Positions 1 through 64,000 of a DNA stretch of 64,000 nucleotides are shown here, one piece after another. The stretch lies in NCBI RefSeq assembly GCF_009193295.2, contig NZ_CP059973.1, positions 3,100,001-3,164,000 of the forward strand. Direction: 5' to 3'. Every line of letters begins with the position of its first letter. Within the stretch, counting starts at the first letter, position 1. The stretch comes from Bacteroides luhongzhouii. GTDB taxonomy: Bacteria; Bacteroidota; Bacteroidia; Bacteroidales; Bacteroidaceae. The notes under the pieces are model-generated. The model did not search any database and was not told where the DNA came from. It saw only the letters and a program-made list of their open reading frames with translations. The position numbers were made by a program, and so were the translations under genes.

Positions 1-208
1 CGATGAGCAGATTCAGCTTTTCGCTTGCGTCCTCTTGGGTTACGTCCAATGCTTGGATTTGAATTTGATCCGGTGCTGCCCGTTGCAAGTTTTCGAGAGA
101 AGATTGCCGTCTGCCGGCTACTCCGATTTTCCAGCCTTCCAGTAACAGGCATTTTGCAACTTCCTGTCCGATACCGGAGGTGGCCCCTATGATAATGGCT
201 TTTCTCAT
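1..208 (-). CDS. SDR family oxidoreductase, N-terminal part (runs off window)
   Basis: Reads leftward from ATG at 208 and is cut by the window edge, leaving about 69 codons. The start MRKAIIIGATSGIGQEVAK carries the glycine-rich TGxxxGIG-type dinucleotide-binding motif (GATSGIG) of short-chain dehydrogenases, followed by the usual beta-alpha-beta pattern and an Arg-Arg pair (GRRQ) that in this family often contacts the NADP(H) phosphate. The catalytic Tyr-x-x-x-Lys lies off the window, so the substrate cannot be inferred. Confidence 0.85.
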   Translation of the reverse strand, partial: MRKAIIIGATSGIGQEVAKCLLLEGWKIGVAGRRQSSLENLQRAAPDQIQIQALDVTQEDASEKLNLLI

Positions 209-226
209 TACTGATTTTTTAGTAAG

Positions 227-556
227 TTATAGGTTCAATAAATGTCGTATGGTTTGCCAGGGTGCATAGAACAGCATTCTCGGTCCGGAAAAACGCATTA
301 CCTGTCGCATTCGTTCGCGCAGGACGGGCTTGTAACAATGTACCGTGCACTCTTTGCATGCACCCTTTTTCTCTCCAAACGGACAACGGTCGAGACGGGC
401 ATGCGCATAGCGAAGCAACTCTTCACAGTCGGTACAAAGAATGTTGTTTTTTTCTTTTTTCCGACAATAGAGGCGGATCATTAACTCTACTGTTTTCTTT
501 TCGTGTGCGATGCGTGATTCCTTCATCTCTTTCTTCTTTACACTTTGGATTGACAA
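227..556 (-). CDS. YgbA_NO-like Cys-rich protein (nitrous oxide-stimulated promoter family)
   Basis: 109 aa. The pattern CTDCEELLRYAHARLDRCPFG, then CKECTVHCY, then an RQVMRFSGPRMLFYAPW block matches the YgbA family as I recall it from E. coli. Six cysteines in CxxC, C and CxxCxxxC arrangement suggest metal or cluster binding. In enterobacteria ygbA is tied to the nitrosative-stress (NsrR) regulon; whether that holds here is inference. It lies 18 bp upstream of the SDR gene on the same strand, so the two are probably cotranscribed. Lys/Glu-rich N terminus (MSIQSVKKKEMKESR), no signal peptide. Confidence 0.75.
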   Translation of the reverse strand: MSIQSVKKKEMKESRIAHEKKTVELMIRLYCRKKEKNNILCTDCEELLRYAHARLDRCPFGEKKGACKECTVHCYKPVLRERMRQVMRFSGPRMLFYAPWQTIRHLLNL

Positions 557-673
557 AGATAGCGAAGATTATGCAGAAACACAGGCGTATTCTGTTAAAA
601 TGTACCTTCTTTCTTTTTCTATTGGTTTTTTGAAACATCTTTCGAAGAGCTTGTTGTTGACGGAAACAATCTG

Positions 674-681
674 TATCTTTG
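674..681 (+). promoter_or_regulatory. Bacteroides -7 box (TATCTTTG) almost touching the next start codon
   Basis: TATCTTTG fits the Bacteroides sigma-ABfr -7 consensus TAnnTTTG. The ATG of the next gene begins at 686, four bases after the box, so the predicted transcription start falls on or next to the start codon. Confidence 0.55.
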
Positions 682-685
682 CGGA

Positions 686-889
686 ATGAAAAAGTTATTG
701 TGTCCGCAATGTAAGATTGCGGCTATGTATGTGAAGAATGAGCAGGGTGAAAGGCGACTGGTCTATGTGCTCGAAAATGGTGAAGTTGTTCCCAAGTATC
801 CGGAAGATTCGATGGAGGGTTTCGACTTGACAGAAGTTTTCTGTCTGGGTTGTTCGTGGCATGGCTCACCTAAACGACTGATGAAATGA
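686..889 (+). CDS. Small CxxC/CxxC zinc-ribbon-like protein
   Basis: 67 aa, unknown function. CPQC near the N terminus and CLGC near the C terminus (FCLGCSWHG) are spaced like the two knuckles of a zinc ribbon, with an acidic strand-rich middle (RLVYVLENGEVVPKYPED). The start at 686 keeps the first CxxC; the next Met would lose it. The -7 box at 674-681 leaves almost no leader, so this may be a leaderless message. It is free-standing, between a leftward pair and the rightward MATE gene. Confidence 0.7.
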   Translation: MKKLLCPQCKIAAMYVKNEQGERRLVYVLENGEVVPKYPEDSMEGFDLTEVFCLGCSWHGSPKRLMK

Positions 890-892
890 TTA

Positions 893-1002
893 ACAGTCTG
901 GTGATTAGTGATTGACAGTTTAGTGATTAATGATTAACGTACTACGCAATATTGAATTGTAGCACATACGCCGCATGGCATTATCACTAAACCGTTAATC
1001 AC
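893..1002. repeat. Two tandem 22-bp repeats inside a long imperfect hairpin
   Basis: 893-914 and 915-936 are adjacent 22-bp direct repeats (ACAG..T..TGATTA.TGATT., 18 of 22 identical by eye). 908-932 also pairs with 979-1002 (GTGATTgACaGTTTAGTGAT against ATCACTAAACcGTTAATCAC, plus AATG/CATT) as a stem of about 24 bp with two non-Watson-Crick positions, one of them a G-U pair, and one bulge; the loop is about 46 nt. It sits between the small zinc-ribbon gene and the MATE promoter and may end the upstream transcript, but no clean T-run follows. The 22-bp period recurs at three other loci in the window. Confidence 0.6.
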
Positions 1003-1067
1003 AATTATTTGATTTATGTCAACTAAAAGAGGAATGGAAATCGAGAACAAGTTCGTTTGATTTTCCG

Positions 1068-1075
1068 TATCTTTG
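1068..1075 (+). promoter_or_regulatory. -7 promoter box (TATCTTTG) for the MATE gene
   Basis: TATCTTTG, 24 bp before the ATG at 1100. It overlaps the upstream TTG codon at 1073 that would otherwise extend the reading frame, which argues that translation starts at 1100. I could not see a convincing -33 TTTG at the right distance. Confidence 0.55.
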
Positions 1076-1099
1076 CGCCCGATTTTAGAACATAGACGT

Positions 1100-2473
1100 A
1101 TGGCAACTTCTAAAGAAATGACGGCAGGGCCGGCATTACCTCTCATTTTAAAGTTTACACTGCCGCTTTTACTCGGCAATCTGTTGCAACAAACGTATTC
1201 GCTTGTTGATGCTGCAATTGTAGGAAAGTTTTTGGGAATTAACGCGTTAGCTTCTGTCGGGGCCAGCACGTCAGTGGTGTTTCTCATTCTCGGGTTCTGC
1301 AATGGATGTTGCGGAGGGTTCGGGATACCTGTTGCGCAGAAGTTTGGGGCGCGGGATTACAGTACGATGCGTAGTTATGTGGCCGTCAGTTTGAAACTGG
1401 CTGCGGGAATGTCTGTGGTGATTGCTCTTCTCACCAGTATTTTATGTGAGGATATTCTTCGGATCATGCGTACACCGGAGAATATATTTGAAGGGGCTTA
1501 TGCTTATCTGCTTGTCACTTTCATCGGTGTGCCGTGTACGTTCTTCTATAATCTTCTTTCGAGCATTATCCGTGCGCTGGGAGACAGTAAGACGCCTTTT
1601 TGGTTTCTGTTGTTTGCGGCTGTTTTGAATATCATTCTCGACTTGTTCTGTATTCTGGTACTTGACTGGGGAGTGGCGGGAGCTGCTGTCGCTACTGTCT
1701 TTTCGCAAGGATTGTCGGCTGTTCTCTGCTACATTTATATGTATCGGAAGTTTGAAATATTGCAGGGCACTCCGAAAGAACGCCGGTTTCAGTCGAAACT
1801 GGCTAAGACGCTGCTCTATATCGGTGTGCCTATGGGATTGCAGTTTTCTATCACGGCTATCGGCAGCATTATGCTTCAGAGTGCGAATAATGCATTGGGA
1901 ACGGCGTGTGTGGCAGCTTTTACGTCTGCTATGCGCATCAAGATGTTCTTTATCTGCACGTTCGAAAGTTTGGGCATTTCGATGGCTACATATAGCGGAC
2001 AGAATTACGGAGCGGGTAAACCGGAACGTATTTGGTTGGGAATCAAGGCTAGTGCTCTGATGATGATTATTTATGCGGCATTCACGTTCCTTCTTCTGAT
2101 GGTAGGGGCTAAATATTTCGCGCTGATCTTCGTAGACCCGTCGGAAACGGAAATTCTGCTGGATACGGAGTTGTTCCTGCATATCTCCTGTATGTTCTTC
2201 CCGATGCTTGGTTTGTTGTGCATCTTGCGTTATACTATTCAGGGAGTAGGCTTTACCAATCTTGCTATGTTCTCCGGAGTGGCGGAGATGATTGCGCGTA
2301 TTCTTGTCAGTCTCTATGCCGTACCGGCATTCGGCTTTATTGCTGTCTGCTACGGTGATCCGATGGCTTGGATAGCAGCAGACTTATTCCTGGTGCCGGC
2401 CTTTATCTACGTTTATCGCAGGTTGAAGAAGCAGGTGTTTGTAAATTCGACTGTACAGCAGACTGTTGCATAA
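1100..2473 (+). CDS. MATE family multidrug/organic-cation antiporter
   Basis: 457 aa from the ATG at 1100; a TTG at 1073 lies inside the promoter box and is unlikely as the start. The protein opens MATSKEMTAGPALPLILKF and continues with LLLGNLLQQTYSLVDAAIVGKFLG, the typical TM1 region of the Bacteroides/Clostridium MATE branch (MepA/NorM-like). About twelve hydrophobic segments follow, with the duplicated 6+6 arrangement (second half from roughly residue 235, GVPMGLQFSITAIGSIMLQ). It should export cationic drugs or metabolites across the inner membrane using an Na+ or H+ gradient; the substrate is not visible. Single-gene unit. Confidence 0.9.
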   Translation: MATSKEMTAGPALPLILKFTLPLLLGNLLQQTYSLVDAAIVGKFLGINALASVGASTSVVFLILGFCNGCCGGFGIPVAQKFGARDYSTMRSYVAVSLKLAAGMSVVIALLTSILCEDILRIMRTPENIFEGAYAYLLVTFIGVPCTFFYNLLSSIIRALGDSKTPFWFLLFAAVLNIILDLFCILVLDWGVAGAAVATVFSQGLSAVLCYIYMYRKFEILQGTPKERRFQSKLAKTLLYIGVPMGLQFSITAIGSIMLQSANNALGTACVAAFTSAMRIKMFFICTFESLGISMATYSGQNYGAGKPERIWLGIKASALMMIIYAAFTFLLLMVGAKYFALIFVDPSETEILLDTELFLHISCMFFPMLGLLCILRYTIQGVGFTNLAMFSGVAEMIARILVSLYAVPAFGFIAVCYGDPMAWIAADLFLVPAFIYVYRRLKKQVFVNSTVQQTVA

Positions 2474-2512
2474 TTATCTTTTCTCAGGCTAAGAATATTC
2501 CTTTGTTTGAAT

Positions 2513-4201
2513 TTAGAAATCGGCCCCTTTCTGTATACGGAGAATGTCTCCGTATATGGGATGACGGAATTCTATATATTCGGCATGGAGGTATAGTCTG
2601 TCCGCTTTCTTTCCGTAGAGCTCGTCTCCAAGTATGGGGCATCCCAAGCCTTCCGGATGGGCGGCGTGTACTCTTAACTGATGTGTTCGTCCGGTCAATG
2701 GATAGAAGATTATCCGGGTGTGTTTTCTTGATTCATTGAAAGTGCTTCCTGATTCACTGATGATCCTATATTCTGTAATTGCCTCTTTTCCGTATTCTTT
2801 ATTAACGATTTGTCGGGGACGGTCAAGGGGATTTAAACAGAGAGGGAGTTCGATCCTTCCTGTTCTTTCTGATAGTACTATTCCATCCAGCACAGCCACA
2901 TAGCGTTTTTTGATACTTCTGTTTGCAAATTGTGCCTGTAAATCCTGATGTACCTCTTTTGTTTTGGCAACGAGCAATAATCCTGAAGTAGCCATATCGA
3001 GCCGGTGTACAATCATGGGTCCGGTAGCTTCGGGATATTTCTTCTTCAAACGATGATAGACTGAATCTCTGTCCTCCGCTTTTCCCGGAACGGACAACAT
3101 TCCTGCCGGTTTATTGACTACCAGCAACCATTCGTCTTCAAACACGATTTCCAGTTCTTTATCTTCATGAACAGGATTCAGCAGTGGATTTTCGTCTACC
3201 TCCAATCCTTGCAACATGTGTTGCAGAATCGGTTCACACTTCCCTTTACAGGAAGGATAATAATATCCGTGATGCCGGATTTCATTTTTAGGAGAGTCGC
3301 CCCACCAGAATTCAGCCATAGCCAATGGCTTTAATTGATGAAGATACGCATATTGCAATAACTTGGGCAAAGCACATTCACCTGCACCGGCAGGGGGAAC
3401 TTTCTGAACCGTTTGCTCGAAAATAGTATACAAGTCTTTCACCTCTCCTTGGGCGTTTAGCAGCCGGAACTGCTCGAATAACTTTCTTTGTAAAGCTGCC
3501 GAACGTTCTTTTCGTTCGGTTTTCAGTCGCTCTATTTCAATATCGAAGTGCCTGACTTCCGTTTCGAGCTCTTCCAATCGTTTTTTCCATTCCTTTTCCA
3601 GTCGTTTGTATTCCGCCTTTTGGTATTGGCTTTCCCGAATCAGGGAGGCTTGTTCTTCTTCGGAAATCTCGGGGGAAGACTGGCGACGAATCTCTCTCGC
3701 TTTCTTTGCCATTTTAAGCTCCGCTTTTGCTTGATTCAAAACAGCGTTAGCCTGTTCCGTTTCTATCTTCCATTTTTCTTTTGAATCGAGATAAGAACTA
3801 CTGTTTTCCAATTCACGAATACGGATATTAATGGCAGAAATCTGTTCTTCTTCAATTTTGAAGAATCCCTCCGGTTGTAATAAGTCATAAACGGGAGGAA
3901 CGAAATAAGGATGCAGATTCTTTCCGGCCAGATTGCCGGAGAAAGCTGCAAGATAACCAATCTGATTTTCTTCGTTTGGATTTTCTTCGTTGTTTGTTAT
4001 TCCGTTGTCCGTTTGTACAATCAACACTCCAAACATCTTTCCGGAAGCCAATTCTTCTTGCCATTCTTTCCGGCTTGCGATATATTTTTTCACTTCTTCC
4101 GCAGCCAACACACACAATGGATGAGGTGTATAATGGAAAGGATAAGTGAATTTCTCTGGCAGCGCAAGGTGAGAAACGGGTTTCTTGAAAAAATGTATCA
4201 T
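2513..4201 (-). CDS. RluA-type RNA pseudouridine synthase with long N-terminal coiled coil
   Basis: 562 aa. The C-terminal 220 residues form an RluA catalytic domain: VVNKPAGMLSVPG, then MIVHRLDMATSGLLLVAK with the catalytic Asp in HRLD, and the RTHQLRVHAAHPEGLGCPI block. The N-terminal half is unusual for RluA: a domain with Cys-containing YYPSCKGKCEPIL (about 270-285), preceded by a Glu/Lys/Arg-rich coiled coil (about 105-235). This long architecture is familiar from Bacteroidales synthases. It isomerises a uridine in rRNA or tRNA; the target cannot be told. It converges on the MATE gene with a 39-bp gap. Confidence 0.88.
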   Translation of the reverse strand: MIHFFKKPVSHLALPEKFTYPFHYTPHPLCVLAAEEVKKYIASRKEWQEELASGKMFGVLIVQTDNGITNNEENPNEENQIGYLAAFSGNLAGKNLHPYFVPPVYDLLQPEGFFKIEEEQISAINIRIRELENSSSYLDSKEKWKIETEQANAVLNQAKAELKMAKKAREIRRQSSPEISEEEQASLIRESQYQKAEYKRLEKEWKKRLEELETEVRHFDIEIERLKTERKERSAALQRKLFEQFRLLNAQGEVKDLYTIFEQTVQKVPPAGAGECALPKLLQYAYLHQLKPLAMAEFWWGDSPKNEIRHHGYYYPSCKGKCEPILQHMLQGLEVDENPLLNPVHEDKELEIVFEDEWLLVVNKPAGMLSVPGKAEDRDSVYHRLKKKYPEATGPMIVHRLDMATSGLLLVAKTKEVHQDLQAQFANRSIKKRYVAVLDGIVLSERTGRIELPLCLNPLDRPRQIVNKEYGKEAITEYRIISESGSTFNESRKHTRIIFYPLTGRTHQLRVHAAHPEGLGCPILGDELYGKKADRLYLHAEYIEFRHPIYGDILRIQKGADF

Positions 4202-4318
4202 CGGTTTATATATGAATGAATGTGATTACCTTTGCAAAAGTAACGTAAATCCGCGAATTTTATTCTATATTTGTTTGAGAGTTTGAGTGAGATAACGTGG
4301 ACGCTTGAATGAAATTGT

Positions 4319-4846
4319 ATGGATAGGATGGAAGAAAAAACAAAATTTGCCTTTCTTGGCAACAGTCACATGGCATTTTGGGCACTGGATATCTATTTCC
4401 CCCAATGGGAATGTCTGAACTATGGTGCTCCCGGTGAAGGACTGGCCTATGTGGAGTCCTTTGCGGTAGACACTTCCGATTGTCAGGTCGTCGTTCAATT
4501 CGGAACCAATGATATTTATCAGTTGAACGATGAAAATATAGATGAATATGTAGAGCGTTATGTAAAAGCGGTTCTTGCCGTCCCTTCATTGAAAACATAT
4601 CTTTTCTGTATTTTTCCGCGTAATGATTACGATGATTACAGTACGGCTGTGAATAAATTTATCCGGATTCTTAACCGGAAGATACATGAGAAATTGCAGG
4701 GAACAGATATTGTCTATCTGGACGTATTCGATCGTTTATTGCAGGATGGCAGGCTGAATCCGGAGTTGACTCTCGACGATTTGCATTTGAATGGTAAGGG
4801 CTATAGTATTCTGACAGAAGCACTGAAACAGGCTTCCGGTTTGTAA
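4319..4846 (+). CDS. SGNH/GDSL-like hydrolase
   Basis: 175 aa, cytoplasmic (no signal peptide). Block I is GNSHMAFW instead of GDSL, keeping the nucleophile Ser16 but with Asn for Asp. Block II Gly sits in NYGAPGEG, block III is the oxyanion Asn in FGTNDIYQ, and block V is DDLHLNGKG with the catalytic Asp-x-x-His. All four SGNH residues are therefore present. It is probably an esterase or lipase on a small acyl or acetyl substrate, unspecified. A -7-like TATATTTG about 48 bp upstream is a likely promoter. A second in-frame ATG lies at 4328. Confidence 0.8.
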   Translation: MDRMEEKTKFAFLGNSHMAFWALDIYFPQWECLNYGAPGEGLAYVESFAVDTSDCQVVVQFGTNDIYQLNDENIDEYVERYVKAVLAVPSLKTYLFCIFPRNDYDDYSTAVNKFIRILNRKIHEKLQGTDIVYLDVFDRLLQDGRLNPELTLDDLHLNGKGYSILTEALKQASGL

Positions 4847-4966
4847 AGTATGCACAAATTCTTCATTCCTTGCTTTTATTTACGAATTTGGTGGCATATC
4901 GGTTTATTTTTCCTATTTTTGTCCCCAATTAAAAAATAAATAACCCCCATAAAAACGATAAGACTT

Positions 4967-5431
4967 ATGGAACAAGTAATTATCAATTCGTACGAAGAAT
5001 TCGAAAAACTAGTAGGCCAACAGATAGGTGTTTCCGATTATGTGGAACTCTCGCAGGAACGTATCAATCTTTTTGCTGATGCAACGCTGGATCATCAATG
5101 GATTCATGTAGATACGGAACGTGCTAAAGTAGACAGCCCTTATCATAGCACGATTGCTCACGGCTACCTGACATTATCCATGCTTCCTTATTTGTGGAAT
5201 CAGATTATCCAGGTGAATAACCTGAAAATGATGATTAACTACGGTATGGACAAAATGAAATTCGGTCAGGCTGTATTGGCAGGACAGAGCATCCGTCTAG
5301 TGACTACTTTACACTCGCTGACTAATCTGCGTGGTGTGGCAAAAGCGGAAATCAAGTTTGCTATCGAAATAAAAGACCAACCGAAAAAGGCACTTGAAGG
5401 AATTGCTGTGTTCCTTTATTATTTCAATTAA
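4967..5431 (+). CDS. MaoC-like (R)-enoyl-CoA hydratase
   Basis: 154 aa, single hot-dog fold. Residues 24-50 (YVELSQERINLFADATLDHQWIHVD, split across two strands) contain the hydratase-2 motif with catalytic Asp and His in DHQWIHVD, followed by TIAHGYLTLSMLPYLW, the conserved central hot-dog helix. The family hydrates 2-trans-enoyl-CoA to (R)-3-hydroxyacyl-CoA. No acyl-CoA genes lie nearby, so the pathway is open. A -7-like TATTTTTG about 50 bp upstream suggests its own promoter. Confidence 0.88.
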   Translation: MEQVIINSYEEFEKLVGQQIGVSDYVELSQERINLFADATLDHQWIHVDTERAKVDSPYHSTIAHGYLTLSMLPYLWNQIIQVNNLKMMINYGMDKMKFGQAVLAGQSIRLVTTLHSLTNLRGVAKAEIKFAIEIKDQPKKALEGIAVFLYYFN

Positions 5432-5468
5432 TAATAAGCTGAAAAGACACAGATTCTATCTATTTGTG

Positions 5469-5555
5469 ATAGTGACGGTATCCGATAAGAATAGTGACGG
5501 TATATGACAACGATACCGTCACTATCGCAAGCAGATACCGTCACTATTTTTTTTT
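5469..5555. repeat. Four-unit 22-bp-period inverted array ending in a T-run
   Basis: A 13-bp unit ATAGTGACGGTAT occurs at 5469-5481 and 5491-5503, then inverted (ATACCGTCACTAT) at 5513-5525 and 5535-5547. Every start is exactly 22 bp from the next and each spacer is 9 bp. The RNA would form a nested two-step hairpin (unit 2 with 3, unit 1 with 4) followed by nine T (5547-5555), so it could end transcription after the MaoC gene. The exact spacing at two helical turns also suits a protein-binding array. Confidence 0.85.
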
Positions 5556-5695
5556 CTGCATCAATCTCTTCTATATCAGTCTTTTCTGTATTATTTTTCT
5601 CTACGTCAATCAGGGGCTGACGTTTACTTATCGTGACTACTAACAACAATTTTTATTTGGGTTATCAGTAAGCATAAATTTATGTATATTTCCGT

Positions 5696-6676
5696 TTACC
5701 CCTTTACTCCCATGAATCTGAACGGCTGTGCCGGTTTAAAGTCTTTGGTTGCATTTCCGTGATAGGTTTCGCCATTGGCGATAGATAATTTGAGTACCGG
5801 AGCTCCTTCTGACAAGTCGATTTCCCGGAGATTTACCCAGAATGTATTGGGAGTCAGGCTCGATTCGAAGAAATAGAGCAGATTCTTGCTGTCCGACACC
5901 GTTCTCCATTGTGTGGTGGAAATTTCCGGAAATTCGGGTGTAGAGATGCCATAAGGAACAGAAGTGTTTCGGATAACGCTGAATACGCTTGCTATGGCTA
6001 TTCTCACATCATCTGTTTGGGGTAGGGCATTAATATAAAAACTGGCTCTTGCAAAACGGTCGGACGGACGGTTGGTTCCGGGCAGGAAACTCAATCCGCC
6101 TATTGATTTCCAGTACTCGTTTAGTGCCAGTTGCTTGTTGTAGGTTGGAGAGTTGGTCATCACTTTGTATTCCTTGCTGTGGTAGACAGTCAGCTTTCCG
6201 TCCGTATATTCGAATATCGCACAATCACTCGTTGCGTCGGAAACGGACAAGTGTAAGGTTGCCAGACGGGAGCCATCCGGCATCATATCCGATACTACTT
6301 GAAAAGTGTTCTCATCAATGAAAGCTACAGCCTCATCTACGGTGGCGAAGTTGTCCAGCATATATTGCACCCATGCAGTAATGGCAAGTCCCGGTTTACT
6401 TTGATCCCTGACCGGATATTTTGCTTCGGGCAACCATAATAGATTGGCAACCAATCCTTTTTCATTCATTCCGTCTGTGCTGGCAATCTCGAAAGCCGAA
6501 GTTACTACGCTGCCATACTTGGAAGTCCATTTCAAAGAGTTGGTTCCCGTTTCTCCATTTCTCTCCATACCTTTGGGAAACACCCAAAGATTACTGTGCA
6601 TTTCTGTTTTCCAATCCATAGACCGGCCGGTTGCCACCATTCCATTCTTTCCCGAATAAACGACTCTTGTACACAT
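5696..6676 (-). CDS. Choloylglycine hydrolase family (bile-salt-hydrolase-like) Ntn amidase
   Basis: 326 aa. The protein begins MCTR, so removal of Met exposes Cys2, the N-terminal nucleophile of linear-amide C-N hydrolases. Other active-site residues of the family are seen: Arg18 and Asp21 (GRSMDW), Asn79 (GLVANLLW), Asn175 (KVMTNSPTYN) and Arg207 (PSDRFAR). Length matches the 315-330 aa usual for bile salt hydrolases and penicillin V acylases. There is no signal peptide, so it is predicted cytosolic. Bile salts, N-acyl amino acids or penicillin V are possible substrates; sequence alone does not choose. Confidence 0.88.
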   Translation of the reverse strand: MCTRVVYSGKNGMVATGRSMDWKTEMHSNLWVFPKGMERNGETGTNSLKWTSKYGSVVTSAFEIASTDGMNEKGLVANLLWLPEAKYPVRDQSKPGLAITAWVQYMLDNFATVDEAVAFIDENTFQVVSDMMPDGSRLATLHLSVSDATSDCAIFEYTDGKLTVYHSKEYKVMTNSPTYNKQLALNEYWKSIGGLSFLPGTNRPSDRFARASFYINALPQTDDVRIAIASVFSVIRNTSVPYGISTPEFPEISTTQWRTVSDSKNLLYFFESSLTPNTFWVNLREIDLSEGAPVLKLSIANGETYHGNATKDFKPAQPFRFMGVKG

Positions 6677-6848
6677 AATTTAATTTCTAGTTAAAGGTTT
6701 ATTATAAGCTGCTTTATGGGGAATAATCCGACGGATGCGAATTCCTTCCGCAAAAACATATTCTCAAAACAATAACGTTCCATTTATGTTTTACATAAGT
6801 ACCAGATATTAATAAAGTATCAAAAACAGGGATTATGTCATTAAGCAA

Positions 6849-7373
6849 TCAGTTTTTCTTAGCTTTCATAGCCTTTAGGGTATTTCTTCGTACAGAGCGG
6901 ATGGCAGGAACCAGTAAGTCGGGTTCCATGATTTCCAGCATGGTACGTAATTCCTGTTGTAGTTCCGGGATGGAGCGCGTCAGTTGATAAGCCAGTTTCA
7001 TGCAGAGAGATTGCACACCGGCTGGTTCTTCACGCGATATCATGCGTTCCATGCAGAAATCGAGGAAATCCACTCGTGGCGGGTCAGCGGCAGATTGCTG
7101 GCATATCAGGTTCAGGAGCATTCTCCGCTTTCCCGAATGTGGGCAGGTCATGGCGGCGTCAATCAACTCGTCCTGTCGCCGGCCCAACCATTCCACATCT
7201 GCTTTGGAGAAATGAGTACATACCCACAATGCCTGATAGGAAATAATGTGGTCTTCATCGAATATCAGCTGGTAGATTTCTTCTCTAAGACGCTCGTCGT
7301 CCTGTATGAAATGGAGTATTTCTCTGATATCTTCAATGTGTACACGTTCGGATAATCTGGCACGTAGGTTCAT
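6849..7373 (-). CDS. Hypothetical helical (HEAT-like) protein
   Basis: 174 aa, not recognised. The sequence is almost entirely amphipathic helix with repeated spacing (DIREILHFIQDDERLREEIYQ, DEDHIISYQALWVCTHFS, then PDLLVPAIRSVRRNTLKAMKAKKN at the C terminus), resembling a short stack of HEAT-type repeats and implying a protein-binding role. Cys residues are scattered with no metal pattern. It starts 20 bp after the stop of the VOC-GNAT-GNAT gene, same strand, and is probably cotranscribed. Confidence 0.6.
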   Translation of the reverse strand: MNLRARLSERVHIEDIREILHFIQDDERLREEIYQLIFDEDHIISYQALWVCTHFSKADVEWLGRRQDELIDAAMTCPHSGKRRMLLNLICQQSAADPPRVDFLDFCMERMISREEPAGVQSLCMKLAYQLTRSIPELQQELRTMLEIMEPDLLVPAIRSVRRNTLKAMKAKKN

Positions 7374-7393
7374 GTAGTTTTGTTTTTTGAGGG

Positions 7394-8779
7394 TTAATCT
7401 CTGTTACCGGTATTCGCTTCCGGCAGTTGTAAATGAAGAATGGGGAAAGGTTTACCCATGCTGTCCGTTTCATCTCTGCCGATAATCTGGAATCCTAGAT
7501 GGAGATAGAACTGGAGTGCCTTTTCATTCTGCTCGTTGACGTCTATTTTATCCATCTGTTTTTTGTCTCTTGCGTATTCTATTAATCGTTTGCCATATCC
7601 TTTTCCCTGTTCGTCAGGGTGTACGAACAACATTTCGATCAGTTCGTCGCTTAGTCCCATGAAAGCGGCAATCTTTCCGTTGGCATTGCGGATAACAAAA
7701 AGTTCAACGACCGGTAGATAATGTTCCCGCATCAGTGGTTTGTAAAACTGGATATCTTCTTCCGTCAGGAAATCATGCGTGTGACGGACGGACGTTTCCC
7801 ATACATGGAGGATTTCTTCATAATCTTCCGGAGTAGGTTGGGAGATGCCGGGGAGATAATAACACTGGTGGTCGTAGGTATTTCCGTTGTAAGTCAGTTC
7901 CGCTTGGTGGAGGGTTCCTTCATAGATGAAACCGTTCTTTTTCAGGACTTTCTGTGAACGTTTGTTGTGTGGATAGCAAGTGGCGGTGATGAGGCTTAGT
8001 TTCAATTCCTCAAAGCCATATTTGAGAACGCTTTGCACTGCTTCAGTCATATATCCTTTGCCCCAATAGGTCTCGTCGAGCCAGTAACCCAACATTCTTA
8101 CTTGTGGGTTTTCCCGTTTGGGATCGGGGATGATTCCTACGGAACCGATCAGTTGTTGCGTATCTTTTAGTATCATCGCCCATATACCTTCCTGATTGAT
8201 AAATGTGGAATGGAGTATATGGCGAGACTCTTCCAATGTCCGGTGGGGCGGCCATCCGGCATTGTTTCCCAAATTCGGGTTTTGGCAACAGGCGAAAAAT
8301 GCTTCTGCATCTTTTTCTTCAAAAGGGCGGAGGAGCAAGCGTTCTGTGTCGAGTGTTACGGAGGGAATATTTTCAGTCTTGGTGTCCGTTCCTGCTCGAT
8401 ATACACATTCAATCCGATTTCCATCAGGATCGAGCACAACACTTTCAAAGTATCCGTCTCCCGAAGTACGCGGTTCACCGGCGATGGTATATCCTTCCGA
8501 ACGCATCTGTTCGGTGAAACGTAATACTTCTTCTTGGCTGGGAAAGGTGAAAGCAAAGTGTGTCAGTCCAACTCTGTTTTCTTCAATGGGTGTGTCTTGT
8601 ACGTCTGTACGACTCATGAGTTCCAAGTCAGTTCCCTCACCGAAAGAGACAAAATATGACTCAAATCCTTTCTTGGGATTGATGTATTTCTCATTGCTTT
8701 TTCCTCCGAAGAAACGGACATAAAATTCTTTTAATTCTTCCAGCCGGAAGGTCCAAATGGCAATATGATGTAGTTTCAT
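7394..8779 (-). CDS. Three-domain fusion: VOC/glyoxalase + GNAT + GNAT
   Basis: 461 aa. Residues 1-128 form a vicinal-oxygen-chelate domain (MKLHHIAIWTFRLEELKEFY, ending SVVLDPDGNRIECVYRA). Residues about 140-310 form a RimJ/RimL-type acetyltransferase (TERLLLRPFEEKDAEAFF, GYWLDETYWGKGYMTEAV, LKKNGFIYEG). Residues about 315-450 form a second GNAT (EMLFVHPDEQGKGYGKRLI with the acetyl-CoA-binding Q/RxxGxG/A loop, FYLHLGFQIIGRDETD). Bacteroides relatives exist as separate proteins, so this is a gene fusion. VOC plus acetyltransferase suggests small-molecule or antibiotic modification; no substrate is visible. Confidence 0.85.
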   Translation of the reverse strand: MKLHHIAIWTFRLEELKEFYVRFFGGKSNEKYINPKKGFESYFVSFGEGTDLELMSRTDVQDTPIEENRVGLTHFAFTFPSQEEVLRFTEQMRSEGYTIAGEPRTSGDGYFESVVLDPDGNRIECVYRAGTDTKTENIPSVTLDTERLLLRPFEEKDAEAFFACCQNPNLGNNAGWPPHRTLEESRHILHSTFINQEGIWAMILKDTQQLIGSVGIIPDPKRENPQVRMLGYWLDETYWGKGYMTEAVQSVLKYGFEELKLSLITATCYPHNKRSQKVLKKNGFIYEGTLHQAELTYNGNTYDHQCYYLPGISQPTPEDYEEILHVWETSVRHTHDFLTEEDIQFYKPLMREHYLPVVELFVIRNANGKIAAFMGLSDELIEMLFVHPDEQGKGYGKRLIEYARDKKQMDKIDVNEQNEKALQFYLHLGFQIIGRDETDSMGKPFPILHLQLPEANTGNRD

Positions 8780-8856
8780 ATAAATGTTTTTTTAATTCCT
8801 ATTACTTTTTACTTTGTTTCAATCCTAATTCGTACCGAACGTGATTTGTGTCGCTC

Positions 8857-9738
8857 TTAATGCTGTATTACGTATTTGTAAACGATGCGGGAAATATCAG
8901 CGATAATCTGACTGTTCGCCTGACTGTTTTCTTCAGAATCCTTCACGAAGACAGCTATGCTATAAATACGTCCATCGGGTAAAAGAACGAAACCAATGTC
9001 ATTACAACCAATCTGCTGTCCTTTCGCATTAAGGTCTCCCGTTCCGGTTTTGTGACCTACGGTTACTTTTTTATCAAGCAACGGAGCAACCAAACGATCT
9101 TTCCCGGTTTGACATTCCACCATTGTCTGATATATAAAGTCTTTGTACGCTTTTGCAAACAAAGGTTTCTTGCGGAATATCTCCAATAATTCGGCAGCAG
9201 CTAACGGAGTGGTCCAGTTTTGATAACACAGATTCAAGTCTTCGTGCATCGCTGTTTCTGTTCCGACGATGACACATTCCTGAACTCCTAATGAATGGAT
9301 ATACCTATTCACAGCTTCCGGACCACCTTGATAGTTGAAAAGAATATCGCAAGCATTGTTATCGCTCTGCTGAAGTGTGTATCTTAACAGGTCGGCGATA
9401 CTCATTTCAATTCCCCCTTGCGGATATTTATCTCGCAGCGGACTGTAAGTGTTCGGCTTTAAATCTGATTTTTTGATTGGCAACCGGGTGTCCAGTGATT
9501 GTTTTTTCTTTCCCATATAATCGGCCAATGCCAACGCCTGATGAAACTTGAATACGCTCATCAACGGGTAGTGAATGTCATTATTGACAGTTACCGTATC
9601 TTTTCCGTTAATGATAACGGCAATCCCTATTTCAGCTTTTTTATCTTTGATTGCCTGTTTCAACTGTGTTTCAAGTTTGTTTTGTTGGGCAAGCAGGAGG
9701 GTGGGCACTAAACAAAGAAGCACTATGAATGAACGCAT
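8857..9738 (-). CDS. cepA: Class A (subclass A2) beta-lactamase, CepA-like cephalosporinase
   Basis: 293 aa from ATG 9738 (a TTG two codons upstream is less likely; GAGGAA precedes). Signal peptide MRSFIVLLCLVPTLLLAQ, so exported. Active-site motifs: S61-V-F-K (SxxK), S125-D-N, ETAMH giving Glu166 and His170 as in the PER/CepA/CfxA branch (ExxMH instead of ExxLN), and HKTGTG. By memory it resembles B. fragilis CepA more than CblA or CfxA. It should hydrolyse cephalosporins and penicillins in the periplasm or outer-membrane vesicles. No LysR-type regulator is adjacent. Leader carries an 18-bp tandem duplication. Confidence 0.9.
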   Translation of the reverse strand: MRSFIVLLCLVPTLLLAQQNKLETQLKQAIKDKKAEIGIAVIINGKDTVTVNNDIHYPLMSVFKFHQALALADYMGKKKQSLDTRLPIKKSDLKPNTYSPLRDKYPQGGIEMSIADLLRYTLQQSDNNACDILFNYQGGPEAVNRYIHSLGVQECVIVGTETAMHEDLNLCYQNWTTPLAAAELLEIFRKKPLFAKAYKDFIYQTMVECQTGKDRLVAPLLDKKVTVGHKTGTGDLNAKGQQIGCNDIGFVLLPDGRIYSIAVFVKDSEENSQANSQIIADISRIVYKYVIQH

Positions 9739-9768
9739 AATCAATTTCCTCTTTTAACGGGTTACTAA

Positions 9769-9810
9769 TTCTCTATTGAAGTCACATTCTCTATTGAAGT
9801 CACAAAGGTA
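9769..9810 (-). promoter_or_regulatory. Beta-lactamase promoter plus exact 18-bp tandem duplication in its leader
   Basis: TTCTCTATTGAAGTCACA is present twice, back to back, at 9769-9786 and 9787-9804. Directly upstream on the minus strand is a TACCTTTG -7 box (plus-strand CAAAGGTA, 9803-9810). The duplication therefore lies in the first bases of the beta-lactamase leader and overlaps the promoter edge. One copy more or fewer would change leader length by 18 nt. Confidence 0.7.
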
Positions 9811-9907
9811 TAAATAGTAATTGCCTTTGCAAATTCTCATCCCAAAATAGTGATGTCGGATAAGAAATTCCTACTTTTGTGAATTAATCAATTAATGAGT
9901 AAGTGTT

Positions 9908-11137
9908 ATGATAAGATGTCAGTCGGAATTATTTCAATCATCGGTAAAATTAGTAGATGGCTTGAAAATGAACACAAAAGAGGACTTAAAGCAGATGGCG
10001 AAAATTTTGCTTTTATCTGTTCCCACAAAACTACGTAAAGATGAATATGCGAAATTTTTAGCAGGAGCAGTTTTGGCTTGCCCGGATATGTGGCTTCCCC
10101 GATTGACACAGTATGAGCTGACTTTGCTTGATAAGTTGGTGAAAGCGGGAACTGATATGTATGTAGAAACGACCAATTCATTTATGGTGAGTACGTTGGA
10201 AATTCTGTCTTTCGTAGCGACGGATACTTGTCACTTGGAAGAAAGTAAAGTCCGCTATATGATTTGTGATGAATTGCGTGAAGCCGTAGCTCCTTATTTA
10301 AATAATTATTTGACTTCGGAAAAGCAAGCAATCCGTTTTATGGTAGAGCAGTATGCTTATGGAATCATAAATTTATATGGTTATCTGTCTTATTTCGATC
10401 TGTTAAGTATGCTAATTGATTATTTGCCAGATTCGGTGACAAGAAGTGAAATCACTGATAGCTTGACTAATTCGGCATTGATACAGCGGCTAACCTTTGA
10501 GGCAGTGGATGGTTGTAACTCTACTATTTGTATACAGTCTCCATTTTTGGACGATTTAGATGATTTGGAAGAAAAAATGTATGCTCGTCGTGAAATAACA
10601 AATAGGAAGAAGTTTTCTAAAGAAGAAGTCTTTGCCGCAGGAATGATGCCGTTAGTCGTTATTCCTAATCCATGTTGGGATGAATTGAAGGAGTATATGA
10701 TGAAGAAACTGCGATATACGGAAGAAAAGGCGGATAGTAGTTTGGCATATTTGTGGTTTACTGCTCAAACGGAAGAAAATTCAATGTCTATTATTACTTC
10801 AATGATTAGCCACAAACTTTCTTCCATGCAGGAACTGCAAGAGGCTATTGAACTATTTATGGATTATGTGAATCATTGTCCCCGTTGGTTTCTGAAAGGC
10901 TATTCTTCAGAGGAGGCATTCGTTTTATTTCAAAAAGACAAATTGAAAAATAGTCCTCCCCGTATTGTTGCAGGTCCCAATATGGAAGCTGCCGGTATGG
11001 ACATTACTCCGGAAATGCAGGCAAGGATAGACAATCTGTTTCGTGGCATGCCTTCCAAACACACGGTCGGAAGGAACGATCCTTGTCCCTGTGGAAGTGG
11101 GAAGAAGTATAAAAAGTGTTGTGGTAGAAATAATTAA
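9908..11137 (+). CDS. SEC-C motif protein, helical N-terminal region
   Basis: 409 aa. The C terminus [21 protein letters not shown] is a textbook SEC-C zinc motif (CxCx8CC), the module at the end of SecA and many regulators. The preceding 370 residues are helical with no recognised domain. ATG 9908 follows a TACTTTTG -7 box at 9872-9879 with a short leader; a further Met ([10 protein letters not shown]) lies at 9968. It precedes the SWIM-domain gene by 87 bp in the same direction, and the two zinc-module proteins may work together. The function is unknown. Confidence 0.75.
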
Positions 11138-11224
11138 GAAAAGGACGATTGCGGAAGAATATGTAACATAAATACAGAAGGAGATATGAACAAGAAGGTT
11201 ATATAAAAGAGTAAAATATTCATT

Positions 11225-12970
11225 ATGATTGCATTAGATAATTTTGAGAGCTGTGTGCCATATAGAATATTAGTGCGCGGAGAAGAGTATTATGAAACAG
11301 GGGCTGTTTCCGAATTGGAAGAAGATTCGCCCGGTGAATGGACTGCGACAGTAGAGGGTACGGAGAGTTATAGTGTAGAGATATCTATGGATGGAAAAGA
11401 AATAGAGTCTTGGTACTGTGACTGTCCGTATGATGGGGAGATTTGTAAACATGTAGTAGCCACCTTACTGGCAATTCGTGATAATGAGAAAAAGGTGAAT
11501 CGCAGTGCCTTTTCCAAGATGAAAGTAGAGGTAGAGGAAGCCGTCGTTATAGATGAAACTGTGGACATACAACAATTGCTGTCATTCGTTAACCCACAAG
11601 AACTTTCACAATTTATAAATGAATATGCCACTATGCATCCTGAGTTTAAAACAGTCCTTTTGAATCGTTTTATGGCTAAAGAGTTGTCTGCAACATCAAA
11701 AGAAAAGGATTACAGAGTAGAGATTCAGAAAGTGTTTAATGACTCTTATTATAACAAAAAGCCTCGTTATCATAATCGTTATGATGATTTCGCCTGTGAT
11801 TGGGAAACTGTTTTCAATCGGATGGACACTTTTTTGGAGAAAGCAGACTTCTTTTTGAATGTGGGAAACATAGATACTGCTATTGATATAGCTCTTCAAA
11901 CTCTTCGTTCAATCGGTGAGAATTATGAGGATGAACTTTTGTATAATAATGATCTCTATCCTTATGATTATTGTGAGCAGGCAGGAGATTTGCTGATAAA
12001 AGTAATTGAGCACCCTAAGACCACCCAAAAGCAAAAGACAGCGATTCTTCAGGAACTAGGTCAGCTGGCTAAACTATCTACTTATCGTGATTATGACCTT
12101 TATGATATAGACGAATTGCTGATGCAAATAAATCTTTCCATTCAACCGGCAGAAAAAGCGTTGGAATTGATTGACAAACTCTTGGAAGAAAGAAAAGATA
12201 CTTACGACTTATATCAAATCGTTCTTCGGAAAGTCAATCTGTTAACCGAACTGCATGAAGAGCAAAAAGCAGCTGATACGATTCGTCAATACCTTTATTT
12301 AACTGAAATTCGAGAAATGGAGGTGGATAAATTGATTGCCAGTTGTCAATATGATGAAGCTATCCGTTTGCTGAATGAAGGAATAGAGATTGCGGAAAAA
12401 GAAGAACATATCGGAACCATAGAGGAATGGTTGAAAACTAAATTGAGGATTTACGAGATGACTCATCGAACTTCCGATGTCATCGATACATGTCGTTTAT
12501 TGTTTGTGTCAGGTGGGGATAAGTTAGAATATTATAGGAAACTTAAAACTCTTGTTCCGAAAGAAGAATGGAAGAGCTTTCTGGATGCAATGATGGAAGA
12601 GACTCATTTTAGTGAATATTTTTCTTTTGGCGCGAATGATGAGGCTGAAATTTATGTGAATGAAAGGGATAATGAGCATTTGTTCAAATTGCTATCATCA
12701 ACCAGGTATCATCAACTGGAAGCATTGATGAAGTATTCTTATTATCTGAAAGACACTCATTCGGAGCAATTGATTGCTATATATACCTCTTTGTTGAATG
12801 ATTACGCAGAACAAAATGTGGGGCGGACTCGTTATGAATTGATAGCACAAGCGTTGTTGTGTGCAAAGAAACTTAATGGGGGACAGGCGGCAGTGAAAAC
12901 GTTGGTTGCAGAGTTCCGGATAAAATATAAACGTCGTCCGGCAATGATGGAAGTATTGGCGAGGTTTTAA
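11225..12970 (+). CDS. SWIM zinc-finger protein with helical repeat C-terminal region
   Basis: 581 aa. A SWIM zinc finger lies at about residues 60-80 (WYCDCPYDGEICKHVVATLLAI, broken here as CxC...CxH: CDC then CKH). The rest is Glu/Leu-rich helical, with paired-helix spacing suggestive of TPR-like repeats (for example LIDKLLEERKDTYDLYQIVL). SWIM modules bind DNA or proteins and occur next to SWI/SNF ATPases, but no ATPase is adjacent here. It follows the SEC-C gene and may share its transcript. Confidence 0.75.
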   Translation: MIALDNFESCVPYRILVRGEEYYETGAVSELEEDSPGEWTATVEGTESYSVEISMDGKEIESWYCDCPYDGEICKHVVATLLAIRDNEKKVNRSAFSKMKVEVEEAVVIDETVDIQQLLSFVNPQELSQFINEYATMHPEFKTVLLNRFMAKELSATSKEKDYRVEIQKVFNDSYYNKKPRYHNRYDDFACDWETVFNRMDTFLEKADFFLNVGNIDTAIDIALQTLRSIGENYEDELLYNNDLYPYDYCEQAGDLLIKVIEHPKTTQKQKTAILQELGQLAKLSTYRDYDLYDIDELLMQINLSIQPAEKALELIDKLLEERKDTYDLYQIVLRKVNLLTELHEEQKAADTIRQYLYLTEIREMEVDKLIASCQYDEAIRLLNEGIEIAEKEEHIGTIEEWLKTKLRIYEMTHRTSDVIDTCRLLFVSGGDKLEYYRKLKTLVPKEEWKSFLDAMMEETHFSEYFSFGANDEAEIYVNERDNEHLFKLLSSTRYHQLEALMKYSYYLKDTHSEQLIAIYTSLLNDYAEQNVGRTRYELIAQALLCAKKLNGGQAAVKTLVAEFRIKYKRRPAMMEVLARF

Positions 12971-13057
12971 AAATACTTTATTTAAGTTTTTCTGTATCTC
13001 TGTTGTTTGGAGATAGCAAAGTTCGTACCTTTGTAAGGTTATCAAATAAGCTTGATT

Positions 13058-13945
13058 ATGAAAAAGTCTATAAAACGTTTACCTAAACGTACACAGGAAG
13101 AATTGACAGTCTTGCTGGATTTAGTGTGTAAAAACATCGAGAATTGTCAGATGGTTATCCTGTTCGGAAGTTATGCAAGGGGAAACTATGTTTTATGGGA
13201 CAGTAATATCGAATTTGGTGTTCATACTTCCTGTCAGAGTGATTACGATATTCTTGTCGTCGTGACCGGACAGACTAAATATGTGGAAAGAAAATTGCAC
13301 CGTATTACGAATCAATATCATGATTTGTTTGCTGGTCGTCGTCATGCTTTTCCACAATTTGTTGTAGAACATATTAATACCGTAAACCGTAATCTGGAAA
13401 TCAGCCAATATTTCTTTATGGATATAGTAAGGGAGGGTGTTATGCTTTATAATAGTGGTAAACACGAATTGGCTAAACCACGGAAGTTGAGTTTTAAGGA
13501 GATTCGGGATATTGCGCAGAGTGAATTTGATAAACTGTTCCCTTATGCCTGTGACTTTTTAGGTAGTGTGAAGGAGTATTTTGTGCCTAAAGGACAATAT
13601 AACTTATCTGCTTTCATGCTTCATCAAGCTTGTGAGAAACTTTATAATTGTATCCTGATGGTCTTTACGAACTATCGTCCGAAGAGTCATAAAATCAAAG
13701 AACTTGGTGGGATGGTAAAGCGTTTTTCTATGGAATTAACTACTGTCTTTCCTCAAAATACGGATACAGAGAAAGAATGTTTTGATTTATTATGCCGTTC
13801 TTACATAGAAGCTCGCTATAACAAAGATTTCAGTATCTCACAAGAACAACTAGAATACCTTATTTCCCGTGTAGATATTCTGAAAGATATTACTGAACGC
13901 TTGTGTAAGGAGAAGATTGCGGAATATGATACAATGACTGAATAA
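13058..13945 (+). CDS. Nucleotidyltransferase-HEPN fusion protein
   Basis: 295 aa from ATG 13058 (TTG at 13052 is two codons earlier). The N-terminal half has a minimal nucleotidyltransferase core: LFGSYARGNYVLW, then SDYDILVVVTG with the DxD metal ligands. About ten extra residues separate the GS motif from DxD. The C-terminal half looks like a HEPN helical bundle (LSAFMLHQACEKLYNCILM, NYRPKSHKIKELG). MNT and HEPN partners are usually separate toxin-antitoxin subunits; here they are one chain. A TACCTTTG -7 box lies at 13026-13033. Confidence 0.8.
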   Translation: MKKSIKRLPKRTQEELTVLLDLVCKNIENCQMVILFGSYARGNYVLWDSNIEFGVHTSCQSDYDILVVVTGQTKYVERKLHRITNQYHDLFAGRRHAFPQFVVEHINTVNRNLEISQYFFMDIVREGVMLYNSGKHELAKPRKLSFKEIRDIAQSEFDKLFPYACDFLGSVKEYFVPKGQYNLSAFMLHQACEKLYNCILMVFTNYRPKSHKIKELGGMVKRFSMELTTVFPQNTDTEKECFDLLCRSYIEARYNKDFSISQEQLEYLISRVDILKDITERLCKEKIAEYDTMTE

Positions 13946-14029
13946 TTGTTCCCTGTGAAATAAGTCGGTGTCACATTTATAACTTGAACTCAGAATTCAG
14001 CTCTCTATGAAATGAAAAACAAAATATAT

Positions 14030-14129
14030 CTGTCATCTGTCACAGACTATAATCTAACTTGCAGAGTATAAGTACTTAATGTTGTGATAGCACAAGGTGA
14101 CAGCAGTGTGATAGCAATAATGCTATCAC
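14030..14129. repeat. Left inverted repeat of the VirE cassette
   Basis: Outer 16-mer CTGTCATCTGTCACAG (14030-14045), 38 bp of spacer, then GTGATAGCA (14084), GTGACAGCA (14097), GTGATAGCA (14108) and inverted TGCTATCAC (14121-14129). The last two form a perfect 9-bp stem with a 4-nt loop. The same parts occur inverted, with the same spacing, at 16666-16765. Confidence 0.8.
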
Positions 14130-14240
14130 CTAAAAAACAAAGATAAAATAAAGACGCTGCTCGAAAATAAATAGTATCAGCCATCAATGGATTAGTAGTT
14201 CAATTTATTATCCTCGTACTTATGAGTTGTGTCCTGCCTT

Positions 14241-14387
14241 GAAACCAACAGTTTCAAGGCGCGGAACTGTTGGTTCTGCGGTTTGAAACTTTAGTTTCAT
14301 ACGCTTGAAACTCTAGTTCTAATTGCTTGAAACCATTGGTTTCTTACCAATGAAACTATAGTTTCCCTTAGCTGGAACTGTAGTTTC
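14241..14387. repeat. Seven short palindromes at 22-bp period upstream of VirE
   Basis: Variants of GAAACyNNrGTTTC are centred at about 14248, 14270, 14291, 14313, 14336, 14358 and 14380, so steps are 21.5-23 bp. The best units are GAAACTATAGTTTC (14352-14365) and GAAACCATTGGTTTC (14329-14343). The array lies about 190 bp before the likely VirE start; a TACTTATG box at 14217-14224 could place it in the transcribed leader. 14388-14578 holds nothing else I can support. Confidence 0.8.
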
Positions 14388-14578
14388 AAGCAGGGAAAAC
14401 TAATTTGCCCCGTAATTCGGCATTGGCAATCCCGTTTCTTTCGGTTAAAGAGATGCTTGATATATCAATAATTTTCTGTATTAAAAACTTGTTTTCTTTG
14501 CCGGTTTCGGATATTATGACTAATTTAGCAGTCTCAACGATCACAAAGACGCTGACAAAACAAATTATTATCAAATTA

Positions 14579-16669
14579 ATGAAAATTACTCAATTTCGTA
14601 AGAACGAAGATACGATAGCGCTTAGCGTAATGGATCTAGATATATTGGTAAATAAGATAAAGACAGAAATAAAATCCCGTCCTGTTTCTACATTCAGAGA
14701 GCATCTGCGATATACCCTTTCCGATGAACGGTGTATGTTTGCCAATAAACTGCCCAAGATAATTCCTGCCGCTGAATTCCGTAAAGTAAACGGCCAGAAA
14801 CAGATGAAAAACTACAACGGTATTGTAGAACTGACCATTGGCCCTTTATCCAATAAGTCGGAAATAGCTTTGGTGAAACAAAAAGCTTGCGAGCAGCCGC
14901 AAACCCGTTGTGTTTTCATGGGTTCAAGTGGAAAAACGGTGAAAATATGGACTACCTTCACCCGACCGGACAACTCCCTTCCCAAAACACGGGAAGAAGC
15001 GGAACTATTCCACGCCCACGCCTATCGACTGGCCGTGAAATGTTATCAGCCCCAAATCCCGTTTGATATACTTCCCAAAGAACCGACCCTGGAACAATAT
15101 TCGCGCTTATCCTACGACCCGAACATCATATATCGTCCGGATTCAGTCCAATTTTATCTCTCTCAACCATCATCCATGCCCGAAGAAACCACTTTCCGTG
15201 AAGCGGTTCAGGCGGAGAAATCTCCATTGACCCGTGCCGTACCGGGATATGATGCGGAAAATGCCTTCCTGATGCTTTTCGAAGCCGCTTTTCGGAAAGC
15301 TTATGCCGATCTCCGGGAAGCGGGACTCGAATTGCGCAATGACACATGGCATCCTTTAGTTGTCCAACTGGCTAAAAACTGTTTTGCTTCGGGACTTCCG
15401 CAAGAAGAAGTTGTGAAACGTACCGTTTTCCACTTCTATATGTATAAACAAGAAGAGCTTATCCGGCAAATGATTGGCAATATATATACCGAGTGCAAAG
15501 GCTTCGGCAAGAATATCAGCCTAAGCAAAGAGCAGCAACTCGCCTTGCAGACTGAAGAATTCATGAAACGCCGCTATGAATTCCGCCATAATACCCAAAT
15601 TGGCGAGGTAGAATATCGTGAAAGGCTTTCTTTCCGTTTCCGCTTCAATCCTCTCGACAAACGTGCGTTGAACAGCATTGCTTTGGATGCACAAATGGAA
15701 GGTATTCCGTTGTGGGACAGGGATATTAGTCGTTATATTTACTCCAATCGCGTCCCTGTATTCAACCCGTTGGAAGATTTTCTCTACCGGCTTCCCGCAT
15801 GGGACGGTAAAGACCGTATTCGTGCATTGGCAGCCACCGTCCCTTGTAAGAATCCGTATTGGATGGATTTGTTCCACCGTTGGTTCCTCAATATGGTTTC
15901 TCATTGGAAAGGAAGCAATAAAAAGTATGCAAACAGTGTTTCGCCCTTACTTGTCGGACCGCAAGGAACACGTAAATCCACCTTTTGCCGGAGCATAATG
16001 CCGCCTTCTGAGCGTTCCTACTATACCGACAGTATTGATTTCTCCCGAAAGAAAGATGCCGAACTTTACCTTAATCGTTTTGCGCTTATCAATATCGATG
16101 AATTTGACCAGGTGAGTTCGACACAACAAGGCTTTCTGAAACATATTCTGCAAAAGCCTGTATTGAATGTGAAGAAACCTCATGGCAGTGCCGTGCTTGA
16201 AATGCGCCGTTATGCCTCATTCATAGCCACAAGTAATCAGAAAGACTTGTTGACCGACCCTTCCGGCAGCCGTCGTTTTATTTGCATCGAAGTGACCGGA
16301 GTGATTGATACCAACCGTCCGATAGACTATGAGCAGCTTTATGCACAAGCTATGTATGAACTGGAACATGGCGAACGTTACTGGTTCGATCAGGAGGAAG
16401 AAAAGATCATGGTGGAAAACAACCGTGAATTTGAACAAGTCCCGCCGGAAGAGCAACTTTTCTTCCGTTATTTCCGTGCCGCACAGCCTGAAGAAGGGGA
16501 GTGGCTGTCTCCAGCGGAGATTATGGAAGATATTCAAAAAGGCAGTTCAATCCCGATGTCTGTCAAGAGGGTTAATTCCTTCGGAAGAATACTGAAAAAG
16601 CAAGAAATACCTTCCAAACATACGCGTAGCGGTACTCTTTATCATGTCGTAAGACTAATAACCAGGTGA
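14579..16669 (+). CDS. VirE/VapE-type P-loop ATPase, BT4734/BF3469 family
   Basis: 696 aa from ATG 14579 (MKITQFRKNED, the usual family start); the frame is open back to 14405 but that stretch is AT-rich leader. The N-terminal 170 residues form the BT4734/BF3469 primase-associated domain (FRKVNGQKQMKNYNGIVELTI). The C-terminal half is a VirE/VapE helicase-like ATPase with Walker A GPQGTRKST, Walker B ALINIDEFD and sensor SFIATSNQKDLLTDPSGSRRF. Relatives occur in prophages, satellites and mobile islands and act in DNA replication. The stop codon lies inside the first repeat of the right inverted repeat. A decayed relative lies at 57.5 kb. Confidence 0.85.
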   Translation: MKITQFRKNEDTIALSVMDLDILVNKIKTEIKSRPVSTFREHLRYTLSDERCMFANKLPKIIPAAEFRKVNGQKQMKNYNGIVELTIGPLSNKSEIALVKQKACEQPQTRCVFMGSSGKTVKIWTTFTRPDNSLPKTREEAELFHAHAYRLAVKCYQPQIPFDILPKEPTLEQYSRLSYDPNIIYRPDSVQFYLSQPSSMPEETTFREAVQAEKSPLTRAVPGYDAENAFLMLFEAAFRKAYADLREAGLELRNDTWHPLVVQLAKNCFASGLPQEEVVKRTVFHFYMYKQEELIRQMIGNIYTECKGFGKNISLSKEQQLALQTEEFMKRRYEFRHNTQIGEVEYRERLSFRFRFNPLDKRALNSIALDAQMEGIPLWDRDISRYIYSNRVPVFNPLEDFLYRLPAWDGKDRIRALAATVPCKNPYWMDLFHRWFLNMVSHWKGSNKKYANSVSPLLVGPQGTRKSTFCRSIMPPSERSYYTDSIDFSRKKDAELYLNRFALINIDEFDQVSSTQQGFLKHILQKPVLNVKKPHGSAVLEMRRYASFIATSNQKDLLTDPSGSRRFICIEVTGVIDTNRPIDYEQLYAQAMYELEHGERYWFDQEEEKIMVENNREFEQVPPEEQLFFRYFRAAQPEEGEWLSPAEIMEDIQKGSSIPMSVKRVNSFGRILKKQEIPSKHTRSGTLYHVVRLITR

Positions 16670-16765
16670 CGGCAAAAATGCCATCACCCTGCCGTCACCT
16701 CTTGCTGTCACAGTCTTATCGGTTCATTACTAAACTATTAACTCCTAAACTGTGACAGATGACAG
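16666..16765. repeat. Right inverted repeat of the VirE cassette
   Basis: Mirror of 14030-14129: GTGACGGCA (16666), TGCCATCAC (16679), TGCCGTCAC (16690), TGCTGTCAC (16703), a 38-bp spacer, then CTGTGACAGATGACAG (16750-16765), the exact reverse complement of the left 16-mer. The unit spacing 13-11-13 matches the left side. The first unit overlaps the VirE stop codon. Confidence 0.8.
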
Positions 16766-16769
16766 CAAC

Positions 16770-17204
16770 TTACCAAATATATTCTTCTGTGTAACGTTGG
16801 TAAGTTGGTTCTTCTTTTATCCCTTTATTACGGAATAGTTGTCTGATGTAGGCTTGGTCTTTAGGCATAAGCCCCCGTTCTCCGCGATAGAATCGATAAT
16901 ATCCCGTTTTTCCATAGTGTCCGACCATTTGTATTCTGATACTGACCGCATCCTCATAGGGAATTCTGTTAAGCAACTGCTTAAGTCCCCATGCCACATG
17001 GACTTTTACTGTAGTTTTGAAACATTCGCACTGATTCCCATCTGCAGGATAACGTGCCGGATTAACGATGGAGATATAAAGGTAATCGGCTGTTTCACTT
17101 TGTGCAGCTACGTAGCGTAAGCATTTCAAGGCTTGTGGGCATTGGTCGTTGAAACAACGAGAGAAATTGTAGGGGACAGACGGGCTGTCGGATTCTTCTT
17201 TCAT
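16770..17204 (-). CDS. DUF6078-like Cys-rich protein
   Basis: 144 aa. YNFSRCFNDQCPQALKCLRY has the CxxxxCxxxxxC spacing that I recall for the Bacteroides DUF6078 family; a further CECF lies in the middle. It has no known function. It faces the VirE gene tail to tail and begins just outside the right inverted repeat. Members often sit beside DNA-processing or mobile genes, which fits this position. Confidence 0.65.
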   Translation of the reverse strand: MKEESDSPSVPYNFSRCFNDQCPQALKCLRYVAAQSETADYLYISIVNPARYPADGNQCECFKTTVKVHVAWGLKQLLNRIPYEDAVSIRIQMVGHYGKTGYYRFYRGERGLMPKDQAYIRQLFRNKGIKEEPTYQRYTEEYIW

Positions 17205-17465
17205 CTTGTAGGGTTTATTTTATTTGTGAAATACTGCTGTTAATACGTTAATATACGGGAAAATATTCTTCACAAAAGTAGGGCTTTATTTTGGGAATGG
17301 GAAGTGTTTGGACAAATATTATTGATATGCAAAGAATCTTTTATAGAGAAATTGTGTTGTGATGTATCAAAAAATCTCCATTTCTTTCTCATATCCTATA
17401 TTTTTACCTATTTTTGCAATTTGCGATAATATAGCCTTGTCGAACGTTACAAAAAAGACACACAC

Positions 17466-17635
17466 ATGAAACCGGAAGAAAAGGCTCGAATATAATTGAC
17501 CGTATGCTTAATGATGCGGGTTGGGAGGTAGTTGATAGAAATCATTATTCTCCTGAAGTATCTGCTATAGCAGTCGAGGAAGGTTTGCTGAAAAGTAATT
17601 GTTTTTATAAAGGTGTTTGTTCTGTTGTAGGGTGA
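17466..17635 (+). pseudogene. N-terminal remnant of a type I restriction HsdR subunit
   Basis: From ATG 17466 the reading is MKPEEKAR, then a one-base frameshift (the original frame stops at once), then NIIDRMLNDAGWEVVDRN, HYSPEVSAIAVEEGLLK and a stop at 17633-17635. That is the conserved opening of HsdR/EcoEI-type R subunits; everything after about residue 50 is missing. A further open stretch (DFDYIVERIGHDKIRHWKVN, to about 17697) is another unidentified tail. 17205-17465 shows no gene; a possible transcription start lies near 17410. It marks where a type I system was lost or replaced by McrBC. Confidence 0.75.
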
Positions 17636-17724
17636 TTTTGATTACATTGTTGAAAGAATTGGACATGATAAAATAAGGCATTGGAAGGTGAATTAATGAA
17701 GAAAAGTACTAATACTATTTGGGT

Positions 17725-20061
17725 ATGATTGACAGAAGACAGATATATCAAGATTTTCAAGCTGCTTTTCCGAAAGAGCATCTTGTAGAAATGACACTTA
17801 CACAATATACAAATCTCGAAAGACAGAATTCGTTTTGTTATTGGGTTGAATCTAAAACATATGATTTAGGTTCTATTTGGGGTGGCTCTTCTTATAAGTT
17901 TGGTATTTATGAATATAGAAACAAACCCAATAAGAATGATTCTCGTATTGTTAGCAATGATAAGTATGCTTGGTATAACAAATATGATAAACAGACTGCT
18001 GATGAAGCTTTTGCTATTGTCAGAAGCACTATATTTAAAATAGCAGAACATGCAGGCAAAGGTGAATTGGAAGCAATAGAGAAAATAGATGAGTTAGGCG
18101 ATGCTTACAAATGGAAAATAGCATTCTTATATTCAGATGAGACTCTAATACCAGTATATAAGCGTGATATGTTGGTTAAGTTGGCTAGTTATTTTGGAAT
18201 GTCTGTCACAAATAAAACTAAAATTTCTGATTTGCAAAGGTTCCTGATAGAACAGAAAGGCGAAAAAGACCTTTTCGATTTTTATGAGGAGTTACTAAAT
18301 ATTGTAAATGAATTAGATAGTTCAAATATGGAACATAAGATTTGGTTATACGCTCCGGGAGAAAATGCATCTAAGTGGGATGTGTGTTTATCTCAAAACA
18401 TAATGTGTATTGGTTGGGATGATATGGGTAACCTTTTGGAATACTCTTCTAAGAAAGAAATGGCAACTAAATTGCAGGATATATATGGCAAGCCGGGATC
18501 CTCGTTTAAAAATGATAGTTTGGCATTATGGGAGTTTGCTTATGAGATGCAAGTGGGTGATATTGTTATAGTCAAAAAGGGACAGAATCAAATAATAGGG
18601 CGTGGTATTGTGAAAAGTGACTATACTTTTGATGATTCTTTCTCTGATTTTAAGCATGTTCGTAAAATGCAATGGACGAATGTCGGAGAATGGGAGACAG
18701 TAGGTAAGAATGTCCAAAAAACTTTGACCGATATAACCAAGCAGCCGGATTATGTGAAATCTTTGGAGAAGCTGTTTGAGGATAAATCGCAAAAGCAATA
18801 TTGGTGGCTTGTGGCTAGTCCTAAAATATGGAGCTTTTCGAAAGCTCTGGTTGGGGAAATACAAGACTATACTCTTTATAATGATAGTGGAAACCAACGA
18901 AGGGTATTCCAAAATTTTATTGATGCAAAAGAAGGAGACATCGTTATTGGCTATGAAGCTACTCCTGTTAAACAGGTGGTAGCTATTGCAGAAATAGCCA
19001 AATCTGCCGATGGACAAAAAATATATTTCAAAAAGACTGAAAGCTTATTGAATCCTGTTGATTATTCAGTTATAAAGGATATACCGGAATTAAGTGGTAT
19101 GGAATTCCTGAAGAATAAGAACGGCTCGTTTTTCAAACTGACAAAAGACGAGTATAACATATTGATGAAATTAATACGTGGCGGAAATCCTATGCATAAT
19201 CCTCAATATTCCGAAACAAATTTTTTGGATAATGTATTTATAAAATCAGAAGAGTATAATAAGTTGAGAAGCCTATTGTTGGCAAAGAAAAATATCATAT
19301 TACAAGGCGCTCCGGGTGTTGGTAAAACGTATTCGGCAAAACGCTTAGCTTATTCTATTATAGGAGAAGAAGATAGAACTAAAATAGAGTTCATTCAATT
19401 TCATCAGAATTATTCCTATGAAGATTTTGTGATGGGGTATAAGCCAAAAGAAGATGGTGGTTTTGAGCTTAGACGAGGGGTATTCTATAATTTTTGCCAG
19501 AAAGCCCAAAGAGATCCGGATGAGAAGTATTTCTTTATTATTGATGAAATTAATAGAGGAAATATGAGTAAGATTTTTGGTGAGTTACTGATGCTTATTG
19601 AAAACGATTATCGGGGCGAAAAACATCAAATCCGTCTTGCATATAATGATGAGTATTTTTCTGTCCCGGAGAATCTTTATATCATAGGTCTGATGAATAC
19701 GGCAGACCGTAGCCTAGCTATGATTGACTACGCATTACGTCGTCGGTTCAGTTTCTTTGACATGGTGCCGGGATTTGATTCGGATGGTTTCAAAAAGTAT
19801 CAGGAGAATCTTGATTGTGACGCCTTTAATAGGGTGATTGATGCCATCAAAGCTCTGAATGTTGAGATTGCTAAAGATGATTCACTGGGAAAAGGTTTTT
19901 GTATCGGTCATAGTTATTTCTGTAATCAGGAATCTATTGATAATATGTGGCTTGGAAATGTGATTGAATATGATATTGCCCCTATGTTACGCGAATATTG
20001 GTTTGACAATGATAAGAAATTCAAAGAAGAAACAGACAAATTATTGAGCCTGATAAAATGA
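17725..20061 (+). CDS. mcrB: McrB-like GTPase/AAA+ subunit of type IV restriction, with two base-reader-like domains
   Basis: 778 aa from ATG 17725. Residues about 1-200 form an unassigned N-terminal domain. About 210-330 (IWLYAPGENASKWDVCLSQ...WEFAYEMQVGDIVIVKKGQ) and about 355-480 (YWWLVASPKIWSFSKALV...DAKEGDIVIGYEATP) look like two EVE/McrB-N-type domains, the folds that flip out modified bases. The C-terminal AAA+ has Walker A GAPGVGKTYSAKRLA (about residue 530), FFIIDEINRGNMSKIFGELL and LMNTADRSLAMIDYALRRRF, all McrB hallmarks. It should translocate DNA with McrC, restricting modified phage DNA. Its stop overlaps the mcrC start. Confidence 0.88.
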   Translation: MIDRRQIYQDFQAAFPKEHLVEMTLTQYTNLERQNSFCYWVESKTYDLGSIWGGSSYKFGIYEYRNKPNKNDSRIVSNDKYAWYNKYDKQTADEAFAIVRSTIFKIAEHAGKGELEAIEKIDELGDAYKWKIAFLYSDETLIPVYKRDMLVKLASYFGMSVTNKTKISDLQRFLIEQKGEKDLFDFYEELLNIVNELDSSNMEHKIWLYAPGENASKWDVCLSQNIMCIGWDDMGNLLEYSSKKEMATKLQDIYGKPGSSFKNDSLALWEFAYEMQVGDIVIVKKGQNQIIGRGIVKSDYTFDDSFSDFKHVRKMQWTNVGEWETVGKNVQKTLTDITKQPDYVKSLEKLFEDKSQKQYWWLVASPKIWSFSKALVGEIQDYTLYNDSGNQRRVFQNFIDAKEGDIVIGYEATPVKQVVAIAEIAKSADGQKIYFKKTESLLNPVDYSVIKDIPELSGMEFLKNKNGSFFKLTKDEYNILMKLIRGGNPMHNPQYSETNFLDNVFIKSEEYNKLRSLLLAKKNIILQGAPGVGKTYSAKRLAYSIIGEEDRTKIEFIQFHQNYSYEDFVMGYKPKEDGGFELRRGVFYNFCQKAQRDPDEKYFFIIDEINRGNMSKIFGELLMLIENDYRGEKHQIRLAYNDEYFSVPENLYIIGLMNTADRSLAMIDYALRRRFSFFDMVPGFDSDGFKKYQENLDCDAFNRVIDAIKALNVEIAKDDSLGKGFCIGHSYFCNQESIDNMWLGNVIEYDIAPMLREYWFDNDKKFKEETDKLLSLIK

Positions 20062-21104
20062 CAATAGACAAAGGTATACTCATTCGCAATATCTATTATA
20101 TGTTGACTTATGCTTTTCAAGAGCTTAAGCAGAACAACTATGAAGAAATAGCAGGTGAAAAATTTGACGAGATTCATGATTTATTTTCTGAAATACTTGT
20201 TCGTGGTATTTCGTATCAACTTAAGCAGGGGTTACATAAAGAATATATTTCTTGTCATGGCTCATTATCTACGTTGAAGGGTAAGCTTGATATAAATGGT
20301 ACTATCAATAATTTGATGCGAAAACAACAGAAAATAGATTGTGAGTATGATGAATTATCGGAGAATAACAAGTTTAATCAGATATTAAAGACGACTGTTC
20401 AATTCTTGCTGAAACATCCGAATGTCAAATCGGACAGAAAAGCTTCGTTGAAGCGTCTTATGCTTTTCTTTAGAAATGTAGAAGTTATTGACATCTTGAC
20501 GATAAACTGGACTACTATGCGCTTTGATAGAAATTGCAAGACTTATCAAATGCTTCTATATGTTTGTTATTTCATTCTCGACGGTATGTTGATGACTACG
20601 GAAAGGGGTACGTATAAAATGAGGGATTTCTCCGATGAGCATATGTGCAGGCTTTATGAGAAGTTTGTTTTGGAGTATTATAGAAAGCATTATCCGGAAT
20701 TAAAAGCAAAGGCTACCCAAATAGACTGGAATATTGATAAAGAACAGTCTACTTCCAGTATTCTTCCTATAATGCGGACGGATATAACGCTGACATTTAA
20801 AGAGAGAACATTGATTATTGATACCAAATATTATAGTAAATCAATGCAATGCCAATTTGACAAGAGAACTATTCATTCTAATAACCTGTATCAGATCCAT
20901 TCTTATGTAATGAATTATGATGTTAATCATACTGGGAACGTGGATGGAATGTTACTGTATGTCAAGACAGAAGAAGATATAACACCTGATGGGCAGACGA
21001 CATTTAGGGATGGGAATATCATATATTACCGGACACTTGATCTGAATCAGGATTTTGAGAATATTAAAAAACAGTTGGATGTATTTCTAGAACATAGTCT
21101 GTAG
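20058..21104 (+). CDS. mcrC: McrC-like nuclease subunit of type IV restriction
   Basis: 348 aa. It starts within the ATGA that ends mcrB, indicating coupled translation. The N-terminal part (GILIRNIYYMLTYAFQEL, ending LSTLKGKLDING) is the McrC/YfbL helical domain. The C-terminal nuclease has PD-(D/E)xK ligands: RTDITLTFKERTLIIDTKYY, with Asp in RTD and the D-x-K pair in IIDTKYY. With McrB it should cut DNA carrying modified cytosines or other modified bases. The next gene, a decayed helicase on the opposite strand, begins 3 bp after its stop. Confidence 0.88.
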   Translation: MTIDKGILIRNIYYMLTYAFQELKQNNYEEIAGEKFDEIHDLFSEILVRGISYQLKQGLHKEYISCHGSLSTLKGKLDINGTINNLMRKQQKIDCEYDELSENNKFNQILKTTVQFLLKHPNVKSDRKASLKRLMLFFRNVEVIDILTINWTTMRFDRNCKTYQMLLYVCYFILDGMLMTTERGTYKMRDFSDEHMCRLYEKFVLEYYRKHYPELKAKATQIDWNIDKEQSTSSILPIMRTDITLTFKERTLIIDTKYYSKSMQCQFDKRTIHSNNLYQIHSYVMNYDVNHTGNVDGMLLYVKTEEDITPDGQTTFRDGNIIYYRTLDLNQDFENIKKQLDVFLEHSL

Positions 21105-21107
21105 CTA

Positions 21108-22985
21108 TTAGTATAATATTTCTTTTAATTTGTCTAATATAATTTTCTTCTCATTACTACCGATAGTAGACAATCTCACCAACGGAATTCCGTACAACTC
21201 TAAAATACGATCCTTTTTAATATCACGTTCAGACTGACTTGTCCCCGATTTATGGGATGTATAACCATCTGTTTCAATAGCCAGTACCGGTTGTTTACTC
21301 ACACGATTATAAATCAGAAAATCAATATGAGTGTTTATATTTGCAGCATATTTGCTTTCCTCCTCATTCAATAGAGAATAATCCTGAATCAACATATAGA
21401 GTGGTAAATGGCAAATGATATTTAAATGACGCATATTGATATTCTCCTTCAGAATATCTTCAAGTAAGGCGAATGTAAGATTCTCGGAATCGTACTCGGA
21501 TATTTTCTTGTGTTTCTTCAAATAGGCAATTCGTGCATCTGTATATTGCTCATATAGATAATCGAATATAGAATGAATCTTACTGGTGGAAACAGTGCCA
21601 TTGTTATATTCGATATAAGCGATCAAATCGCTGATATTGCAGTCTTTGGGTTGTTCGTTTCCCGATACGACTAAATAGAATTGTGATTTAGCCCGCGAAA
21701 CAGCAACATTGAGTAGGTTGGGATCGTCGGAAAAGGAAGTGATGACATCGTCGACAGTGGTCATAATGATAGCATCCTTTTCTCTTCCCTGAAATTTATG
21801 GACTGTTGCAACATCAATATCCTCTTCAAGCGCGGATTTTACTGCATCTACTTGTTTGTTATATGGAGCTATGACGCCAATTTCATCTGTTTCATAAGAT
21901 AGATTCGGTAGTACTTCCTCTTTGATAACATCTATTTCCCGTTGATTCATGTGGCTGCGGGAGTGGTTACCTTTGGCTGTCCGTATGGCACAAATGACAT
22001 CCTCTTCTCCTTTATCACGTGTCATGATGACAAGATCTCCACCATAAAATTTCTGATTACAGAAGTTGATGATTCGGGGATGGCATCGATAATGTTCCCG
22101 TAACAAGGTCTGCGGTACATTCGGAATAACTTTGCAGACGGATTGCAGAAAACTCATATTGGCACAATCATATTCCGGCTTAATCAGGCAGGCATTAGCG
22201 ATAAAGTTTAGTTTTTCCTTATCTTCTTCGGTGACCACATTGGGAAGTTGCATGGTGTCGCCGACAATGATTGCATTTTTAGCACATGACAAGGCTAAAG
22301 CTCCGGTTTCAACGGAAACCTGTGACGCTTCGTCCATAATGATATAATCATATACGGCATCTCGTTGCAGACAGCTTAATGATGAGAAGGTAGTACTTAA
22401 TATGATAGGATATTCTTTCTGTACCTCTCGCCAATTATTTCTTAGATCAGGGAGCGTAAAGATTGGCTTGTTATGATTATTGCCATAGGTATGAAATAAC
22501 TGATTCTTTAGATATTTCATTGATGCGTCGGCCATTTGTCTAGCCATTTCTGTTGCATCTTTGTTGGCAAGTTCCTTTTCTAATGTGTCTATCTCGACTT
22601 CCAGTTCTGCATACTTTGTTTGGTAGAATAAGATTTGGAAGTCGGCGATAATCAAACTCATCTCCCGTTTATAGAAACCTTTATCGGGGATTTTACAAAT
22701 CGCTTTGCTTCTGAATTTAAATAATAACCATTTCAACCGTTGAATAAAAGCTGCTATTCCCTGAAGACTTGATGATTGTTCTTTTTCTGCAAATTGCTGA
22801 CATTCATTCCATAAATTCAGAAGGTCTGCCGAGCTGGAACTTTTCCGTTGTTGGAGAGTAAATTCTTTTTGGATAACTTCTCAAGTACATTGACGATGGC
22901 GGAGTTATTATTAGATACTACCTGAACAGTCTTACCACGTACAAAGATATTGGATATAAAAGTAAGAATATTTTCCAGAATATCA
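21108..22985 (-). pseudogene. Truncated, frameshifted SF1 helicase with DUF2726 nuclease tail
   Basis: The longest open part (21108-22736, 542 aa) keeps Walker B YIIMDEASQ, LREHYRCHPRI, VHKFQGREKDAIIMTTV and LLNVAVSRAKS of UPF1/Dna2-like SF1 helicases, then a C-terminal DUF2726/Vsr-like domain (AIETDGYTSH, KDRILELYGIPLVRL). Upstream, the frame continues to about 22868, shifts at an A-run, and continues as DILENILTFISNIFVRGKTV. It stops about 22985, just short of where Walker A (GPPGTGKT) should be. The loader half is gone and the gene is broken, so it is probably inactive. It completes the restriction island. Confidence 0.8.
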
Positions 22986-23147
22986 AAACTGAAGTAGAAA
23001 AAAATGTAATGACTTTATTCAGTTTTTGCATCGTTCTAAATATAGAGTGGATTCGGTTTGAGAGCTTCGAACGTGATAAAAGAGATTTGTTTTGCCAATG
23101 AAATCATTATCTTTGCAAGGTATATATTAATGAACAAGGAGGATATT

Positions 23148-24188
23148 ATGCTTGCATACACATATATTGAACACGGAAAGTTTGAGTTGCAGGAGAAAGC
23201 GAGACCGGAAATAAAGGATTCACGGGATGCAATCGTACGTGTGACACTTGGTAGTATTTGTACGAGTGATCTTCATATTAAACATGGTAGTGTGCCGCGT
23301 GCTGTACCCGGAATAACTGTCGGGCATGAAATGGTAGGTGTGGTAGAACAAGTGGGACCTAATGTCACTTCGGTGAAGCCTGGTGACAGGGTGACTGTGA
23401 ATGTTGAAACTTTCTGCGGTGAGTGTTTTTTCTGTAAGCATGGATATGTGAACAACTGTACTGATCCCAATGGTGGTTGGGCTTTAGGATGTCGAATTGA
23501 CGGCGGACAGGCGGAGTATGTCAGAGTCCCTTATGCAGATCAAGGTTTGAACCGTATTCCTGATACTGTGAGTGATGAGCAAGCCTTGTTTGTTGGTGAT
23601 GTGCTTGCGACAGGCTTTTGGGCAGCACGTATCTCGGAGATTACCGAGGAGGATACTGTTCTGATTATCGGTGCCGGACCTACCGGAGTTTGTACTTTGT
23701 TATGTGTGATGTTGAAGCACCCTAAACGTATTATTGTCTGTGAAAAGTCTCCTGAAAGAATTCGCTTTGTTTGCGAGCATTATCCTGATGTGTTAGTAAC
23801 GGAGCCTGAAAACTGCAAGGATTTTGTGATTCAAAACAGTGACCATGGTGGCGCAGATGTTGTTTTGGAAGTAGCGGGGAGTGATGATTCTTTCCATTTG
23901 GCATGGGCTTGTGCTCGTCCTAATGCTGTTGTCACCATAGTAGCCCTCTATGACCAGCCGCAACTTCTTCCTTTACCTGATATGTATGGAAAGAATCTGA
24001 TCTTTAAAACAGGGGGAGTGGATGGTTGTGATTGTGCCGAGATTCTCAACCTGATTGAGGAAGGGGAAATTGATACTACTTCTCTTATTACACATCGATT
24101 TCCGTTGAATGAGATTGAGGAGGCTTATCGTGTCTTTGAAAACAAGTTGGATGGGGTTATTAAAGTAGCTATATCAGGAAATAAATGA
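23148..24188 (+). CDS. Zinc-dependent alcohol dehydrogenase (MDR family)
   Basis: 346 aa from ATG 23148, chosen for the strong AAGGAGG at 23136-23142 and the TATCTTTG -7 box at 23109-23116; the upstream Met codons (23130 and earlier) lie too near the promoter. Catalytic zinc ligands are Cys in CTSDLHIKHG and His-Glu in VGHEMVGVVEQVG. The structural zinc loop is CGECFFCKHGYVNNC. The Rossmann motif is IIGAGPTGVCTLL. It resembles threonine/sorbitol/alcohol dehydrogenases of the MDR class; the substrate is unknown. It is followed by a phosphatase-like gene after 20 bp. Confidence 0.88.
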   Translation: MLAYTYIEHGKFELQEKARPEIKDSRDAIVRVTLGSICTSDLHIKHGSVPRAVPGITVGHEMVGVVEQVGPNVTSVKPGDRVTVNVETFCGECFFCKHGYVNNCTDPNGGWALGCRIDGGQAEYVRVPYADQGLNRIPDTVSDEQALFVGDVLATGFWAARISEITEEDTVLIIGAGPTGVCTLLCVMLKHPKRIIVCEKSPERIRFVCEHYPDVLVTEPENCKDFVIQNSDHGGADVVLEVAGSDDSFHLAWACARPNAVVTIVALYDQPQLLPLPDMYGKNLIFKTGGVDGCDCAEILNLIEEGEIDTTSLITHRFPLNEIEEAYRVFENKLDGVIKVAISGNK

Positions 24189-24208
24189 AAATTAAATAGA
24201 AGTCACAT

Positions 24209-24685
24209 ATGAAGAATATACTGATAGTGAGCAATAGTGATACGTGCCGCAGTCGTATGGCGCAGGAAATTTTAAACTCGTTCGGTAGAGGGATGAAGAT
24301 TAGTACTGCCGGTGTTTTGGTTGGAAATTCTGTCCCGGATGTTGTTTGCCAGGTGATGGAACAGAATGGATATGACTTTTCACGTAGAAAGCCTTGTGAT
24401 GTTGCGACGTATGCCCAACAGACATGGGATTATGTCATTACCCTTTGCCCGGAAGCGGAAGAAGTGCAAAAGGAAATGCAGGGGGTAGTGAGAAAATATG
24501 TTTCTTTTGATTTTGCAGATCCTTTTCGGGGAGGTATTCATGCCGAAGATGAACAGGAAGAACGGGTGGTGGCACTATATAACGCTATGCATAAAGAACT
24601 GTACGAGTTTTTTCGGAGTGAATTAATGGAGAAACTCTTGCCTCGCTGTTCTTGTGGGGCGAATACATATTGTAGGTGCGAGTAG
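24209..24685 (+). CDS. Low-molecular-weight phosphatase/ArsC-like protein with Ser in place of the P-loop Cys
   Basis: 158 aa with the LMW-PTP fold: MKNILIVSNSDTCRSRMAQE is the P-loop, and FADPFRGG carries the Asp-Pro general acid. The signature is normally C-x5-R, but here the first position is Ser8 (S-N-S-D-T-C-R14), so the nucleophile Cys of phosphatases and arsenate reductases is missing; the only nearby Cys is 13. Cys-rich C terminus (RCSCGANTYCRCE). Either inactive, a binding protein, or using different chemistry. Cotranscribed with the Zn-dehydrogenase. Confidence 0.75.
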   Translation: MKNILIVSNSDTCRSRMAQEILNSFGRGMKISTAGVLVGNSVPDVVCQVMEQNGYDFSRRKPCDVATYAQQTWDYVITLCPEAEEVQKEMQGVVRKYVSFDFADPFRGGIHAEDEQEERVVALYNAMHKELYEFFRSELMEKLLPRCSCGANTYCRCE

Positions 24686-24738
24686 GAATATGAATAGAAT
24701 CATATATGTGCCTCGTCCGGTGATGATGGCAGAGTTGA

Positions 24739-25542
24739 TTAATCTTTAACACGAAGTTGCCAGAAAGCGATAGCGGATGCGGCAGCTACATTGAGTGAAT
24801 CTACTCCGTTTGCCATAGGGATGCGAACCACATAGTCTGCCTCGGTAATTGTTTCGTTTCGAAGACCGTCACCTTCGGTTCCCATCACAATGGCTAACTT
24901 GGGTTCGGTCGCTAAGATGGGACTATCAATAGAGATTGATTTTTCTGTAAGTGCCATAGCGACTGTGCGGAATCCCAGTTTATGCAATTCATTGGGAGAA
25001 CCATTCAACCAAGCCCATGGTATCAGGAAAACAGATCCCATTGAAACTCTGACTGCACGTCGGTTCAACGGGTCGCAAGAATTGCGTGTCAGTAATATGG
25101 CATCTATCCCAAGAGCGGCTGCAGAACGGAAAATAGCTCCAATGTTGGTAGTGTCTACCACACCTTCAATGACTGCGATACGCCGTGCGCCTCTACATAT
25201 TTCTTCTACACTTTTCGGTGTCGGGCGGTGCATGGCACAGAGGACGCCGCGTGTGAGTGTATATCCGGTCAATGTGGCAAGCAGTTCTCTTGCACCCGTA
25301 TAGACAGGTATATCCCCACAACGTTCAATGATATCAGCAGCATCACCAGTGATATGCTTCTGCTCGCATAAAAGAGCTAAAGGTGCATAACCGGCATTTA
25401 GAGCTACATTAATAACTTTCGGACTTTCTGCAATAAACAGCCCCTTGTCAGACTCGATACGATTACGTAATTGAGCTTCAGTGAGAGTACTGAATATTTC
25501 TATTCTGGGATCAGTTAAGGAATGTATTTCTATAATGGGCAT
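24739..25542 (-). CDS. SpoU/TrmH-type RNA 2'-O-methyltransferase
   Basis: 267 aa. The C-terminal SPOUT domain has all three motifs: GVVDTTNIGAIFRSAAALG (Asn, Arg), IVMGTEGDGLRNETI and IPMANGVDSLNVAAASAIAFW. The N-terminal SpoU substrate-binding domain (EIFSTLTEAQLRN, FIAESPKVINVAL) is complete. It should methylate a ribose in rRNA or tRNA using S-adenosylmethionine; the site is unknown. It is 61 bp downstream of mnmE on the same strand, so tRNA/rRNA modification genes cluster. Confidence 0.9.
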   Translation of the reverse strand: MPIIEIHSLTDPRIEIFSTLTEAQLRNRIESDKGLFIAESPKVINVALNAGYAPLALLCEQKHITGDAADIIERCGDIPVYTGARELLATLTGYTLTRGVLCAMHRPTPKSVEEICRGARRIAVIEGVVDTTNIGAIFRSAAALGIDAILLTRNSCDPLNRRAVRVSMGSVFLIPWAWLNGSPNELHKLGFRTVAMALTEKSISIDSPILATEPKLAIVMGTEGDGLRNETITEADYVVRIPMANGVDSLNVAAASAIAFWQLRVKD

Positions 25543-25603
25543 AGGATTTCTTACAACTATCTACTTTATTATATCAAATTATACCAATGATTGCATCTAC
25601 TTT

Positions 25604-27001
25604 TTACTTCCCGATGCAAAAATGTTGAAAGATATTCTGAAGCACCATATCATTCGTAACCTCGCCAGCTATGTCTGAAATGAAGAAGATGCATTCCCGT
25701 ATGTCTTGCGAAAGAAAATCTCCGGAAATTTGTGAATCAAGCCCACTCTGTACTCTATGAATAGCTTCCAAAGCTTTGTTTAAAGCCTCATAATGTCTTA
25801 CATTTGTCACAATAATATCATTTTGTGTTACTGTTGGTAAATGTGCTGCATCAATAAGCATTTTTTGTAGCTCACTTGTATTTTCCCGTTGTTTGGCCGA
25901 GATAAAAATACATTCCGTAGACTCTTTAGGAAAGTCTTTTAATAGAGACTGTAAATTCTCTTTTTGCTTGTCTTCGATCAAATCAGCCTTATTGAACACA
26001 ACAATCAAATGCTTTCCTTCACAACGCGGAATGATCTTCTCTGATAACTGTTCGATTTGAGAGGCAGCATTCACAGCATCTACCATCCAAAGAACAATCT
26101 CTGCCTGATCTAACTTTTGGAAAGTACGTTCGATACCGAGACTTTCGATCGTATCATTGGTTTCCCGGATTCCGGCAGTATCAATGAACCGGAAAGTGAT
26201 TCCTCCGATGTTGATAGTATCTTCGATCACATCACGCGTTGTCCCGTGGATATCACTGACAATCGCCTTATCTTCATTTAATAATACATTCAATAAAGTC
26301 GATTTTCCGGCATTCGTTTCACCGATAATAGCTACAGGGACACCGTTCTTAATAGCATTACCAACACTAAAAGAATGAGCCAACCGCGAAATGACCTGTT
26401 CAATTTCATCTGCCAGTTTCTTTAATGCCGAACGATCGGCAAATTCAACATCCTCTTCGCTGAAGTCCAACTCCAGTTCGATCATAGAGGTGAAATTCAG
26501 CAATTTGTTACGTAATTCCGTCAGTTCCTTGCTGAAACCACCTCGCATCTGGCTCATAGCCAAACGATGAGTGGCAGCAGATGAAGACGCGATCAAGTCC
26601 GCCACAGCCTCTGCCTGACTTAAATCCATCTTTCCGTTAAGGAAAGCGCGTTGCGTATACTCTCCCGGTTGGGCCATGCGGCAGCCGTTTTTGATAAGCA
26701 ACTGCATCACCTGTTGAAGAATGTAAGAAGAACCGTGACACGTGATTTCCGTACTCTCTTCTCCCGTGTATGAATGAGGAGCACGGAAAAGACTGACGAG
26801 CACTTCGTCAATAATCTCGTCTCCGTCATAAATACGTCCGAATGTCAAAGTATATGGTTTTTGCTCACTCAATAATTTGCCAGTCTTGGCGGGCTTGAAT
26901 ATGCTGCCGGTGATAGAAATAGCTTCCGGTCCGGAAACGCGGATGCTTCCGATAGCACCGCCCTGGGCGGTAGCGATAGCGCAGATTGTATCTTGATTCA
27001 T
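25604..27001 (-). CDS. mnmE: tRNA modification GTPase MnmE (TrmE)
   Basis: 465 aa from ATG 27001 (MNQDTICAIATAQGGAIGSI). N-terminal folate-binding domain, then helical domain with an inserted G domain: G1 GETNAGKSTLLN, G2/G3 GTTRDVIEDT and FIDTAGIRET, G4 FNKADL. The C terminus ends FCIGK, the conserved Cys-containing tail needed for the modification reaction. With MnmG it installs the carboxymethylaminomethyl group on U34 of tRNAs. Full length for the family. Confidence 0.97.
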   Translation of the reverse strand: MNQDTICAIATAQGGAIGSIRVSGPEAISITGSIFKPAKTGKLLSEQKPYTLTFGRIYDGDEIIDEVLVSLFRAPHSYTGEESTEITCHGSSYILQQVMQLLIKNGCRMAQPGEYTQRAFLNGKMDLSQAEAVADLIASSSAATHRLAMSQMRGGFSKELTELRNKLLNFTSMIELELDFSEEDVEFADRSALKKLADEIEQVISRLAHSFSVGNAIKNGVPVAIIGETNAGKSTLLNVLLNEDKAIVSDIHGTTRDVIEDTINIGGITFRFIDTAGIRETNDTIESLGIERTFQKLDQAEIVLWMVDAVNAASQIEQLSEKIIPRCEGKHLIVVFNKADLIEDKQKENLQSLLKDFPKESTECIFISAKQRENTSELQKMLIDAAHLPTVTQNDIIVTNVRHYEALNKALEAIHRVQSGLDSQISGDFLSQDIRECIFFISDIAGEVTNDMVLQNIFQHFCIGK

Positions 27002-27134
27002 TGTTTTTTCTTTTTGGATGAGCAAAGATAATTGTTTCTAAGTAAAAAATAGAAAATTGAGCACAACTTGTGCTTTATTTGTTTATATTTGCTGCCGTGC
27101 AGTGGTACACCAAACAAAATAAAACAATAATGCT

Positions 27135-29042
27135 ATGGAACCAGCGATCAATTTATATTCTCCGAATGAGAAAAGCGAACTCATACGGGAAAATTATCAG
27201 GAAATACTTTCTGTACTTGCAGCTCATCAAATAGCTTTGTGGGAGTATGATATCATTACGGGCAAATGCTCCTTTTCAGACGATTATTTTTCTACACTCG
27301 GATTGAAGGATACCGGAATCATTTTTGAGGACATCGATGATTTCTATCGGTTTATTCATCCGGAAGATGCCGAATCCTATAAACAAGCCTTTGCAGAAAT
27401 GCTTTCATCAGACTCTAAAACCTCACAAATAAGAGTTCGTTGTATGGGCGAACAAGGGAAAGTGATTTGGCTGGAAGATCATTTTCTGTCTTACAAAGAG
27501 AGTTGCAAAAGTCATCCGGGCAAACTGCTGGTATATACGGTGAACGTCACTTCACAGTGCGAAAAGGAGCAACATATCAAATATCTGGAAGAATACAACC
27601 GTAAAATTATTGAAGCACTGCCGGAATTCATTTTTATCTTTGATGATAACTTCTTCATTACCGATGTCCTGATGGCGCCGGGGACGATTTTGCTTCATCC
27701 TGTGGAAGTGTTGCGTGGAGCGGATGGACGATCTATTTATTCACCGGAGGTCAGTGACCTGTTTCTTTGTAACATTCGGGAATGTTTGCATGACGGTAAG
27801 TTGAAGGAGATAGAATATCCGCTTGAAGTGGATGGAAGTCTGCATTATTTTCAGGCACGTATCGCCCCCTTCGAAGGAAACAGGGTACTTGCACTGATAC
27901 ATGATATTGGAGACCGGATTCAGCGTTCGCAGGAATTGATCGAAGCTAAACGTCGTGCGGAAGATGCCGATAAGATGAAGTCTGTCTTTCTGGCAAATAT
28001 GAGCCATGAGATTCGTACTCCGTTGAATGCTATTGTTGGTTTCTCGGAGATTATCGCGGTGACAGAGAGTGAAGAAGAGAAAATGGAGTATCTGGAAATT
28101 ATTCAGAGAAACAGTAACTTGTTGTTACAGTTAATCAATGATATCTTGGACTTGTCCCGTATTGAATCCGGAAAGTCGGAGATGCATTTCCAGCAGGTAG
28201 AGATTGTAGGATTGGTGGAAGAAGTGGAGAAAGTGCACCAGCTGAAGATGAAGTCGAGCGTAGAGTTGAATGTGATTCGTCCGGAAGGAGAATTCTGGAC
28301 CTCTACCGACCGAAACCGGGTGATGCAGGTCTTGTTCAACTTCCTGTCAAATGCCATTAAAAATACGGAAAAGGGAACTATTACATTAGGGCTGAAACAT
28401 GAAGGCCCCTGGCTGAAACTATTTGTCAGCGATACAGGTTGTGGAATATCCAAAGAGAAGCTCCCGCAGATTTTCACCCGTTTTGAGAAGCTGGATGACT
28501 TCGTGCAAGGTACCGGGCTGGGACTCTCAATCTGTAAAAGTATCGTAGAACGTCTGGGTGGACGCATTGAGGTAACTTCTGAATTGGGGCAGGGGAGTAC
28601 GTTTGCACTCTATTTGCCTTATCAGGAAATACCGAAAGAAGTTGTTGAAAGAAGACTTCCGCATAAAAAGGATGTTGAAGCAGATAAACGTAAAAAGATA
28701 TTGGTAGTGGAAGATATAGAGTCGAACTTTGCTCAACTGAACATTCTTCTGAATAAAGAATATATTATCTCATGGGTACGCAATGGACAGGAGGCTATCA
28801 ATAGTTTCATCCGTGAAAGTCCGGATTTGATTCTGATGGATATTCGTATGCCGGTGATGGACGGTATTCAAGCTACTGAAAAGATTCGTACGATCTCTCT
28901 GACCGTGCCTATTATTGCAGTGACTGCGTATGCTTTCTATACCGAACAGCAGCAGGCCATTCAAGCGGGATGTAACGCCGTTATTTCAAAACCCTATTCT
29001 TTGGAGAGGCTAAGAGAGACGATAGAATCTTACATCGGATAA
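27135..29042 (+). CDS. Soluble hybrid histidine kinase (PAS-PAS-HisKA-HATPase-REC)
   Basis: 635 aa, no membrane segment. Two PAS regions (about 25-140, WEYDIITGKCSFSDDYFSTL; about 150-265), a HisKA domain with FLANMSHEIRTPLNAIVGF (phosphoacceptor His about 293), HATPase boxes N (LFNFLSNAIKNT), G1 (VSDTGCGIS) and G2 (GTGLGLSICKSIV), and a C-terminal receiver with ILVVED and LILMDIRMPVMDG (phosphoacceptor Asp about 570). It ends after the receiver, so it needs a separate phosphotransfer or output protein; none is adjacent. The cytoplasmic PAS input suggests an internal redox or metabolite signal. A TATATTTG box lies about 50 bp upstream. Confidence 0.92.
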   Translation: MEPAINLYSPNEKSELIRENYQEILSVLAAHQIALWEYDIITGKCSFSDDYFSTLGLKDTGIIFEDIDDFYRFIHPEDAESYKQAFAEMLSSDSKTSQIRVRCMGEQGKVIWLEDHFLSYKESCKSHPGKLLVYTVNVTSQCEKEQHIKYLEEYNRKIIEALPEFIFIFDDNFFITDVLMAPGTILLHPVEVLRGADGRSIYSPEVSDLFLCNIRECLHDGKLKEIEYPLEVDGSLHYFQARIAPFEGNRVLALIHDIGDRIQRSQELIEAKRRAEDADKMKSVFLANMSHEIRTPLNAIVGFSEIIAVTESEEEKMEYLEIIQRNSNLLLQLINDILDLSRIESGKSEMHFQQVEIVGLVEEVEKVHQLKMKSSVELNVIRPEGEFWTSTDRNRVMQVLFNFLSNAIKNTEKGTITLGLKHEGPWLKLFVSDTGCGISKEKLPQIFTRFEKLDDFVQGTGLGLSICKSIVERLGGRIEVTSELGQGSTFALYLPYQEIPKEVVERRLPHKKDVEADKRKKILVVEDIESNFAQLNILLNKEYIISWVRNGQEAINSFIRESPDLILMDIRMPVMDGIQATEKIRTISLTVPIIAVTAYAFYTEQQQAIQAGCNAVISKPYSLERLRETIESYIG

Positions 29043-29083
29043 TTAATTTTCTAAAAGAGAACCAACATTCTGTATATTGTAGT

Positions 29084-29106
29084 GTTACTATTACAATAGT
29101 AGTAAC
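29084..29106. promoter_or_regulatory. Candidate operator palindrome upstream of the NAD(P)-binding protein
   Basis: GTTACTA (29084-29090) and TAGTAAC (29100-29106) are 7-bp inverted arms with a 9-bp A/T-rich spacer, 19 bp before ATG 29125. The layout fits a dimeric winged-helix repressor (for example HxlR/MarR type); no such regulator is adjacent. Confidence 0.45.
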
Positions 29107-29124
29107 ATTATAATAAATTTGAAT

Positions 29125-29784
29125 ATGGAGAAAGTAAAAAGGATAGTCCTTATCGGAGCAAGCGGCTTTGTAGGTTCCGCTCTTCTGAACGAGGCTTTGA
29201 ATCGTGGTTTCGAAGTTACAGCAGTGGTTCGTCATCCGGAAAAGATAAAGATAGAGAATGAAAATCTGAAAGTGGTGAAAGCCGATGTAGCTGTGCTTGA
29301 TGAAGTGGCCGACGTTTGTAAAGGTGCAGATGCCGTTATTAGTGCGTTTAATCCGGGATGGAATAATCCTGATATATACGATGAAACCATTAAAGTTTAT
29401 CTGACTATTATTGATGGAGTGAAGAAGGCTGGTATCAATCGTTTTCTGATGGTTGGCGGTGCCGGTTCTTTGTTTATCGCTCCGGGCTTGCGTTTGATGG
29501 ATTCCGGCGAGGTGCCCGAAAATATATTGCCGGGAGTGAAAGCCTTAGGAGAGTTTTATCTGAACTTCTTGAAGAAAGAGAAAGAAATAGACTGGGTGTT
29601 CTTCTCTCCGGCAGCGGATATGCGTCCGGGAGTACGTACAGGACGTTACCGGTTGGGAAAAGATGATATGATTGTAGACATCGTAGGAAACAGCCATATC
29701 TCTGTCGAAGATTATGCTGCCGCAATGATTGATGAATTGGAGTATCCGAAACATCATCAGGAGAGATTTACGATTGGTTATTGA
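29125..29784 (+). CDS. NAD(P)H-binding atypical SDR (NmrA/YwnB-like)
   Basis: 219 aa from ATG 29125 (TTG two codons earlier is the alternative). VKRIVLIGASGFVGSALLNE has the GxxGxxG nucleotide-binding motif; VTAVVRHPEKIK and VVKADVAVLDEVADVC follow the atypical-SDR pattern, and LMVGGAGSLFIAPG is the central conserved strand. The classical YxxxK pair is absent, as in NmrA-like members that act as reductases or redox sensors. Monocistronic between the hybrid kinase and a bidirectional terminator. Confidence 0.85.
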   Translation: MEKVKRIVLIGASGFVGSALLNEALNRGFEVTAVVRHPEKIKIENENLKVVKADVAVLDEVADVCKGADAVISAFNPGWNNPDIYDETIKVYLTIIDGVKKAGINRFLMVGGAGSLFIAPGLRLMDSGEVPENILPGVKALGEFYLNFLKKEKEIDWVFFSPAADMRPGVRTGRYRLGKDDMIVDIVGNSHISVEDYAAAMIDELEYPKHHQERFTIGY

Positions 29785-29824
29785 TAAAAAAGCTAAAAGC
29801 TAAAGTAGAGCCTGAATGATAAAA

Positions 29825-29870
29825 TAATGGCTTGAATCCATACATTGCAAATGTAAGATTCAAGCCATTA
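29825..29870. terminator. Bidirectional hairpin terminator
   Basis: TAATGGCTTGAATC (29825-29838) pairs perfectly with GATTCAAGCCATTA (29857-29870), 14 bp, with an inner TACAT/ATGTA stem. It lies between two converging genes with A/T-rich sequence on both sides, so it can serve both strands. Confidence 0.75.
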
Positions 29871-29916
29871 TTCTATTCTAACGATTATAATTTTATTCTT
29901 TTAGAAGAGCGTACTT

Positions 29917-30795
29917 CTATATTCTGTCAAGTACAGTCTTAATCAGTGTATCAATTGTATTTTTATATCCTGTATTGGCCTCTTTAATAAGTCGGTTGGC
30001 TATCACCATGCAGACGGTCATTGCCTTGTGCCCCATCAACCGGCTAAGTCCTGCCAAAGCCGAACTTTCCATTTCGAAGTTGGTTATCTTGTAGCCTTTA
30101 TATTCGAAAGCTTCAATTTTATCATTCTGTTTCGGGTCTGCCAATGGAACACGAAGTTCACGTCCCTGCGGACCAAAGAAACCTCCGGCGGCGATTGTTA
30201 CTCCACGTACCATGTCATCTTTGGCAATCCGGTCAATCAGTTCTTCGCTGGCATCAATAACATAAGGAGCAGGCGCGCACATATTTCCCGACCAACCCAT
30301 GTGATTGAGGAATGCACGTTCAAAAGGTAAGTCGCATACAGCATTTCGTCCGGCATAGAAATTCAACAATCCGTCGAATCCGATAGATTTTTGCGAACAC
30401 ACAAATGTTCCGACAGGAGTGTTGGGCTGTAAGCCGCCACATGTGCCGATACGTACTAATTCCAGTTGGCGGAACTGATCCTTTTCTTCACGGGTATTAA
30501 AATCGATATTGGCGAGCGCGTCCAGTTCATTCATTACGATATCGATGTTGTCGCAACCGATTCCTGTAGAAACCACTGTAATCCGTTTACCTTTATAAGT
30601 ACCCGTAATGGTTTTGAATTCGCGGCTTTCCACTTCACATTCTTTGTTTTCGAAATGAGAAGCTACGAGTGCTACACGTCCGGGGTCACCTACCAGAATT
30701 ACTTTGTCTGCCAACCATTCGGGCTTTACGTGAAGATGGAATACTGAACCGTCTTCATTGATAATCAATTCAGAGGATGGAAAGTACTTTTTCAT
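29917..30795 (-). CDS. Nucleoside phosphorylase (uridine/purine phosphorylase family)
   Basis: 292 aa. VILVGDPGRVALVASHFE is the phosphate-binding GDPxR motif, STGIGCDNIDIVMNEL and VRIGTCGGLQ follow, and NFEMESSALAGLSRLMGH holds the ribose/base-contacting Glu-Met-Glu segment. It is a little longer than E. coli Udp (253 aa) because of an insert near 170-230. It should split nucleosides with phosphate to base plus (deoxy)ribose-1-phosphate in salvage; uridine is likely but base preference is uncertain. Confidence 0.88.
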   Translation of the reverse strand: MKKYFPSSELIINEDGSVFHLHVKPEWLADKVILVGDPGRVALVASHFENKECEVESREFKTITGTYKGKRITVVSTGIGCDNIDIVMNELDALANIDFNTREEKDQFRQLELVRIGTCGGLQPNTPVGTFVCSQKSIGFDGLLNFYAGRNAVCDLPFERAFLNHMGWSGNMCAPAPYVIDASEELIDRIAKDDMVRGVTIAAGGFFGPQGRELRVPLADPKQNDKIEAFEYKGYKITNFEMESSALAGLSRLMGHKAMTVCMVIANRLIKEANTGYKNTIDTLIKTVLDRI

Positions 30796-30953
30796 GTTAT
30801 TGAAGGGTTTTAGTTTTATAATAGGATTTGTATCTATAAATAGAAACGCCGGAACCAGAGTTAAGTTCAGAAGAAGCCACTATCTTTTTTCTTTAGAAAA
30901 GGGGAGTGTGTCTTAATACTGAAATGAAATCGGATTCCGGCGTTTGTGAACGA

Positions 30954-31955
30954 TTATTTGCTCAACGGCTGATTGCCTGTGTTGCCTGTTGTCGGCTTGG
31001 CGATATTCTCACGCATGGAGGTATCAGCTTCAATATTTTTCATACGATAATAATCCATGATACCTAAGTTGCCGCTGCGGAAAGCTTCAGCCATCGCTTT
31101 AGGAACTTCAGCTTCTGCTTCGATCACTTTGGCACGGGCTTCCTGTGCTTTTGCTTTCATTTCCTGTTCGGAAGCAACTGCCATAGCACGGCGCTCTTCG
31201 GCTTTTGCCTGTGCGATGTTCTTATCTGCGTTAGCCTGATCGATTTGCAGAGCCGCACCGATGTTTTTACCTATATCGATGTCCGCAATATCAATAGACA
31301 AGATCTCGAAAGCCGTTCCTGCGTCCAAACCTTTACGAAGTACAAGTTTAGAGATTGAATCCGGATTCTCAAGTACCGATTTATGGTTTTCAGACGAACC
31401 GATAGACGAAACGATACCTTCGCCTACACGGGCGAGAATCGTATCTTCACCTGCACCACCGACCAGCTGTTTGATGCTGGCACGTACTGTTACTCTGGCT
31501 TTGGCTATCAACTGAATACCATCTTTGGCAACAGCCGTAACAGGAGGAGTGTCAATCACTTTAGGATTTACCGACATCTGTACAGCTTCAAATACATCAC
31601 GTCCTGCAAGGTCGATAGCAGTTGCCATTTGAAACGATAATTCGATATTCGCCTTTGATGCAGATACTAAGGCGTGGACTACTTTTTCCACATGTCCTCC
31701 CGCCAGATAATGGGCTTCCAGTTCGTCACGGGTAATGTTTTTTAATCCGGCTTTGTGAGCCTCGATCATTCCCGGCACGATGATATAAGGCGGAACATTA
31801 CGTATACGCATCAGGAATAGCTGTATCAACGAGATGTTGACACCTGATACTTTGGCCGACAACCATAAGAAGAACGGCACATAATGGAAAAATAGTATTA
31901 GGAAAATAATACCTCCAACAATCAGAAGGATAGGTAAGTACAGAGATGTTTCCAT
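30954..31955 (-). CDS. floA: Flotillin-like protein FloA
   Basis: 333 aa. N-terminal hydrophobic hairpin ([22 protein letters not shown]), then an SPFH domain and an Ala/Glu-rich coiled coil ([20 protein letters not shown]). Sequence order matches the YqfA/FloA (formerly UPF0365) family, which scaffolds ordered membrane microdomains. It starts 24 bp after nfeD on the same strand, the usual nfeD-floA operon. Full length. Confidence 0.93.
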
Positions 31956-31978
31956 TGATAATTTGTATTAAGTGAATA

Positions 31979-32449
31979 TTATTTGAGGTGTCTTTCAACC
32001 ATGATTGTACCATCGGTAATACGGTTTACGATAATCGGTGTCTTCTCATTGAGGAAGCCATCCATAGACTTTACTTCCACAATTTTTCCGTTTATCTCAG
32101 CATAACCGATTTGCGCCAGACGTGTAGTACTGATTCCCGTATCACCCACTTTAATGCTGTCTTCTGCGCTACGGTCTACTTTCGAATCAATATCCTTTTT
32201 CAATGCCAGTTTGTCCAGCATCTTCGACCGCATGAACCAAACCAGTGATCCGATGCAGGCAATCGCTGATATACCAAGAGTGATAAATCCTCCTGCCATA
32301 CCTAAATTGGCAAACGCATAGTAGTTGGCATAAAGGATGCAAACCAATGCAGAAATTCCGGCCAGGCTAATGCCCGGGATGACGAACAGTTCTACCAGAA
32401 ACAGTATGACTGCGGCAATAATGAGAATGGTGATAATGAGTATATCCAT
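31979..32449 (-). CDS. NfeD-family membrane protein
   Basis: 156 aa. Several hydrophobic segments at the N terminus (ILIITILIIAAVILFLVEL, then LAGISALVCILYANYYA and MAGGFITLGISAIACIGSLVW) followed by a soluble OB-fold domain (VGDTGISTTRLAQIGYAEIN, VERHLK end). This is the short NfeD form lacking the ClpP-like protease domain. It partners with FloA immediately downstream. Confidence 0.9.
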   Translation of the reverse strand: MDILIITILIIAAVILFLVELFVIPGISLAGISALVCILYANYYAFANLGMAGGFITLGISAIACIGSLVWFMRSKMLDKLALKKDIDSKVDRSAEDSIKVGDTGISTTRLAQIGYAEINGKIVEVKSMDGFLNEKTPIIVNRITDGTIMVERHLK

Positions 32450-32465
32450 AGTTCGGAGTTATTAT

Positions 32466-33887
32466 TTATTTTGTTTTTTCTGCATTACGTACATTCACTT
32501 CAAGAGTATCCAGTTCTTCGGACATTTGCAATACCCGCTTTTCGAGGTCGAGGATGGCAGGAGCCATTTTTTCTTTTCCTTGTTGGTTGGCACCGGCATA
32601 TTGTTGACGCAGGCTATTCAGTTTTTCTTCTTGTTGATAATAGTCTTTCTCCATCTGCTGGTAACGCTGGAAAAGTGATTTTGCTTTTGCGGATTTAAAA
32701 TCGCTCATCAGATAGTAAGTCGTATGATCGTCAATGACAAACTCAAAGTCCATCGCACGACGTTCTTTAGGCTTATGACTGATGGCAGCTTCCAAACGTT
32801 GCAATGCTTCGGTAACAGCTTGTTTGTCTTTCCAGGTTTCTTTCAGTGAATGAATCTGTGCCAGACGAATAATCTGTTGCTGTTCCATTGCCTCATAATT
32901 ATAAGTCTGCTTGGAAGTATTAGGAATGAATACATAAATACATACCTTTCCTTCGGGCTGGAAACGGTCGGAAGCAAACCATCCGAGGTTGTTGTATTCG
33001 TCAATGACATACATATAATCATTGTACGGCGAATTAAACGGCATACCTACATTGTCCGGAACAAGATAAGTGTCGGTATTCGTGTTGTAACGGGTGACAA
33101 AGATATCATAGCCTCCCAGTCCTTCGCCATCGCTGGCATAGTAAACGGTGACTCCGTCCGATAGAACAAACGGATAATTCGCGTTTCCGGAAGCGTTGAT
33201 ACTGCCCGGTAACGGGCGTCCGTCACTCCATTCATTCAGCAACTTGTTTTTTGAGAAGATGTCAAGATATCCCTTTTCACCCTTTTCGCTATAATAGATT
33301 TTATTTCCGATTTCTGTCTCGTAAACAGTTCCCGGATGATCTCCTTCTGTTTTGAAAAAATCATTGAAGGTAAACAACTTACCAGATTCTTCACTAATCT
33401 TGTATGCCTGGAGGAAAGTCGCCTTGTCTACGACGAAGCTGTCAACGATGCATACATCTTCCACTCCCTTCAACATTCGAAGGTCGGATTTGCTCTTTTC
33501 CAGAAGCTTTTCCGCTTCTTCCGTCGATTTCCTGCGTTTACTTAAATCTGCGATATATTCCTCAAAACAGTTTACAGCGTCTTCGAAACGATAAGTCTCG
33601 TTATATGCTTGTCCCAGATAGAGTTGTCCGCCGGTAACACGTTTCTTCACTGCTATCTCGAGAGGTTTTACAGCTTCTTCCGCTTCTCCGGTTTTCAGGC
33701 AACATACGCCATACCAATAATTATAGTTCCCGTTCGACGGTTGTGATTTAGCATACTTTTCGAAGACAGGCTTGGCTTTTTCATAGTCACCTTTAGTGAA
33801 TAAGGTGCGTGCCTGTTCCAGCGTTTGTGCAGATACTTCGCAAAGGAAGAGGCTGCAAATTAAAAATAGAATATATTTTCCTTTCAT
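32466..33887 (-). CDS. Exported TPR plus PD40 beta-propeller protein
   Basis: 473 aa. Signal peptide MKGKYILFLICSLFLCEVSAQ. TPR-like helices lie at about 22-130 (LFTKGDYEKAKPVFEKYAK, NYWYGVCCLKTGEAEEAVK), then WD40/PD40-type strands (VLSDGVTVYYASDGEGLGGYDIFVTRY), and a C-terminal coiled coil (QQMEKDYYQQEEKLNSLRQQ). This resembles the periplasmic part of Bacteroidetes OmpA/PD40 proteins but without the OmpA domain. It is 16 bp upstream of nfeD on the same strand, so it may be part of the same operon. Confidence 0.75.
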   Translation of the reverse strand: MKGKYILFLICSLFLCEVSAQTLEQARTLFTKGDYEKAKPVFEKYAKSQPSNGNYNYWYGVCCLKTGEAEEAVKPLEIAVKKRVTGGQLYLGQAYNETYRFEDAVNCFEEYIADLSKRRKSTEEAEKLLEKSKSDLRMLKGVEDVCIVDSFVVDKATFLQAYKISEESGKLFTFNDFFKTEGDHPGTVYETEIGNKIYYSEKGEKGYLDIFSKNKLLNEWSDGRPLPGSINASGNANYPFVLSDGVTVYYASDGEGLGGYDIFVTRYNTNTDTYLVPDNVGMPFNSPYNDYMYVIDEYNNLGWFASDRFQPEGKVCIYVFIPNTSKQTYNYEAMEQQQIIRLAQIHSLKETWKDKQAVTEALQRLEAAISHKPKERRAMDFEFVIDDHTTYYLMSDFKSAKAKSLFQRYQQMEKDYYQQEEKLNSLRQQYAGANQQGKEKMAPAILDLEKRVLQMSEELDTLEVNVRNAEKTK

Positions 33888-34070
33888 CGTTTTGAGCGTT
33901 TATGAGTGACGGGTGGATTGAAAACATTGCTGCTTTCGGGCACCAATCCATTTATCAATTGTTCAAAAGTACAAATTTATTAGAAATAAACCCTTTTTCA
34001 GTGATTCTATTATGTTAATTCTTCTTTAAATCATTCTTTTCGCTTACTTTTGCAGCCGATTTTCAAAGAT

Positions 34071-34817
34071 ATGACACAATTTACGGAAGAAGAGAAAACC
34101 ATTCGCCGCATTGAACGGCGGTTTAGCAAAGGGGTGGTGCAATATGGATTGATAGAAGAAGGAGACAAAATCCTTATCGGACTGTCGGGAGGAAAAGATT
34201 CGTTGGCGCTTGTTGAGCTGTTGGGTAAACGCGCGCGTATCTATAAACCTCGCTTTTCTGTTGTTGCCGTTCATATAGTGATGAAGAATATTCCTTATCA
34301 GAGCGATATGGAATATTTGAAAGCACACTGCGAGGCGTATGGGGTACCCTTCGTGCAGTATGAGACTGCTTTTGATCCTGCTACCGATACACGCAAATCT
34401 CCTTGTTTCCTTTGTTCATGGAACCGCCGGAAAGCCCTGTTCACTGTTGCCAAGGAGCACGGATGCAATAAAATCGCTCTCGGTCACCATATGGATGATA
34501 TTTTGGAAACTTTATTGATGAATATCACTTATCAGGGGGCGTTCGGTACAATGCCGCCCCGGTTGGTGATGAAGAAGTTTGATATGACAATTATTCGTCC
34601 GATGTGTCTGGTTCACGAAGCCGATTTGATAGAATTGGCGGCTTTGCGTCATTATCAGAAGCAAGTGAAGAATTGTCCTTATGAATCGCAGTCCAGCCGT
34701 AGTGACATGAAAGGAGTTTTGCGACAACTGGAAGCGATGAATCCGGAGGCACGTTACAGCCTTTGGGGAAGCATGACCAATGTACAGGAAGAATTATTAC
34801 CAGATCAAATAGATTAA
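34071..34817 (+). CDS. TtcA-like tRNA 2-thiocytidine synthetase family (PP-loop)
   Basis: 248 aa from ATG 34071; a TACTTTTG -7 box at 34045-34052 excludes the upstream TTG. P-loop LIGLSGGKDSLALVELLG, then SPCFLCSWNRRKALF with the CxxC that holds the catalytic cluster or thiolate, and GHHMDDILETLLMN. It is a PP-loop ATP pyrophosphatase that adenylates a tRNA base for sulfur insertion (C32 in TtcA); target position is inferred. It lies 15 bp upstream of the disrupted DUF486 gene. Confidence 0.85.
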   Translation: MTQFTEEEKTIRRIERRFSKGVVQYGLIEEGDKILIGLSGGKDSLALVELLGKRARIYKPRFSVVAVHIVMKNIPYQSDMEYLKAHCEAYGVPFVQYETAFDPATDTRKSPCFLCSWNRRKALFTVAKEHGCNKIALGHHMDDILETLLMNITYQGAFGTMPPRLVMKKFDMTIIRPMCLVHEADLIELAALRHYQKQVKNCPYESQSSRSDMKGVLRQLEAMNPEARYSLWGSMTNVQEELLPDQID

Positions 34818-34832
34818 TTTGAATAGATTGTT

Positions 34833-35039
34833 ATGAAAGGATTCTATACCATTTTGTTGCTGATCGTATCCAATGTCTTTATGACATTTGCCTGGTACGG
34901 TCATTTAAAGATGAAACAGGAGTACGGCTGGTTCGCAGCTCTTCCGTTGATCGGTGTTATTACGTTTAGTTGGGCAATCGCTTTTTTTGAGTATAATAAA
35001 ACGGAAAAACCCAACTGGAAATTTAACATTTTACGTTGA
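34833..35039 (+). pseudogene. 5' fragment of host DUF486 gene, split by the integrative element
   Basis: Codons 1-54 (34833-34994) are the N-terminal half of a DUF486 (DMT-type small membrane) protein: two hydrophobic segments, MKGFYTILLLIVSNVFMTFA and WFAALPLIGVITFSWAIAFF. At the Tyr54 codon (TAT 34992-34994) the sequence leaves the gene and runs 14 codons into the element before a stop (35037-35039). The matching C-terminal half is at 46314-46526; 54 + 69 residues gives 123, the exact length of the replacement copy. Confidence 0.9.
34992..34994. other. attL crossover of the integrative element
   Basis: Host sequence TTTTTTTGAGTAT ends here and element sequence AATAAAACGG begins. TAT is the only trinucleotide shared at the attL and attR junctions in the right place, consistent with the small core (2-3 bp) used by large serine recombinases. 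The exact dinucleotide within TAT cannot be told. Confidence 0.75.
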
Positions 35040-35071
35040 TATATAATAATGTATAGTAGAATTAGAATAAT

Positions 35072-35443
35072 ATGAAAGCTCTCTACACAATTTTATTGCT
35101 TATAGTATCAAATGTCTTTATGACTTTTGCTTGGTATGGCCATTTAAAGATGAAGCAGGAATATTCTTGGTTTGCTGCTCTTCCTTTGATAGGTGTAATA
35201 GCCTTTAGTTGGTCAATAGCTTTTTTTGAGTATTCTTGTCAAATTCCAGCGAATCGCATTGGATATGTAGGTAATGGAGGACCATTTTCATTGATGCAGT
35301 TGAAAGTTCTTCAAGAAGTAATAACTCTTATTATATTCACAGTTTTTACAACTGTATTCTTTAAAGGTGAAGCTTTGCACTGGAATCATATAGCTGCCTT
35401 CGTTTGCTTGATATTGGCTGTTTATTTTGTATTTATGAAATAG
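35072..35443 (+). CDS. Complete DUF486 copy carried by the element (replacement of the broken host gene)
   Basis: 123 aa, about four membrane segments, EmrE/DMT-like. By hand alignment it differs from the split host protein at about 11 of 123 residues, mostly Ile/Val/Leu exchanges, and the DNA differs at many third positions, with more A/T. The sequence around the crossover (GCTTTTTTTGAGTATTC) is unchanged. It lies just inside attL in the same orientation as the broken gene and is followed by a hairpin terminator. It very likely restores the host function. The transporter substrate is unknown. Confidence 0.9.
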   Translation: MKALYTILLLIVSNVFMTFAWYGHLKMKQEYSWFAALPLIGVIAFSWSIAFFEYSCQIPANRIGYVGNGGPFSLMQLKVLQEVITLIIFTVFTTVFFKGEALHWNHIAAFVCLILAVYFVFMK

Positions 35444-35452
35444 TTATAGAAA

Positions 35453-35486
35453 AGAGCAGCATAAGAGTTTCCTCAAATGCTGCTCT
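35453..35486 (+). terminator. Hairpin terminator after the replacement DUF486 copy
   Basis: AGAGCAGCA (35453-35461) pairs with TGCTGCTCT (35478-35486), nine perfect base pairs, 16-nt loop. The downstream bases (GTCTTAAG) give only a weak T-tract. It may also end transcription from the leftward lipocalin gene. Confidence 0.65.
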
Positions 35487-35505
35487 GTCTTAAGTAGATT
35501 GGTAA

Positions 35506-35961
35506 TTAGTCAATCTTCTTGTAAGTGGTTGTTGTAATATCGTCCAATTCTTCGCTGCCATCTTCCATTGTGTCCCAATCCTCAAAGGCGAGAACTAACT
35601 TGGTAGCTGTAAGTTCATTGACGGTAAGGACATCTGAATAACCATCATCGTAAGAGATAGTCAGCTTATTATCTTTCAAAGACCAGCGACTTGTTTCTAT
35701 ATGCCCACCGTCCACATAGCTTTCTATGCAAGTACCGTCAGTTTTGAACTCCCATAAACCATTGGTATATGCTTCGTCAGAAGTTACTACTTCTTTACCA
35801 TTCTCCACTTTGTGAATCTTCTCCCAAGTGGACTGCCATTTACCTATAAGGTTGGCTTGTTCAATGATTGTCTGTTCATCTTCATCATCGCCGCACGCTG
35901 TAAAGTTTGCAGCTAACATGACCATTAACAAGGTCATTCCTAAGAATCTTAAAGTTTTCAT
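35506..35961 (-). CDS. Lipocalin-like lipoprotein
   Basis: 151 aa from ATG 35961 (an ATG five codons earlier exists). Signal peptide with lipobox LAANFTAC, then acidic GDDEDEQ after the Cys, the Bacteroides pattern for outer-surface lipoproteins. The body (LIGKWQSTWEKI, GLWEFKTDGTC, WSLKDNKLTISYDDG) is the up-and-down beta-strand layout of Bacteroides lipocalin-like domains. Last gene of the element's leftward cargo group. Ligand unknown. Confidence 0.7.
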   Translation of the reverse strand: MKTLRFLGMTLLMVMLAANFTACGDDEDEQTIIEQANLIGKWQSTWEKIHKVENGKEVVTSDEAYTNGLWEFKTDGTCIESYVDGGHIETSRWSLKDNKLTISYDDGYSDVLTVNELTATKLVLAFEDWDTMEDGSEELDDITTTTYKKID

Positions 35962-36013
35962 TATTAAGTTGTTCATTAGTTAGTATAATATATATTCTTC
36001 TTTATATTGTTCG

Positions 36014-36655
36014 TTATTTATATTTATATTGGCGCAAGTGCAGGTAAACAAATCTTCCATCATGATATTCTTTGCATTCTACCCAATTATTGTGACTGTC
36101 GTATTGATATTCAAATTCTTTCTTTATTTTTTTACCGTTCCACCAACTATCATGCAGAATAATATGTTCCAAGCTATTATATTTAATGATGCTTTGCTTC
36201 TTTATGCCCTTGTCGTCCTCCCAATTAGAAATTATCGTTCTTCCAGCTAAATACCCTTTATTCTCTTCTGCTTTAGTATAAGGAGCAATATCTTTAATGT
36301 TAGAACCTTCATAGATTGGAGCAGGTTGTGGATTCATATATCCTTTAAGCATATATTCTTTAATATGTACTTTACTGCCTTCAAATATTCTTGTATAAAG
36401 TCTTGATTGGAAGCCATTAAGATAGCTTATTGTATCGCAACTCGCTATCTTCCCATTTGTAAGAAGTAACTTATGTTCAAGTTCTAAACTTTGAGTTTCT
36501 AGTACACTTTTATTGGACGAGTACCATTTACTGACCTCTTTTCTACTTATAAAGAAATCCTGTTCAATAACTCCTTGAATAAATTCTCTATTATTCAAGC
36601 TGTTTAATAAATTATTAATATGTCCAAAATAAACATCTACAACTGAATACTGCAT
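36014..36655 (-). CDS. Unknown cargo protein, 213 aa
   Basis: Not recognised. Soluble. The C-terminal part is rich in Tyr/Trp strands with repeated short motifs (EHIILHDSWWNGKKIKKEF, EYQYDSHNNWVECKEY, YLHLRQYKYK) reminiscent of RHS/YD-like or MORN-like strand repeats, but no catalytic residues stand out. It starts 9 bp after the 136-aa gene, so it belongs to the same operon. A/T-rich like the rest of the element. Confidence 0.6.
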   Translation of the reverse strand: MQYSVVDVYFGHINNLLNSLNNREFIQGVIEQDFFISRKEVSKWYSSNKSVLETQSLELEHKLLLTNGKIASCDTISYLNGFQSRLYTRIFEGSKVHIKEYMLKGYMNPQPAPIYEGSNIKDIAPYTKAEENKGYLAGRTIISNWEDDKGIKKQSIIKYNSLEHIILHDSWWNGKKIKKEFEYQYDSHNNWVECKEYHDGRFVYLHLRQYKYK

Positions 36656-36664
36656 GATAATGAA

Positions 36665-37075
36665 CTATTCTAATGAGAAACCTCCCAATTGTGTATAACT
36701 CTTTAAACTATATTGAGTCTCTTTTTTAGAGTGCTTCCCACCTACCAAAAGAGTGTCAAATCCCAAAGTCATTAGCTGCCTAATAAAAGGCTTGTTTGAT
36801 AATATATATTGAGAAATTTCTCTAATTTCAGAATCTTTTAAATTATTATCGTTCTCTATTGATATTCTAAATCCACTTCTTAAAAAGAACGCACTCATTT
36901 CATGTGCATAGTTTACATCTCCAATTGTTACAGATACCTTGCAGAATCTATCTAATTCACCACAACAATAGCTATTTTTAAAATTCTGATTCATGGTATT
37001 TATTAACTTCATTCGCTCCAATGAAGTACCTACTAAAGAATTGAGTAAGTTTTTAAAGAAATCGACAATGTTCAT
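36665..37075 (-). CDS. Unknown cargo protein, 136 aa
   Basis: Not recognised. Amphipathic N-terminal helix (MNIVDFFKNLLNSLVG), a Cys pair in NSYCCGELDRFC and a mixed alpha/beta body (KPFIRQLMTLGFDTLLVGGK). No signal peptide. It begins 1 bp after the J-domain gene stops, so the two are translationally close. Its partner proteins are probably the J-domain protein and the 213-aa protein. Confidence 0.6.
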   Translation of the reverse strand: MNIVDFFKNLLNSLVGTSLERMKLINTMNQNFKNSYCCGELDRFCKVSVTIGDVNYAHEMSAFFLRSGFRISIENDNNLKDSEIREISQYILSNKPFIRQLMTLGFDTLLVGGKHSKKETQYSLKSYTQLGGFSLE

Positions 37076-37076
37076 A

Positions 37077-37322
37077 TTAAGCTAATTTATCATTTACTAA
37101 ATCCTTAATCTTTAAGAGTTCTCTGTAATTGAATCTGTTGTTATTAATCATTGTTGTTAGTTCCTCTGCTACATCTTTATTGTTGGGGTGTTTGTCTGGG
37201 TGAGCTTGTTTGATAAGCTCTTTGTATAGCTGTTTTGCTTTAGCCATGCTCTCAACAACATTGTATGCTTCATCATCTGTTGAATGATTCTTGGAATAGA
37301 ATAGTCTGGCAAATATATTCAT
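37077..37322 (-). CDS. Small J-domain (DnaJ-like) protein
   Basis: 81 aa from ATG 37322, preceded by AAAAGG. Residues about 28-72 form a J domain: AKQLYKELIKQAHPDKHPNN with the invariant His-Pro-Asp, then EELTTMINNNRFNYRELLKI as helix III/IV. No zinc or substrate-binding domain follows, so it should recruit the host DnaK to some partner. Neighbours in one operon: a 34-aa membrane peptide upstream (17 bp) and unknown proteins downstream. Confidence 0.75.
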   Translation of the reverse strand: MNIFARLFYSKNHSTDDEAYNVVESMAKAKQLYKELIKQAHPDKHPNNKDVAEELTTMINNNRFNYRELLKIKDLVNDKLA

Positions 37323-37339
37323 GATATGCCTTTTAACTA

Positions 37340-37444
37340 TTAAGAGAACAGCCATGCTGCTATTCCAATTACTACCAGAACTATAAGGATAACAAAGAAC
37401 TCTGATAATTGGGGGTCTTCCCCATTATATTGCATTTTAGTCAT
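37340..37444 (-). CDS. 34-aa single-pass membrane peptide
   Basis: ATG 37444 to TAA 37340-37342. Acidic-polar N terminus (MTKMQYNGEDPQLSE) followed by one hydrophobic helix (FFVILIVLVVIGIAAWLFS), ending at the helix. The layout is that of small regulatory or toxin-like membrane peptides. It leads the J-domain operon by 17 bp and follows the folded locus 37497-37705. No strong ribosome-binding site is visible, so translation may depend on the upstream structure. Confidence 0.5.
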   Translation of the reverse strand: MTKMQYNGEDPQLSEFFVILIVLVVIGIAAWLFS

Positions 37445-37496
37445 AATTAGGATATTTACACTCACCTGCTTCCTACGATGAATTATAAATAAAAAA

Positions 37497-37705
37497 GGTG
37501 TGGAAGCTATATTTGTTCTATCCTACATTCAGGTCTTCGCATTACCTTTGGAATGGATAAAACAATAGCCCCACACCAAGAGGTATATAGAAACCTTACA
37601 GACATAAGGTAAATATATATATCCAGTGTGGGTGCTATTGCTATCATCTTCATTCCAATATCAAAGTTGCGAAGTTTGAATGTAGAAGATAATTTCAATA
37701 ACACC
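37497..37705 (-). ncRNA. Folded locus: two inverted ~80-bp hairpin repeats flanking a third hairpin
   Basis: Hairpin 1 (37497-37577) has GGTGTGG/CCACACC arms and several inner stems. Hairpin 3 (37631-37705) has GGTG/CACC arms, TATTG/CAATA and ATCTTC/GAAGAT. Hairpin 1 and hairpin 3 resemble each other in inverted orientation, and both expose TGCGAAG or its complement in the loop, so a 7-bp loop-loop contact is possible. Hairpin 2 (37571-37631) shares its outer arm with hairpin 1 and has ACCTTA/TAAGGT inside. On the minus strand a TATCTTTG box (plus 37761-37768) precedes and a TTTTTT tract follows hairpin 1 (37491-37496). It could be an RNA or a single-strand DNA structure. A 65-codon frame across it looks spurious. 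Confidence 0.55.
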
Positions 37706-37740
37706 TTTCGTTAAATATGTCCTTCCAACTCCCTAAAGCA

Positions 37741-38105
37741 TTAGTTTATTGAAATTGGTGCAAAGATAATGAAAGGTTTTAAATCATCAGGTATGAAGTG
37801 TGGATTAATAGTAAATTCTATGCCCTCAAACATAGTCTGAATGGGATATTTAATAGGAACTACATCTGAACTCTGTAAATCCATGTGGGTATCAAATTCA
37901 CTTCTCCCCATATAAGGACTAAATTCTGAATATTCTTACCCGCCTTGAATTATAGTCTTTAAGTCTGCATATTGTTGGATATTCAAGAAGTGCTACCTGT
38001 AACATGACTAATAAGAGTTGAAATAGTTCTAAACACTGTAAACTTATGGAATTGACTTACTTCTAAAAGGCTGAAATGCCAAGCCTAAAGAATTAGACTT
38101 TAGAT
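37741..38105 (-). pseudogene. Decayed ORF of unknown function
   Basis: The last 56 codons are open (MGRSEFDTHMDLQSSDVVPI, then IKYPIQTMFEGIEFTINPHF, stop at 37741-37743). Upstream the same protein seems to continue through one stop (QYADLKTIIQGG*EYSEFSPY) and two frameshifts (NSLGLAFQPFRSKSIP, KFTVFRTISTLISHVTG). This looks like a recently broken gene and not random sequence, but I do not recognise it. Confidence 0.4.
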
Positions 38106-38191
38106 ATATCTAAGCTCAATATTCTATGGATTTGGGACAGAACCATTCAGACCACTATAAAGATGAATCTTAATAATCCTGTCCCAATTAA

Positions 38192-38779
38192 TCAGAAGCT
38201 CAAACAGTCATAAGTCTGTAAGATTTCTTCCTGTCTTAATCCCAAGTATCTTTTAGTAATGGCAACAGAACTATGGTTGAACAGTTCCATCAGCTTTACT
38301 AAAGCAAGTTCAGCATTATCGCTGTTCATATTATAGACCTGTCTACCAAAAGTCTTTCTAAGAGAATGGCAGCTAAAGTTCTTAATCTTTAGCCTGTACT
38401 TCTTCTTCACCTCTTTAAGAATGATATTGATTCTTTGGACTGTGAAGATAGTGCCTTTCTGACTTATAAGGATTGGTGCATTGATTCCAATAGGATTTAT
38501 ATGCTCGTAGCACTCTTTAATGTGCTGCTGTAATTGGGGATTCAGTCTGATAGTCCTTACCTTGCCTGTCTTCTTCTCAATTACTGTAAACTCGTCAGTA
38601 CCTAATATCTGCTTCCATCTTAGAGATAGAATATCAGATATTCTTAATCCTGTGAAGCATCCCAAAGCTATAAGGAGTGAGATTTTATAATTCTCGTCTT
38701 TGGCTAACTTTCTTATGAGGTTCATTGCATCAGACCATATAAGATAGTCTGCCGTTGTGCTTGAATATTTAAGTGACAT
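38192..38779 (-). CDS. Single-domain tyrosine recombinase
   Basis: 195 aa, catalytic domain only, without the N-terminal core-binding domain. Catalytic residues: Arg46 (TGLRISD), His138 and Arg141 (CHSLRKTFG), His169 (FNHSS), Tyr178 (KRYLGL), with a beta-hairpin Lys near 67-73. All are present, so it may be active, but a recombinase without the arm domain may serve resolution or dimer resolution and not integration. Integration is more likely done by the serine recombinase. Upstream 38780-38892 holds no gene. Confidence 0.8.
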   Translation of the reverse strand: MSLKYSSTTADYLIWSDAMNLIRKLAKDENYKISLLIALGCFTGLRISDILSLRWKQILGTDEFTVIEKKTGKVRTIRLNPQLQQHIKECYEHINPIGINAPILISQKGTIFTVQRINIILKEVKKKYRLKIKNFSCHSLRKTFGRQVYNMNSDNAELALVKLMELFNHSSVAITKRYLGLRQEEILQTYDCLSF

Positions 38780-38892
38780 AATGTTCTGTTTTATAATGAA
38801 ACGAATAGAAGTGAATATTAATTCTGAGTTGGATTTACTAACTCATTGATTACTAAAGGAACATTCACTAATAGTAGAAGTGAATATGATAA

Positions 38893-38920
38893 GGACACCC
38901 AACTTGAAAATTGAGTGCCC
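38893..38920 (-). terminator. Imperfect hairpin terminator after radC
   Basis: GGACACCCAA (38893-38902) with TTGAGTGCCC (38911-38920): a GC-rich stem with one mismatch and one bulge, followed on the minus strand by a short T/A tract. It separates radC from the tyrosine recombinase gene. Confidence 0.4.
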
Positions 38921-38929
38921 TCTACCTTA

Positions 38930-39385
38930 TTATAATTCTCCTTCGTCAGCGAAGCTATAATATCCTGCATCTGTAAGTATGAGGTGGTCTAAAACTGTAA
39001 TTCTCATTAGTCTTGCAGCTTCTTTGACCTGCTTAGTAATCTCCATATCCTGCTTGCTTGGTTTCATGCTACCACTTGGGTGATTATGTGCAAGAATGAT
39101 AGCTACTGAATTGGTGAGCAATGCAGCTTGTAGAATTACTCTGACATCAGCACAAGTTTCAGTAATTCCACCCTCTGATATAAGAGTGTAACCTAAAATT
39201 TGCTTGGCTTGGTTAAGAAACAGTACTTTGAAGTATTCCTTGTAACAGATTGTACCTTCCTTATATGTAGGAAGCAAGTATTTATAAGCATCCTCTGAAC
39301 AACTTACTTGATGCAGACTTTTAAATTTTGGTTTGTAGGACAGTTCCACTTCACCCACAGTATAATCTATATCCATAATGTACAA
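38930..39385 (-). CDS. radC: RadC-family JAB-domain protein
   Basis: 151 aa, short accessory form. JAMM/JAB metal motif: GGITETCADVRVILQAALL, then AIILAHNHPSGSMKPSKQD with the His-x-His and downstream Asp, LDHLILTDAGYYSFADEG. This short RadC is a usual passenger of Bacteroidetes mobile islands and plasmids; its biochemical role is not settled. It sits between DUF3871 and the tyrosine recombinase, with terminator-like hairpins on both sides. Confidence 0.88.
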   Translation of the reverse strand: MYIMDIDYTVGEVELSYKPKFKSLHQVSCSEDAYKYLLPTYKEGTICYKEYFKVLFLNQAKQILGYTLISEGGITETCADVRVILQAALLTNSVAIILAHNHPSGSMKPSKQDMEITKQVKEAARLMRITVLDHLILTDAGYYSFADEGEL

Positions 39386-39410
39386 TGTTTAATAAGTTGG
39401 TAGAAATAAA

Positions 39411-39440
39411 GAAAGGACACCAAGTTAATGATGCCCTTTC
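39411..39440 (-). terminator. Hairpin terminator after the DUF3871 gene
   Basis: GAAAGGACACCA (39411-39422) and TGATGCCCTTTC (39429-39440): 10 of 12 positions pair, 6-nt loop. On the minus strand it is followed by TTTCTTTATTTC. Confidence 0.55.
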
Positions 39441-39461
39441 CTCTCTCAATCAACAATCCAC

Positions 39462-40481
39462 TCAGCCCAAGAACCAAGCGTATTCACTATCTCCTAATTT
39501 GGCACGTTGAATGCCTTGTACGAACTCTGTGCAGTTAAGATTCCTCTCCAAGAAGTTATCAATGTAACTTGATTTCACAGAACCATTGAGCAGGTTTAAG
39601 AGCTGCCAGCCTGTAATGCTGTCCCCTGTACTCTTGAAATTCACATCAGAAACGAATGCTCTGCAAGCTGCATTAATTTGACTGTCTCCCAACAATAGAC
39701 GAGGTAAGCGTTTCTGTTGGTTGGGTGTAAGAGCTTGATATAATCTCATCCTGCCTATTATCTGGCAGAACTCGCTTGTAGAGATTGACATCTGCCCAAG
39801 TGTTTTTAACAGATGCAGGTCTTTGGATGGATTGTAAGCGTGGAACAGATTCAATGCTGCTGCATATAGTTCCTGTACGCTTAGGACTTCTATCTTATCC
39901 TGTAAACCGTCAGTGGTGAGCATGAGATTACTGCAAACTCTATTTCTAAATCCTATGAAGATTTTAAATCTCTCAACAGACTTCTTACTGTACAAGTTAA
40001 TCTCGTTATATGCTCTCACTCCACCAATGGATAATGCTAAACGATTACCGTATTCATCATGTACAATGGATGGAATTTCAAAGCAGAAACACATTCTCTG
40101 ATAGAACAAAGTTTTCTCTTCATCTGTCAGTTCAGATGCTTTCTTACCTAATGCACTTGGTATTCTACCATTGATAGGGTGTGAGATTCTAATCTCTGGT
40201 ATATCAAACTGTTCTCCATGAAAGTAATCCTTAGCTGCATCCACTACTGCACCTATAAAGGATTGGTGACTAATAGTTTCTTCCATTGATGCAAAACTTG
40301 GAATGATGCAGTCTTGTTGTAGGTGCTGTAAGGTTACTTCCTGTGTATTGGCTTCAATGAAATGGTTTACTCTCTTGGGTGCTGTTACTTCTTCTACAAT
40401 GATTGCTTCTTCTGCAAACTCACCCATGTTTAATGATTCTCTACGCTGTGCCATAGCTGGCATAATTACTAAATCTCTCAT
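39462..40481 (-). CDS. DUF3871 family protein
   Basis: 339 aa. The sequence (IRISHPINGRIPSALGKKAS, LYQRMCFCFEIPSIVHDEYG-like block, IGFRNRVCSNLMLTTDG, FCQIIGRMRLYQ) matches the Bacteroides DUF3871 family as I remember it; these proteins are found on plasmids and integrative elements next to radC. Soluble, function unknown, probably element maintenance or anti-restriction; that is inference. The upstream interval 40482-40839 holds a hairpin and one direct-repeat unit but no supported gene. Confidence 0.75.
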   Translation of the reverse strand: MRDLVIMPAMAQRRESLNMGEFAEEAIIVEEVTAPKRVNHFIEANTQEVTLQHLQQDCIIPSFASMEETISHQSFIGAVVDAAKDYFHGEQFDIPEIRISHPINGRIPSALGKKASELTDEEKTLFYQRMCFCFEIPSIVHDEYGNRLALSIGGVRAYNEINLYSKKSVERFKIFIGFRNRVCSNLMLTTDGLQDKIEVLSVQELYAAALNLFHAYNPSKDLHLLKTLGQMSISTSEFCQIIGRMRLYQALTPNQQKRLPRLLLGDSQINAACRAFVSDVNFKSTGDSITGWQLLNLLNGSVKSSYIDNFLERNLNCTEFVQGIQRAKLGDSEYAWFLG

Positions 40482-40527
40482 AATGAAATTGAATTAAATG
40501 GTTATTGATTGAATTGATTTAACAAGA

Positions 40528-40574
40528 ACAGACCTAAAACACAAGTGAATTTCTTCACCTGTATCTTAGGCTGT
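40528..40574. repeat. Long imperfect hairpin between DUF3871 and the Rep-like gene
   Basis: The left arm (40528-40549, core CCTAA, ACA, GTGAA) pairs with the right arm (40554-40574, TTCAC, TGT, TTAGG, TGT) as a stem of about 20 bp with mismatches and a 4-nt loop. It lies downstream of the Rep-like gene and may end or attenuate that transcript. The rest of 40575-40839 has no gene I can support; a 47-codon frame starting at the ATGA that ends the Rep-like gene looks weak. Confidence 0.5.
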
Positions 40575-40839
40575 CCTATGTCTTTCCCTAAAGATTCTTT
40601 CAAAGGGAATGAGGAGCATTAGTAAATTATTGGTAGGCTGTGGCAATAGTGCATCGTGCCTGCTCTTGGATTAATAAGAATGCTTATTCCTATCAGCTAT
40701 CAGACTACATTTTTAAAGCATTCTTTTTTATTTAAGAGCCATGAGGGGGTGTTTATGTGGGTAGGGGTGTCTCGTGTATAACTCTTTAAAATTGGAAATG
40801 CTGATAATGGTATGCTTATTGATGGTAGCTTAGACTGAT

Positions 40840-41670
40840 TCATAGGAATAGGTCTGGTAGTTCTTCCTTTTCTTTTACCTCTTGTTTCCTGCCTACCAAT
40901 CCACTTGATAATGATTTCATAAGAGCGTGCATATCCTTAACTCCCTCAAAGTTATTCTCCTTGTACTTCTTATAAATCATGCACTCCCTTGAAATGGGGT
41001 TTCCTCTGCTCTCGTTAAATGCTATCATCTGTTCAAAGTCAGCTTTCACTTCCTCCACATATTTATCTTTTGGTAGGTCTATAAGCAAACCTTTAGCCTT
41101 TAATATGATTGAATCTCCAACTTCATCTAACAAGTCCATATCCCTTAGTTGTTCTATGTAGTTAGAAATAGTTCCATGTCCCATGTGGATTAGTTCTTTC
41201 AGTTTTCTTACAGATAAGGTAATTGTATGACTGTGTGGCTCTGCTGCACTGAATAGTTTGAGTATAAATCCTCTAAGCTTTAAATCCAGTGTACTGTTAT
41301 ATGAATCGTAGAACTCTCTGCTGATTTTTCTGTAATGTCCAAAGCTGACAGGGAAGAATATATAATCTGTCCAAGTCCTGTCATTCCTGCCACTGTCCTT
41401 ATTCTGTATGCTGACTTCCCCTGTGGCTCTTAACTTGTCATTGAATGATTTGGAACTCTTACCACCTTTATAGTTGGCAGGTTTCTCTCCAACGTATGAT
41501 GCAAGCTGGTCTATCGTAGTGTCAGTGGTCAACGTATATTTGTCTGTTATCAATAGTAACACGTATGTCCTGTAAACATCAGCACAACCCAACTTTTGAA
41601 TCAGATTGTTGCTCATTACTGTATATTCCTTGAATGGTAGTTTCTCGTAACTCATAAGGCAATCGCTCAA
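40840..41670 (-). CDS. Rep-like winged-helix protein
   Basis: 276 aa, tentative. Opening YEKLPFKEYTVMSNNLIQKL and the order helix-rich N half, then LSVRKLKELIHMGHGTISNYIEQL (a helix-turn-helix) resemble replication initiators of Bacteroides plasmids and integrative elements. Highly charged Lys/Glu C terminus (KSLSSGLVGRKQEVKEKEEL). The gene is flanked by two copies of GGGGGTGTTTA (40745-40755 and 41891-41901) and lies next to the strong hairpin at 41807-41884, which would suit an origin. No nickase tyrosine motif is obvious. Confidence 0.5.
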   Translation of the reverse strand: MSDCLMSYEKLPFKEYTVMSNNLIQKLGCADVYRTYVLLLITDKYTLTTDTTIDQLASYVGEKPANYKGGKSSKSFNDKLRATGEVSIQNKDSGRNDRTWTDYIFFPVSFGHYRKISREFYDSYNSTLDLKLRGFILKLFSAAEPHSHTITLSVRKLKELIHMGHGTISNYIEQLRDMDLLDEVGDSIILKAKGLLIDLPKDKYVEEVKADFEQMIAFNESRGNPISRECMIYKKYKENNFEGVKDMHALMKSLSSGLVGRKQEVKEKEELPDLFL

Positions 41671-41809
41671 TATGTTTGATTAAAATGATTTGGTTGTTTT
41701 TTAATAAGAATCTCATTTTAGAGGAACTTAATTTGTTTGACTTCCTAAGTTCGCTCAGCTTGTTATAGAAATGATTGTTATAAATCCACATATCATTGAT
41801 TTTAGTCAC
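41579..41809 (-). CDS. Small ORF overlapping the Rep-like start (uncertain)
   Basis: 76 aa (MTKINDMWIYNNHFYNKLSE, ending SNEQQSDSKVGLC). It overlaps the first 92 bp of the Rep-like gene in another frame. The first 46 codons lie in otherwise unassigned sequence and are Lys/Asn/Leu-rich like true genes of the element; the last 30 are a shadow of the Rep-like frame. It could be a small regulator, or the true N terminus of the Rep-like protein after a frameshift. Confidence 0.25.
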   Translation of the reverse strand: MTKINDMWIYNNHFYNKLSELRKSNKLSSSKMRFLLKNNQIILIKHIERLPYELRETTIQGIYSNEQQSDSKVGLC

Positions 41810-41884
41810 TCCCAGCTTACAGATTACCTGTGCGGTGTCCGCAAGGACATTGCATAGGTCTTATTGGAATGTAGCGTGGGAGTG
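41807..41884 (+). repeat. Strong hairpin with GCAA tetraloop near the Rep-like gene
   Basis: Inner stem ACCTGTGCGGTGTCC (41826-41840), GCAA loop, GGACATTGCATAGGT (41845-41859): 15 consecutive pairs on the + strand, counting three G-U pairs. Outer stems are CACTCCCA/TGGGAGTG (41807-41814 with 41877-41884) and an imperfect GCTTACA/TGTAGC. The G-U pairs fit the + strand only, which suggests an RNA or single-strand DNA structure with defined polarity. It may be an origin, oriT or small RNA. Confidence 0.55.
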
Positions 41885-41977
41885 TAGAGAGGGGGTGTTT
41901 AGACACGCAGTAAAAAGTGAATAAGCACACCTCCCAAATTTGACAATATGAATCTCTCAGTTTCAATTTTTATCTTG

Positions 41978-42151
41978 TCAGTAAGCCAACTTCTGTAATG
42001 CGATATAATAAGTAGTAACCTTTCCATTCTTTTTTCTCCTTGTCTTTAGATAGTTATTAAGATTAGCCCACAATCCAATGTGAACCTTGTTATCTTTTAC
42101 TCCCTGTTTAAGAGCCTTAACCCTTATCTGTTCATAAGTAAATTCTTCCAT
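41978..42151 (-). CDS. 57-aa basic protein
   Basis: Starts ATG 42151 (MEEFTYEQIRVKALKQGVKD) and ends ALQKLAY, stop at 41978-41980. It is Lys/Arg-rich with helical character (LWANLNNYLKTRRKKNGKV), consistent with a small DNA-binding protein. Too short for most gene finders. The 42152-42353 interval upstream holds only a weak TATCTTTA-like box on the minus strand. Confidence 0.5.
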   Translation of the reverse strand: MEEFTYEQIRVKALKQGVKDNKVHIGLWANLNNYLKTRRKKNGKVTTYYIALQKLAY

Positions 42152-42353
42152 TTTAGATATTCTGAATAGTTTGTAAGTCCGTCAATCTGTGTGGTGGGAT
42201 TATCTGTTTGTGGTACTGTAAAGATAGTAATTCCAAAAGTGGGGAACTAATGATAAGACCACACATTTAAGAATCAGACTTTAGACTATTCAGAATGTCT
42301 AAGAACTTGGGGAGAGTAAGTCCACCTGTCACATGGACTTTATTGTTAATTGG

Positions 42354-43262
42354 TTATGCAGTTTCTACAGGCTTGTTGCTATTCTCATTCATATATTGGA
42401 ACCATTTCTCAAAATTCTTATAATATTGTTTGGCTTCAGCACTACCGTCTGGTTTCTGATTACTAAACCACACATCTTTGTCAATCATGGCAACTAACTG
42501 TTGGATTTGGTTAATCTCAGGTTTGTATTCATTGTAGAACAACTTAAATCCTTTAGCTAATCTTCCATTGTTATATGTGGATTCAGAGATTTTACTACTC
42601 TTGAAAGCTTTTAGAACTTTATCGCCTAACTCTTGGGTGGTTGCATTTAACTTTAAAGATTTAGGTAGTCTGTTTATGCCCATTTTAAGGTCTTTGGCGA
42701 CATTGGCTTTAATCTCTGCTTGTCCTAATGTGTAAAAACTATAGATTACGTCAGACTTCAATCCTGTTTCTTGAATTTGTGCTTCAATATAATCAATTCT
42801 CTCGTTTCCTGTTTGGAACTTTGATTTGCTAAAGTCTTTATAATTCCAAGGTCTGCCATTGTTTATAGAAGCTGTAAATAATGCTAAACTCATATTCTCT
42901 GGCTTCTTAATGGTTTCAGTCATTTCTTCCTCATTAAAATCAAGAAAACCTTCTACCTCCAGTATGAACATGGCTATCATTCTGTGTTGTCCATCTACAG
43001 GAGCTTTAGCTGCTGCTCTTTCAGTAGCATCTGTAACCTCTTCTGTATTCAGCATCCAGTTGTCTATTGAAAGAGGTTTGGCATTGGACTTAGGTACAAT
43101 GGAAACTTTTAATAATTTCTCTCCTGTTAAATCCTCGCTGCCAACTAACTTAATCTTACCCATTGCTGCATTGAAGCCATATTTCTCAATCATAGAATAG
43201 CACTTCTTTACATTCTCTGCTACGATTTCACGATTGCTGCCATAAAAATAAATAGTCATCAT
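42354..43262 (-). CDS. DGQHR-motif protein (ParB/DndB-like fold suspected)
   Basis: 302 aa. Central KAPVDGQHRMIAMFILEVEG contains the DGQHR signature shared by DndB-like and ParB-related domains, which bind nucleotides or act on DNA. The N-terminal part (MTIYFYGSNREIVAENVKKC) and an extended helical C-terminal half are not recognised. In elements like this, such proteins often serve partition or host-interaction roles; that is inference. Start at 43262 or the next Met at 43259. Confidence 0.55.
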   Translation of the reverse strand: MMTIYFYGSNREIVAENVKKCYSMIEKYGFNAAMGKIKLVGSEDLTGEKLLKVSIVPKSNAKPLSIDNWMLNTEEVTDATERAAAKAPVDGQHRMIAMFILEVEGFLDFNEEEMTETIKKPENMSLALFTASINNGRPWNYKDFSKSKFQTGNERIDYIEAQIQETGLKSDVIYSFYTLGQAEIKANVAKDLKMGINRLPKSLKLNATTQELGDKVLKAFKSSKISESTYNNGRLAKGFKLFYNEYKPEINQIQQLVAMIDKDVWFSNQKPDGSAEAKQYYKNFEKWFQYMNENSNKPVETA

Positions 43263-43340
43263 ATTTTCTTTGCAGTTTTTAGACTGGTGCGCTCCAGCTT
43301 TTGTTAATTTTGATATTGCAAAACTACCAGCTTCTGGGCT

Positions 43341-43485
43341 GATTAAAAGAGAGAAATTAATGAGTGGTTTTACTTCCCCTCTTAATTGTCGGCTCGTCCG
43401 CTATCGTTTTGACACTGCAAAGATGGGATATAATGGTAGGATTAAAAGAGAGAAAAAAAGTCCTGCTTTCATGTACCCTCTTAAT
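43341..43485. repeat. Two imperfect direct repeats, 99-bp period
   Basis: GATTAAAAGAGAGAAA followed some 20 bp later by CCCTCTTAAT occurs at 43341-43386 and 43440-43485. Each copy can also fold (ATTAAaAGaG with CCTCTTAAT), and each is preceded about 30 bp earlier by a TGCAAA-containing box (43316, 43416). It lies between the 293-aa gene and the DGQHR gene, in the DGQHR leader, and may be a duplicated regulatory segment. Confidence 0.6.
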
Positions 43486-43501
43486 GGTATGAAGCAGGAC
43501 T
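43459..43501 (-). terminator. Rho-independent terminator after the 293-aa gene
   Basis: AGTCCTGCTT (43459-43468) pairs with AAGCAGGACT (43492-43501), extended by CAT/ATG. On the minus strand the stem is followed directly by seven T and CTCTC, a standard terminator for the leftward gene ending at 43523. Confidence 0.85.
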
Positions 43502-43522
43502 GTGTTAATTATCAGATGTTTA

Positions 43523-44404
43523 TTAGAAATATATGCTGTTCACAGTATCAATTCTTTTGTCTTTATATTGCTTGATGTAGCCTTTTAAAACATCTTCATC
43601 ATCTGAGAATTTACTATGTTTAGATAGTTTGGTAAAGTAGATAAGCCTTGATATGAGCAACGTTTTACTGAGTGATATGGTGCTTCCTTTCTTCTGTCTG
43701 ACATTAAACTGCTTGTTATATGGCTCTAAATTGAAGAAGTCATTGAACATCTTATAGAACAGCCATATCTGAACGGATTCCTTTTCTTCTGCATGGGTGC
43801 TTATGCTGACTTGTTGGCTCTGCATCCAAGGATGTTCCTCTATCTCCTTTAGGTTATTGATGATGGTAGTAGCCAAGTAGCCTATTGCATTGGCATTGTC
43901 AATTACTATCTGATGCTTGCCCTCTACTTTTACAGAGATAGTGATAGGTTTCTTAAAACTCACTCCAAATTGGTTTATCTCCTTATGGTTGTCAGCTATG
44001 GCTTTAGCGAATTTGGTGAGCTGTTTTATTCCAATCCCTGTAGCTTTCATTCCATCCAAGCACGTTCCACAAGTATAGTCAAAGATGAACAGAAGTAGAA
44101 ACCAGAACTTATCTATATCAATTCCTAAACCTTTTAGTGTATTCTGTATGTCCTCATTGGCTATATAATCTTCGTATGTGAAGTTACCATATAGCTTATT
44201 CTGATTGTATCTTCTTATGAATAAGGGTAAGGCGGTTGTGCCATAAATATATTGTTCTCCTGTTTCATGGTCTATATCATAATCTGGTACATAAAGTACT
44301 GCTACTTCCTCCATGTATTCAAGTAACTTTATGTCTTTAGGGAAATAAGTTTCTTCAAGTCTTTCAATTGGTCTCATATCTTTGCTTATATGGTTTGGAA
44401 GCAA
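43523..44404 (-). CDS. Unknown element protein, 293 aa
   Basis: Not recognised. Start may be Met10 (44377, MRPIERLEETYFPKDIKL). It is soluble, Lys/Asn-rich, with FWFLLLFIFDYTCGTCLDG in the middle (a CxxC) and a basic region near the C terminus (KQFNVRQKKGSTISLSK). It lies 21 bp downstream of the serine recombinase gene and upstream of a clean terminator, so it probably shares the recombinase transcript and could be a directionality or accessory factor; no evidence beyond position. Confidence 0.55.
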   Translation of the reverse strand: MLPNHISKDMRPIERLEETYFPKDIKLLEYMEEVAVLYVPDYDIDHETGEQYIYGTTALPLFIRRYNQNKLYGNFTYEDYIANEDIQNTLKGLGIDIDKFWFLLLFIFDYTCGTCLDGMKATGIGIKQLTKFAKAIADNHKEINQFGVSFKKPITISVKVEGKHQIVIDNANAIGYLATTIINNLKEIEEHPWMQSQQVSISTHAEEKESVQIWLFYKMFNDFFNLEPYNKQFNVRQKKGSTISLSKTLLISRLIYFTKLSKHSKFSDDEDVLKGYIKQYKDKRIDTVNSIYF

Positions 44405-44425
44405 AGATAATTAAAAAGGATGAAG

Positions 44426-46240
44426 TTATTCCTTTTTTAATGGTCTGAGCCTACCATCCAAACCTGCTTTATGTAGTTCTTCTAAATATCTTTCTCTATA
44501 ACTAAGGTCAAGATGCAAGGCTCTTTCTTTTGCAAGGTCTGATTTAAGATATTCTTGTAAAGTCATAGTCTTTGTTTTCCTAATCATTTCTATGCTAAAG
44601 TTCTTCATATCACTGGACTTTAAAGTATCATAGTTAGCTGTTATAATTCCTTTTTCATCAATCGTCCAGTTGTCTAATAGGAGAGAAGCCATTGCAATGC
44701 TTCTGACTTTCGTAATAGCTATATAGAATTTAATTCCATTAAGGAACTGTACAATATAATATCCCTGCATGGTAGTGACAGGAATATAATTCACTCTCTC
44801 CAAATATTTATGATATAGTTCTCCTTGTTCTTCGATGCTAAGGTTTTGAAGCTTCTCTTTACCATTATTATCTTTAATCCTTTCGATGTCTGCCATCTTT
44901 TTACTCTGTGACTTTTTATATCTTATAATTTCTTTATCAATAGATTTTATCTTCTCATCTAACTGGTTCTGTTTCTCTTGGATAATGTTTAAAAGGGTAG
45001 GGTTGGTGGTTAGTAGAAACTTATTGGCATTATCTTGGCTTTCATTAGATAAGTTCTCTTTATCAAGATATAGGGCAGACAAACGTTTCTCAATTCCAGC
45101 TATTTCCTCTTGTAGCTCTGTAACTCTATTGTCTGTTTGGTTCCTAAAGAAGTTGATATATTCTGCTGTGTGCATAGATTTGAAAAGACTATATAATATT
45201 TCATTCGTAAGGTCGTAAGAAACTTCATCAATATTATATTTACAGAAGTCTGGATGAGATTTCCTATCAACACAGCTACATCTATATGTTAGTTTTGAAA
45301 TTCCTGCTGCTGGCTTTTTGTCTTTTACAGTCATGGCTCTCCCACATCTACATCTGATGATTCCTTTTAATGGATTATGATTGACTTTTCCAGTTGGAGT
45401 ATTTTTATAGTTGTTTTTAATCAGCTCTTGTGCTTTCATAAAATCCTCTTCACTGATAATAGGTTTTATTCTAACCTCGATAGTATAAGGTTCTTCTCTA
45501 CCTAATCTCTGTGTTCTTCTTCTGATTCCTCTATAAATATCACTATGGATATAGTTGCTTAGAATGGCAACAGTGCTGTAATATCCTCTAAAAGTAATAT
45601 TCCTTTCATTGAAATATCTGGCTACTGCTCCCAGTGTCTTACCAGAGTTTACTAAAGCGAAGAGTCTTTTTATATTCTCTACTTCTTCTGGTACTTCTTC
45701 TAAAATATATTTAGGACGTTTTCCATTGGGGTTAGGAACTGCTTTATATCCATAAGGTATTTTTTGGTCTACAACTGCATAAGGATAAGCTTGGAAGAGA
45801 GCTTGCTTCCCATCTTGGTTCTTCTTTTTAATATCCAATCTTTCTTGTGCTGCTGCCCATGCTTTGATAGTGAGGATAAGTATTTCTGTAATGTCTAAAA
45901 GTTTATTAGCTTCATAAATTTTACTGGGACTATCTAAGAGTATTACAGATAATCCTTTATTAATAATCTGTTGAATGTTGTAAACTGTTTCTGTTACATC
46001 TTCTTGCCTGCTCAAACGTGATAACTCAGAAATTACTATCATGTCTGCATCTTTGTAGGTTTTACTTTGTAATTCGATATAACCTTTTCTGTCTGCAACC
46101 ACACCAGATATTCCAAAGTCCTCAATAATTTCAATTAACTCATAATTGTTGTTCTCACAGAACTCCTTAATCTTTAGCTTTTGTCGAGATAAGTCTTGTT
46201 TTGTAGTAGAAACTCGTGCGTATCCTATAATTTTTATCAT
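44426..46240 (-). CDS. Large serine recombinase (integrase of the element)
   Basis: 604 aa. Catalytic resolvase domain: IGYARVSTTKQDLSRQ with Ser11 as nucleophile, ELSRLSRQED with the conserved Arg pair. A recombinase domain follows (PYGYKAVPNPNGKRPKYIL), then a zinc ribbon (CRCGRAMTV...CSC...C, about residues 300-345) and a coiled-coil region (IEKRLSALYLDKENLS), the large-serine-recombinase layout. The gene starts 75 bp from attR. It should integrate at TAT in the DUF486 target and, with a partner factor, excise. Confidence 0.92.
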   Translation of the reverse strand: MIKIIGYARVSTTKQDLSRQKLKIKEFCENNNYELIEIIEDFGISGVVADRKGYIELQSKTYKDADMIVISELSRLSRQEDVTETVYNIQQIINKGLSVILLDSPSKIYEANKLLDITEILILTIKAWAAAQERLDIKKKNQDGKQALFQAYPYAVVDQKIPYGYKAVPNPNGKRPKYILEEVPEEVENIKRLFALVNSGKTLGAVARYFNERNITFRGYYSTVAILSNYIHSDIYRGIRRRTQRLGREEPYTIEVRIKPIISEEDFMKAQELIKNNYKNTPTGKVNHNPLKGIIRCRCGRAMTVKDKKPAAGISKLTYRCSCVDRKSHPDFCKYNIDEVSYDLTNEILYSLFKSMHTAEYINFFRNQTDNRVTELQEEIAGIEKRLSALYLDKENLSNESQDNANKFLLTTNPTLLNIIQEKQNQLDEKIKSIDKEIIRYKKSQSKKMADIERIKDNNGKEKLQNLSIEEQGELYHKYLERVNYIPVTTMQGYYIVQFLNGIKFYIAITKVRSIAMASLLLDNWTIDEKGIITANYDTLKSSDMKNFSIEMIRKTKTMTLQEYLKSDLAKERALHLDLSYRERYLEELHKAGLDGRLRPLKKE

Positions 46241-46263
46241 AATGTAATATATTGATTATGAAG

Positions 46264-46271
46264 CAAATATA
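46264..46271 (-). promoter_or_regulatory. -7 box of the serine recombinase, next to attR
   Basis: Minus-strand TATATTTG, about 24 bp before the recombinase ATG and about 43 bp from attR. The -33 region still lies within the element, so expression does not depend on the insertion site. Confidence 0.55.
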
Positions 46272-46313
46272 GGTATAAAATTTCACTTGGGCAAGTCTAT
46301 TTAGTTAAGTGAA

Positions 46314-46316
46314 TAT
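46314..46316. other. attR crossover of the integrative element
   Basis: Element sequence TTTAGTTAAGTGAA ends and host sequence TATTCCTGTCAG begins. It matches the TAT of attL at 34992-34994. Joining the outer halves gives an uninterrupted 123-codon DUF486 gene. Confidence 0.75.
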
Positions 46317-46526
46317 TCCTGTCAGATACCAGCCAATCGTATCGGCTTTATAGGTAATGGAGGACCGTTTTCACTGATGCAGTTGAAAGTCATCCAAGAG
46401 GTGATAACACTTATTATTTTTACAGTGTTCACTACTATCTTCTTTAAAGGCGAAGCGTTACATTGGAATCATTTGGCTGCGTTCGTTTGTTTGATTGCGG
46501 CGGTGTATTTTGTGTTTATGAAATAA
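46314..46526 (+). pseudogene. 3' fragment of host DUF486 gene
   Basis: Codons 54-123 plus stop: after TAT, SCQIPANRIGFIGNGGPFSL and ending AAVYFVFMK, stop at 46524-46526. In frame with the 5' fragment at 34833-34994 once the element is removed. No start codon and no promoter remain in front, so it is silent. Its last 69 bp overlap the 3' end of the leftward RND gene. Confidence 0.92.
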
Positions 46527-49500
46527 CGGCATTAATATTGGCATAAAGAATACCAATGCGATGATTGAAAATAGTAAACCTCCTATTGTGCCAATCGCGA
46601 AAGAGAACCAAAACGCTTCTGCCTGCGGACCATCGATCAAGAACGGAACCAAGCCCAATACAGTAGATAATACAGTCAATAAGACTGCAACAATCTTATG
46701 ATTATAGGCTTTAACATAGAGCTTGACAGGAGGGAGCGGTTTGGCTCGATAGCGACAGTTGCTACGAATGCCATTGTATTCGTTTATGATATAAATAGCT
46801 GCATTCACCACCAGTCCGCTTAATAAAACCAGCGATGCAAAACCACCTGTTCCAAAGTTAGTGCCAGAGAAATAGAACGTCAAAAAGGTCCCGATAAAGG
46901 ATATCGGAATCAGTGATATAATCACAAGTGGCTGTCGCAATGATTCAAACAAAATGGAACAAGTGAAGAAGATAATGACAACGATTAGTAGGATCAACCA
47001 ATATTGAGTTCCTTTATCGTCATACCATCCATAACTTGTGTTGACTACACGAAAACCGACCGGCAGAGCAGCATTCACCTCTTCGGTTGTCTTTTTAATA
47101 AACTGATCGGATAGCTCATACGTTCCCATATAATCAAATGCTACATCGAGCGAGTACTCTTGATTTTTTTTGGTGATTTGGTTGCTGACAGACCGTCGCC
47201 CAATCTCTCCGATGTGAGCATAACAGATGGGGTTGTCACCTACATTTATATAGCTGTTCATCAGATGCCACACATCGAACTTATCACGTAGTGAAGAGTG
47301 ACAATCAATGTCTATGTATTGATCTTTATTGCGGTAAGTGCCTACCGATCCTTCGTTCAACAGTGCAGAAAGTGCTGAATATCCTTGATTGAGATTCAAA
47401 TCGTAGAGTGCGATTTTTTTCATATCATACTTGATATACATTTCATCCGTCGCATTATCTTGATTGACATAATCGCCGGAGCCTCCTAACTCTATATCGA
47501 TGTTGGTGACTCTCTTGTTGTTTTTAATCTTTTCGATTACCATCTCTGCATATTTGTAAAGATAGTCATAGTTATAACCACTCAACCCTATACGGCACGA
47601 TTTACTTTTTCCCAGTGTGAGCGAGTTGGAGAAACCTTTTTCACTCACTCCTGTTGTGCTCCAGTCTACGCCGCCTATTGACAACGCTTCCCTAATCACT
47701 TGTGACTCTAAATGTTGAGGAAATGCTCCATATTTATATTCATCGGTAAATTCCACTTCAATAGAACCACTTTCTCCATTGACTTGTGTCACAAATTTCT
47801 TGATCTCCTTGTATTTTGCCAGGAAGTGATCCATTTGCCACATCTTTTGATTCAACAGTTCCGCGTCGCCCTTTTCTGTTAATTTGGCCGATATTCGAAG
47901 TTTTACATCATAGTCACTCTGTGCAAATGTACGAGATGATTGGGTGGATGAGAAGAGATGCAGCGTCCCACCTGTCACCTTTTCAAGAGGCTGGCGCAAT
48001 TTGTTTTGATAAAACTCACTGCCAATGGTCTTATTATAGACTACTTCATACCATTTGAGTTCAGGCTTTTCTTTATTGCCATAAAAATAGTGAGACCGAC
48101 CTAATTCTCTCGGCAACTGGTTTAACGGAATACCAAACAACAGCACCAAAATTGTGATATAGATCCATTTGTGTTTTTGGGTAAAGGTGATATAATAGTT
48201 ATAGAATTTATTCCATTTTATGATCCTGCGACAACGGCGATAGTCCCTTTTCTCCTGACGACGGTTTAATCCATTGCGATCAATAATTGCTGGCACAAAA
48301 AACAGAGCCACAAACAGAGCCACAACAAGATTGATGATGATGATAGTAGCAAAATCATTCAGTGTTCCTCTTACATAATCAGGCATAAAAAAGATAATCA
48401 CTAATGACCCGATTGTAGTGAGCAGTGCTGCCAAAATTGCGATGAAGACGCTTCGGTTACGGTAATAACTGTAGTGATCCACCATCACAATGGTGGTATC
48501 GATCATAATTCCGAACGATACGGCAACACCAGTCAACGAGATTAAATTCAACTCTATATCAAACAGATAAAAGAAGATAACCGATATCAGCACGTTTGCA
48601 AAGAGTGCCACGGCTATAATGGATAGATAACGACCGCTTCGACTTGATATCCAGATAAAAAGGAAAAGAATCAGTAACGAAAGGAATGTTCGTTTTATTA
48701 ATTTATTCAGCTCCTTAAGCACATCCTTGGCAGCATCATAGGTTAGAGAGATATAAAACCCATCTGAAAGATTGGCTTGCACCTCCTCCATCTTTTTACG
48801 TAATTCGGAAGAGGCTTTGATGATATTCACATCAGCATCGGCTGATATACTTAGGTTGATCGTATTCAGACCGTTGATGCGGTAAAAATTGCTTTCGCGT
48901 CGTTTTTTATAGTTTAGTTTAGCGATATTATCCAAATAGATGATTTTTCCCTCTATGGTGGTAAGCGGCGTTTTCCCGATATCAGAACCAAGCGGCTCAG
49001 TTTCTAAAAGTAGCGTGATACGCTCTTTGTTACCATTACGGTCGATCTTGTCAATATCCCCGACAATAGATCGTTGCCCTAAGAAGTTTTGAAGCCCTGA
49101 TGTGATTATATTGGATTCCAGGCCGTAACGTTGCAACTCTGTCGGATCATATTCTATATCCAGATAGGTTGGAGGTGCTCCCGAAACGGTGACCTCCCGC
49201 ACATAATCAATTTGCGTCAGATAGGGTTTGATATTTCGCTCTACATAATTCTGAATATTGGTCGGCTCCATATCCGCATTGATGATATAGGATAAAACTT
49301 GCCGGGAATTTTGTTTCATGCCGCTTCCGACATCTCCTCCTGACAGGGAAGGGTAACCGGCTCCTTCAGGCAGCTTGCCGGCTACCTGTTTCAGTAGGGA
49401 GGATATTTCAAAACGGACGGCTGATACGCTGGCGTTCTCTTTCAGTTCAATCGCGACGTTTCCACTTCCGTAGGACGATGTAGAAGAGGTTTTCTCGACT

Positions 49501-49745
49501 CCAACCACTGATGAGACCATTCCTTCTATTTTAGAGGTAATTTCCTGTTCAATTACCCGTGGTGATGCTCCCGGCCAGTTGAACGAGACGTTCAACTGCT
49601 TTCCCTGTTTCGGCGTAGGATTATAAGCGACTCGCAGTAGCGGTACCAGCGCTATTCCAATCACCATCAATACCGCCATAATCAGTATGAGGGAGAAGCT
49701 GGGGATCCGCTCTAAAAAGCCTTTTTTTGTTATATCTTTACTCAT
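46458..49745 (-). CDS. RND efflux transporter, second subunit
   Basis: 1095 aa. Twelve-helix RND layout with two large periplasmic loops: N-terminal IPSFSLILIMAVLMVIGIAL, TM4 GVAVSFGIMIDTTIVMVDH with the proton-relay Asp, and a second set near LVLLSGLVVNAAIYIINEYN, where the usual Asp of TM10 is replaced. A degenerate second half suggests a partner in a mixed trimer. It is translated 11 bp after the other RND gene. The 3' end overlaps the DUF486 gene tail by 69 bp. Export substrate unknown; hydrophobic drugs or metals are typical. Confidence 0.88.
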   Translation of the reverse strand: MSKDITKKGFLERIPSFSLILIMAVLMVIGIALVPLLRVAYNPTPKQGKQLNVSFNWPGASPRVIEQEITSKIEGMVSSVVGVEKTSSTSSYGSGNVAIELKENASVSAVRFEISSLLKQVAGKLPEGAGYPSLSGGDVGSGMKQNSRQVLSYIINADMEPTNIQNYVERNIKPYLTQIDYVREVTVSGAPPTYLDIEYDPTELQRYGLESNIITSGLQNFLGQRSIVGDIDKIDRNGNKERITLLLETEPLGSDIGKTPLTTIEGKIIYLDNIAKLNYKKRRESNFYRINGLNTINLSISADADVNIIKASSELRKKMEEVQANLSDGFYISLTYDAAKDVLKELNKLIKRTFLSLLILFLFIWISSRSGRYLSIIAVALFANVLISVIFFYLFDIELNLISLTGVAVSFGIMIDTTIVMVDHYSYYRNRSVFIAILAALLTTIGSLVIIFFMPDYVRGTLNDFATIIIINLVVALFVALFFVPAIIDRNGLNRRQEKRDYRRCRRIIKWNKFYNYYITFTQKHKWIYITILVLLFGIPLNQLPRELGRSHYFYGNKEKPELKWYEVVYNKTIGSEFYQNKLRQPLEKVTGGTLHLFSSTQSSRTFAQSDYDVKLRISAKLTEKGDAELLNQKMWQMDHFLAKYKEIKKFVTQVNGESGSIEVEFTDEYKYGAFPQHLESQVIREALSIGGVDWSTTGVSEKGFSNSLTLGKSKSCRIGLSGYNYDYLYKYAEMVIEKIKNNKRVTNIDIELGGSGDYVNQDNATDEMYIKYDMKKIALYDLNLNQGYSALSALLNEGSVGTYRNKDQYIDIDCHSSLRDKFDVWHLMNSYINVGDNPICYAHIGEIGRRSVSNQITKKNQEYSLDVAFDYMGTYELSDQFIKKTTEEVNAALPVGFRVVNTSYGWYDDKGTQYWLILLIVVIIFFTCSILFESLRQPLVIISLIPISFIGTFLTFYFSGTNFGTGGFASLVLLSGLVVNAAIYIINEYNGIRSNCRYRAKPLPPVKLYVKAYNHKIVAVLLTVLSTVLGLVPFLIDGPQAEAFWFSFAIGTIGGLLFSIIALVFFMPILMPLFHKHKIHRRNQTNERSQMIPM

Positions 49746-49756
49746 AAGCAGCAGGA

Positions 49757-52700
49757 TTAGCGTTTACGGTAAATAACATAATAAATCAACGGTATAAAAA
49801 ACAGGCTGATAAGTGTTCCGGCCGTCATGCCAATAATAATAGAGAATGACAATGGATATTGCAGATCCGAACCCATGTCTACCCGGTTCAAGAACGGCGC
49901 AATAGCCAATATGGTCGTTAGGGAAGTCATAATGATCGGCTTCAAGCGACTGTGACCACCCACTAAAATTGCCCGCAGCAGTGACATACCTTGTTTTCGC
50001 AGGCGATTAATCGTATCTACTTTCAGGATCGAGTCGTTGATGATAATACCACTCATTACCACTAAGCCAATCATTGACATGATATTAAGACTTTCACCAA
50101 ATAGCCACAAACCAAACAACACGAAGAAGATATCAACCACAATCTCTGAAAGGATGATTAACGGTTGAACAATACTTTCAAATTGTGCTGCCAGAATAAA
50201 ATAGAGTAACAAAATAGCTACCAATAGAATGATAATCAACTCCTTGATGGTCTCACGACTTGAAAAATACTCTCCGGTAAAGGTCACAAAGAAGTTACTA
50301 TCCTCTTTTACAACCTGCTCGATGGTTTCCATTACTTGCTTCACATCGCTGTCCGGCACATCAAGAGCGATAGGGTAGTAGTCGCCATCACTGCCGGAGT
50401 AGAGCTTCTTAAAATCTTCCCCTTTAGTCTCACGTATTACCATCGAGAGCGGTATCTCCACGCTGTTTTTATTACGCACTTTGCCCGATAAAATGTCAGA
50501 AGCTTCGGCACGTGATTCCCCCGTTGTGACAGGCATCGAATAACCGCCTTGATTGATGCGAAACAGCACATTCTGACTAATGATATTTTTCATCTTTCCG
50601 TAGATATCATCATACGTAATATCATATACCGCCATTGCCTCCACATCGGCTATATAACGGATATTTTGCTCCATCACAGCCGGAGGCACAACTATATCTG
50701 GCAGTGCTTTTCGAATCTTCCCTGTCAGCTCTGTTATCTGTTCCACTGTTGGAGCTTGTCCCCCTTTGCTATGTAGTTGCACCACCAACGGACTTCCCTG
50801 TTCGGCAAATATCAGATTAAATATATTGCCCGAAACCTGAAATGTAACCAATGCTTTCGGATGATTTTCATTCACATAATCTGTCAGTCTTTTCTCTATC
50901 TTCGCCAGCGTCTCCGCGTCTTTCGCTTTGATATAAACAATACTTTCGGAGGGTGTAATCTCTTTGGTATGAGACATTAAAAACTGCTGCACGCCAATCA
51001 TTGAGGTGGTTTGCTCAACCAAACTATCAACTTGCGACAACAAACGATGCACCCGCAAATCATTCTCTTCGAGTGATATACCGCTATTCCAGTCGATTGT
51101 CATAATAGTATCATCATGCGAGATATGTGGCAGACGGCTCTTTTCAACTATCTGATAGATGAGATAGGTCATCGGAATAAGTGCTACAAAGCAGACGATC
51201 ATCATTTTGCCGTGCCGAAGTGCCCATTTAAGCGTCTTTTCATACGGACGGTAGTAGTTGAAAGTAAAAAAACGGGCAATAAAACGATTTTCGGTATGTG
51301 CCGGCAGCTTTTTGTACAACAAGTAGAAATAGACTGGAAGTACCAGTACGGCTACGAGTAATGAGGCAAACAGGGCTATCGTCACCGCCATTGCCTGATC
51401 GTAGAAGAGCGCGCCGGCCGTACCGCTTAGGAAGATCAATGGTACGAAAACCGAACAAGTGGTCAGCACACTGCTAAGCATCGGCGTAAAGACCTCACTG
51501 ACTGCTTCAGCGATGGCGTCATTGAGTTGCATCCCCGATTGCCATTTTTGCGATATATTATCAATAACAATAATCGAATTATCAACAATCATACCTGTTC
51601 CGAGAATCAAACCGGATAACGAAATGATGTTAAGCGATATCCCCAACAGATGGAATGACAACAAAGTGACGATTAATGACAGAGGGATGGTGACAACGAT
51701 CAACATCGGTGAACGGAAATCCTTCATAAACAGGAAAATGATCAGTGCCGCTAAAATAGCGCCTACCAACAGATTACTATCCAAATTTTCGATTGAATAG
51801 GCCAGCAACTTAGTTTGGTCACGGGTCAGTTCAAACCGGATGTTCGGATGTTCTGCCTCCAGATCGGCTATTAGTGTGGCGATACCCTGTTGCAGATCTT
51901 CCATCTTGGCATCGTTCTGTTTAATAATTGCCATTGAAACGGCTGGTTCGCCTTTGCTACGTACTAATCCATTTCGCTTGGCCGGACGCTGCACAATCTC
52001 ACATAGCTCTTTGAACTGATAGATACGTCCATCGTGTTTGATGTATATATTTTCGATGTCTTCTTTTGAAATGATATGCGCATCAAAATGAATGCTGTAG
52101 CGATATTGACCATCTTTGATGCTCAATGCACCCAAAGATATGTTGTTGTTATTGATTGCCTGCTCCAACAGACTAATATCCGCCCCCATAGAGGTTAGCT
52201 TAGTATAATTGGGAATACAAAGCAGTTCCGGTGTCACTACCCCGCTAATATCGACCATCGCCGTTTGTGGTAACTGTTCAATACGTTTAGAGATTACGTC
52301 ACGAGCAAACTGTCCCAGCTCGCTAAAATCAATACCCGCTTCACGAGGCTCCCCCTCTTTGGGCGGAATACCATTTTTAAGTGACAGGTTGAGATAGAAA
52401 GCCGGAATATCAGTCACACTGGCTTTGATTACCTTGGGACGCTCCACATCTTTTGGAAGTGAGGTGATTGCCCGGTCCATTTTTTCATTGACATCAATAA
52501 AGACGATGTCTATATTGCAGTCGGGCTCAAAGTTCATATAGATCGCTCCGACATCGGCACGAGCTTCTGCGGTTATATTTTTCAATCCGGCCACCTGCGA
52601 CAACTGGTTCTTGAGTGGTTTTAACAGAGTGTTGTCTACCTCTCGCACCGACAGACCGGGAGCTGATACCTGTACAGTGATCTGCGGTATATTAATAGCT

Positions 52701-52807
52701 GGCATAAGCGATACCGGCAGATAACCCACCGCCACCATACCCAGCACCACGATAGCAATTACGCTCATTGTCACTGCTATGGGGCGTGTTATCAGTCTTT
52801 TTATCAT
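49757..52807 (-). CDS. RND efflux transporter, first subunit
   Basis: 1016 aa. Opens MIKRLITRPIAVTMSVIAIV, the RND TM1. TM4 GLILGTGMIVDNSIIVIDNI carries the proton-relay Asp residues, and TM10-11 region GLVVMSGIIINDSILKVDT carries another. Periplasmic porter and docking domains are full length. It follows the HlyD-like gene by 56 bp and precedes the other RND by 11 bp, an arrangement like MdtBC in which two different RND proteins share one outer-membrane channel. Confidence 0.9.
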   Translation of the reverse strand: MIKRLITRPIAVTMSVIAIVVLGMVAVGYLPVSLMPAINIPQITVQVSAPGLSVREVDNTLLKPLKNQLSQVAGLKNITAEARADVGAIYMNFEPDCNIDIVFIDVNEKMDRAITSLPKDVERPKVIKASVTDIPAFYLNLSLKNGIPPKEGEPREAGIDFSELGQFARDVISKRIEQLPQTAMVDISGVVTPELLCIPNYTKLTSMGADISLLEQAINNNNISLGALSIKDGQYRYSIHFDAHIISKEDIENIYIKHDGRIYQFKELCEIVQRPAKRNGLVRSKGEPAVSMAIIKQNDAKMEDLQQGIATLIADLEAEHPNIRFELTRDQTKLLAYSIENLDSNLLVGAILAALIIFLFMKDFRSPMLIVVTIPLSLIVTLLSFHLLGISLNIISLSGLILGTGMIVDNSIIVIDNISQKWQSGMQLNDAIAEAVSEVFTPMLSSVLTTCSVFVPLIFLSGTAGALFYDQAMAVTIALFASLLVAVLVLPVYFYLLYKKLPAHTENRFIARFFTFNYYRPYEKTLKWALRHGKMMIVCFVALIPMTYLIYQIVEKSRLPHISHDDTIMTIDWNSGISLEENDLRVHRLLSQVDSLVEQTTSMIGVQQFLMSHTKEITPSESIVYIKAKDAETLAKIEKRLTDYVNENHPKALVTFQVSGNIFNLIFAEQGSPLVVQLHSKGGQAPTVEQITELTGKIRKALPDIVVPPAVMEQNIRYIADVEAMAVYDITYDDIYGKMKNIISQNVLFRINQGGYSMPVTTGESRAEASDILSGKVRNKNSVEIPLSMVIRETKGEDFKKLYSGSDGDYYPIALDVPDSDVKQVMETIEQVVKEDSNFFVTFTGEYFSSRETIKELIIILLVAILLLYFILAAQFESIVQPLIILSEIVVDIFFVLFGLWLFGESLNIMSMIGLVVMSGIIINDSILKVDTINRLRKQGMSLLRAILVGGHSRLKPIIMTSLTTILAIAPFLNRVDMGSDLQYPLSFSIIIGMTAGTLISLFFIPLIYYVIYRKR

Positions 52808-52863
52808 ACTTTTAGGGATTAAGGGTTCGCCAATTGTGTGTTGTAAGCTATAAGTTGTGTCTT

Positions 52864-53943
52864 TTAATTAGGCGTTACCTCCGTTTTATCAGCCAAATTC
52901 AGATTGTTAGATACAATAACAACATCATTCTCTGAAATAGTAGTCTGTTTCTTTGCGTTGCCCGTAATCACATGAGAATCAATATTAGACATAACCACAT
53001 CCACGTACGTCCATACCGCTCTACCATCTTTATAACGGAAAATCACTTGGAACCCATCTCGAAGTACCACCGCATCTTTTGGAACAACAAACTGCTGTTT
53101 CAATTCACGTTCTAATAGAATCTTCACATTCATCCCTTCCACCAAATAATTATTGTGGTTGCGTACTTTTGCACGTACTTTAATCTGTCCTCGTTCATCA
53201 ATCAGCGGATTGACCTCCGTTATTTCACCTACAAAGCGTTGATCTTCATTGATAAAGGGTGAGACTGTGATCTGCAATCCTCGTGTCACCTCTTCCATCT
53301 CCGCTTCCAATACACTAAACTCCACATCGAAATAGGAGTCGTCAATCAACGTACATAGTTTATCTGTCGAACGACTATATATCTTGGAATCCAAATTTGC
53401 CACACGACCGCTAAACGGGGCGATCAGGTAACAGTTAGCTAACTGACGTTCGGCTGCCTCCAACTGATCCATCGCGCTTTCATACCCTGATGAGGCCTTC
53501 ATATTCTGCAAAATAGTGGGTGGTACAGCTGTTGTATCAGCCGTATAGCCCTGTCCGATCAATTTATCTATCAAGTCAATGTTTGCTTTGGCCATTGCAC
53601 GGCGACTTTTTCGAAGTTCTATTTCCGCCTCTTTCGTGTCGAGCACTGCTAGCGTCATTCCCTTGTTTATTCTGTCTCCGTTGTGTATATGAATAGCAGT
53701 AATAGTCCCCGAACCATTAAATGCAAGGTCACTCTTTACTACTGCACGTAACTTACCGTTACATACGATCTGTTTTTGGAAGGACCGTTTTTTCAATACC
53801 AGCGTATCAACAGTAATCAATTGTGTTTTCTCATTGCTCTTACCGATTGGAACTTCTTCTTTCTTCTTCCCGTTACCACAAGCTGTCACTCCCAACAGGC
53901 AAATGATTATCAATAAACTTTTATGTAGGGCAAACTTCTTCAT
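52864..53943 (-). CDS. HlyD/AcrA-like membrane fusion lipoprotein
   Basis: 359 aa. Lipoprotein signal with LLGVTACGNGKK. Lipoyl/barrel-sandwich halves flank a short hairpin (GTITAIHIHNGDRINKGMTL; YLIAPFSGRVANLDSK), then beta-barrel and membrane-proximal domains (VKILLERELKQQFVVPKDAV). It bridges the RND pump to the outer-membrane channel. It starts 5 bp after the TolC-like gene stops; one operon. Confidence 0.92.
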   Translation of the reverse strand: MKKFALHKSLLIIICLLGVTACGNGKKKEEVPIGKSNEKTQLITVDTLVLKKRSFQKQIVCNGKLRAVVKSDLAFNGSGTITAIHIHNGDRINKGMTLAVLDTKEAEIELRKSRRAMAKANIDLIDKLIGQGYTADTTAVPPTILQNMKASSGYESAMDQLEAAERQLANCYLIAPFSGRVANLDSKIYSRSTDKLCTLIDDSYFDVEFSVLEAEMEEVTRGLQITVSPFINEDQRFVGEITEVNPLIDERGQIKVRAKVRNHNNYLVEGMNVKILLERELKQQFVVPKDAVVLRDGFQVIFRYKDGRAVWTYVDVVMSNIDSHVITGNAKKQTTISENDVVIVSNNLNLADKTEVTPN

Positions 53944-53948
53944 AGCTT

Positions 53949-55433
53949 TTATTTTTCAATGATTTTATCGAATTCCGCGCTAATATCTTTTTTATGAATA
54001 AAGTCATATAGCGATAATTTTCTTAACTCAAAATAGGCACTCCAAAAGGTACTTAATTGTGATATATATTGCTCGCTGGCATCATCCAGTTCTTTCTGCG
54101 CCGTATTCAGATCGGTCACGGTGATACCTCCGTTTTGGAACCTGTCTTTGGTGATGTCGTACCGTTGTTGTGCGATAACCAATGCTTTTTCCGATATCTC
54201 GCACTGTCTGCCTTGTTGGTTAAACTGCATTACTTTAATTCGAATATCTTGTTGAAATTGTATGGCATCCTGTTCATTTTGAGTGCGTGTCAACCGGGCT
54301 TTTGCTTCAGCCATCTTTACCTTTCCCCGGCTCATGCCCCAGTCGTAAATAGGCATTGTTAGCGAAAGTCCGACAATTTCCTGATCTTTCAAGAGGCGAT
54401 ATGCCTCATTGAAACTGTTTCCTGTTTGCGAAAAGCCTAGATTAGCTTGTAGCTCTACCTGAATACCTTTTGCCGCTTTGGCTTGTGCTACTTCCTGTTG
54501 CGCTTCAACCTCTTTCAGTTGAAGTGAAAAGTTCTGCGATGAATTTTGCAAGGCTTTGCTTAACACAAAATCATATTCCATAATGACATCCGGAGCTATT
54601 GTGGGCGGCAGCACCGCAAAAGAAGTCGTTTCCGAAATACCTAAATAGGTCTTAAAGTTGAAAAGTGCAATCTCTAAATTTGTTCTGCTATTACTAACCG
54701 TCAGTTCCGCATTCATCAGTGCCAATTCCAGTTGTAATAGTTCACTTTTAGTCACAGTGCCGATTTCTGAACGTTTGAGTGCTATATCATACATCTTTCG
54801 AGTATCATTCAGATTCTCTACATTTTTCTGATGACTGGTCTGTGCTGATAAAACGGAAAAGAATTGGGAGGTAGTTCGGAGGGTTATATCCTCCATTGCT
54901 TCTAAATATACTTTCTTTTCCTTTTCGTACCGCAAAGGTTCTGTTTTCTTCTGCCATTTTAACTCATTAAACGATCGCAGAGGTTGTGTATAACGGATTG
55001 TAAGCGGATTCGAGTTATAGATTTGTGTGCCATAATTGAACTGATCCAGTCGGTCGAGTGATGTATTAAGTGATACTTTACCACCCGTCAGAGAAATGTT
55101 CTGATCTATCGAAATAGACAAATCGTTGCTTAATGTGTTATTGGCTACATAGCTGATACGACCTGTTTCCGGATCACGTACATCTACCAATGAGCGGTTA
55201 TAGTTCCCTAAATTACCATGCAAATTAAGCGACGGTAGTAACTGCGCTTTATAAGAACGAAAATTCCAGTACTGTGCCATAAAATTGAGCTGTGCCATCT
55301 GAACCTGTGGAGAGTGAGAATGTGCAATCTCAATCGCTTGTTCGAGGGTCATCTTTCTCATAGGCAGATTTTGTCCGGTAATGACATTACTGAGTAGCCA
55401 CCCGACGGATATTAATAGTAGCCTTTTTCGCAT
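53949..55433 (-). CDS. TolC-family outer-membrane efflux protein
   Basis: 494 aa. Signal peptide MRKRLLLISVGWLLSNVITG. Long helical repeats of the OEP fold (MTLEQAIEIAHSHSPQVQMA; GTVTKSELLQLELALMNAEL; FQNGGITVTDLNTAQKELDD). First gene of the four-gene efflux operon. Its promoter was not identified; upstream 55434-55689 contains a gene remnant. No regulator (TetR or AraC) is adjacent. Confidence 0.92.
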   Translation of the reverse strand: MRKRLLLISVGWLLSNVITGQNLPMRKMTLEQAIEIAHSHSPQVQMAQLNFMAQYWNFRSYKAQLLPSLNLHGNLGNYNRSLVDVRDPETGRISYVANNTLSNDLSISIDQNISLTGGKVSLNTSLDRLDQFNYGTQIYNSNPLTIRYTQPLRSFNELKWQKKTEPLRYEKEKKVYLEAMEDITLRTTSQFFSVLSAQTSHQKNVENLNDTRKMYDIALKRSEIGTVTKSELLQLELALMNAELTVSNSRTNLEIALFNFKTYLGISETTSFAVLPPTIAPDVIMEYDFVLSKALQNSSQNFSLQLKEVEAQQEVAQAKAAKGIQVELQANLGFSQTGNSFNEAYRLLKDQEIVGLSLTMPIYDWGMSRGKVKMAEAKARLTRTQNEQDAIQFQQDIRIKVMQFNQQGRQCEISEKALVIAQQRYDITKDRFQNGGITVTDLNTAQKELDDASEQYISQLSTFWSAYFELRKLSLYDFIHKKDISAEFDKIIEK

Positions 55434-55464
55434 TTGTGTTTATGTCTTTAAATTTATCTTCTTT

Positions 55465-55665
55465 TTAATCTGCGATATCTGTTCTGTAGCTATATTCCCA
55501 CAATAAATACTTTATATGCTCATTGAAAAGCAGGGTGTTTTCTCCATAGTATTCTGCGGTTTTCTTAACGTGTACAAAGGTCTGCTCATTGTTTTTTATA
55601 GTGTTATTGAGTTCTTTTATAAAAAATATCCCGAATAACTCAGCATTATGATTATACGGGACTTT
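55465..55665 (-). pseudogene. C-terminal remnant of an unknown gene
   Basis: An open stretch of 66 codons without a start (KVPYNHNAELFGIFFIKELN, ending WEYSYRTDIAD, stop 55465-55467). Composition is protein-like (KTAEYYGENTLLFNEHIKYL), so I read it as a truncated gene. Not recognised. Confidence 0.4.
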
Positions 55666-55689
55666 TCATATCTTAATATATTATTGCAA

Positions 55690-56097
55690 TTAGAATGGAT
55701 TCCTGAATGTTATAGAATTGGAAACCTCTGAATTCATGCCTCGCCCATTACTATTTTGAGCAGAAACACGAAAAACTACCGGATCTGTTCCAACCCTATT
55801 ATCTACATCGGATTGCATTGTATTATCCATAGGATATTGGGGCTTAACTCTCCTTTCTAGTTGCCACCTACCTGTTTTTAACGATCTATACTCGATAATA
55901 TAAAATAGTATTGGCAATCCTCCATCACTAAGGGGCTTTTTAAATCTTAATTTACAGAAGTCAGCCTATATGTCAAAAGCACTAGGTCTTCCTGGACGAC
56001 TAGGAGTAGTAGTAAGCGCAAATGTAATTGTTGCAACTGTTAAGCCTAAACAAGCAAATAACAATGGTTTCAGGATTCTTCTTTTAAGTGTTTTCAT
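55690..56097 (-). pseudogene. Exported FN3-like protein interrupted by an in-frame TAG
   Basis: ATG 56097 opens MKTLKRRILKPLLFACLGLT, a signal peptide, then TTTPSRPGRPSAFDI, an amber codon at 55966-55968, and the same frame continues ADFCKLRFKKPLSDGGLPIL, WQLERRVKPQYP and VFRVSAQNSNGRGMNSEVSN to 55690. The downstream part has the Trp/Tyr strands and the SAQN-N-GRG-S turn of a fibronectin type III domain. Together 135 codons, full length except for one stop: a young pseudogene, or readthrough. It is divergent from the propeller lipoprotein. Confidence 0.65.
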
Positions 56098-56204
56098 AGC
56101 TTTTTTATTTTGTTTGGTATAAAAATACAGATGTCTTTTGCAAAGGTAAAGATAATAACTATATTCGCAAGTAATTATCATTAATTATTTAAAAATACAC
56201 ACTT

Positions 56205-57338
56205 ATGAAAACAAATGCTCAATTATTATTGCTTTTAATCAGTTTTTCTTTTTTTAGTTGTAATAGTGCTGTCAAGAATCAGGCTGCCCCTATCTCCAAT
56301 ATAGATACGGATTTCCCCATTACCGAAGAATTGGAATTCACCCCTTTTAATAAATTTGATATTCTGGAAATCGGTGGCTGCATGATTGATGACTCTATAC
56401 TGTGGTTTGTCAGAAGAGGAGAAGATGATGATGACTTCGGATCCTGTTATAATTTAAATACCGGGGAGAAATTATCTATCATTGCATCGAAAGGAAGAGC
56501 GGCCAATGAATTAATTGGATTAGAAGACTTTCAAATAATAGGTGATTCCGTTCAACTTTATGCATATCCCAATATGATAAAGACTTTTGCTAAAAAAGAA
56601 ATAATAGCTAATGTGCCTATGGGTGAACGAATATTTTCTGTGACAATAGCCCCGGATAGTATTTGGGTGCGCCGAATGGTCAAACTTCCTAATGGTTCTG
56701 TTCTTGCAACTATAATACCGGCTTTATCGGAATCTGAACGAACAGAAATAAATGAGTTTAATAAGAAATCAGTTACCATATTCAATAATGAGGAAGCGAA
56801 CTCTTATGAAACAATAAATTATGGAAGTTTTGATCTTGAAAAAGCTAAAGGTATGGAACTGCCTGCAAATGATCTAATAAAATGTGCTTATGCTGATGGC
56901 TGTATTGCAATAAAGGGTAATGATATGGCAGCCTTTTCTGTATGTCATCAATTCATATTATATACGTTTGATATTAAGAGTGGAAATGTAGTAAACGAAA
57001 AAAGATACACAGAGATGCAGCGCGTTGAGTCAAGAGATGAAATGTCTACATCGCTTAGTACAATAAATAACAGGCAGATAGAAATTGAGACTATGCAAAC
57101 TAATGACAAATATATTATATGCTCGGTTCGAGGATTTTTTAACGAAAAAGATGAAGAACTGAGACAATTTAGCGAGGCTATATTTGTATTTGACTGGGAG
57201 TTAAATCCAATCAAAAAGTTTGATTTGCCATATAGAAAAAATGGTTATTATACAGTCTCTAACGATGGTAGTGCTGTGTACTTCTGTGAGAGTAACGAAG
57301 ATAGCCTCTCATTGTATAAAGCTGACTTAAATATTTAA
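56205..57338 (+). CDS. TolB-like 6-bladed beta-propeller lipoprotein (BF3164 family)
   Basis: 377 aa. Lipoprotein signal MKTNAQLLLLLISFSFFSCN. Repeated blade strands (YNLNTGEKLSIIASKGRAAN; IFSVTIAPDSIWVRRMVKLP; IFVFDWELNPIKKFDLPYRK) match the BF3164/TolB-like propeller family common in Bacteroides. These surface or periplasmic proteins have no settled role. The start of the divergent FN3-like gene is 108 bp away, so the two may share a regulatory region. Confidence 0.75.
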   Translation: MKTNAQLLLLLISFSFFSCNSAVKNQAAPISNIDTDFPITEELEFTPFNKFDILEIGGCMIDDSILWFVRRGEDDDDFGSCYNLNTGEKLSIIASKGRAANELIGLEDFQIIGDSVQLYAYPNMIKTFAKKEIIANVPMGERIFSVTIAPDSIWVRRMVKLPNGSVLATIIPALSESERTEINEFNKKSVTIFNNEEANSYETINYGSFDLEKAKGMELPANDLIKCAYADGCIAIKGNDMAAFSVCHQFILYTFDIKSGNVVNEKRYTEMQRVESRDEMSTSLSTINNRQIEIETMQTNDKYIICSVRGFFNEKDEELRQFSEAIFVFDWELNPIKKFDLPYRKNGYYTVSNDGSAVYFCESNEDSLSLYKADLNI

Positions 57339-57476
57339 TTCATAGTCTTTATGTATTAATAATATAAAGGAATAGAGAAAGTGACAAATAAACCTTGTAC
57401 ACTTTCTCTATTTCAAAATGTCCCAGCTATCCTTGGTGCTTTTTGATTATATTTATGTATTCTTTCTTCACATTTT

Positions 57477-58064
57477 TCACATCATACTAAGCTCTTGATT
57501 TATAGATACATCCTGTGAATGAATGATACTATTTTCACTCTTCATACCCTTCACCCTCTTCACCAGATACACATTCCCCAATCTTGTATGCTGTCGGCTG
57601 ATACCTGCTGCGGTCAGCACTTGCGCCAATTGGATAGGAGTACAGTTACGCAGTACAGCCGGAAACCTCTTTTTCAATTCCTGATGAATGATAGCGACGG
57701 AGAGCGACAAACAATCCGGTTCATCCAACGTGACAGGTGCGTATGTGTTACGGACAATATCTTCTATGGGGTTAACATGATAGTATGCGCTGTTATGACG
57801 TTGCAAAGCATGTTCTTCCTCCTTGCTGAACCAGTGACGGGCACCCGCAAGCAGTTCTTCTTTCAGTTGGGCATAGATTTGTGAATGTTCAATTCCGGTA
57901 CAGTCAATGTCATGCTCTGCTTCAATACAAAAGAATCTGCGGCTGCCTGTCGGGTCGTGAAGCAGGTCGGTGCGGTTACTGGTTCCTATGAAAGAGGCGA
58001 TACGAGGTAGCGGCCGGAAATTTTTCTGATAGGCTTTGCAGATGTTGAGGCTGGACATTTGCAT
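57477..58064 (-). pseudogene. C-terminal remnant of a VirE/VapE-type ATPase
   Basis: 195 aa: IASFIGTSNRTDLLHDPTGS, RRFFCIEAEHDIDC and QLKEELLAGARHWFSKEEEH align with the C-terminal third of the intact VirE at 14579-16669 (SFIATSNQKDLLTDPSGSRR, YWFDQEEE). The N-terminal domain, Walker A and Walker B are missing, so the ATPase cannot work. It faces an HU-like gene with a 22-bp array in between, the neighbourhood usual for VirE genes in Bacteroides. Confidence 0.8.
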
Positions 58065-58076
58065 CAGATTTACTTG

Positions 58077-58226
58077 TTATGTCAGAAGGACGGGGTGTTT
58101 ATGTACTTCTTGCATTTTTGGCTCTTCCTTTGACGTATTCGTTGAAACGATGACGTTTGACGATTCTTTCATCAATACCCGTATTCTTTTCGCCAGACGT
58201 TTCGAGTTATATTCTAATGTCTTCAT
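58077..58226 (-). CDS. 49-aa basic ORF upstream of the VirE remnant (uncertain)
   Basis: ATG 58226 opens MKTLEYNSKRLAKRIRVLMK and ends HKHPVLLT, stop 58077-58079. Lys/Arg-rich helix in the first half. It ends 12 bp before the VirE remnant starts. It could be a small regulator of the old VirE locus or a chance frame. No ribosome-binding site stands out. 58227-58416 holds a TATCTTTA-like box near 58391 and nothing else I can name. Confidence 0.3.
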   Translation of the reverse strand: MKTLEYNSKRLAKRIRVLMKESSNVIVSTNTSKEEPKMQEVHKHPVLLT

Positions 58227-58416
58227 ATTTTTCTTGTTTTTTAAATGAATAAATGTTGTTTTTTCGACCGGTTGATGCTGTTAAGGTATAACATGAGATA
58301 TGGGGGTTGCAAGTATTTAACTAAGAAAAAGTTTATTTTCTCCTGAAATGAAAAACAAGCTTTCTTATGCGGATAAGTCGTTACTTTATCGTATCTTTAG
58401 TGCTTGTTTAGGAAAA

Positions 58417-58504
58417 GCCGACTGGAGTTGTCCGGTTGGCTGACAATAGTTGACTGAACAGCCGATTCCAGTCGTCCGAATAGCCGATTAAAGTTGTCCT
58501 ATGA
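58417..58504. repeat. Four 22-bp tandem repeats upstream of the HU-like gene
   Basis: Units start at 58417, 58439, 58461 and 58483, each exactly 22 bp: GCCGACTGGAGTTGTCCGG.., GCTGACAATAGTTGACTG.., GCCGATTCCAGTCGTCCG.., GCCGATTAAAGTTGTCCT... Each unit holds a weak palindrome of the form yGAyTNNAGTyG. The array ends 31 bp before the HU-like ATG, in the likely leader, after a TATCTTTA box near 58391. Confidence 0.85.
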
Positions 58505-58535
58505 TGAAGTTACACATTTAAATTGATAAGAAGTA

Positions 58536-59174
58536 ATGGCTATTGTGTTTGATTGGTATGAAAATCCTAATGCTTCTTCGGAAGAAGAAGCAGCGTTGCA
58601 TCCGCGTATCTTTATGAATGGAAAGGTGGATACGGATACTCTTTGTTACAAGATTCATGACTACAGTTCGTTGACTGTGGGCGATGTAAAGAATGTGCTT
58701 GATAACTTATCGAAGATTCTTGGCGAGTCGTTGTGTGAGGGGAAAGAAGTGCATATCGAGGGGATCGGTTATTTTTATCCCACTTTGGAGGCTACGGGGA
58801 AAGTGACTCGCAGCACTCCGCATAAGACTAATAAGGTGGCTTTCAAAACTGTCCGATTTCGCCCTGACAGTAATCTGAAAGGATATTTTGTGGGTGTCCG
58901 CGCCAGTCAGTCCAAGTATGTCCGTCATTCGGAGAAGGTGTCAGAGGTGGAGATTGATATGCTGTTGAAAGAATATTTTGCCGAACATCAGATGATGACC
59001 CGCCGTGATTTTCAGGAAGTGTGTGGTTTGGCACGTACTACGGCCAAAACGCATTTGGTACGTTTGCGTGGAGAAGGAAAGCTGGTGAATATCGGTCTGC
59101 GCAATCAGCCGATGTACGTACCAGCTCCCGGTTATTATGGCGTATCCAGAGATGCGGCACATCCTTCACGCTAA
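58536..59174 (+). CDS. HU-like DNA-binding protein with C-terminal winged-helix-like extension
   Basis: 212 aa. Residues about 1-125 are a Bacteroides HU-like (HU-HIG) domain: AIVFDWYENPNASSEEEAAL, LTVGDVKNVLDNLSKILGES and VHIEGIGYFYPTLEATGKVT, the beta-arm region of HU. Residues about 135-205 add a helix-turn-helix-like segment (MMTRRDFQEVCGLARTTAKT, HLVRLRGEGKLVNIG). It should bind and bend DNA with some sequence preference. In Bacteroides such genes travel with VirE-type genes; a VirE remnant lies divergently next to it. Confidence 0.85.
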   Translation: MAIVFDWYENPNASSEEEAALHPRIFMNGKVDTDTLCYKIHDYSSLTVGDVKNVLDNLSKILGESLCEGKEVHIEGIGYFYPTLEATGKVTRSTPHKTNKVAFKTVRFRPDSNLKGYFVGVRASQSKYVRHSEKVSEVEIDMLLKEYFAEHQMMTRRDFQEVCGLARTTAKTHLVRLRGEGKLVNIGLRNQPMYVPAPGYYGVSRDAAHPSR

Positions 59175-59282
59175 CGACTGTGAAGGATGTGAAGAAGCAT
59201 ATTTCTTAGAGTAATCACACGAAAGAGTTGATAGCTTGAGACTTATCCTCATGTGAAGGGGATGAAGGAAAAGAAGCGGATC

Positions 59283-60293
59283 TTATTTCGCTATGTATTT
59301 TTTCATTCCTTCCGTGTAGAAAGTCTTGAACTCTCCATTTTCTTCACTATAAATAAAGTAGGCGTCAATCTCCGGGTTCGCTTTGCAGAAGGCTTCCGCT
59401 TCTTCCAGTCCCATCACCATGAAGGCGGTAGCCAGGGCGTCAGCGGTCATACAGTCTTTAGCGATTACGGTGGAAGACAAGATGCTGTGCTGTACCGGAT
59501 AACCCGTTCTCGGGTCGATGGTATGAGCATATTTCTTTCCGTCTTTGTAATAATAGTTGCGGTAATTTCCTGAAGTTGCCAAGCCTAAATCAGAAATTTC
59601 AAGTATTGTTTGTAAGTCTTGGTTTACGGCCAGTGAATCGTCGACGGGCTTATTGATTCCAATGCGCCATAAGCCTTTGGAAGGGTTTTTGCCTTTCACT
59701 ACTACCTCTCCGCCGATGTCTACCATATAATTTTTTATACCTTTCCGGTCGAGCAGACGGGCTATTACATCTACCGAATACCCTTTGGCGACTGCGCTAC
59801 AACTCAACATGATACGTGGATCTTGTTTGATCACTTTGCCACTCTCCATTTTCACCTTTTCGTATCCGGTGATTTGCAACAGGCTATCTATCATGATTGA
59901 ATCGGGGAAAGCGCCTTTTTTGAAACCGAATCCCCAAGCATTGGCAAGAGGGGCTACCGTGATGTCGAAAGCACCGTTTGTCTCGCGGGAAATTTCCATC
60001 GAACGGTTGAAGCATTTCTGAAAGAAACTATCGGTAACTAATTCCTCGTTGCGGTTGACGCGACTGATAACTGAACTGTCGTTAAATGGAGACAGAGATT
60101 GATCGAAGCGTTTCAGTTCAGCTTCTATTTCCGGTTTTAAATCACCGTCATATTGATAAGTAATCTTGTATACCGTCCCAAACACCAAACCTTTGACGCT
60201 GTAATAGCCAACTTGTTGATTATGTCTGACTAATATCCAGATGGTTGCCAAAATCAGGAAAGCCAGCCAAAGGAAACTTTTCTTTGTTTTCAT
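59283..60293 (-). CDS. apbE: FAD:protein FMN transferase ApbE
   Basis: 336 aa. N-terminal membrane anchor (FLWLAFLILATIWILV). ApbE signatures are SPFNDSSVISRVNR, AVAKGYSVDVIARLLD (flavin site), YMVDIGGEVVVKG, and HTIDPRTGYPVQHS with the metal-binding Asp/Thr region. It attaches FMN through a phosphoester to Thr/Ser of RnfG/NqrC-type proteins in the periplasm. It is last in the co-directional run and starts 30 bp after mntP. Confidence 0.93.
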   Translation of the reverse strand: MKTKKSFLWLAFLILATIWILVRHNQQVGYYSVKGLVFGTVYKITYQYDGDLKPEIEAELKRFDQSLSPFNDSSVISRVNRNEELVTDSFFQKCFNRSMEISRETNGAFDITVAPLANAWGFGFKKGAFPDSIMIDSLLQITGYEKVKMESGKVIKQDPRIMLSCSAVAKGYSVDVIARLLDRKGIKNYMVDIGGEVVVKGKNPSKGLWRIGINKPVDDSLAVNQDLQTILEISDLGLATSGNYRNYYYKDGKKYAHTIDPRTGYPVQHSILSSTVIAKDCMTADALATAFMVMGLEEAEAFCKANPEIDAYFIYSEENGEFKTFYTEGMKKYIAK

Positions 60294-60323
60294 ACGCTCT
60301 TTTTTTTAATGAGAAAACTCATT

Positions 60324-60905
60324 TTATTGGAGAAATAAATGTTCAATTAATATCTTTAGTCCGATGATGACTAGAATGATACCTCCCCATAACTCTGCTT
60401 TCAGTTTCCGGGCGATGCCACAGCCACATTGGATACCAAAAATCAGACCGATGAGTGACATGACAAATGAAACCAATCCGATGATGCCGATAGGAGGGAG
60501 GATTTCAGTATAGTCCTGAACTCCCAGAAAGGCAAAGGAAATACCAATTGCCAACGCGTCGATACTTGTTGCTATTGCCATTGTCAATACCACTTTTGGG
60601 TTTGCCGGGTTGAATAGTTTGCAACATTCTTCTTCTTTGAAAGATTCCCAAATCATTCGTCCACCTAAAAAGGCAAGAATTGCAAAGGCAATCCAATGGT
60701 CTACGTTTTCTATGAGATGGCTAAATGTTTTTGCACACATCCATCCGATAAATGGCATGATTGCTTGAAAAAGTCCGAATGCAAAAGCCATGATTAGCAT
60801 GGGCTTCCATTGGGTACGTTTCAAAATAATGCCACTTGCAATGGAGACAGCGAAACAATCCATCGCCAAACCTACTGCAAGCAACCAAATCTCTAGTCCT
60901 GTCAT
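60324..60905 (-). CDS. mntP: Manganese efflux pump MntP
   Basis: 193 aa, about six membrane helices in a duplicated arrangement. The acidic signatures are AMDCFAVSIASG in helix 1 and SIDALAIGISFAF in helix 4, the Mn2+-binding Asp residues. Length is normal for MntP/YebN. No upstream yybP-ykoY (Mn) riboswitch is seen; the gene directly follows the DUF6048 gene (6 bp), so it is under the operon promoter. Confidence 0.92.
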   Translation of the reverse strand: MTGLEIWLLAVGLAMDCFAVSIASGIILKRTQWKPMLIMAFAFGLFQAIMPFIGWMCAKTFSHLIENVDHWIAFAILAFLGGRMIWESFKEEECCKLFNPANPKVVLTMAIATSIDALAIGISFAFLGVQDYTEILPPIGIIGLVSFVMSLIGLIFGIQCGCGIARKLKAELWGGIILVIIGLKILIEHLFLQ

Positions 60906-60911
60906 TATATT

Positions 60912-61661
60912 CTAAAGAGGCAATTTGTAAATAAGGGAATAAGTGATTCCCATGTTGTTTGATTTAAACTTTCCGTAGCCGGGCACGTACCATGGTTCTC
61001 CGTATTCACCGGTAGATGCTTTTATCTTGTATTTCATGCGTACGGACCACCCCATGTTGAAGTTTTTGTAAATACGGACTTTTACGCCTAGTACGAGTTC
61101 CAGCCATTGCACCGATCCTTTCATACCCAAATGACTGAAAGGTACGCTGCCTCCCCAATAATCGTCTTCCAGACTGGGGTTACCTATGGCGTCTCCCCAA
61201 ATAGGGTCGTCCGCCGGCATTGTGGATACATCATATTTGAATGAACTGAACGCATAACGAAGCCCTGCATATAGGTAACTGTTCTTCTCTTTCTTCTTTG
61301 CCATGGTGTTGTAATCCACACCGATTCGGAAGAATGGAGCCATTTTGCTTTTATAGTGTATGCCTGTTTCGCTCCAGGTATCTGTTCCTCCCATACCAAA
61401 TTCAAAGGTAGGGATGAATTTGTTTTTGAGGTTGACGGCTACGCTGACTTCGGAACTCATAAAGTCACCTCCCAGAAGCTTGCTTCCGATGCCATATAAA
61501 TCCACACCGACATACGTACCATTGTAAAACGGAATGGTATCTATCTCGGCAACCTCTTTCTTTTTCTGGTCTCTTTTGGGCGTTTGCGTAGGGCGCTGTT
61601 GTTGGGCCAGCAACGGAAGTCCAATGCAAAAGAGCAGAAGCAGACTAATCAGTCGTTTCAT
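60912..61661 (-). CDS. DUF6048 outer-membrane-like protein
   Basis: 249 aa from ATG 61661 (MKRLISLLLLFCIGLPLLAQ, signal peptide); the upstream Met at 61715 lies inside the neighbour. The body (TYVGVDLYGIGSKLLGGDF, PFFRIGVDYNTMAKKKEKNS, YKIKASTGEYGEPWYVPG) has alternating aromatic/Gly strands of a small beta-barrel. DUF6048 genes sit next to DUF6452 in Bacteroidales, as here; the pair overlaps by 17 bp. Confidence 0.8.
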   Translation of the reverse strand: MKRLISLLLLFCIGLPLLAQQQRPTQTPKRDQKKKEVAEIDTIPFYNGTYVGVDLYGIGSKLLGGDFMSSEVSVAVNLKNKFIPTFEFGMGGTDTWSETGIHYKSKMAPFFRIGVDYNTMAKKKEKNSYLYAGLRYAFSSFKYDVSTMPADDPIWGDAIGNPSLEDDYWGGSVPFSHLGMKGSVQWLELVLGVKVRIYKNFNMGWSVRMKYKIKASTGEYGEPWYVPGYGKFKSNNMGITYSLIYKLPL

Positions 61662-62229
61662 CAGATGTGCGTTCTGGCCGATAATTATAGAATATCTGCA
61701 AGTTCTGGATTTCATTTGTATTGGCTTCTTTATTTTGTATATGAAGAGAATCTATCTGGTCCGGTTGTCCATTACCGTACGGAGGAGGATTGCCTGGTCT
61801 TCCCGGTTTGCCAAATTTAGCACTGATGATATTTTGTTTCATCATATATCCACATTCCATGGACTGGAAATAAGGCGTATTTTGTTGTACGATGTATAAT
61901 GTGTCGACGTCATTTTTTCTACGTTTAGGGTCATATCTGAGTATGAACACAGTAGAGTCACTTGTGTATCGTAGTGGTAGCATCAGGGTATGCACATTCT
62001 TCTCATTGTTCAGAATGATAGAATCGGTGCCTAATGCGGTGATTGTCAACGAATCAAGTGTATCTTTTAGTGCAACATTAGGGTTGTCCGGATCGATGGT
62101 ATATATCGTGCAATACATCATCGGACGTCCTGCCAATGAGCAATCATTCTCGTCCGAGCACGAGGTATGTATGCTGACAGCACCGCCAACGATTATCAAA
62201 AGAAGAAAGATACGAATTAAATTCTTCAT
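61645..62229 (-). CDS. DUF6452 lipoprotein
   Basis: 194 aa. Lipoprotein signal ending VSIHTSCSDENDC, beta-rich body (RPMMYCTIYTIDPDN, DSTVFILRYDPKRRKND, LYIVQQNTPYFQSMECGYMM). Its C-terminal codons overlap the start of the DUF6048 gene by 17 bp, so the two are translationally coupled and probably work together at the outer membrane. Function unknown. Confidence 0.8.
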   Translation of the reverse strand: MKNLIRIFLLLIIVGGAVSIHTSCSDENDCSLAGRPMMYCTIYTIDPDNPNVALKDTLDSLTITALGTDSIILNNEKNVHTLMLPLRYTSDSTVFILRYDPKRRKNDVDTLYIVQQNTPYFQSMECGYMMKQNIISAKFGKPGRPGNPPPYGNGQPDQIDSLHIQNKEANTNEIQNLQIFYNYRPERTSDETTD

Positions 62230-62250
62230 AGTCAGTTCATTGAATGTGAA

Positions 62251-63201
62251 TCAAATTTTCTTTTCTATCTGATAGTTATTCCGTTCCGGTGCATTGCGGG
62301 AGATTAATTCGCCAAGGAAGCCGGCTAAGAATAATTGTGTACCTATAATCATTGCCGTCAGTGACAAATAGAAATAGGGAGAGTCGGTCACCAGTCGGTA
62401 GGGGAGACCGTTGGACATAGCATATAATTTACTGGCACCTACGATGATGACAGAAATCATTCCTACGAGAAACATCAATGATCCCAGCAGTCCGAAGAAA
62501 TGCATCGGTTTGATACCGAATCGGGAAAGGAACCAAAGAGAGAGTAAATCCAGATACCCATTCACGAAACGGTTTAGTCCGAATTTGGTTGTGCCGTATT
62601 TACGCGCCTGGTGGTGTACCACCTTTTCACCGATTTTATTGAATCCGGCGTTCTTTGCCAGATACGGGATATAACGGTGCATTTCGCCATAGACTTCGAT
62701 ATGCTTTACAACGTCTTTTCGGTACGCTTTTAAACCACAGTTGAAGTCGTGCAGGTTTTTGATGCCCGACACTTTGCGGGCGGTCGCATTAAACAACTTG
62801 GTCGGCAGGGTCTTCGAAATAGGATCATATCTCTTTTGCTTCCAGCCGGATACTAGGTCATAACCATCCTTGGTAATCATTCGGTAGAGTTCGGGGATTT
62901 CATCCGGGCTATCTTGCAGGTCAGCATCCATCGTTATGACTACGTCTCCTTTCGCTTCTGCGAATCCACAGTAGAGCGCAGGTGATTTACCATAGTTGCG
63001 ACGGAATTTGATACCTTTTACGTGTTCCGATTGAGCTTTAAGCTTTTCGATCACTTCCCATGAATGGTCGGTACTTCCGTCATTAACGAAAATCACTTCG
63101 AATGAGAATCCGTTGGTTTGCATTACCCGTTCTATCCAAGCATAGAGTTCGGGTAGTGACTCTTCTTCATTGAATAATGGGACTACAACTGATATATCCA
63201 T
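62251..63201 (-). CDS. GT2 family glycosyltransferase (DPM1/GtrB-like)
   Basis: 316 aa. N-terminal GT-A domain: MDISVVVPLFNEEESLPELY, IFVNDGSTDHSWEVI and TMDADLQDSPDEIPEL with the DxD motif. Two C-terminal membrane helices (LGSLMFLVGMISVIIVGASK, SLTAMIIGTQLFLAGFLGEL). It resembles polyprenyl-phosphate mannosyl/glucosyltransferases (GtrB, ArnC) that transfer a sugar to undecaprenyl phosphate for cell-surface use. It starts 32 bp after DUF4199 in the run of six leftward genes. Confidence 0.9.
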   Translation of the reverse strand: MDISVVVPLFNEEESLPELYAWIERVMQTNGFSFEVIFVNDGSTDHSWEVIEKLKAQSEHVKGIKFRRNYGKSPALYCGFAEAKGDVVITMDADLQDSPDEIPELYRMITKDGYDLVSGWKQKRYDPISKTLPTKLFNATARKVSGIKNLHDFNCGLKAYRKDVVKHIEVYGEMHRYIPYLAKNAGFNKIGEKVVHHQARKYGTTKFGLNRFVNGYLDLLSLWFLSRFGIKPMHFFGLLGSLMFLVGMISVIIVGASKLYAMSNGLPYRLVTDSPYFYLSLTAMIIGTQLFLAGFLGELISRNAPERNNYQIEKKI

Positions 63202-63233
63202 TTTTTAATAACTAATTACTTACGAATCACAAA

Positions 63234-63791
63234 TTATGATTGAGACAGTCCGTCATCTTCCGGTTTGGCCTTTTTCATTACCATCAATGCGGTAGGGATG
63301 GCCAGGATACTTCCCCAGAATACATCCCATGACAATAGTTGCATGGTGATATTAATGGAAGTAAGTGAACGGGCAGTATCTATCGTTTCTTTTATAACTT
63401 CTTTGTTTTCTATCAAAGCCGGAGTGTTGGTCATCAACTCGTCCCATAGTTGGATGTAAGAGTTAACGATAAAACCGTGATCAATGAACTGGAAATAAGC
63501 GTAGTGGGCCACGGCTACCAATAGGGAAGCAAACATATACATAAATATAGTGAAGAGCATGGCATGTGAAAATTGGATACTTCCCCCGCAAATTTTATCC
63601 CGGTACATTTTCGTGTAGTGATATCCGATGAAAGGTACGGATAATGTCAGGATTACAAATAAAAGCGAAAGGAAAGGTATGTGGAATCCCAGCGGAAATA
63701 ATATGAACTTCAATATCCAGTAGATTCCCATGTACGTGCCAAAATGCATGGCATATTTTTGTAAATAGCTTCTGTTCTCTGTCATCTTCAT
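63234..63791 (-). CDS. DUF4199 membrane protein
   Basis: 185 aa, four membrane helices (FGTYMGIYWILKFILFPLGF; SLLFVILTLSVPFIGYHYTK; HAMLFTIFMYMFASLLVAVA; WDVFWGSILAIPTALMVMKK). The order matches the Bacteroidetes DUF4199 family, often placed beside a GT2 gene. First gene of the run; a TACCTTTG -7 box lies just upstream on the minus strand (about 63807-63814). Start 63791 or Met at 63785. Confidence 0.82.
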   Translation of the reverse strand: MKMTENRSYLQKYAMHFGTYMGIYWILKFILFPLGFHIPFLSLLFVILTLSVPFIGYHYTKMYRDKICGGSIQFSHAMLFTIFMYMFASLLVAVAHYAYFQFIDHGFIVNSYIQLWDELMTNTPALIENKEVIKETIDTARSLTSINITMQLLSWDVFWGSILAIPTALMVMKKAKPEDDGLSQS

Positions 63792-63979
63792 TTATAAATT
63801 GCGCACAAAGGTACAAATAATATCGGTTGGTAGGGGAAATCTGGTTGTTAAAGTTAATAAAGCAGGGGAAGTTGCTGTCTGAATATTTTTTTTCGATTTT
63901 AATTGCTTGAAACGTAGCTTGTTAGTGTTTTGTTAGTAAAAAAGTTGTCTGCAGCTATTGCAGAATACATAAAAATGTC

Positions 63980-63987
63980 TACCTTTG
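63980..63987 (+). promoter_or_regulatory. -7 box (TACCTTTG) of a gene beyond the window
   Basis: TACCTTTG on the + strand, 13 bp before the window ends. 63815-63979 shows no gene. Confidence 0.5.
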
Positions 63988-64000
63988 CAACCGCAAAACG

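Follow-up and report, generated by a model that had tools for sequence, protein, structure and literature searches.

Mobile elements mostly land where the harm is slight, such as in tRNA genes and gene ends. Islands at tRNA and tmRNA genes, as described for Islander, restore the target that they split: a tyrosine integrase is used, the target is regenerated and the displaced fragment lies at the other end, and the available part of that source does not mention a separate, divergent full gene (PMC4383910). Streptococcal ICEs resemble the element studied here in using site-specific serine integrases in protein-coding genes (rumA, hsdM, mutT and traG); they disrupt the gene or alter its 3' end, and a full replacement copy is not described in the available text (PMC4701971). 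A 4.2 kb insert in Clostridium difficile is similar in that it breaks a gene, that for thymidylate synthetase, and contains an active version of the same gene (Knetsch 2011, cited in PMC4405046). The closest described systems are the recA mobile element of V. cholerae S24 (RME) and VpRME of V. parahaemolyticus 090-96, which split recA and carry a full divergent copy that differs by 23-24% and lies at one element end. According to the accessible portions of these reports, the carried recA of 090-96 adjoins the truncated 5' part and is co-oriented with it; once RME is excised the host recA is intact again, and the carried recA works (PMC4405046, PMC4334540). The view, expressed in the initial annotation of our locus, that known elements mostly restore just one end of their target gene therefore needs qualifying, since these elements bring a complete recA.

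We analyzed a window of 64,000 nucleotides from Bacteroides luhongzhouii (the whole stretch of DNA considered) which holds an element that resembles RME in how it operates but does not belong with it, given its target (PF04342, DUF486) and its serine recombinase. As in RME, there is a single site in a conserved coding gene, with a full homologue next to the 5' part of the split gene (here in 9/9 elements). The differences, as far as the available RME text goes, are that RME has a phage-family integrase at the end opposite the carried copy, a length of approximately 30-33 kb, recA as its target and Vibrio as its host (PMC4405046, PMC4334540), whereas the DUF486 elements have a large serine recombinase, measure 11.3-14.3 kb in a near-identical set (20.2 kb in the relative G517) and occur in Bacteroidales. 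RME also entered plasmid-borne recA in both orientations, while the DUF486 elements were found in one orientation only. Two further differences are the co-inheritance of recombinase and copy across genera and the evidence that the copy became fixed after element loss. No report of DUF486 as an integration site was found in the accessible open-licence PMC literature, and a full replacement gene is not described in the available parts of PMC12884075, PMC9345347 and PMC3146451. Disrupt-and-replace itself thus has precedents; the recombinase class, the target, the breadth and the fixation evidence are new.

The window element is 11,322 bp long and splits a DUF486 gene beside a TtcA-like gene, whose P. 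distasonis relative is annotated as TtcA family (Table 1). As initially annotated, the flanking parts are halves of one gene, and their joining gives a single open frame of 123 codons. A complete gene of the same family lies 81 bp inside the left end, and its estimated protein identity of about 91% to the broken gene was borne out (91.1% in protein, 81.6% in DNA). A repeat finder recovered both halves as direct repeats (216 nt at 82% and 171 nt at 81%). The fusion ORF ends 32 bp short of the start codon of the carried gene (32-34 bp in 8/8 near-identical elements). A sequence similar to the terminator-like hairpin was also seen in a Phocaeicola genome, G062.

Table 1. Features of the DUF486 element and its flanks in the B. 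luhongzhouii window
Feature	Position	Strand	Remarks
Upstream host gene, PP-loop (ATP_bind_3), TtcA-like	34050..34817	+	15 bp before broken DUF486 start
DUF486 host gene, 5' half	34833..34990	+	Ends with GA core (34989-34990)
Fusion ORF, 68 codons	34833..35039	+	5' half plus in-frame left end of element
attP right arm (in attL)	34991..35024	+	20/34 positions match reverse complement of left arm, centred on GA
Carried DUF486 copy, complete, 123 aa	35072..35443	+	Pfam DMT_6, E 5.6e-44
Terminator-like hairpin 3' of carried gene	35453..35486	+	Folding: 56 nt, -20.6 kcal/mol, z -5.4
Variable cargo, 4 ORFs (156, 213, 136, 92 aa)	35506..37355	-	92-aa ORF DnaJ-like, below cut-off
Tyrosine-recombinase-like short ORF, 195 aa	38192..38779	-	97-99% identity in six other elements
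RadC-like JAB ORF, 151 aa	38930..39385	-	88-95% identity in four other elements
DUF3871 ORF, 339 aa	39462..40481	-	Element backbone
Backbone ORF, 276 aa, no function assigned	40840..41670	-	
Backbone ORF, 302 aa, no function assigned	42354..43262	-	About 30% relative in G517
Backbone ORF, 293 aa, no function assigned	43523..44404	-	Adjoins recombinase; about 33% relative in G517
Large serine recombinase, 604 aa	44426..46240	-	Resolvase, Recombinase, weak Zn ribbon domains
attP left arm (in attR)	46277..46310	+	
DUF486 host gene, 3' half	46311..46526	+	Starts with GA core (46311-46312)

Large serine recombinases are proteins of about 500-600 aa with Resolvase and Recombinase domains, often with a Zn ribbon. 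The window recombinase scored 77.8 bits for PF00239 and 46.4 bits for PF07508, with a Zn ribbon at 23.0 bits (cut-off 25.3). Judged by these domains, the symmetry of its att arms, the site it shares with elements in unrelated hosts and the empty site in relatives, this is a site-specific integrative element of the large-serine-recombinase type. Using Pfam, no relaxase or conjugation gene was recognized in the eight non-DUF486 window ORFs, a search that short or new relaxases may escape, nor was a relaxase recognized in three further cargo ORFs (two compared with PHROGs only, one with NCBIfam only). No virion family was found among the 10 window ORFs compared with PHROGs, and an Rfam scan of window positions 33000-60000 gave no match.

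The arrangement was replicated in other genomes. In several gut bacteria, eight elements with near-identical recombinases (97-100%) were found. One and the same Glu codon of DUF486 is interrupted in all of them, with the 5' half, the full copy and the 3' half in place; the TtcA-like neighbor was also present in seven of the eight cases (in G824 it was not found within an 8 kb stretch). A ninth element, G517, is a distant relative from another family with a recombinase only 37-39% identical, and shows the same layout at the same DUF486 codons. Reuse of a conserved coding site, as had been proposed, is thus seen with the same codon and orientation in 9/9 elements. The full copy always lies at the end that meets the host 5' half, in the same direction and 80-83 bp inside the element end. 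Replication in all eight near-identical elements and in a distant ninth excludes chance.

Because the complete gene adjoins the broken 5' half, it could in principle be a native tandem paralogue beside the element, or an artefact of assembly. Several results speak against this. The copy lies behind an attP arm and the element leader, the pattern recurs in nine assemblies and the window genome is a single contig. In that genome (5.76 Mb), the three DUF486 matches are the two halves and the carried copy, so there is no separate paralogue that matches the carried gene better. Uninterrupted genes are common, with a DUF486 match in 244 of 301 family genomes, and 240 of these 244 have just one; two 'plasmid' records, one from B. 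finegoldii and one from Parabacteroides distasonis, have DUF486 intact next to a TtcA-like gene, with no element left end. The carried copies of the eight elements are also 92-100% alike, while the hosts' own genes are only 61-93% alike. For practical purposes, this explanation is already refuted.

A second alternative is that DUF486, which encodes a small, transporter-like membrane protein, confers a separate benefit like any other cargo and belongs to the family of the target only by coincidence. The family has no assigned function, the other cargo varies freely among elements and is in some cases defence-like, and a fair share of relatives lack a DUF486 match (57 of the 301 family genomes; 32 of 169 good-quality genomes), so that its loss may cost the cell little. 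Ordinary cargo is nevertheless unlikely, as the gene is always from the family of the target and in the same place and direction (9/9) while its neighboring cargo changes, and as G517 fills the same slot with a DUF486 of a different clade. A grouping of the G517 copy with the other carried copies in one clade was rejected (AU p 0.019), a test for which the group was picked after the identities had been seen and the tree bootstrap had not settled. Recombinase and carried copy were co-inherited (Mantel 0.90, 3/5000 permutations).

The carried copies are further under strong purifying selection, with a median dN/dS of 0.075 and a maximum of 0.167 in 32 of the 36 pairs (four with dS under 0.05 were dropped). 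Synonymous divergence reached 0.29 among eight carried copies, and 0.49 when G062 was included. In G062, a draft genome of the genus Phocaeicola, a carried-type copy (96.7% protein identity) is the sole DUF486 match and stands after a shrunken old 5' half and the element left end (0/500 shuffles); a search of this draft for the element body found none. On this one instance, a decayed element can apparently leave the carried copy as the only DUF486 gene of the cell. These data also bear on whether the copy is a passive relic, captured once by imprecise excision in an ancestor and kept for being harmless. The copy does sit exactly at the end from which a faulty excision or recombination event could have picked up the target gene, and such capture may be how it was first gained. 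As an account of its retention, however, this is very unlikely in view of purifying selection across such divergence, two source clades and the sole copy in G062.

The initial annotation placed the junction at TAT. The in-frame join held, and joining the host halves gives an open reading frame in 9/9 elements, but the crossover point did not: B. faecalis reads TAT at attL and TAC at attR, and the window GAG at attL and GAA at attR. These differences rule out the third base (window) and the sixth (B. faecalis), and the base preceding GA is variable, so only GA or TA is left. GA is favored over the palindromic TA by attP symmetry and by the single orientation in 9/9 elements, which TA would not enforce. 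The attP arms have their best symmetry centre at GA in both the window element and G517 (20/34 positions each), and equally good symmetry arose in 4/10,000 and 5/10,000 shufflings, respectively. The two closest natives of the window gene (L101 and L102) read GAA, matching the prediction for a GA core, while a third (L100) reads GAG and counts against it. In P. massiliensis both element ends read GAG and the natives near the host gene GAA, which is not decisive. The crossover core is most likely the GA of the conserved Glu codon preceding TAT.

Two further suggestions fared less well. The idea that the carried copy was recoded to escape insertion found no support, as the mean identity to targeted sites was 0.70 for the nine carried copies and 0.69 for 39 rows of untargeted genes; the copy differs from the host gene by its derivation from another DUF486 lineage. 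Similarly, the 19 positions invariant in eight targeted sites were also invariant in all 48 other rows. Since att sites were located by the motif GARTAY, core positions are invariant by construction, and invariant positions say nothing on recombinase preference. Stacking at the carried copy, while possible in principle, was seen in none of the nine elements.

This recombinase family as a whole does not share the strategy, as six of seven distant recombinase relatives (all but G517) had no DUF486 link within the stretch examined; G420, the second recombinase of G724, G699, G377 (two) and G801 had neither DUF486 nor a clear split target nearby. Further relatives include a 47-51% group with Butyricimonas, and L064 at 24% (Clostridiaceae). 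An order-wide screen found PF04342 in 206 of 393 genomes, with a split and a complete gene only in G000 and G517 (a second match in G615 was below the family cut-off). Other candidates were rejected: G388 is a segmental duplication with a decayed copy, the copies of G505 and G399 are frameshifted or deleted, that of G520 has internal stops (from the match table alone), and G230 and G231 are fragments at contig ends.

Element DNA was found in no phage record, and in plasmids only three records matched, through DUF486 alone or 52 bp. Scans of viral contigs with three single recombinases, and a P0042 search of plasmids and phages, gave nothing useful. Seven of eight viral loci matching the recombinases lacked DUF486. 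A complete DUF486 occurs in five phage or viral contigs (L184-L188), none of which matched the element recombinases; in L184 the gene appears to belong to the host, with a tyrosine-integrase prophage next to it. One IMG/VR contig with a related recombinase, L153, was phage-like by its ORFs, as judged by eye.

Comparison among elements strongly supports the following explanation, which we hold to be very probable. The recombinase would join attP on the circular element to an attB lying midway through DUF486, crossing at the GA of the conserved Glu codon. As the comparison shows, insertion cuts the host gene in two, and the element brings a full DUF486 in the direction of the host gene, preceded by a short leader and followed by a terminator-like hairpin. 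Once the element lands, transcription of this copy could come from the host operon or start in its own leader. With a complete spare copy beside the break, the cell probably never loses DUF486. From its position, the strong purifying selection and G062, we infer that the carried copy makes up for the broken gene and so offsets the cost of insertion. Excision by attL x attR should rejoin the intact host gene, the frame being open in all nine elements, and on decay the carried copy can persist. Integration, excision and complementation are directly testable, since the element is only 11 kb long, it is present in named type strains (B. salyersiae DSM 18765 and P. massiliensis DSM 17679) and its att core has been narrowed down to two bases.

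The same layout with a phage-family integrase at recA and with a serine recombinase at DUF486 suggests convergent evolution of disrupt-and-replace. In a wider reading, to which we give an even chance, a recombinase clade settled on the DUF486 Glu-Tyr codons and a full DUF486 was captured at least twice in the same slot; self-complementing insertion would then be an evolved, recurrent strategy, with decaying elements swapping a resident core gene for a foreign allele across genera. For Bacteroides genetics, the system may offer a recombinase together with an insertion site whose disruption is naturally compensated. For the elements themselves, bringing a full substitute opens up conserved sites in the middle of coding genes, and on decay the host allele can be swapped for that of the element.

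The window covers positions 3100001-3164000 of a genome that is a single contig of 5.76 Mb. In it, the DUF486 gene downstream of a PP-loop, TtcA-like gene is interrupted by an 11,322-bp element. Joining the two DUF486 halves gives an open gene of 123 codons. The complete DUF486 gene inside the element shares 91.1% protein and 81.6% DNA identity with this joined gene. Apart from the two halves and this carried copy, the genome has no DUF486 match. No relaxase or virion gene was recognised among the scanned ORFs of the window element. The window element has a second recombinase-like gene, for a short tyrosine recombinase, which six other elements share.

Positions of features in the window and, where a locus is named, in related records
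Feature	Position	Strand	Content
Complete (carried) DUF486 gene	35072-35443		
Short tyrosine recombinase	38192-38779		195 aa, catalytic domain only
Serine recombinase	44426-46240		Resolvase and Recombinase domains
RND efflux operon downstream of the DUF486 3' half	46458-55433	-	Two AcrB-type pumps, HlyD-type adaptor, outer-membrane channel
Intact DUF486 with neighbour, B. finegoldii record	L189:4001-5366		Annotated site-specific integrase follows on opposite strand
Phage-like IMG/VR contig	L153:1995-4131		Serine recombinase adjoining DUF486 3' half

The initial annotation read this arrangement as disrupt-and-replace insertion. Other elements at the same codon, each with a complete copy, were indeed found in seven near-identical loci and in a distant genome, G517. 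Scanning GTDB contigs with the window recombinase returned eight loci, one a weak Clostridiaceae match and seven 97-100% identical: Phocaeicola massiliensis DSM 17679, Bacteroides salyersiae DSM 18765, B. faecalis KCTC 15687, two MAGs, Mediterranea massiliensis and B. timonensis. All seven, like the window, hold both DUF486 halves and a complete copy, with the element spread over separate contigs in genomes G824 and G820. The TtcA-like neighbour is present in seven of these eight cases and was not found for G824 within the 8 kb fetched. Protein identity across the eight elements is 92-100% among the carried copies, versus 61-93% among the joined host genes. Within the window's genus, whole-genome searches placed the element in 5 of 158 genomes; in the genus of genome G080 the left end was strongly matched in 4 of 61 (G080, G888, G930 and G062), plus one 30-bp match. 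Identical contig numbers and positions indicate that G080, G888 and G930 are the same genomes as G826, G825 and G824, respectively. The cargo of the elements in B. salyersiae and B. timonensis (loci L086 and L094) includes a gene for a 617-aa NERD plus UvrD-helicase protein, a candidate defence gene.

An order-wide recombinase search of 393 genomes yielded few relatives. In G517, from another family, the recombinase is 39% identical (37% by BLAST), the DUF486 gene beside a TtcA-like gene is also split, and a complete copy lies 80 bp inside the left end of a 20,218-bp element. Six further distant recombinases had no DUF486 in the fetched stretch, and a PF04342 screen of the same 393 genomes (206 with a match) found the split-plus-complete arrangement only in genomes G000 and G517. 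Between the carried DUF486 and the recombinase, G517 has a close cluster of E1-like, E2/E1/JAB-like and MBL-fold proteins (loci L142-L143), which by their family matches resemble ubiquitin-like conjugation defence modules. The phage-like contig encodes a serine recombinase with 37-44% identity to relatives in this set. The DUF486 3' half beside it begins with the same Glu-Tyr codons, and the other end is absent from the contig. With a cut-off of E <= 1e-60, a protein search that scored 7996 candidates gave 609 recombinase relatives. Among the best 120 of these, 26 were 79-100% identical at full length, two were partial and the other 92 were 47-51% identical.

Uninterrupted genes at the site, also looked for, are present. 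DUF486 was matched in 244 of 301 family genomes, singly in 240 of those 244, and lies intact directly downstream of the TtcA-like gene in records from B. finegoldii and P. distasonis. Not every member of the family has the gene, as 32 of 169 good-quality genomes gave no match. The search done found no kinship between the integrase beside the B. finegoldii gene and the serine recombinases. Genome G388 (L176-L177) has a duplicated block with DUF486 and a phosphatidylserine-decarboxylase-like gene; the two copies of the block lie about 19 kb apart, one of them decayed, and no recombinase match was found for it. In the window, the last gene of the RND efflux operon overlaps the DUF486 3' half by 69 bp on the opposite strand. 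Past the 3' half, the sequences of B. salyersiae, B. faecalis, B. timonensis and Mediterranea instead match the window from 59.3 kb onward, and the RND-operon stretch therefore differs between relatives.

The crossover core is strongly indicated to be GA by the following comparisons. All eight near-identical elements read GAG-TAT at attL, followed by the element left end. The exceptions at attR are TAC in B. faecalis and GAA in the window, so at those places the differing bases derive from the other partner. As the base preceding GA is also variable at both ends, only the pairs GA and TA remain. The two nearest natives of the window host gene (L101, L102) have GAA, as a GA core predicts, and a third (L100) has GAG. 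GA is the best symmetry centre of the attP arms in both the window element and G517 (20 of 34 positions each), with symmetry as good in 4 and 5 of 10,000 shuffles, respectively; the remaining seven elements match at 19-22 of 34 arm positions about GA. Insertion orientation is identical in all nine elements, as a non-palindromic core requires.

The carried gene starts 80-83 bp past the core in the host-gene direction in 9/9 elements. The fusion ORF from the host 5' half stops 32-34 bp short of it in the eight near-identical elements and 61 bp short in G517, and in the window a terminator-like hairpin lies 3' of it. Adjacent cargo changes between elements while the carried gene is retained. The carried-type genes (eight copies and G062; 32 of 36 pairs, dS over 0.05 only) have a median dN/dS of 0.075 and a maximum of 0.167. 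Recombinase and carried-gene distances agree (Mantel 0.90, 3 of 5000 permutations), and the two therefore travel together.

The proposal that the copy was recoded to escape insertion was not borne out. Carried sites have a mean identity of 0.70 to targeted sites, against 0.69 for untargeted genes, and at the 19 positions where the eight targeted sites do not vary, no row varies either, which for some positions follows from how the site search was built. The carried copy may therefore be a usable attB. To that extent the suggested element stacking would be possible, but a second insertion in the copy was seen in none of nine elements.

A protein tree of 57 rows, in which bootstrap had not settled, left all eight copies, G062, the window's host gene and its native kin together in a single unresolved group. 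The G517 copy instead joins three other natives (97/85 support). A single clade of this copy with the others was rejected (AU p 0.019, the group having been chosen after seeing identities); a single clade of the eight copies, with or without G062, was not rejected (p 0.45 and 0.50). The DUF486 slot therefore received a copy on two or more occasions, or else one exchange of the copy took place.

Among known systems, the recA mobile elements of Vibrio come closest, likewise having a complete divergent recA within a split, site-specific target; excision and a working recA were demonstrated for the V. cholerae element (PMC4405046, PMC4334540). Their integrases belong to the phage integrase family, whereas the DUF486 elements use a serine recombinase. 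Streptococcal serine-integrase ICEs also break genes, but the portion of PMC4701971 consulted mentions no replacement copy, unlike the full copy here. Searches of open-licence literature turned up neither a description of DUF486 serving as an integration site nor one of a serine-recombinase element that brings a full replacement gene.

G062 has a single DUF486 match, whose identity with the window carried copy is 96.7% at the protein level and 92.4% at the DNA level. Between it and the TtcA-like gene lie a shrunken remnant of an older 5' half, aligned with 12- and 1-nt gaps at a score reached by 0 of 500 shuffles, and the element left end. No right arm was found in the 40 kb fetched, nor an element body, and elsewhere in the genome the recombinase had only a weak, partial match. 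The genes farther downstream correspond to the ones that follow the 3' half in P. massiliensis. In this one case, the carried copy thus persisted after its element was lost and is now the resident gene.

Comparison among genomes thus shows the insertion site and orientation, the full copy, its co-inheritance and selection, and one fixation. On landing, the carried copy would be transcribed and may compensate for the broken host gene, which excision would restore.
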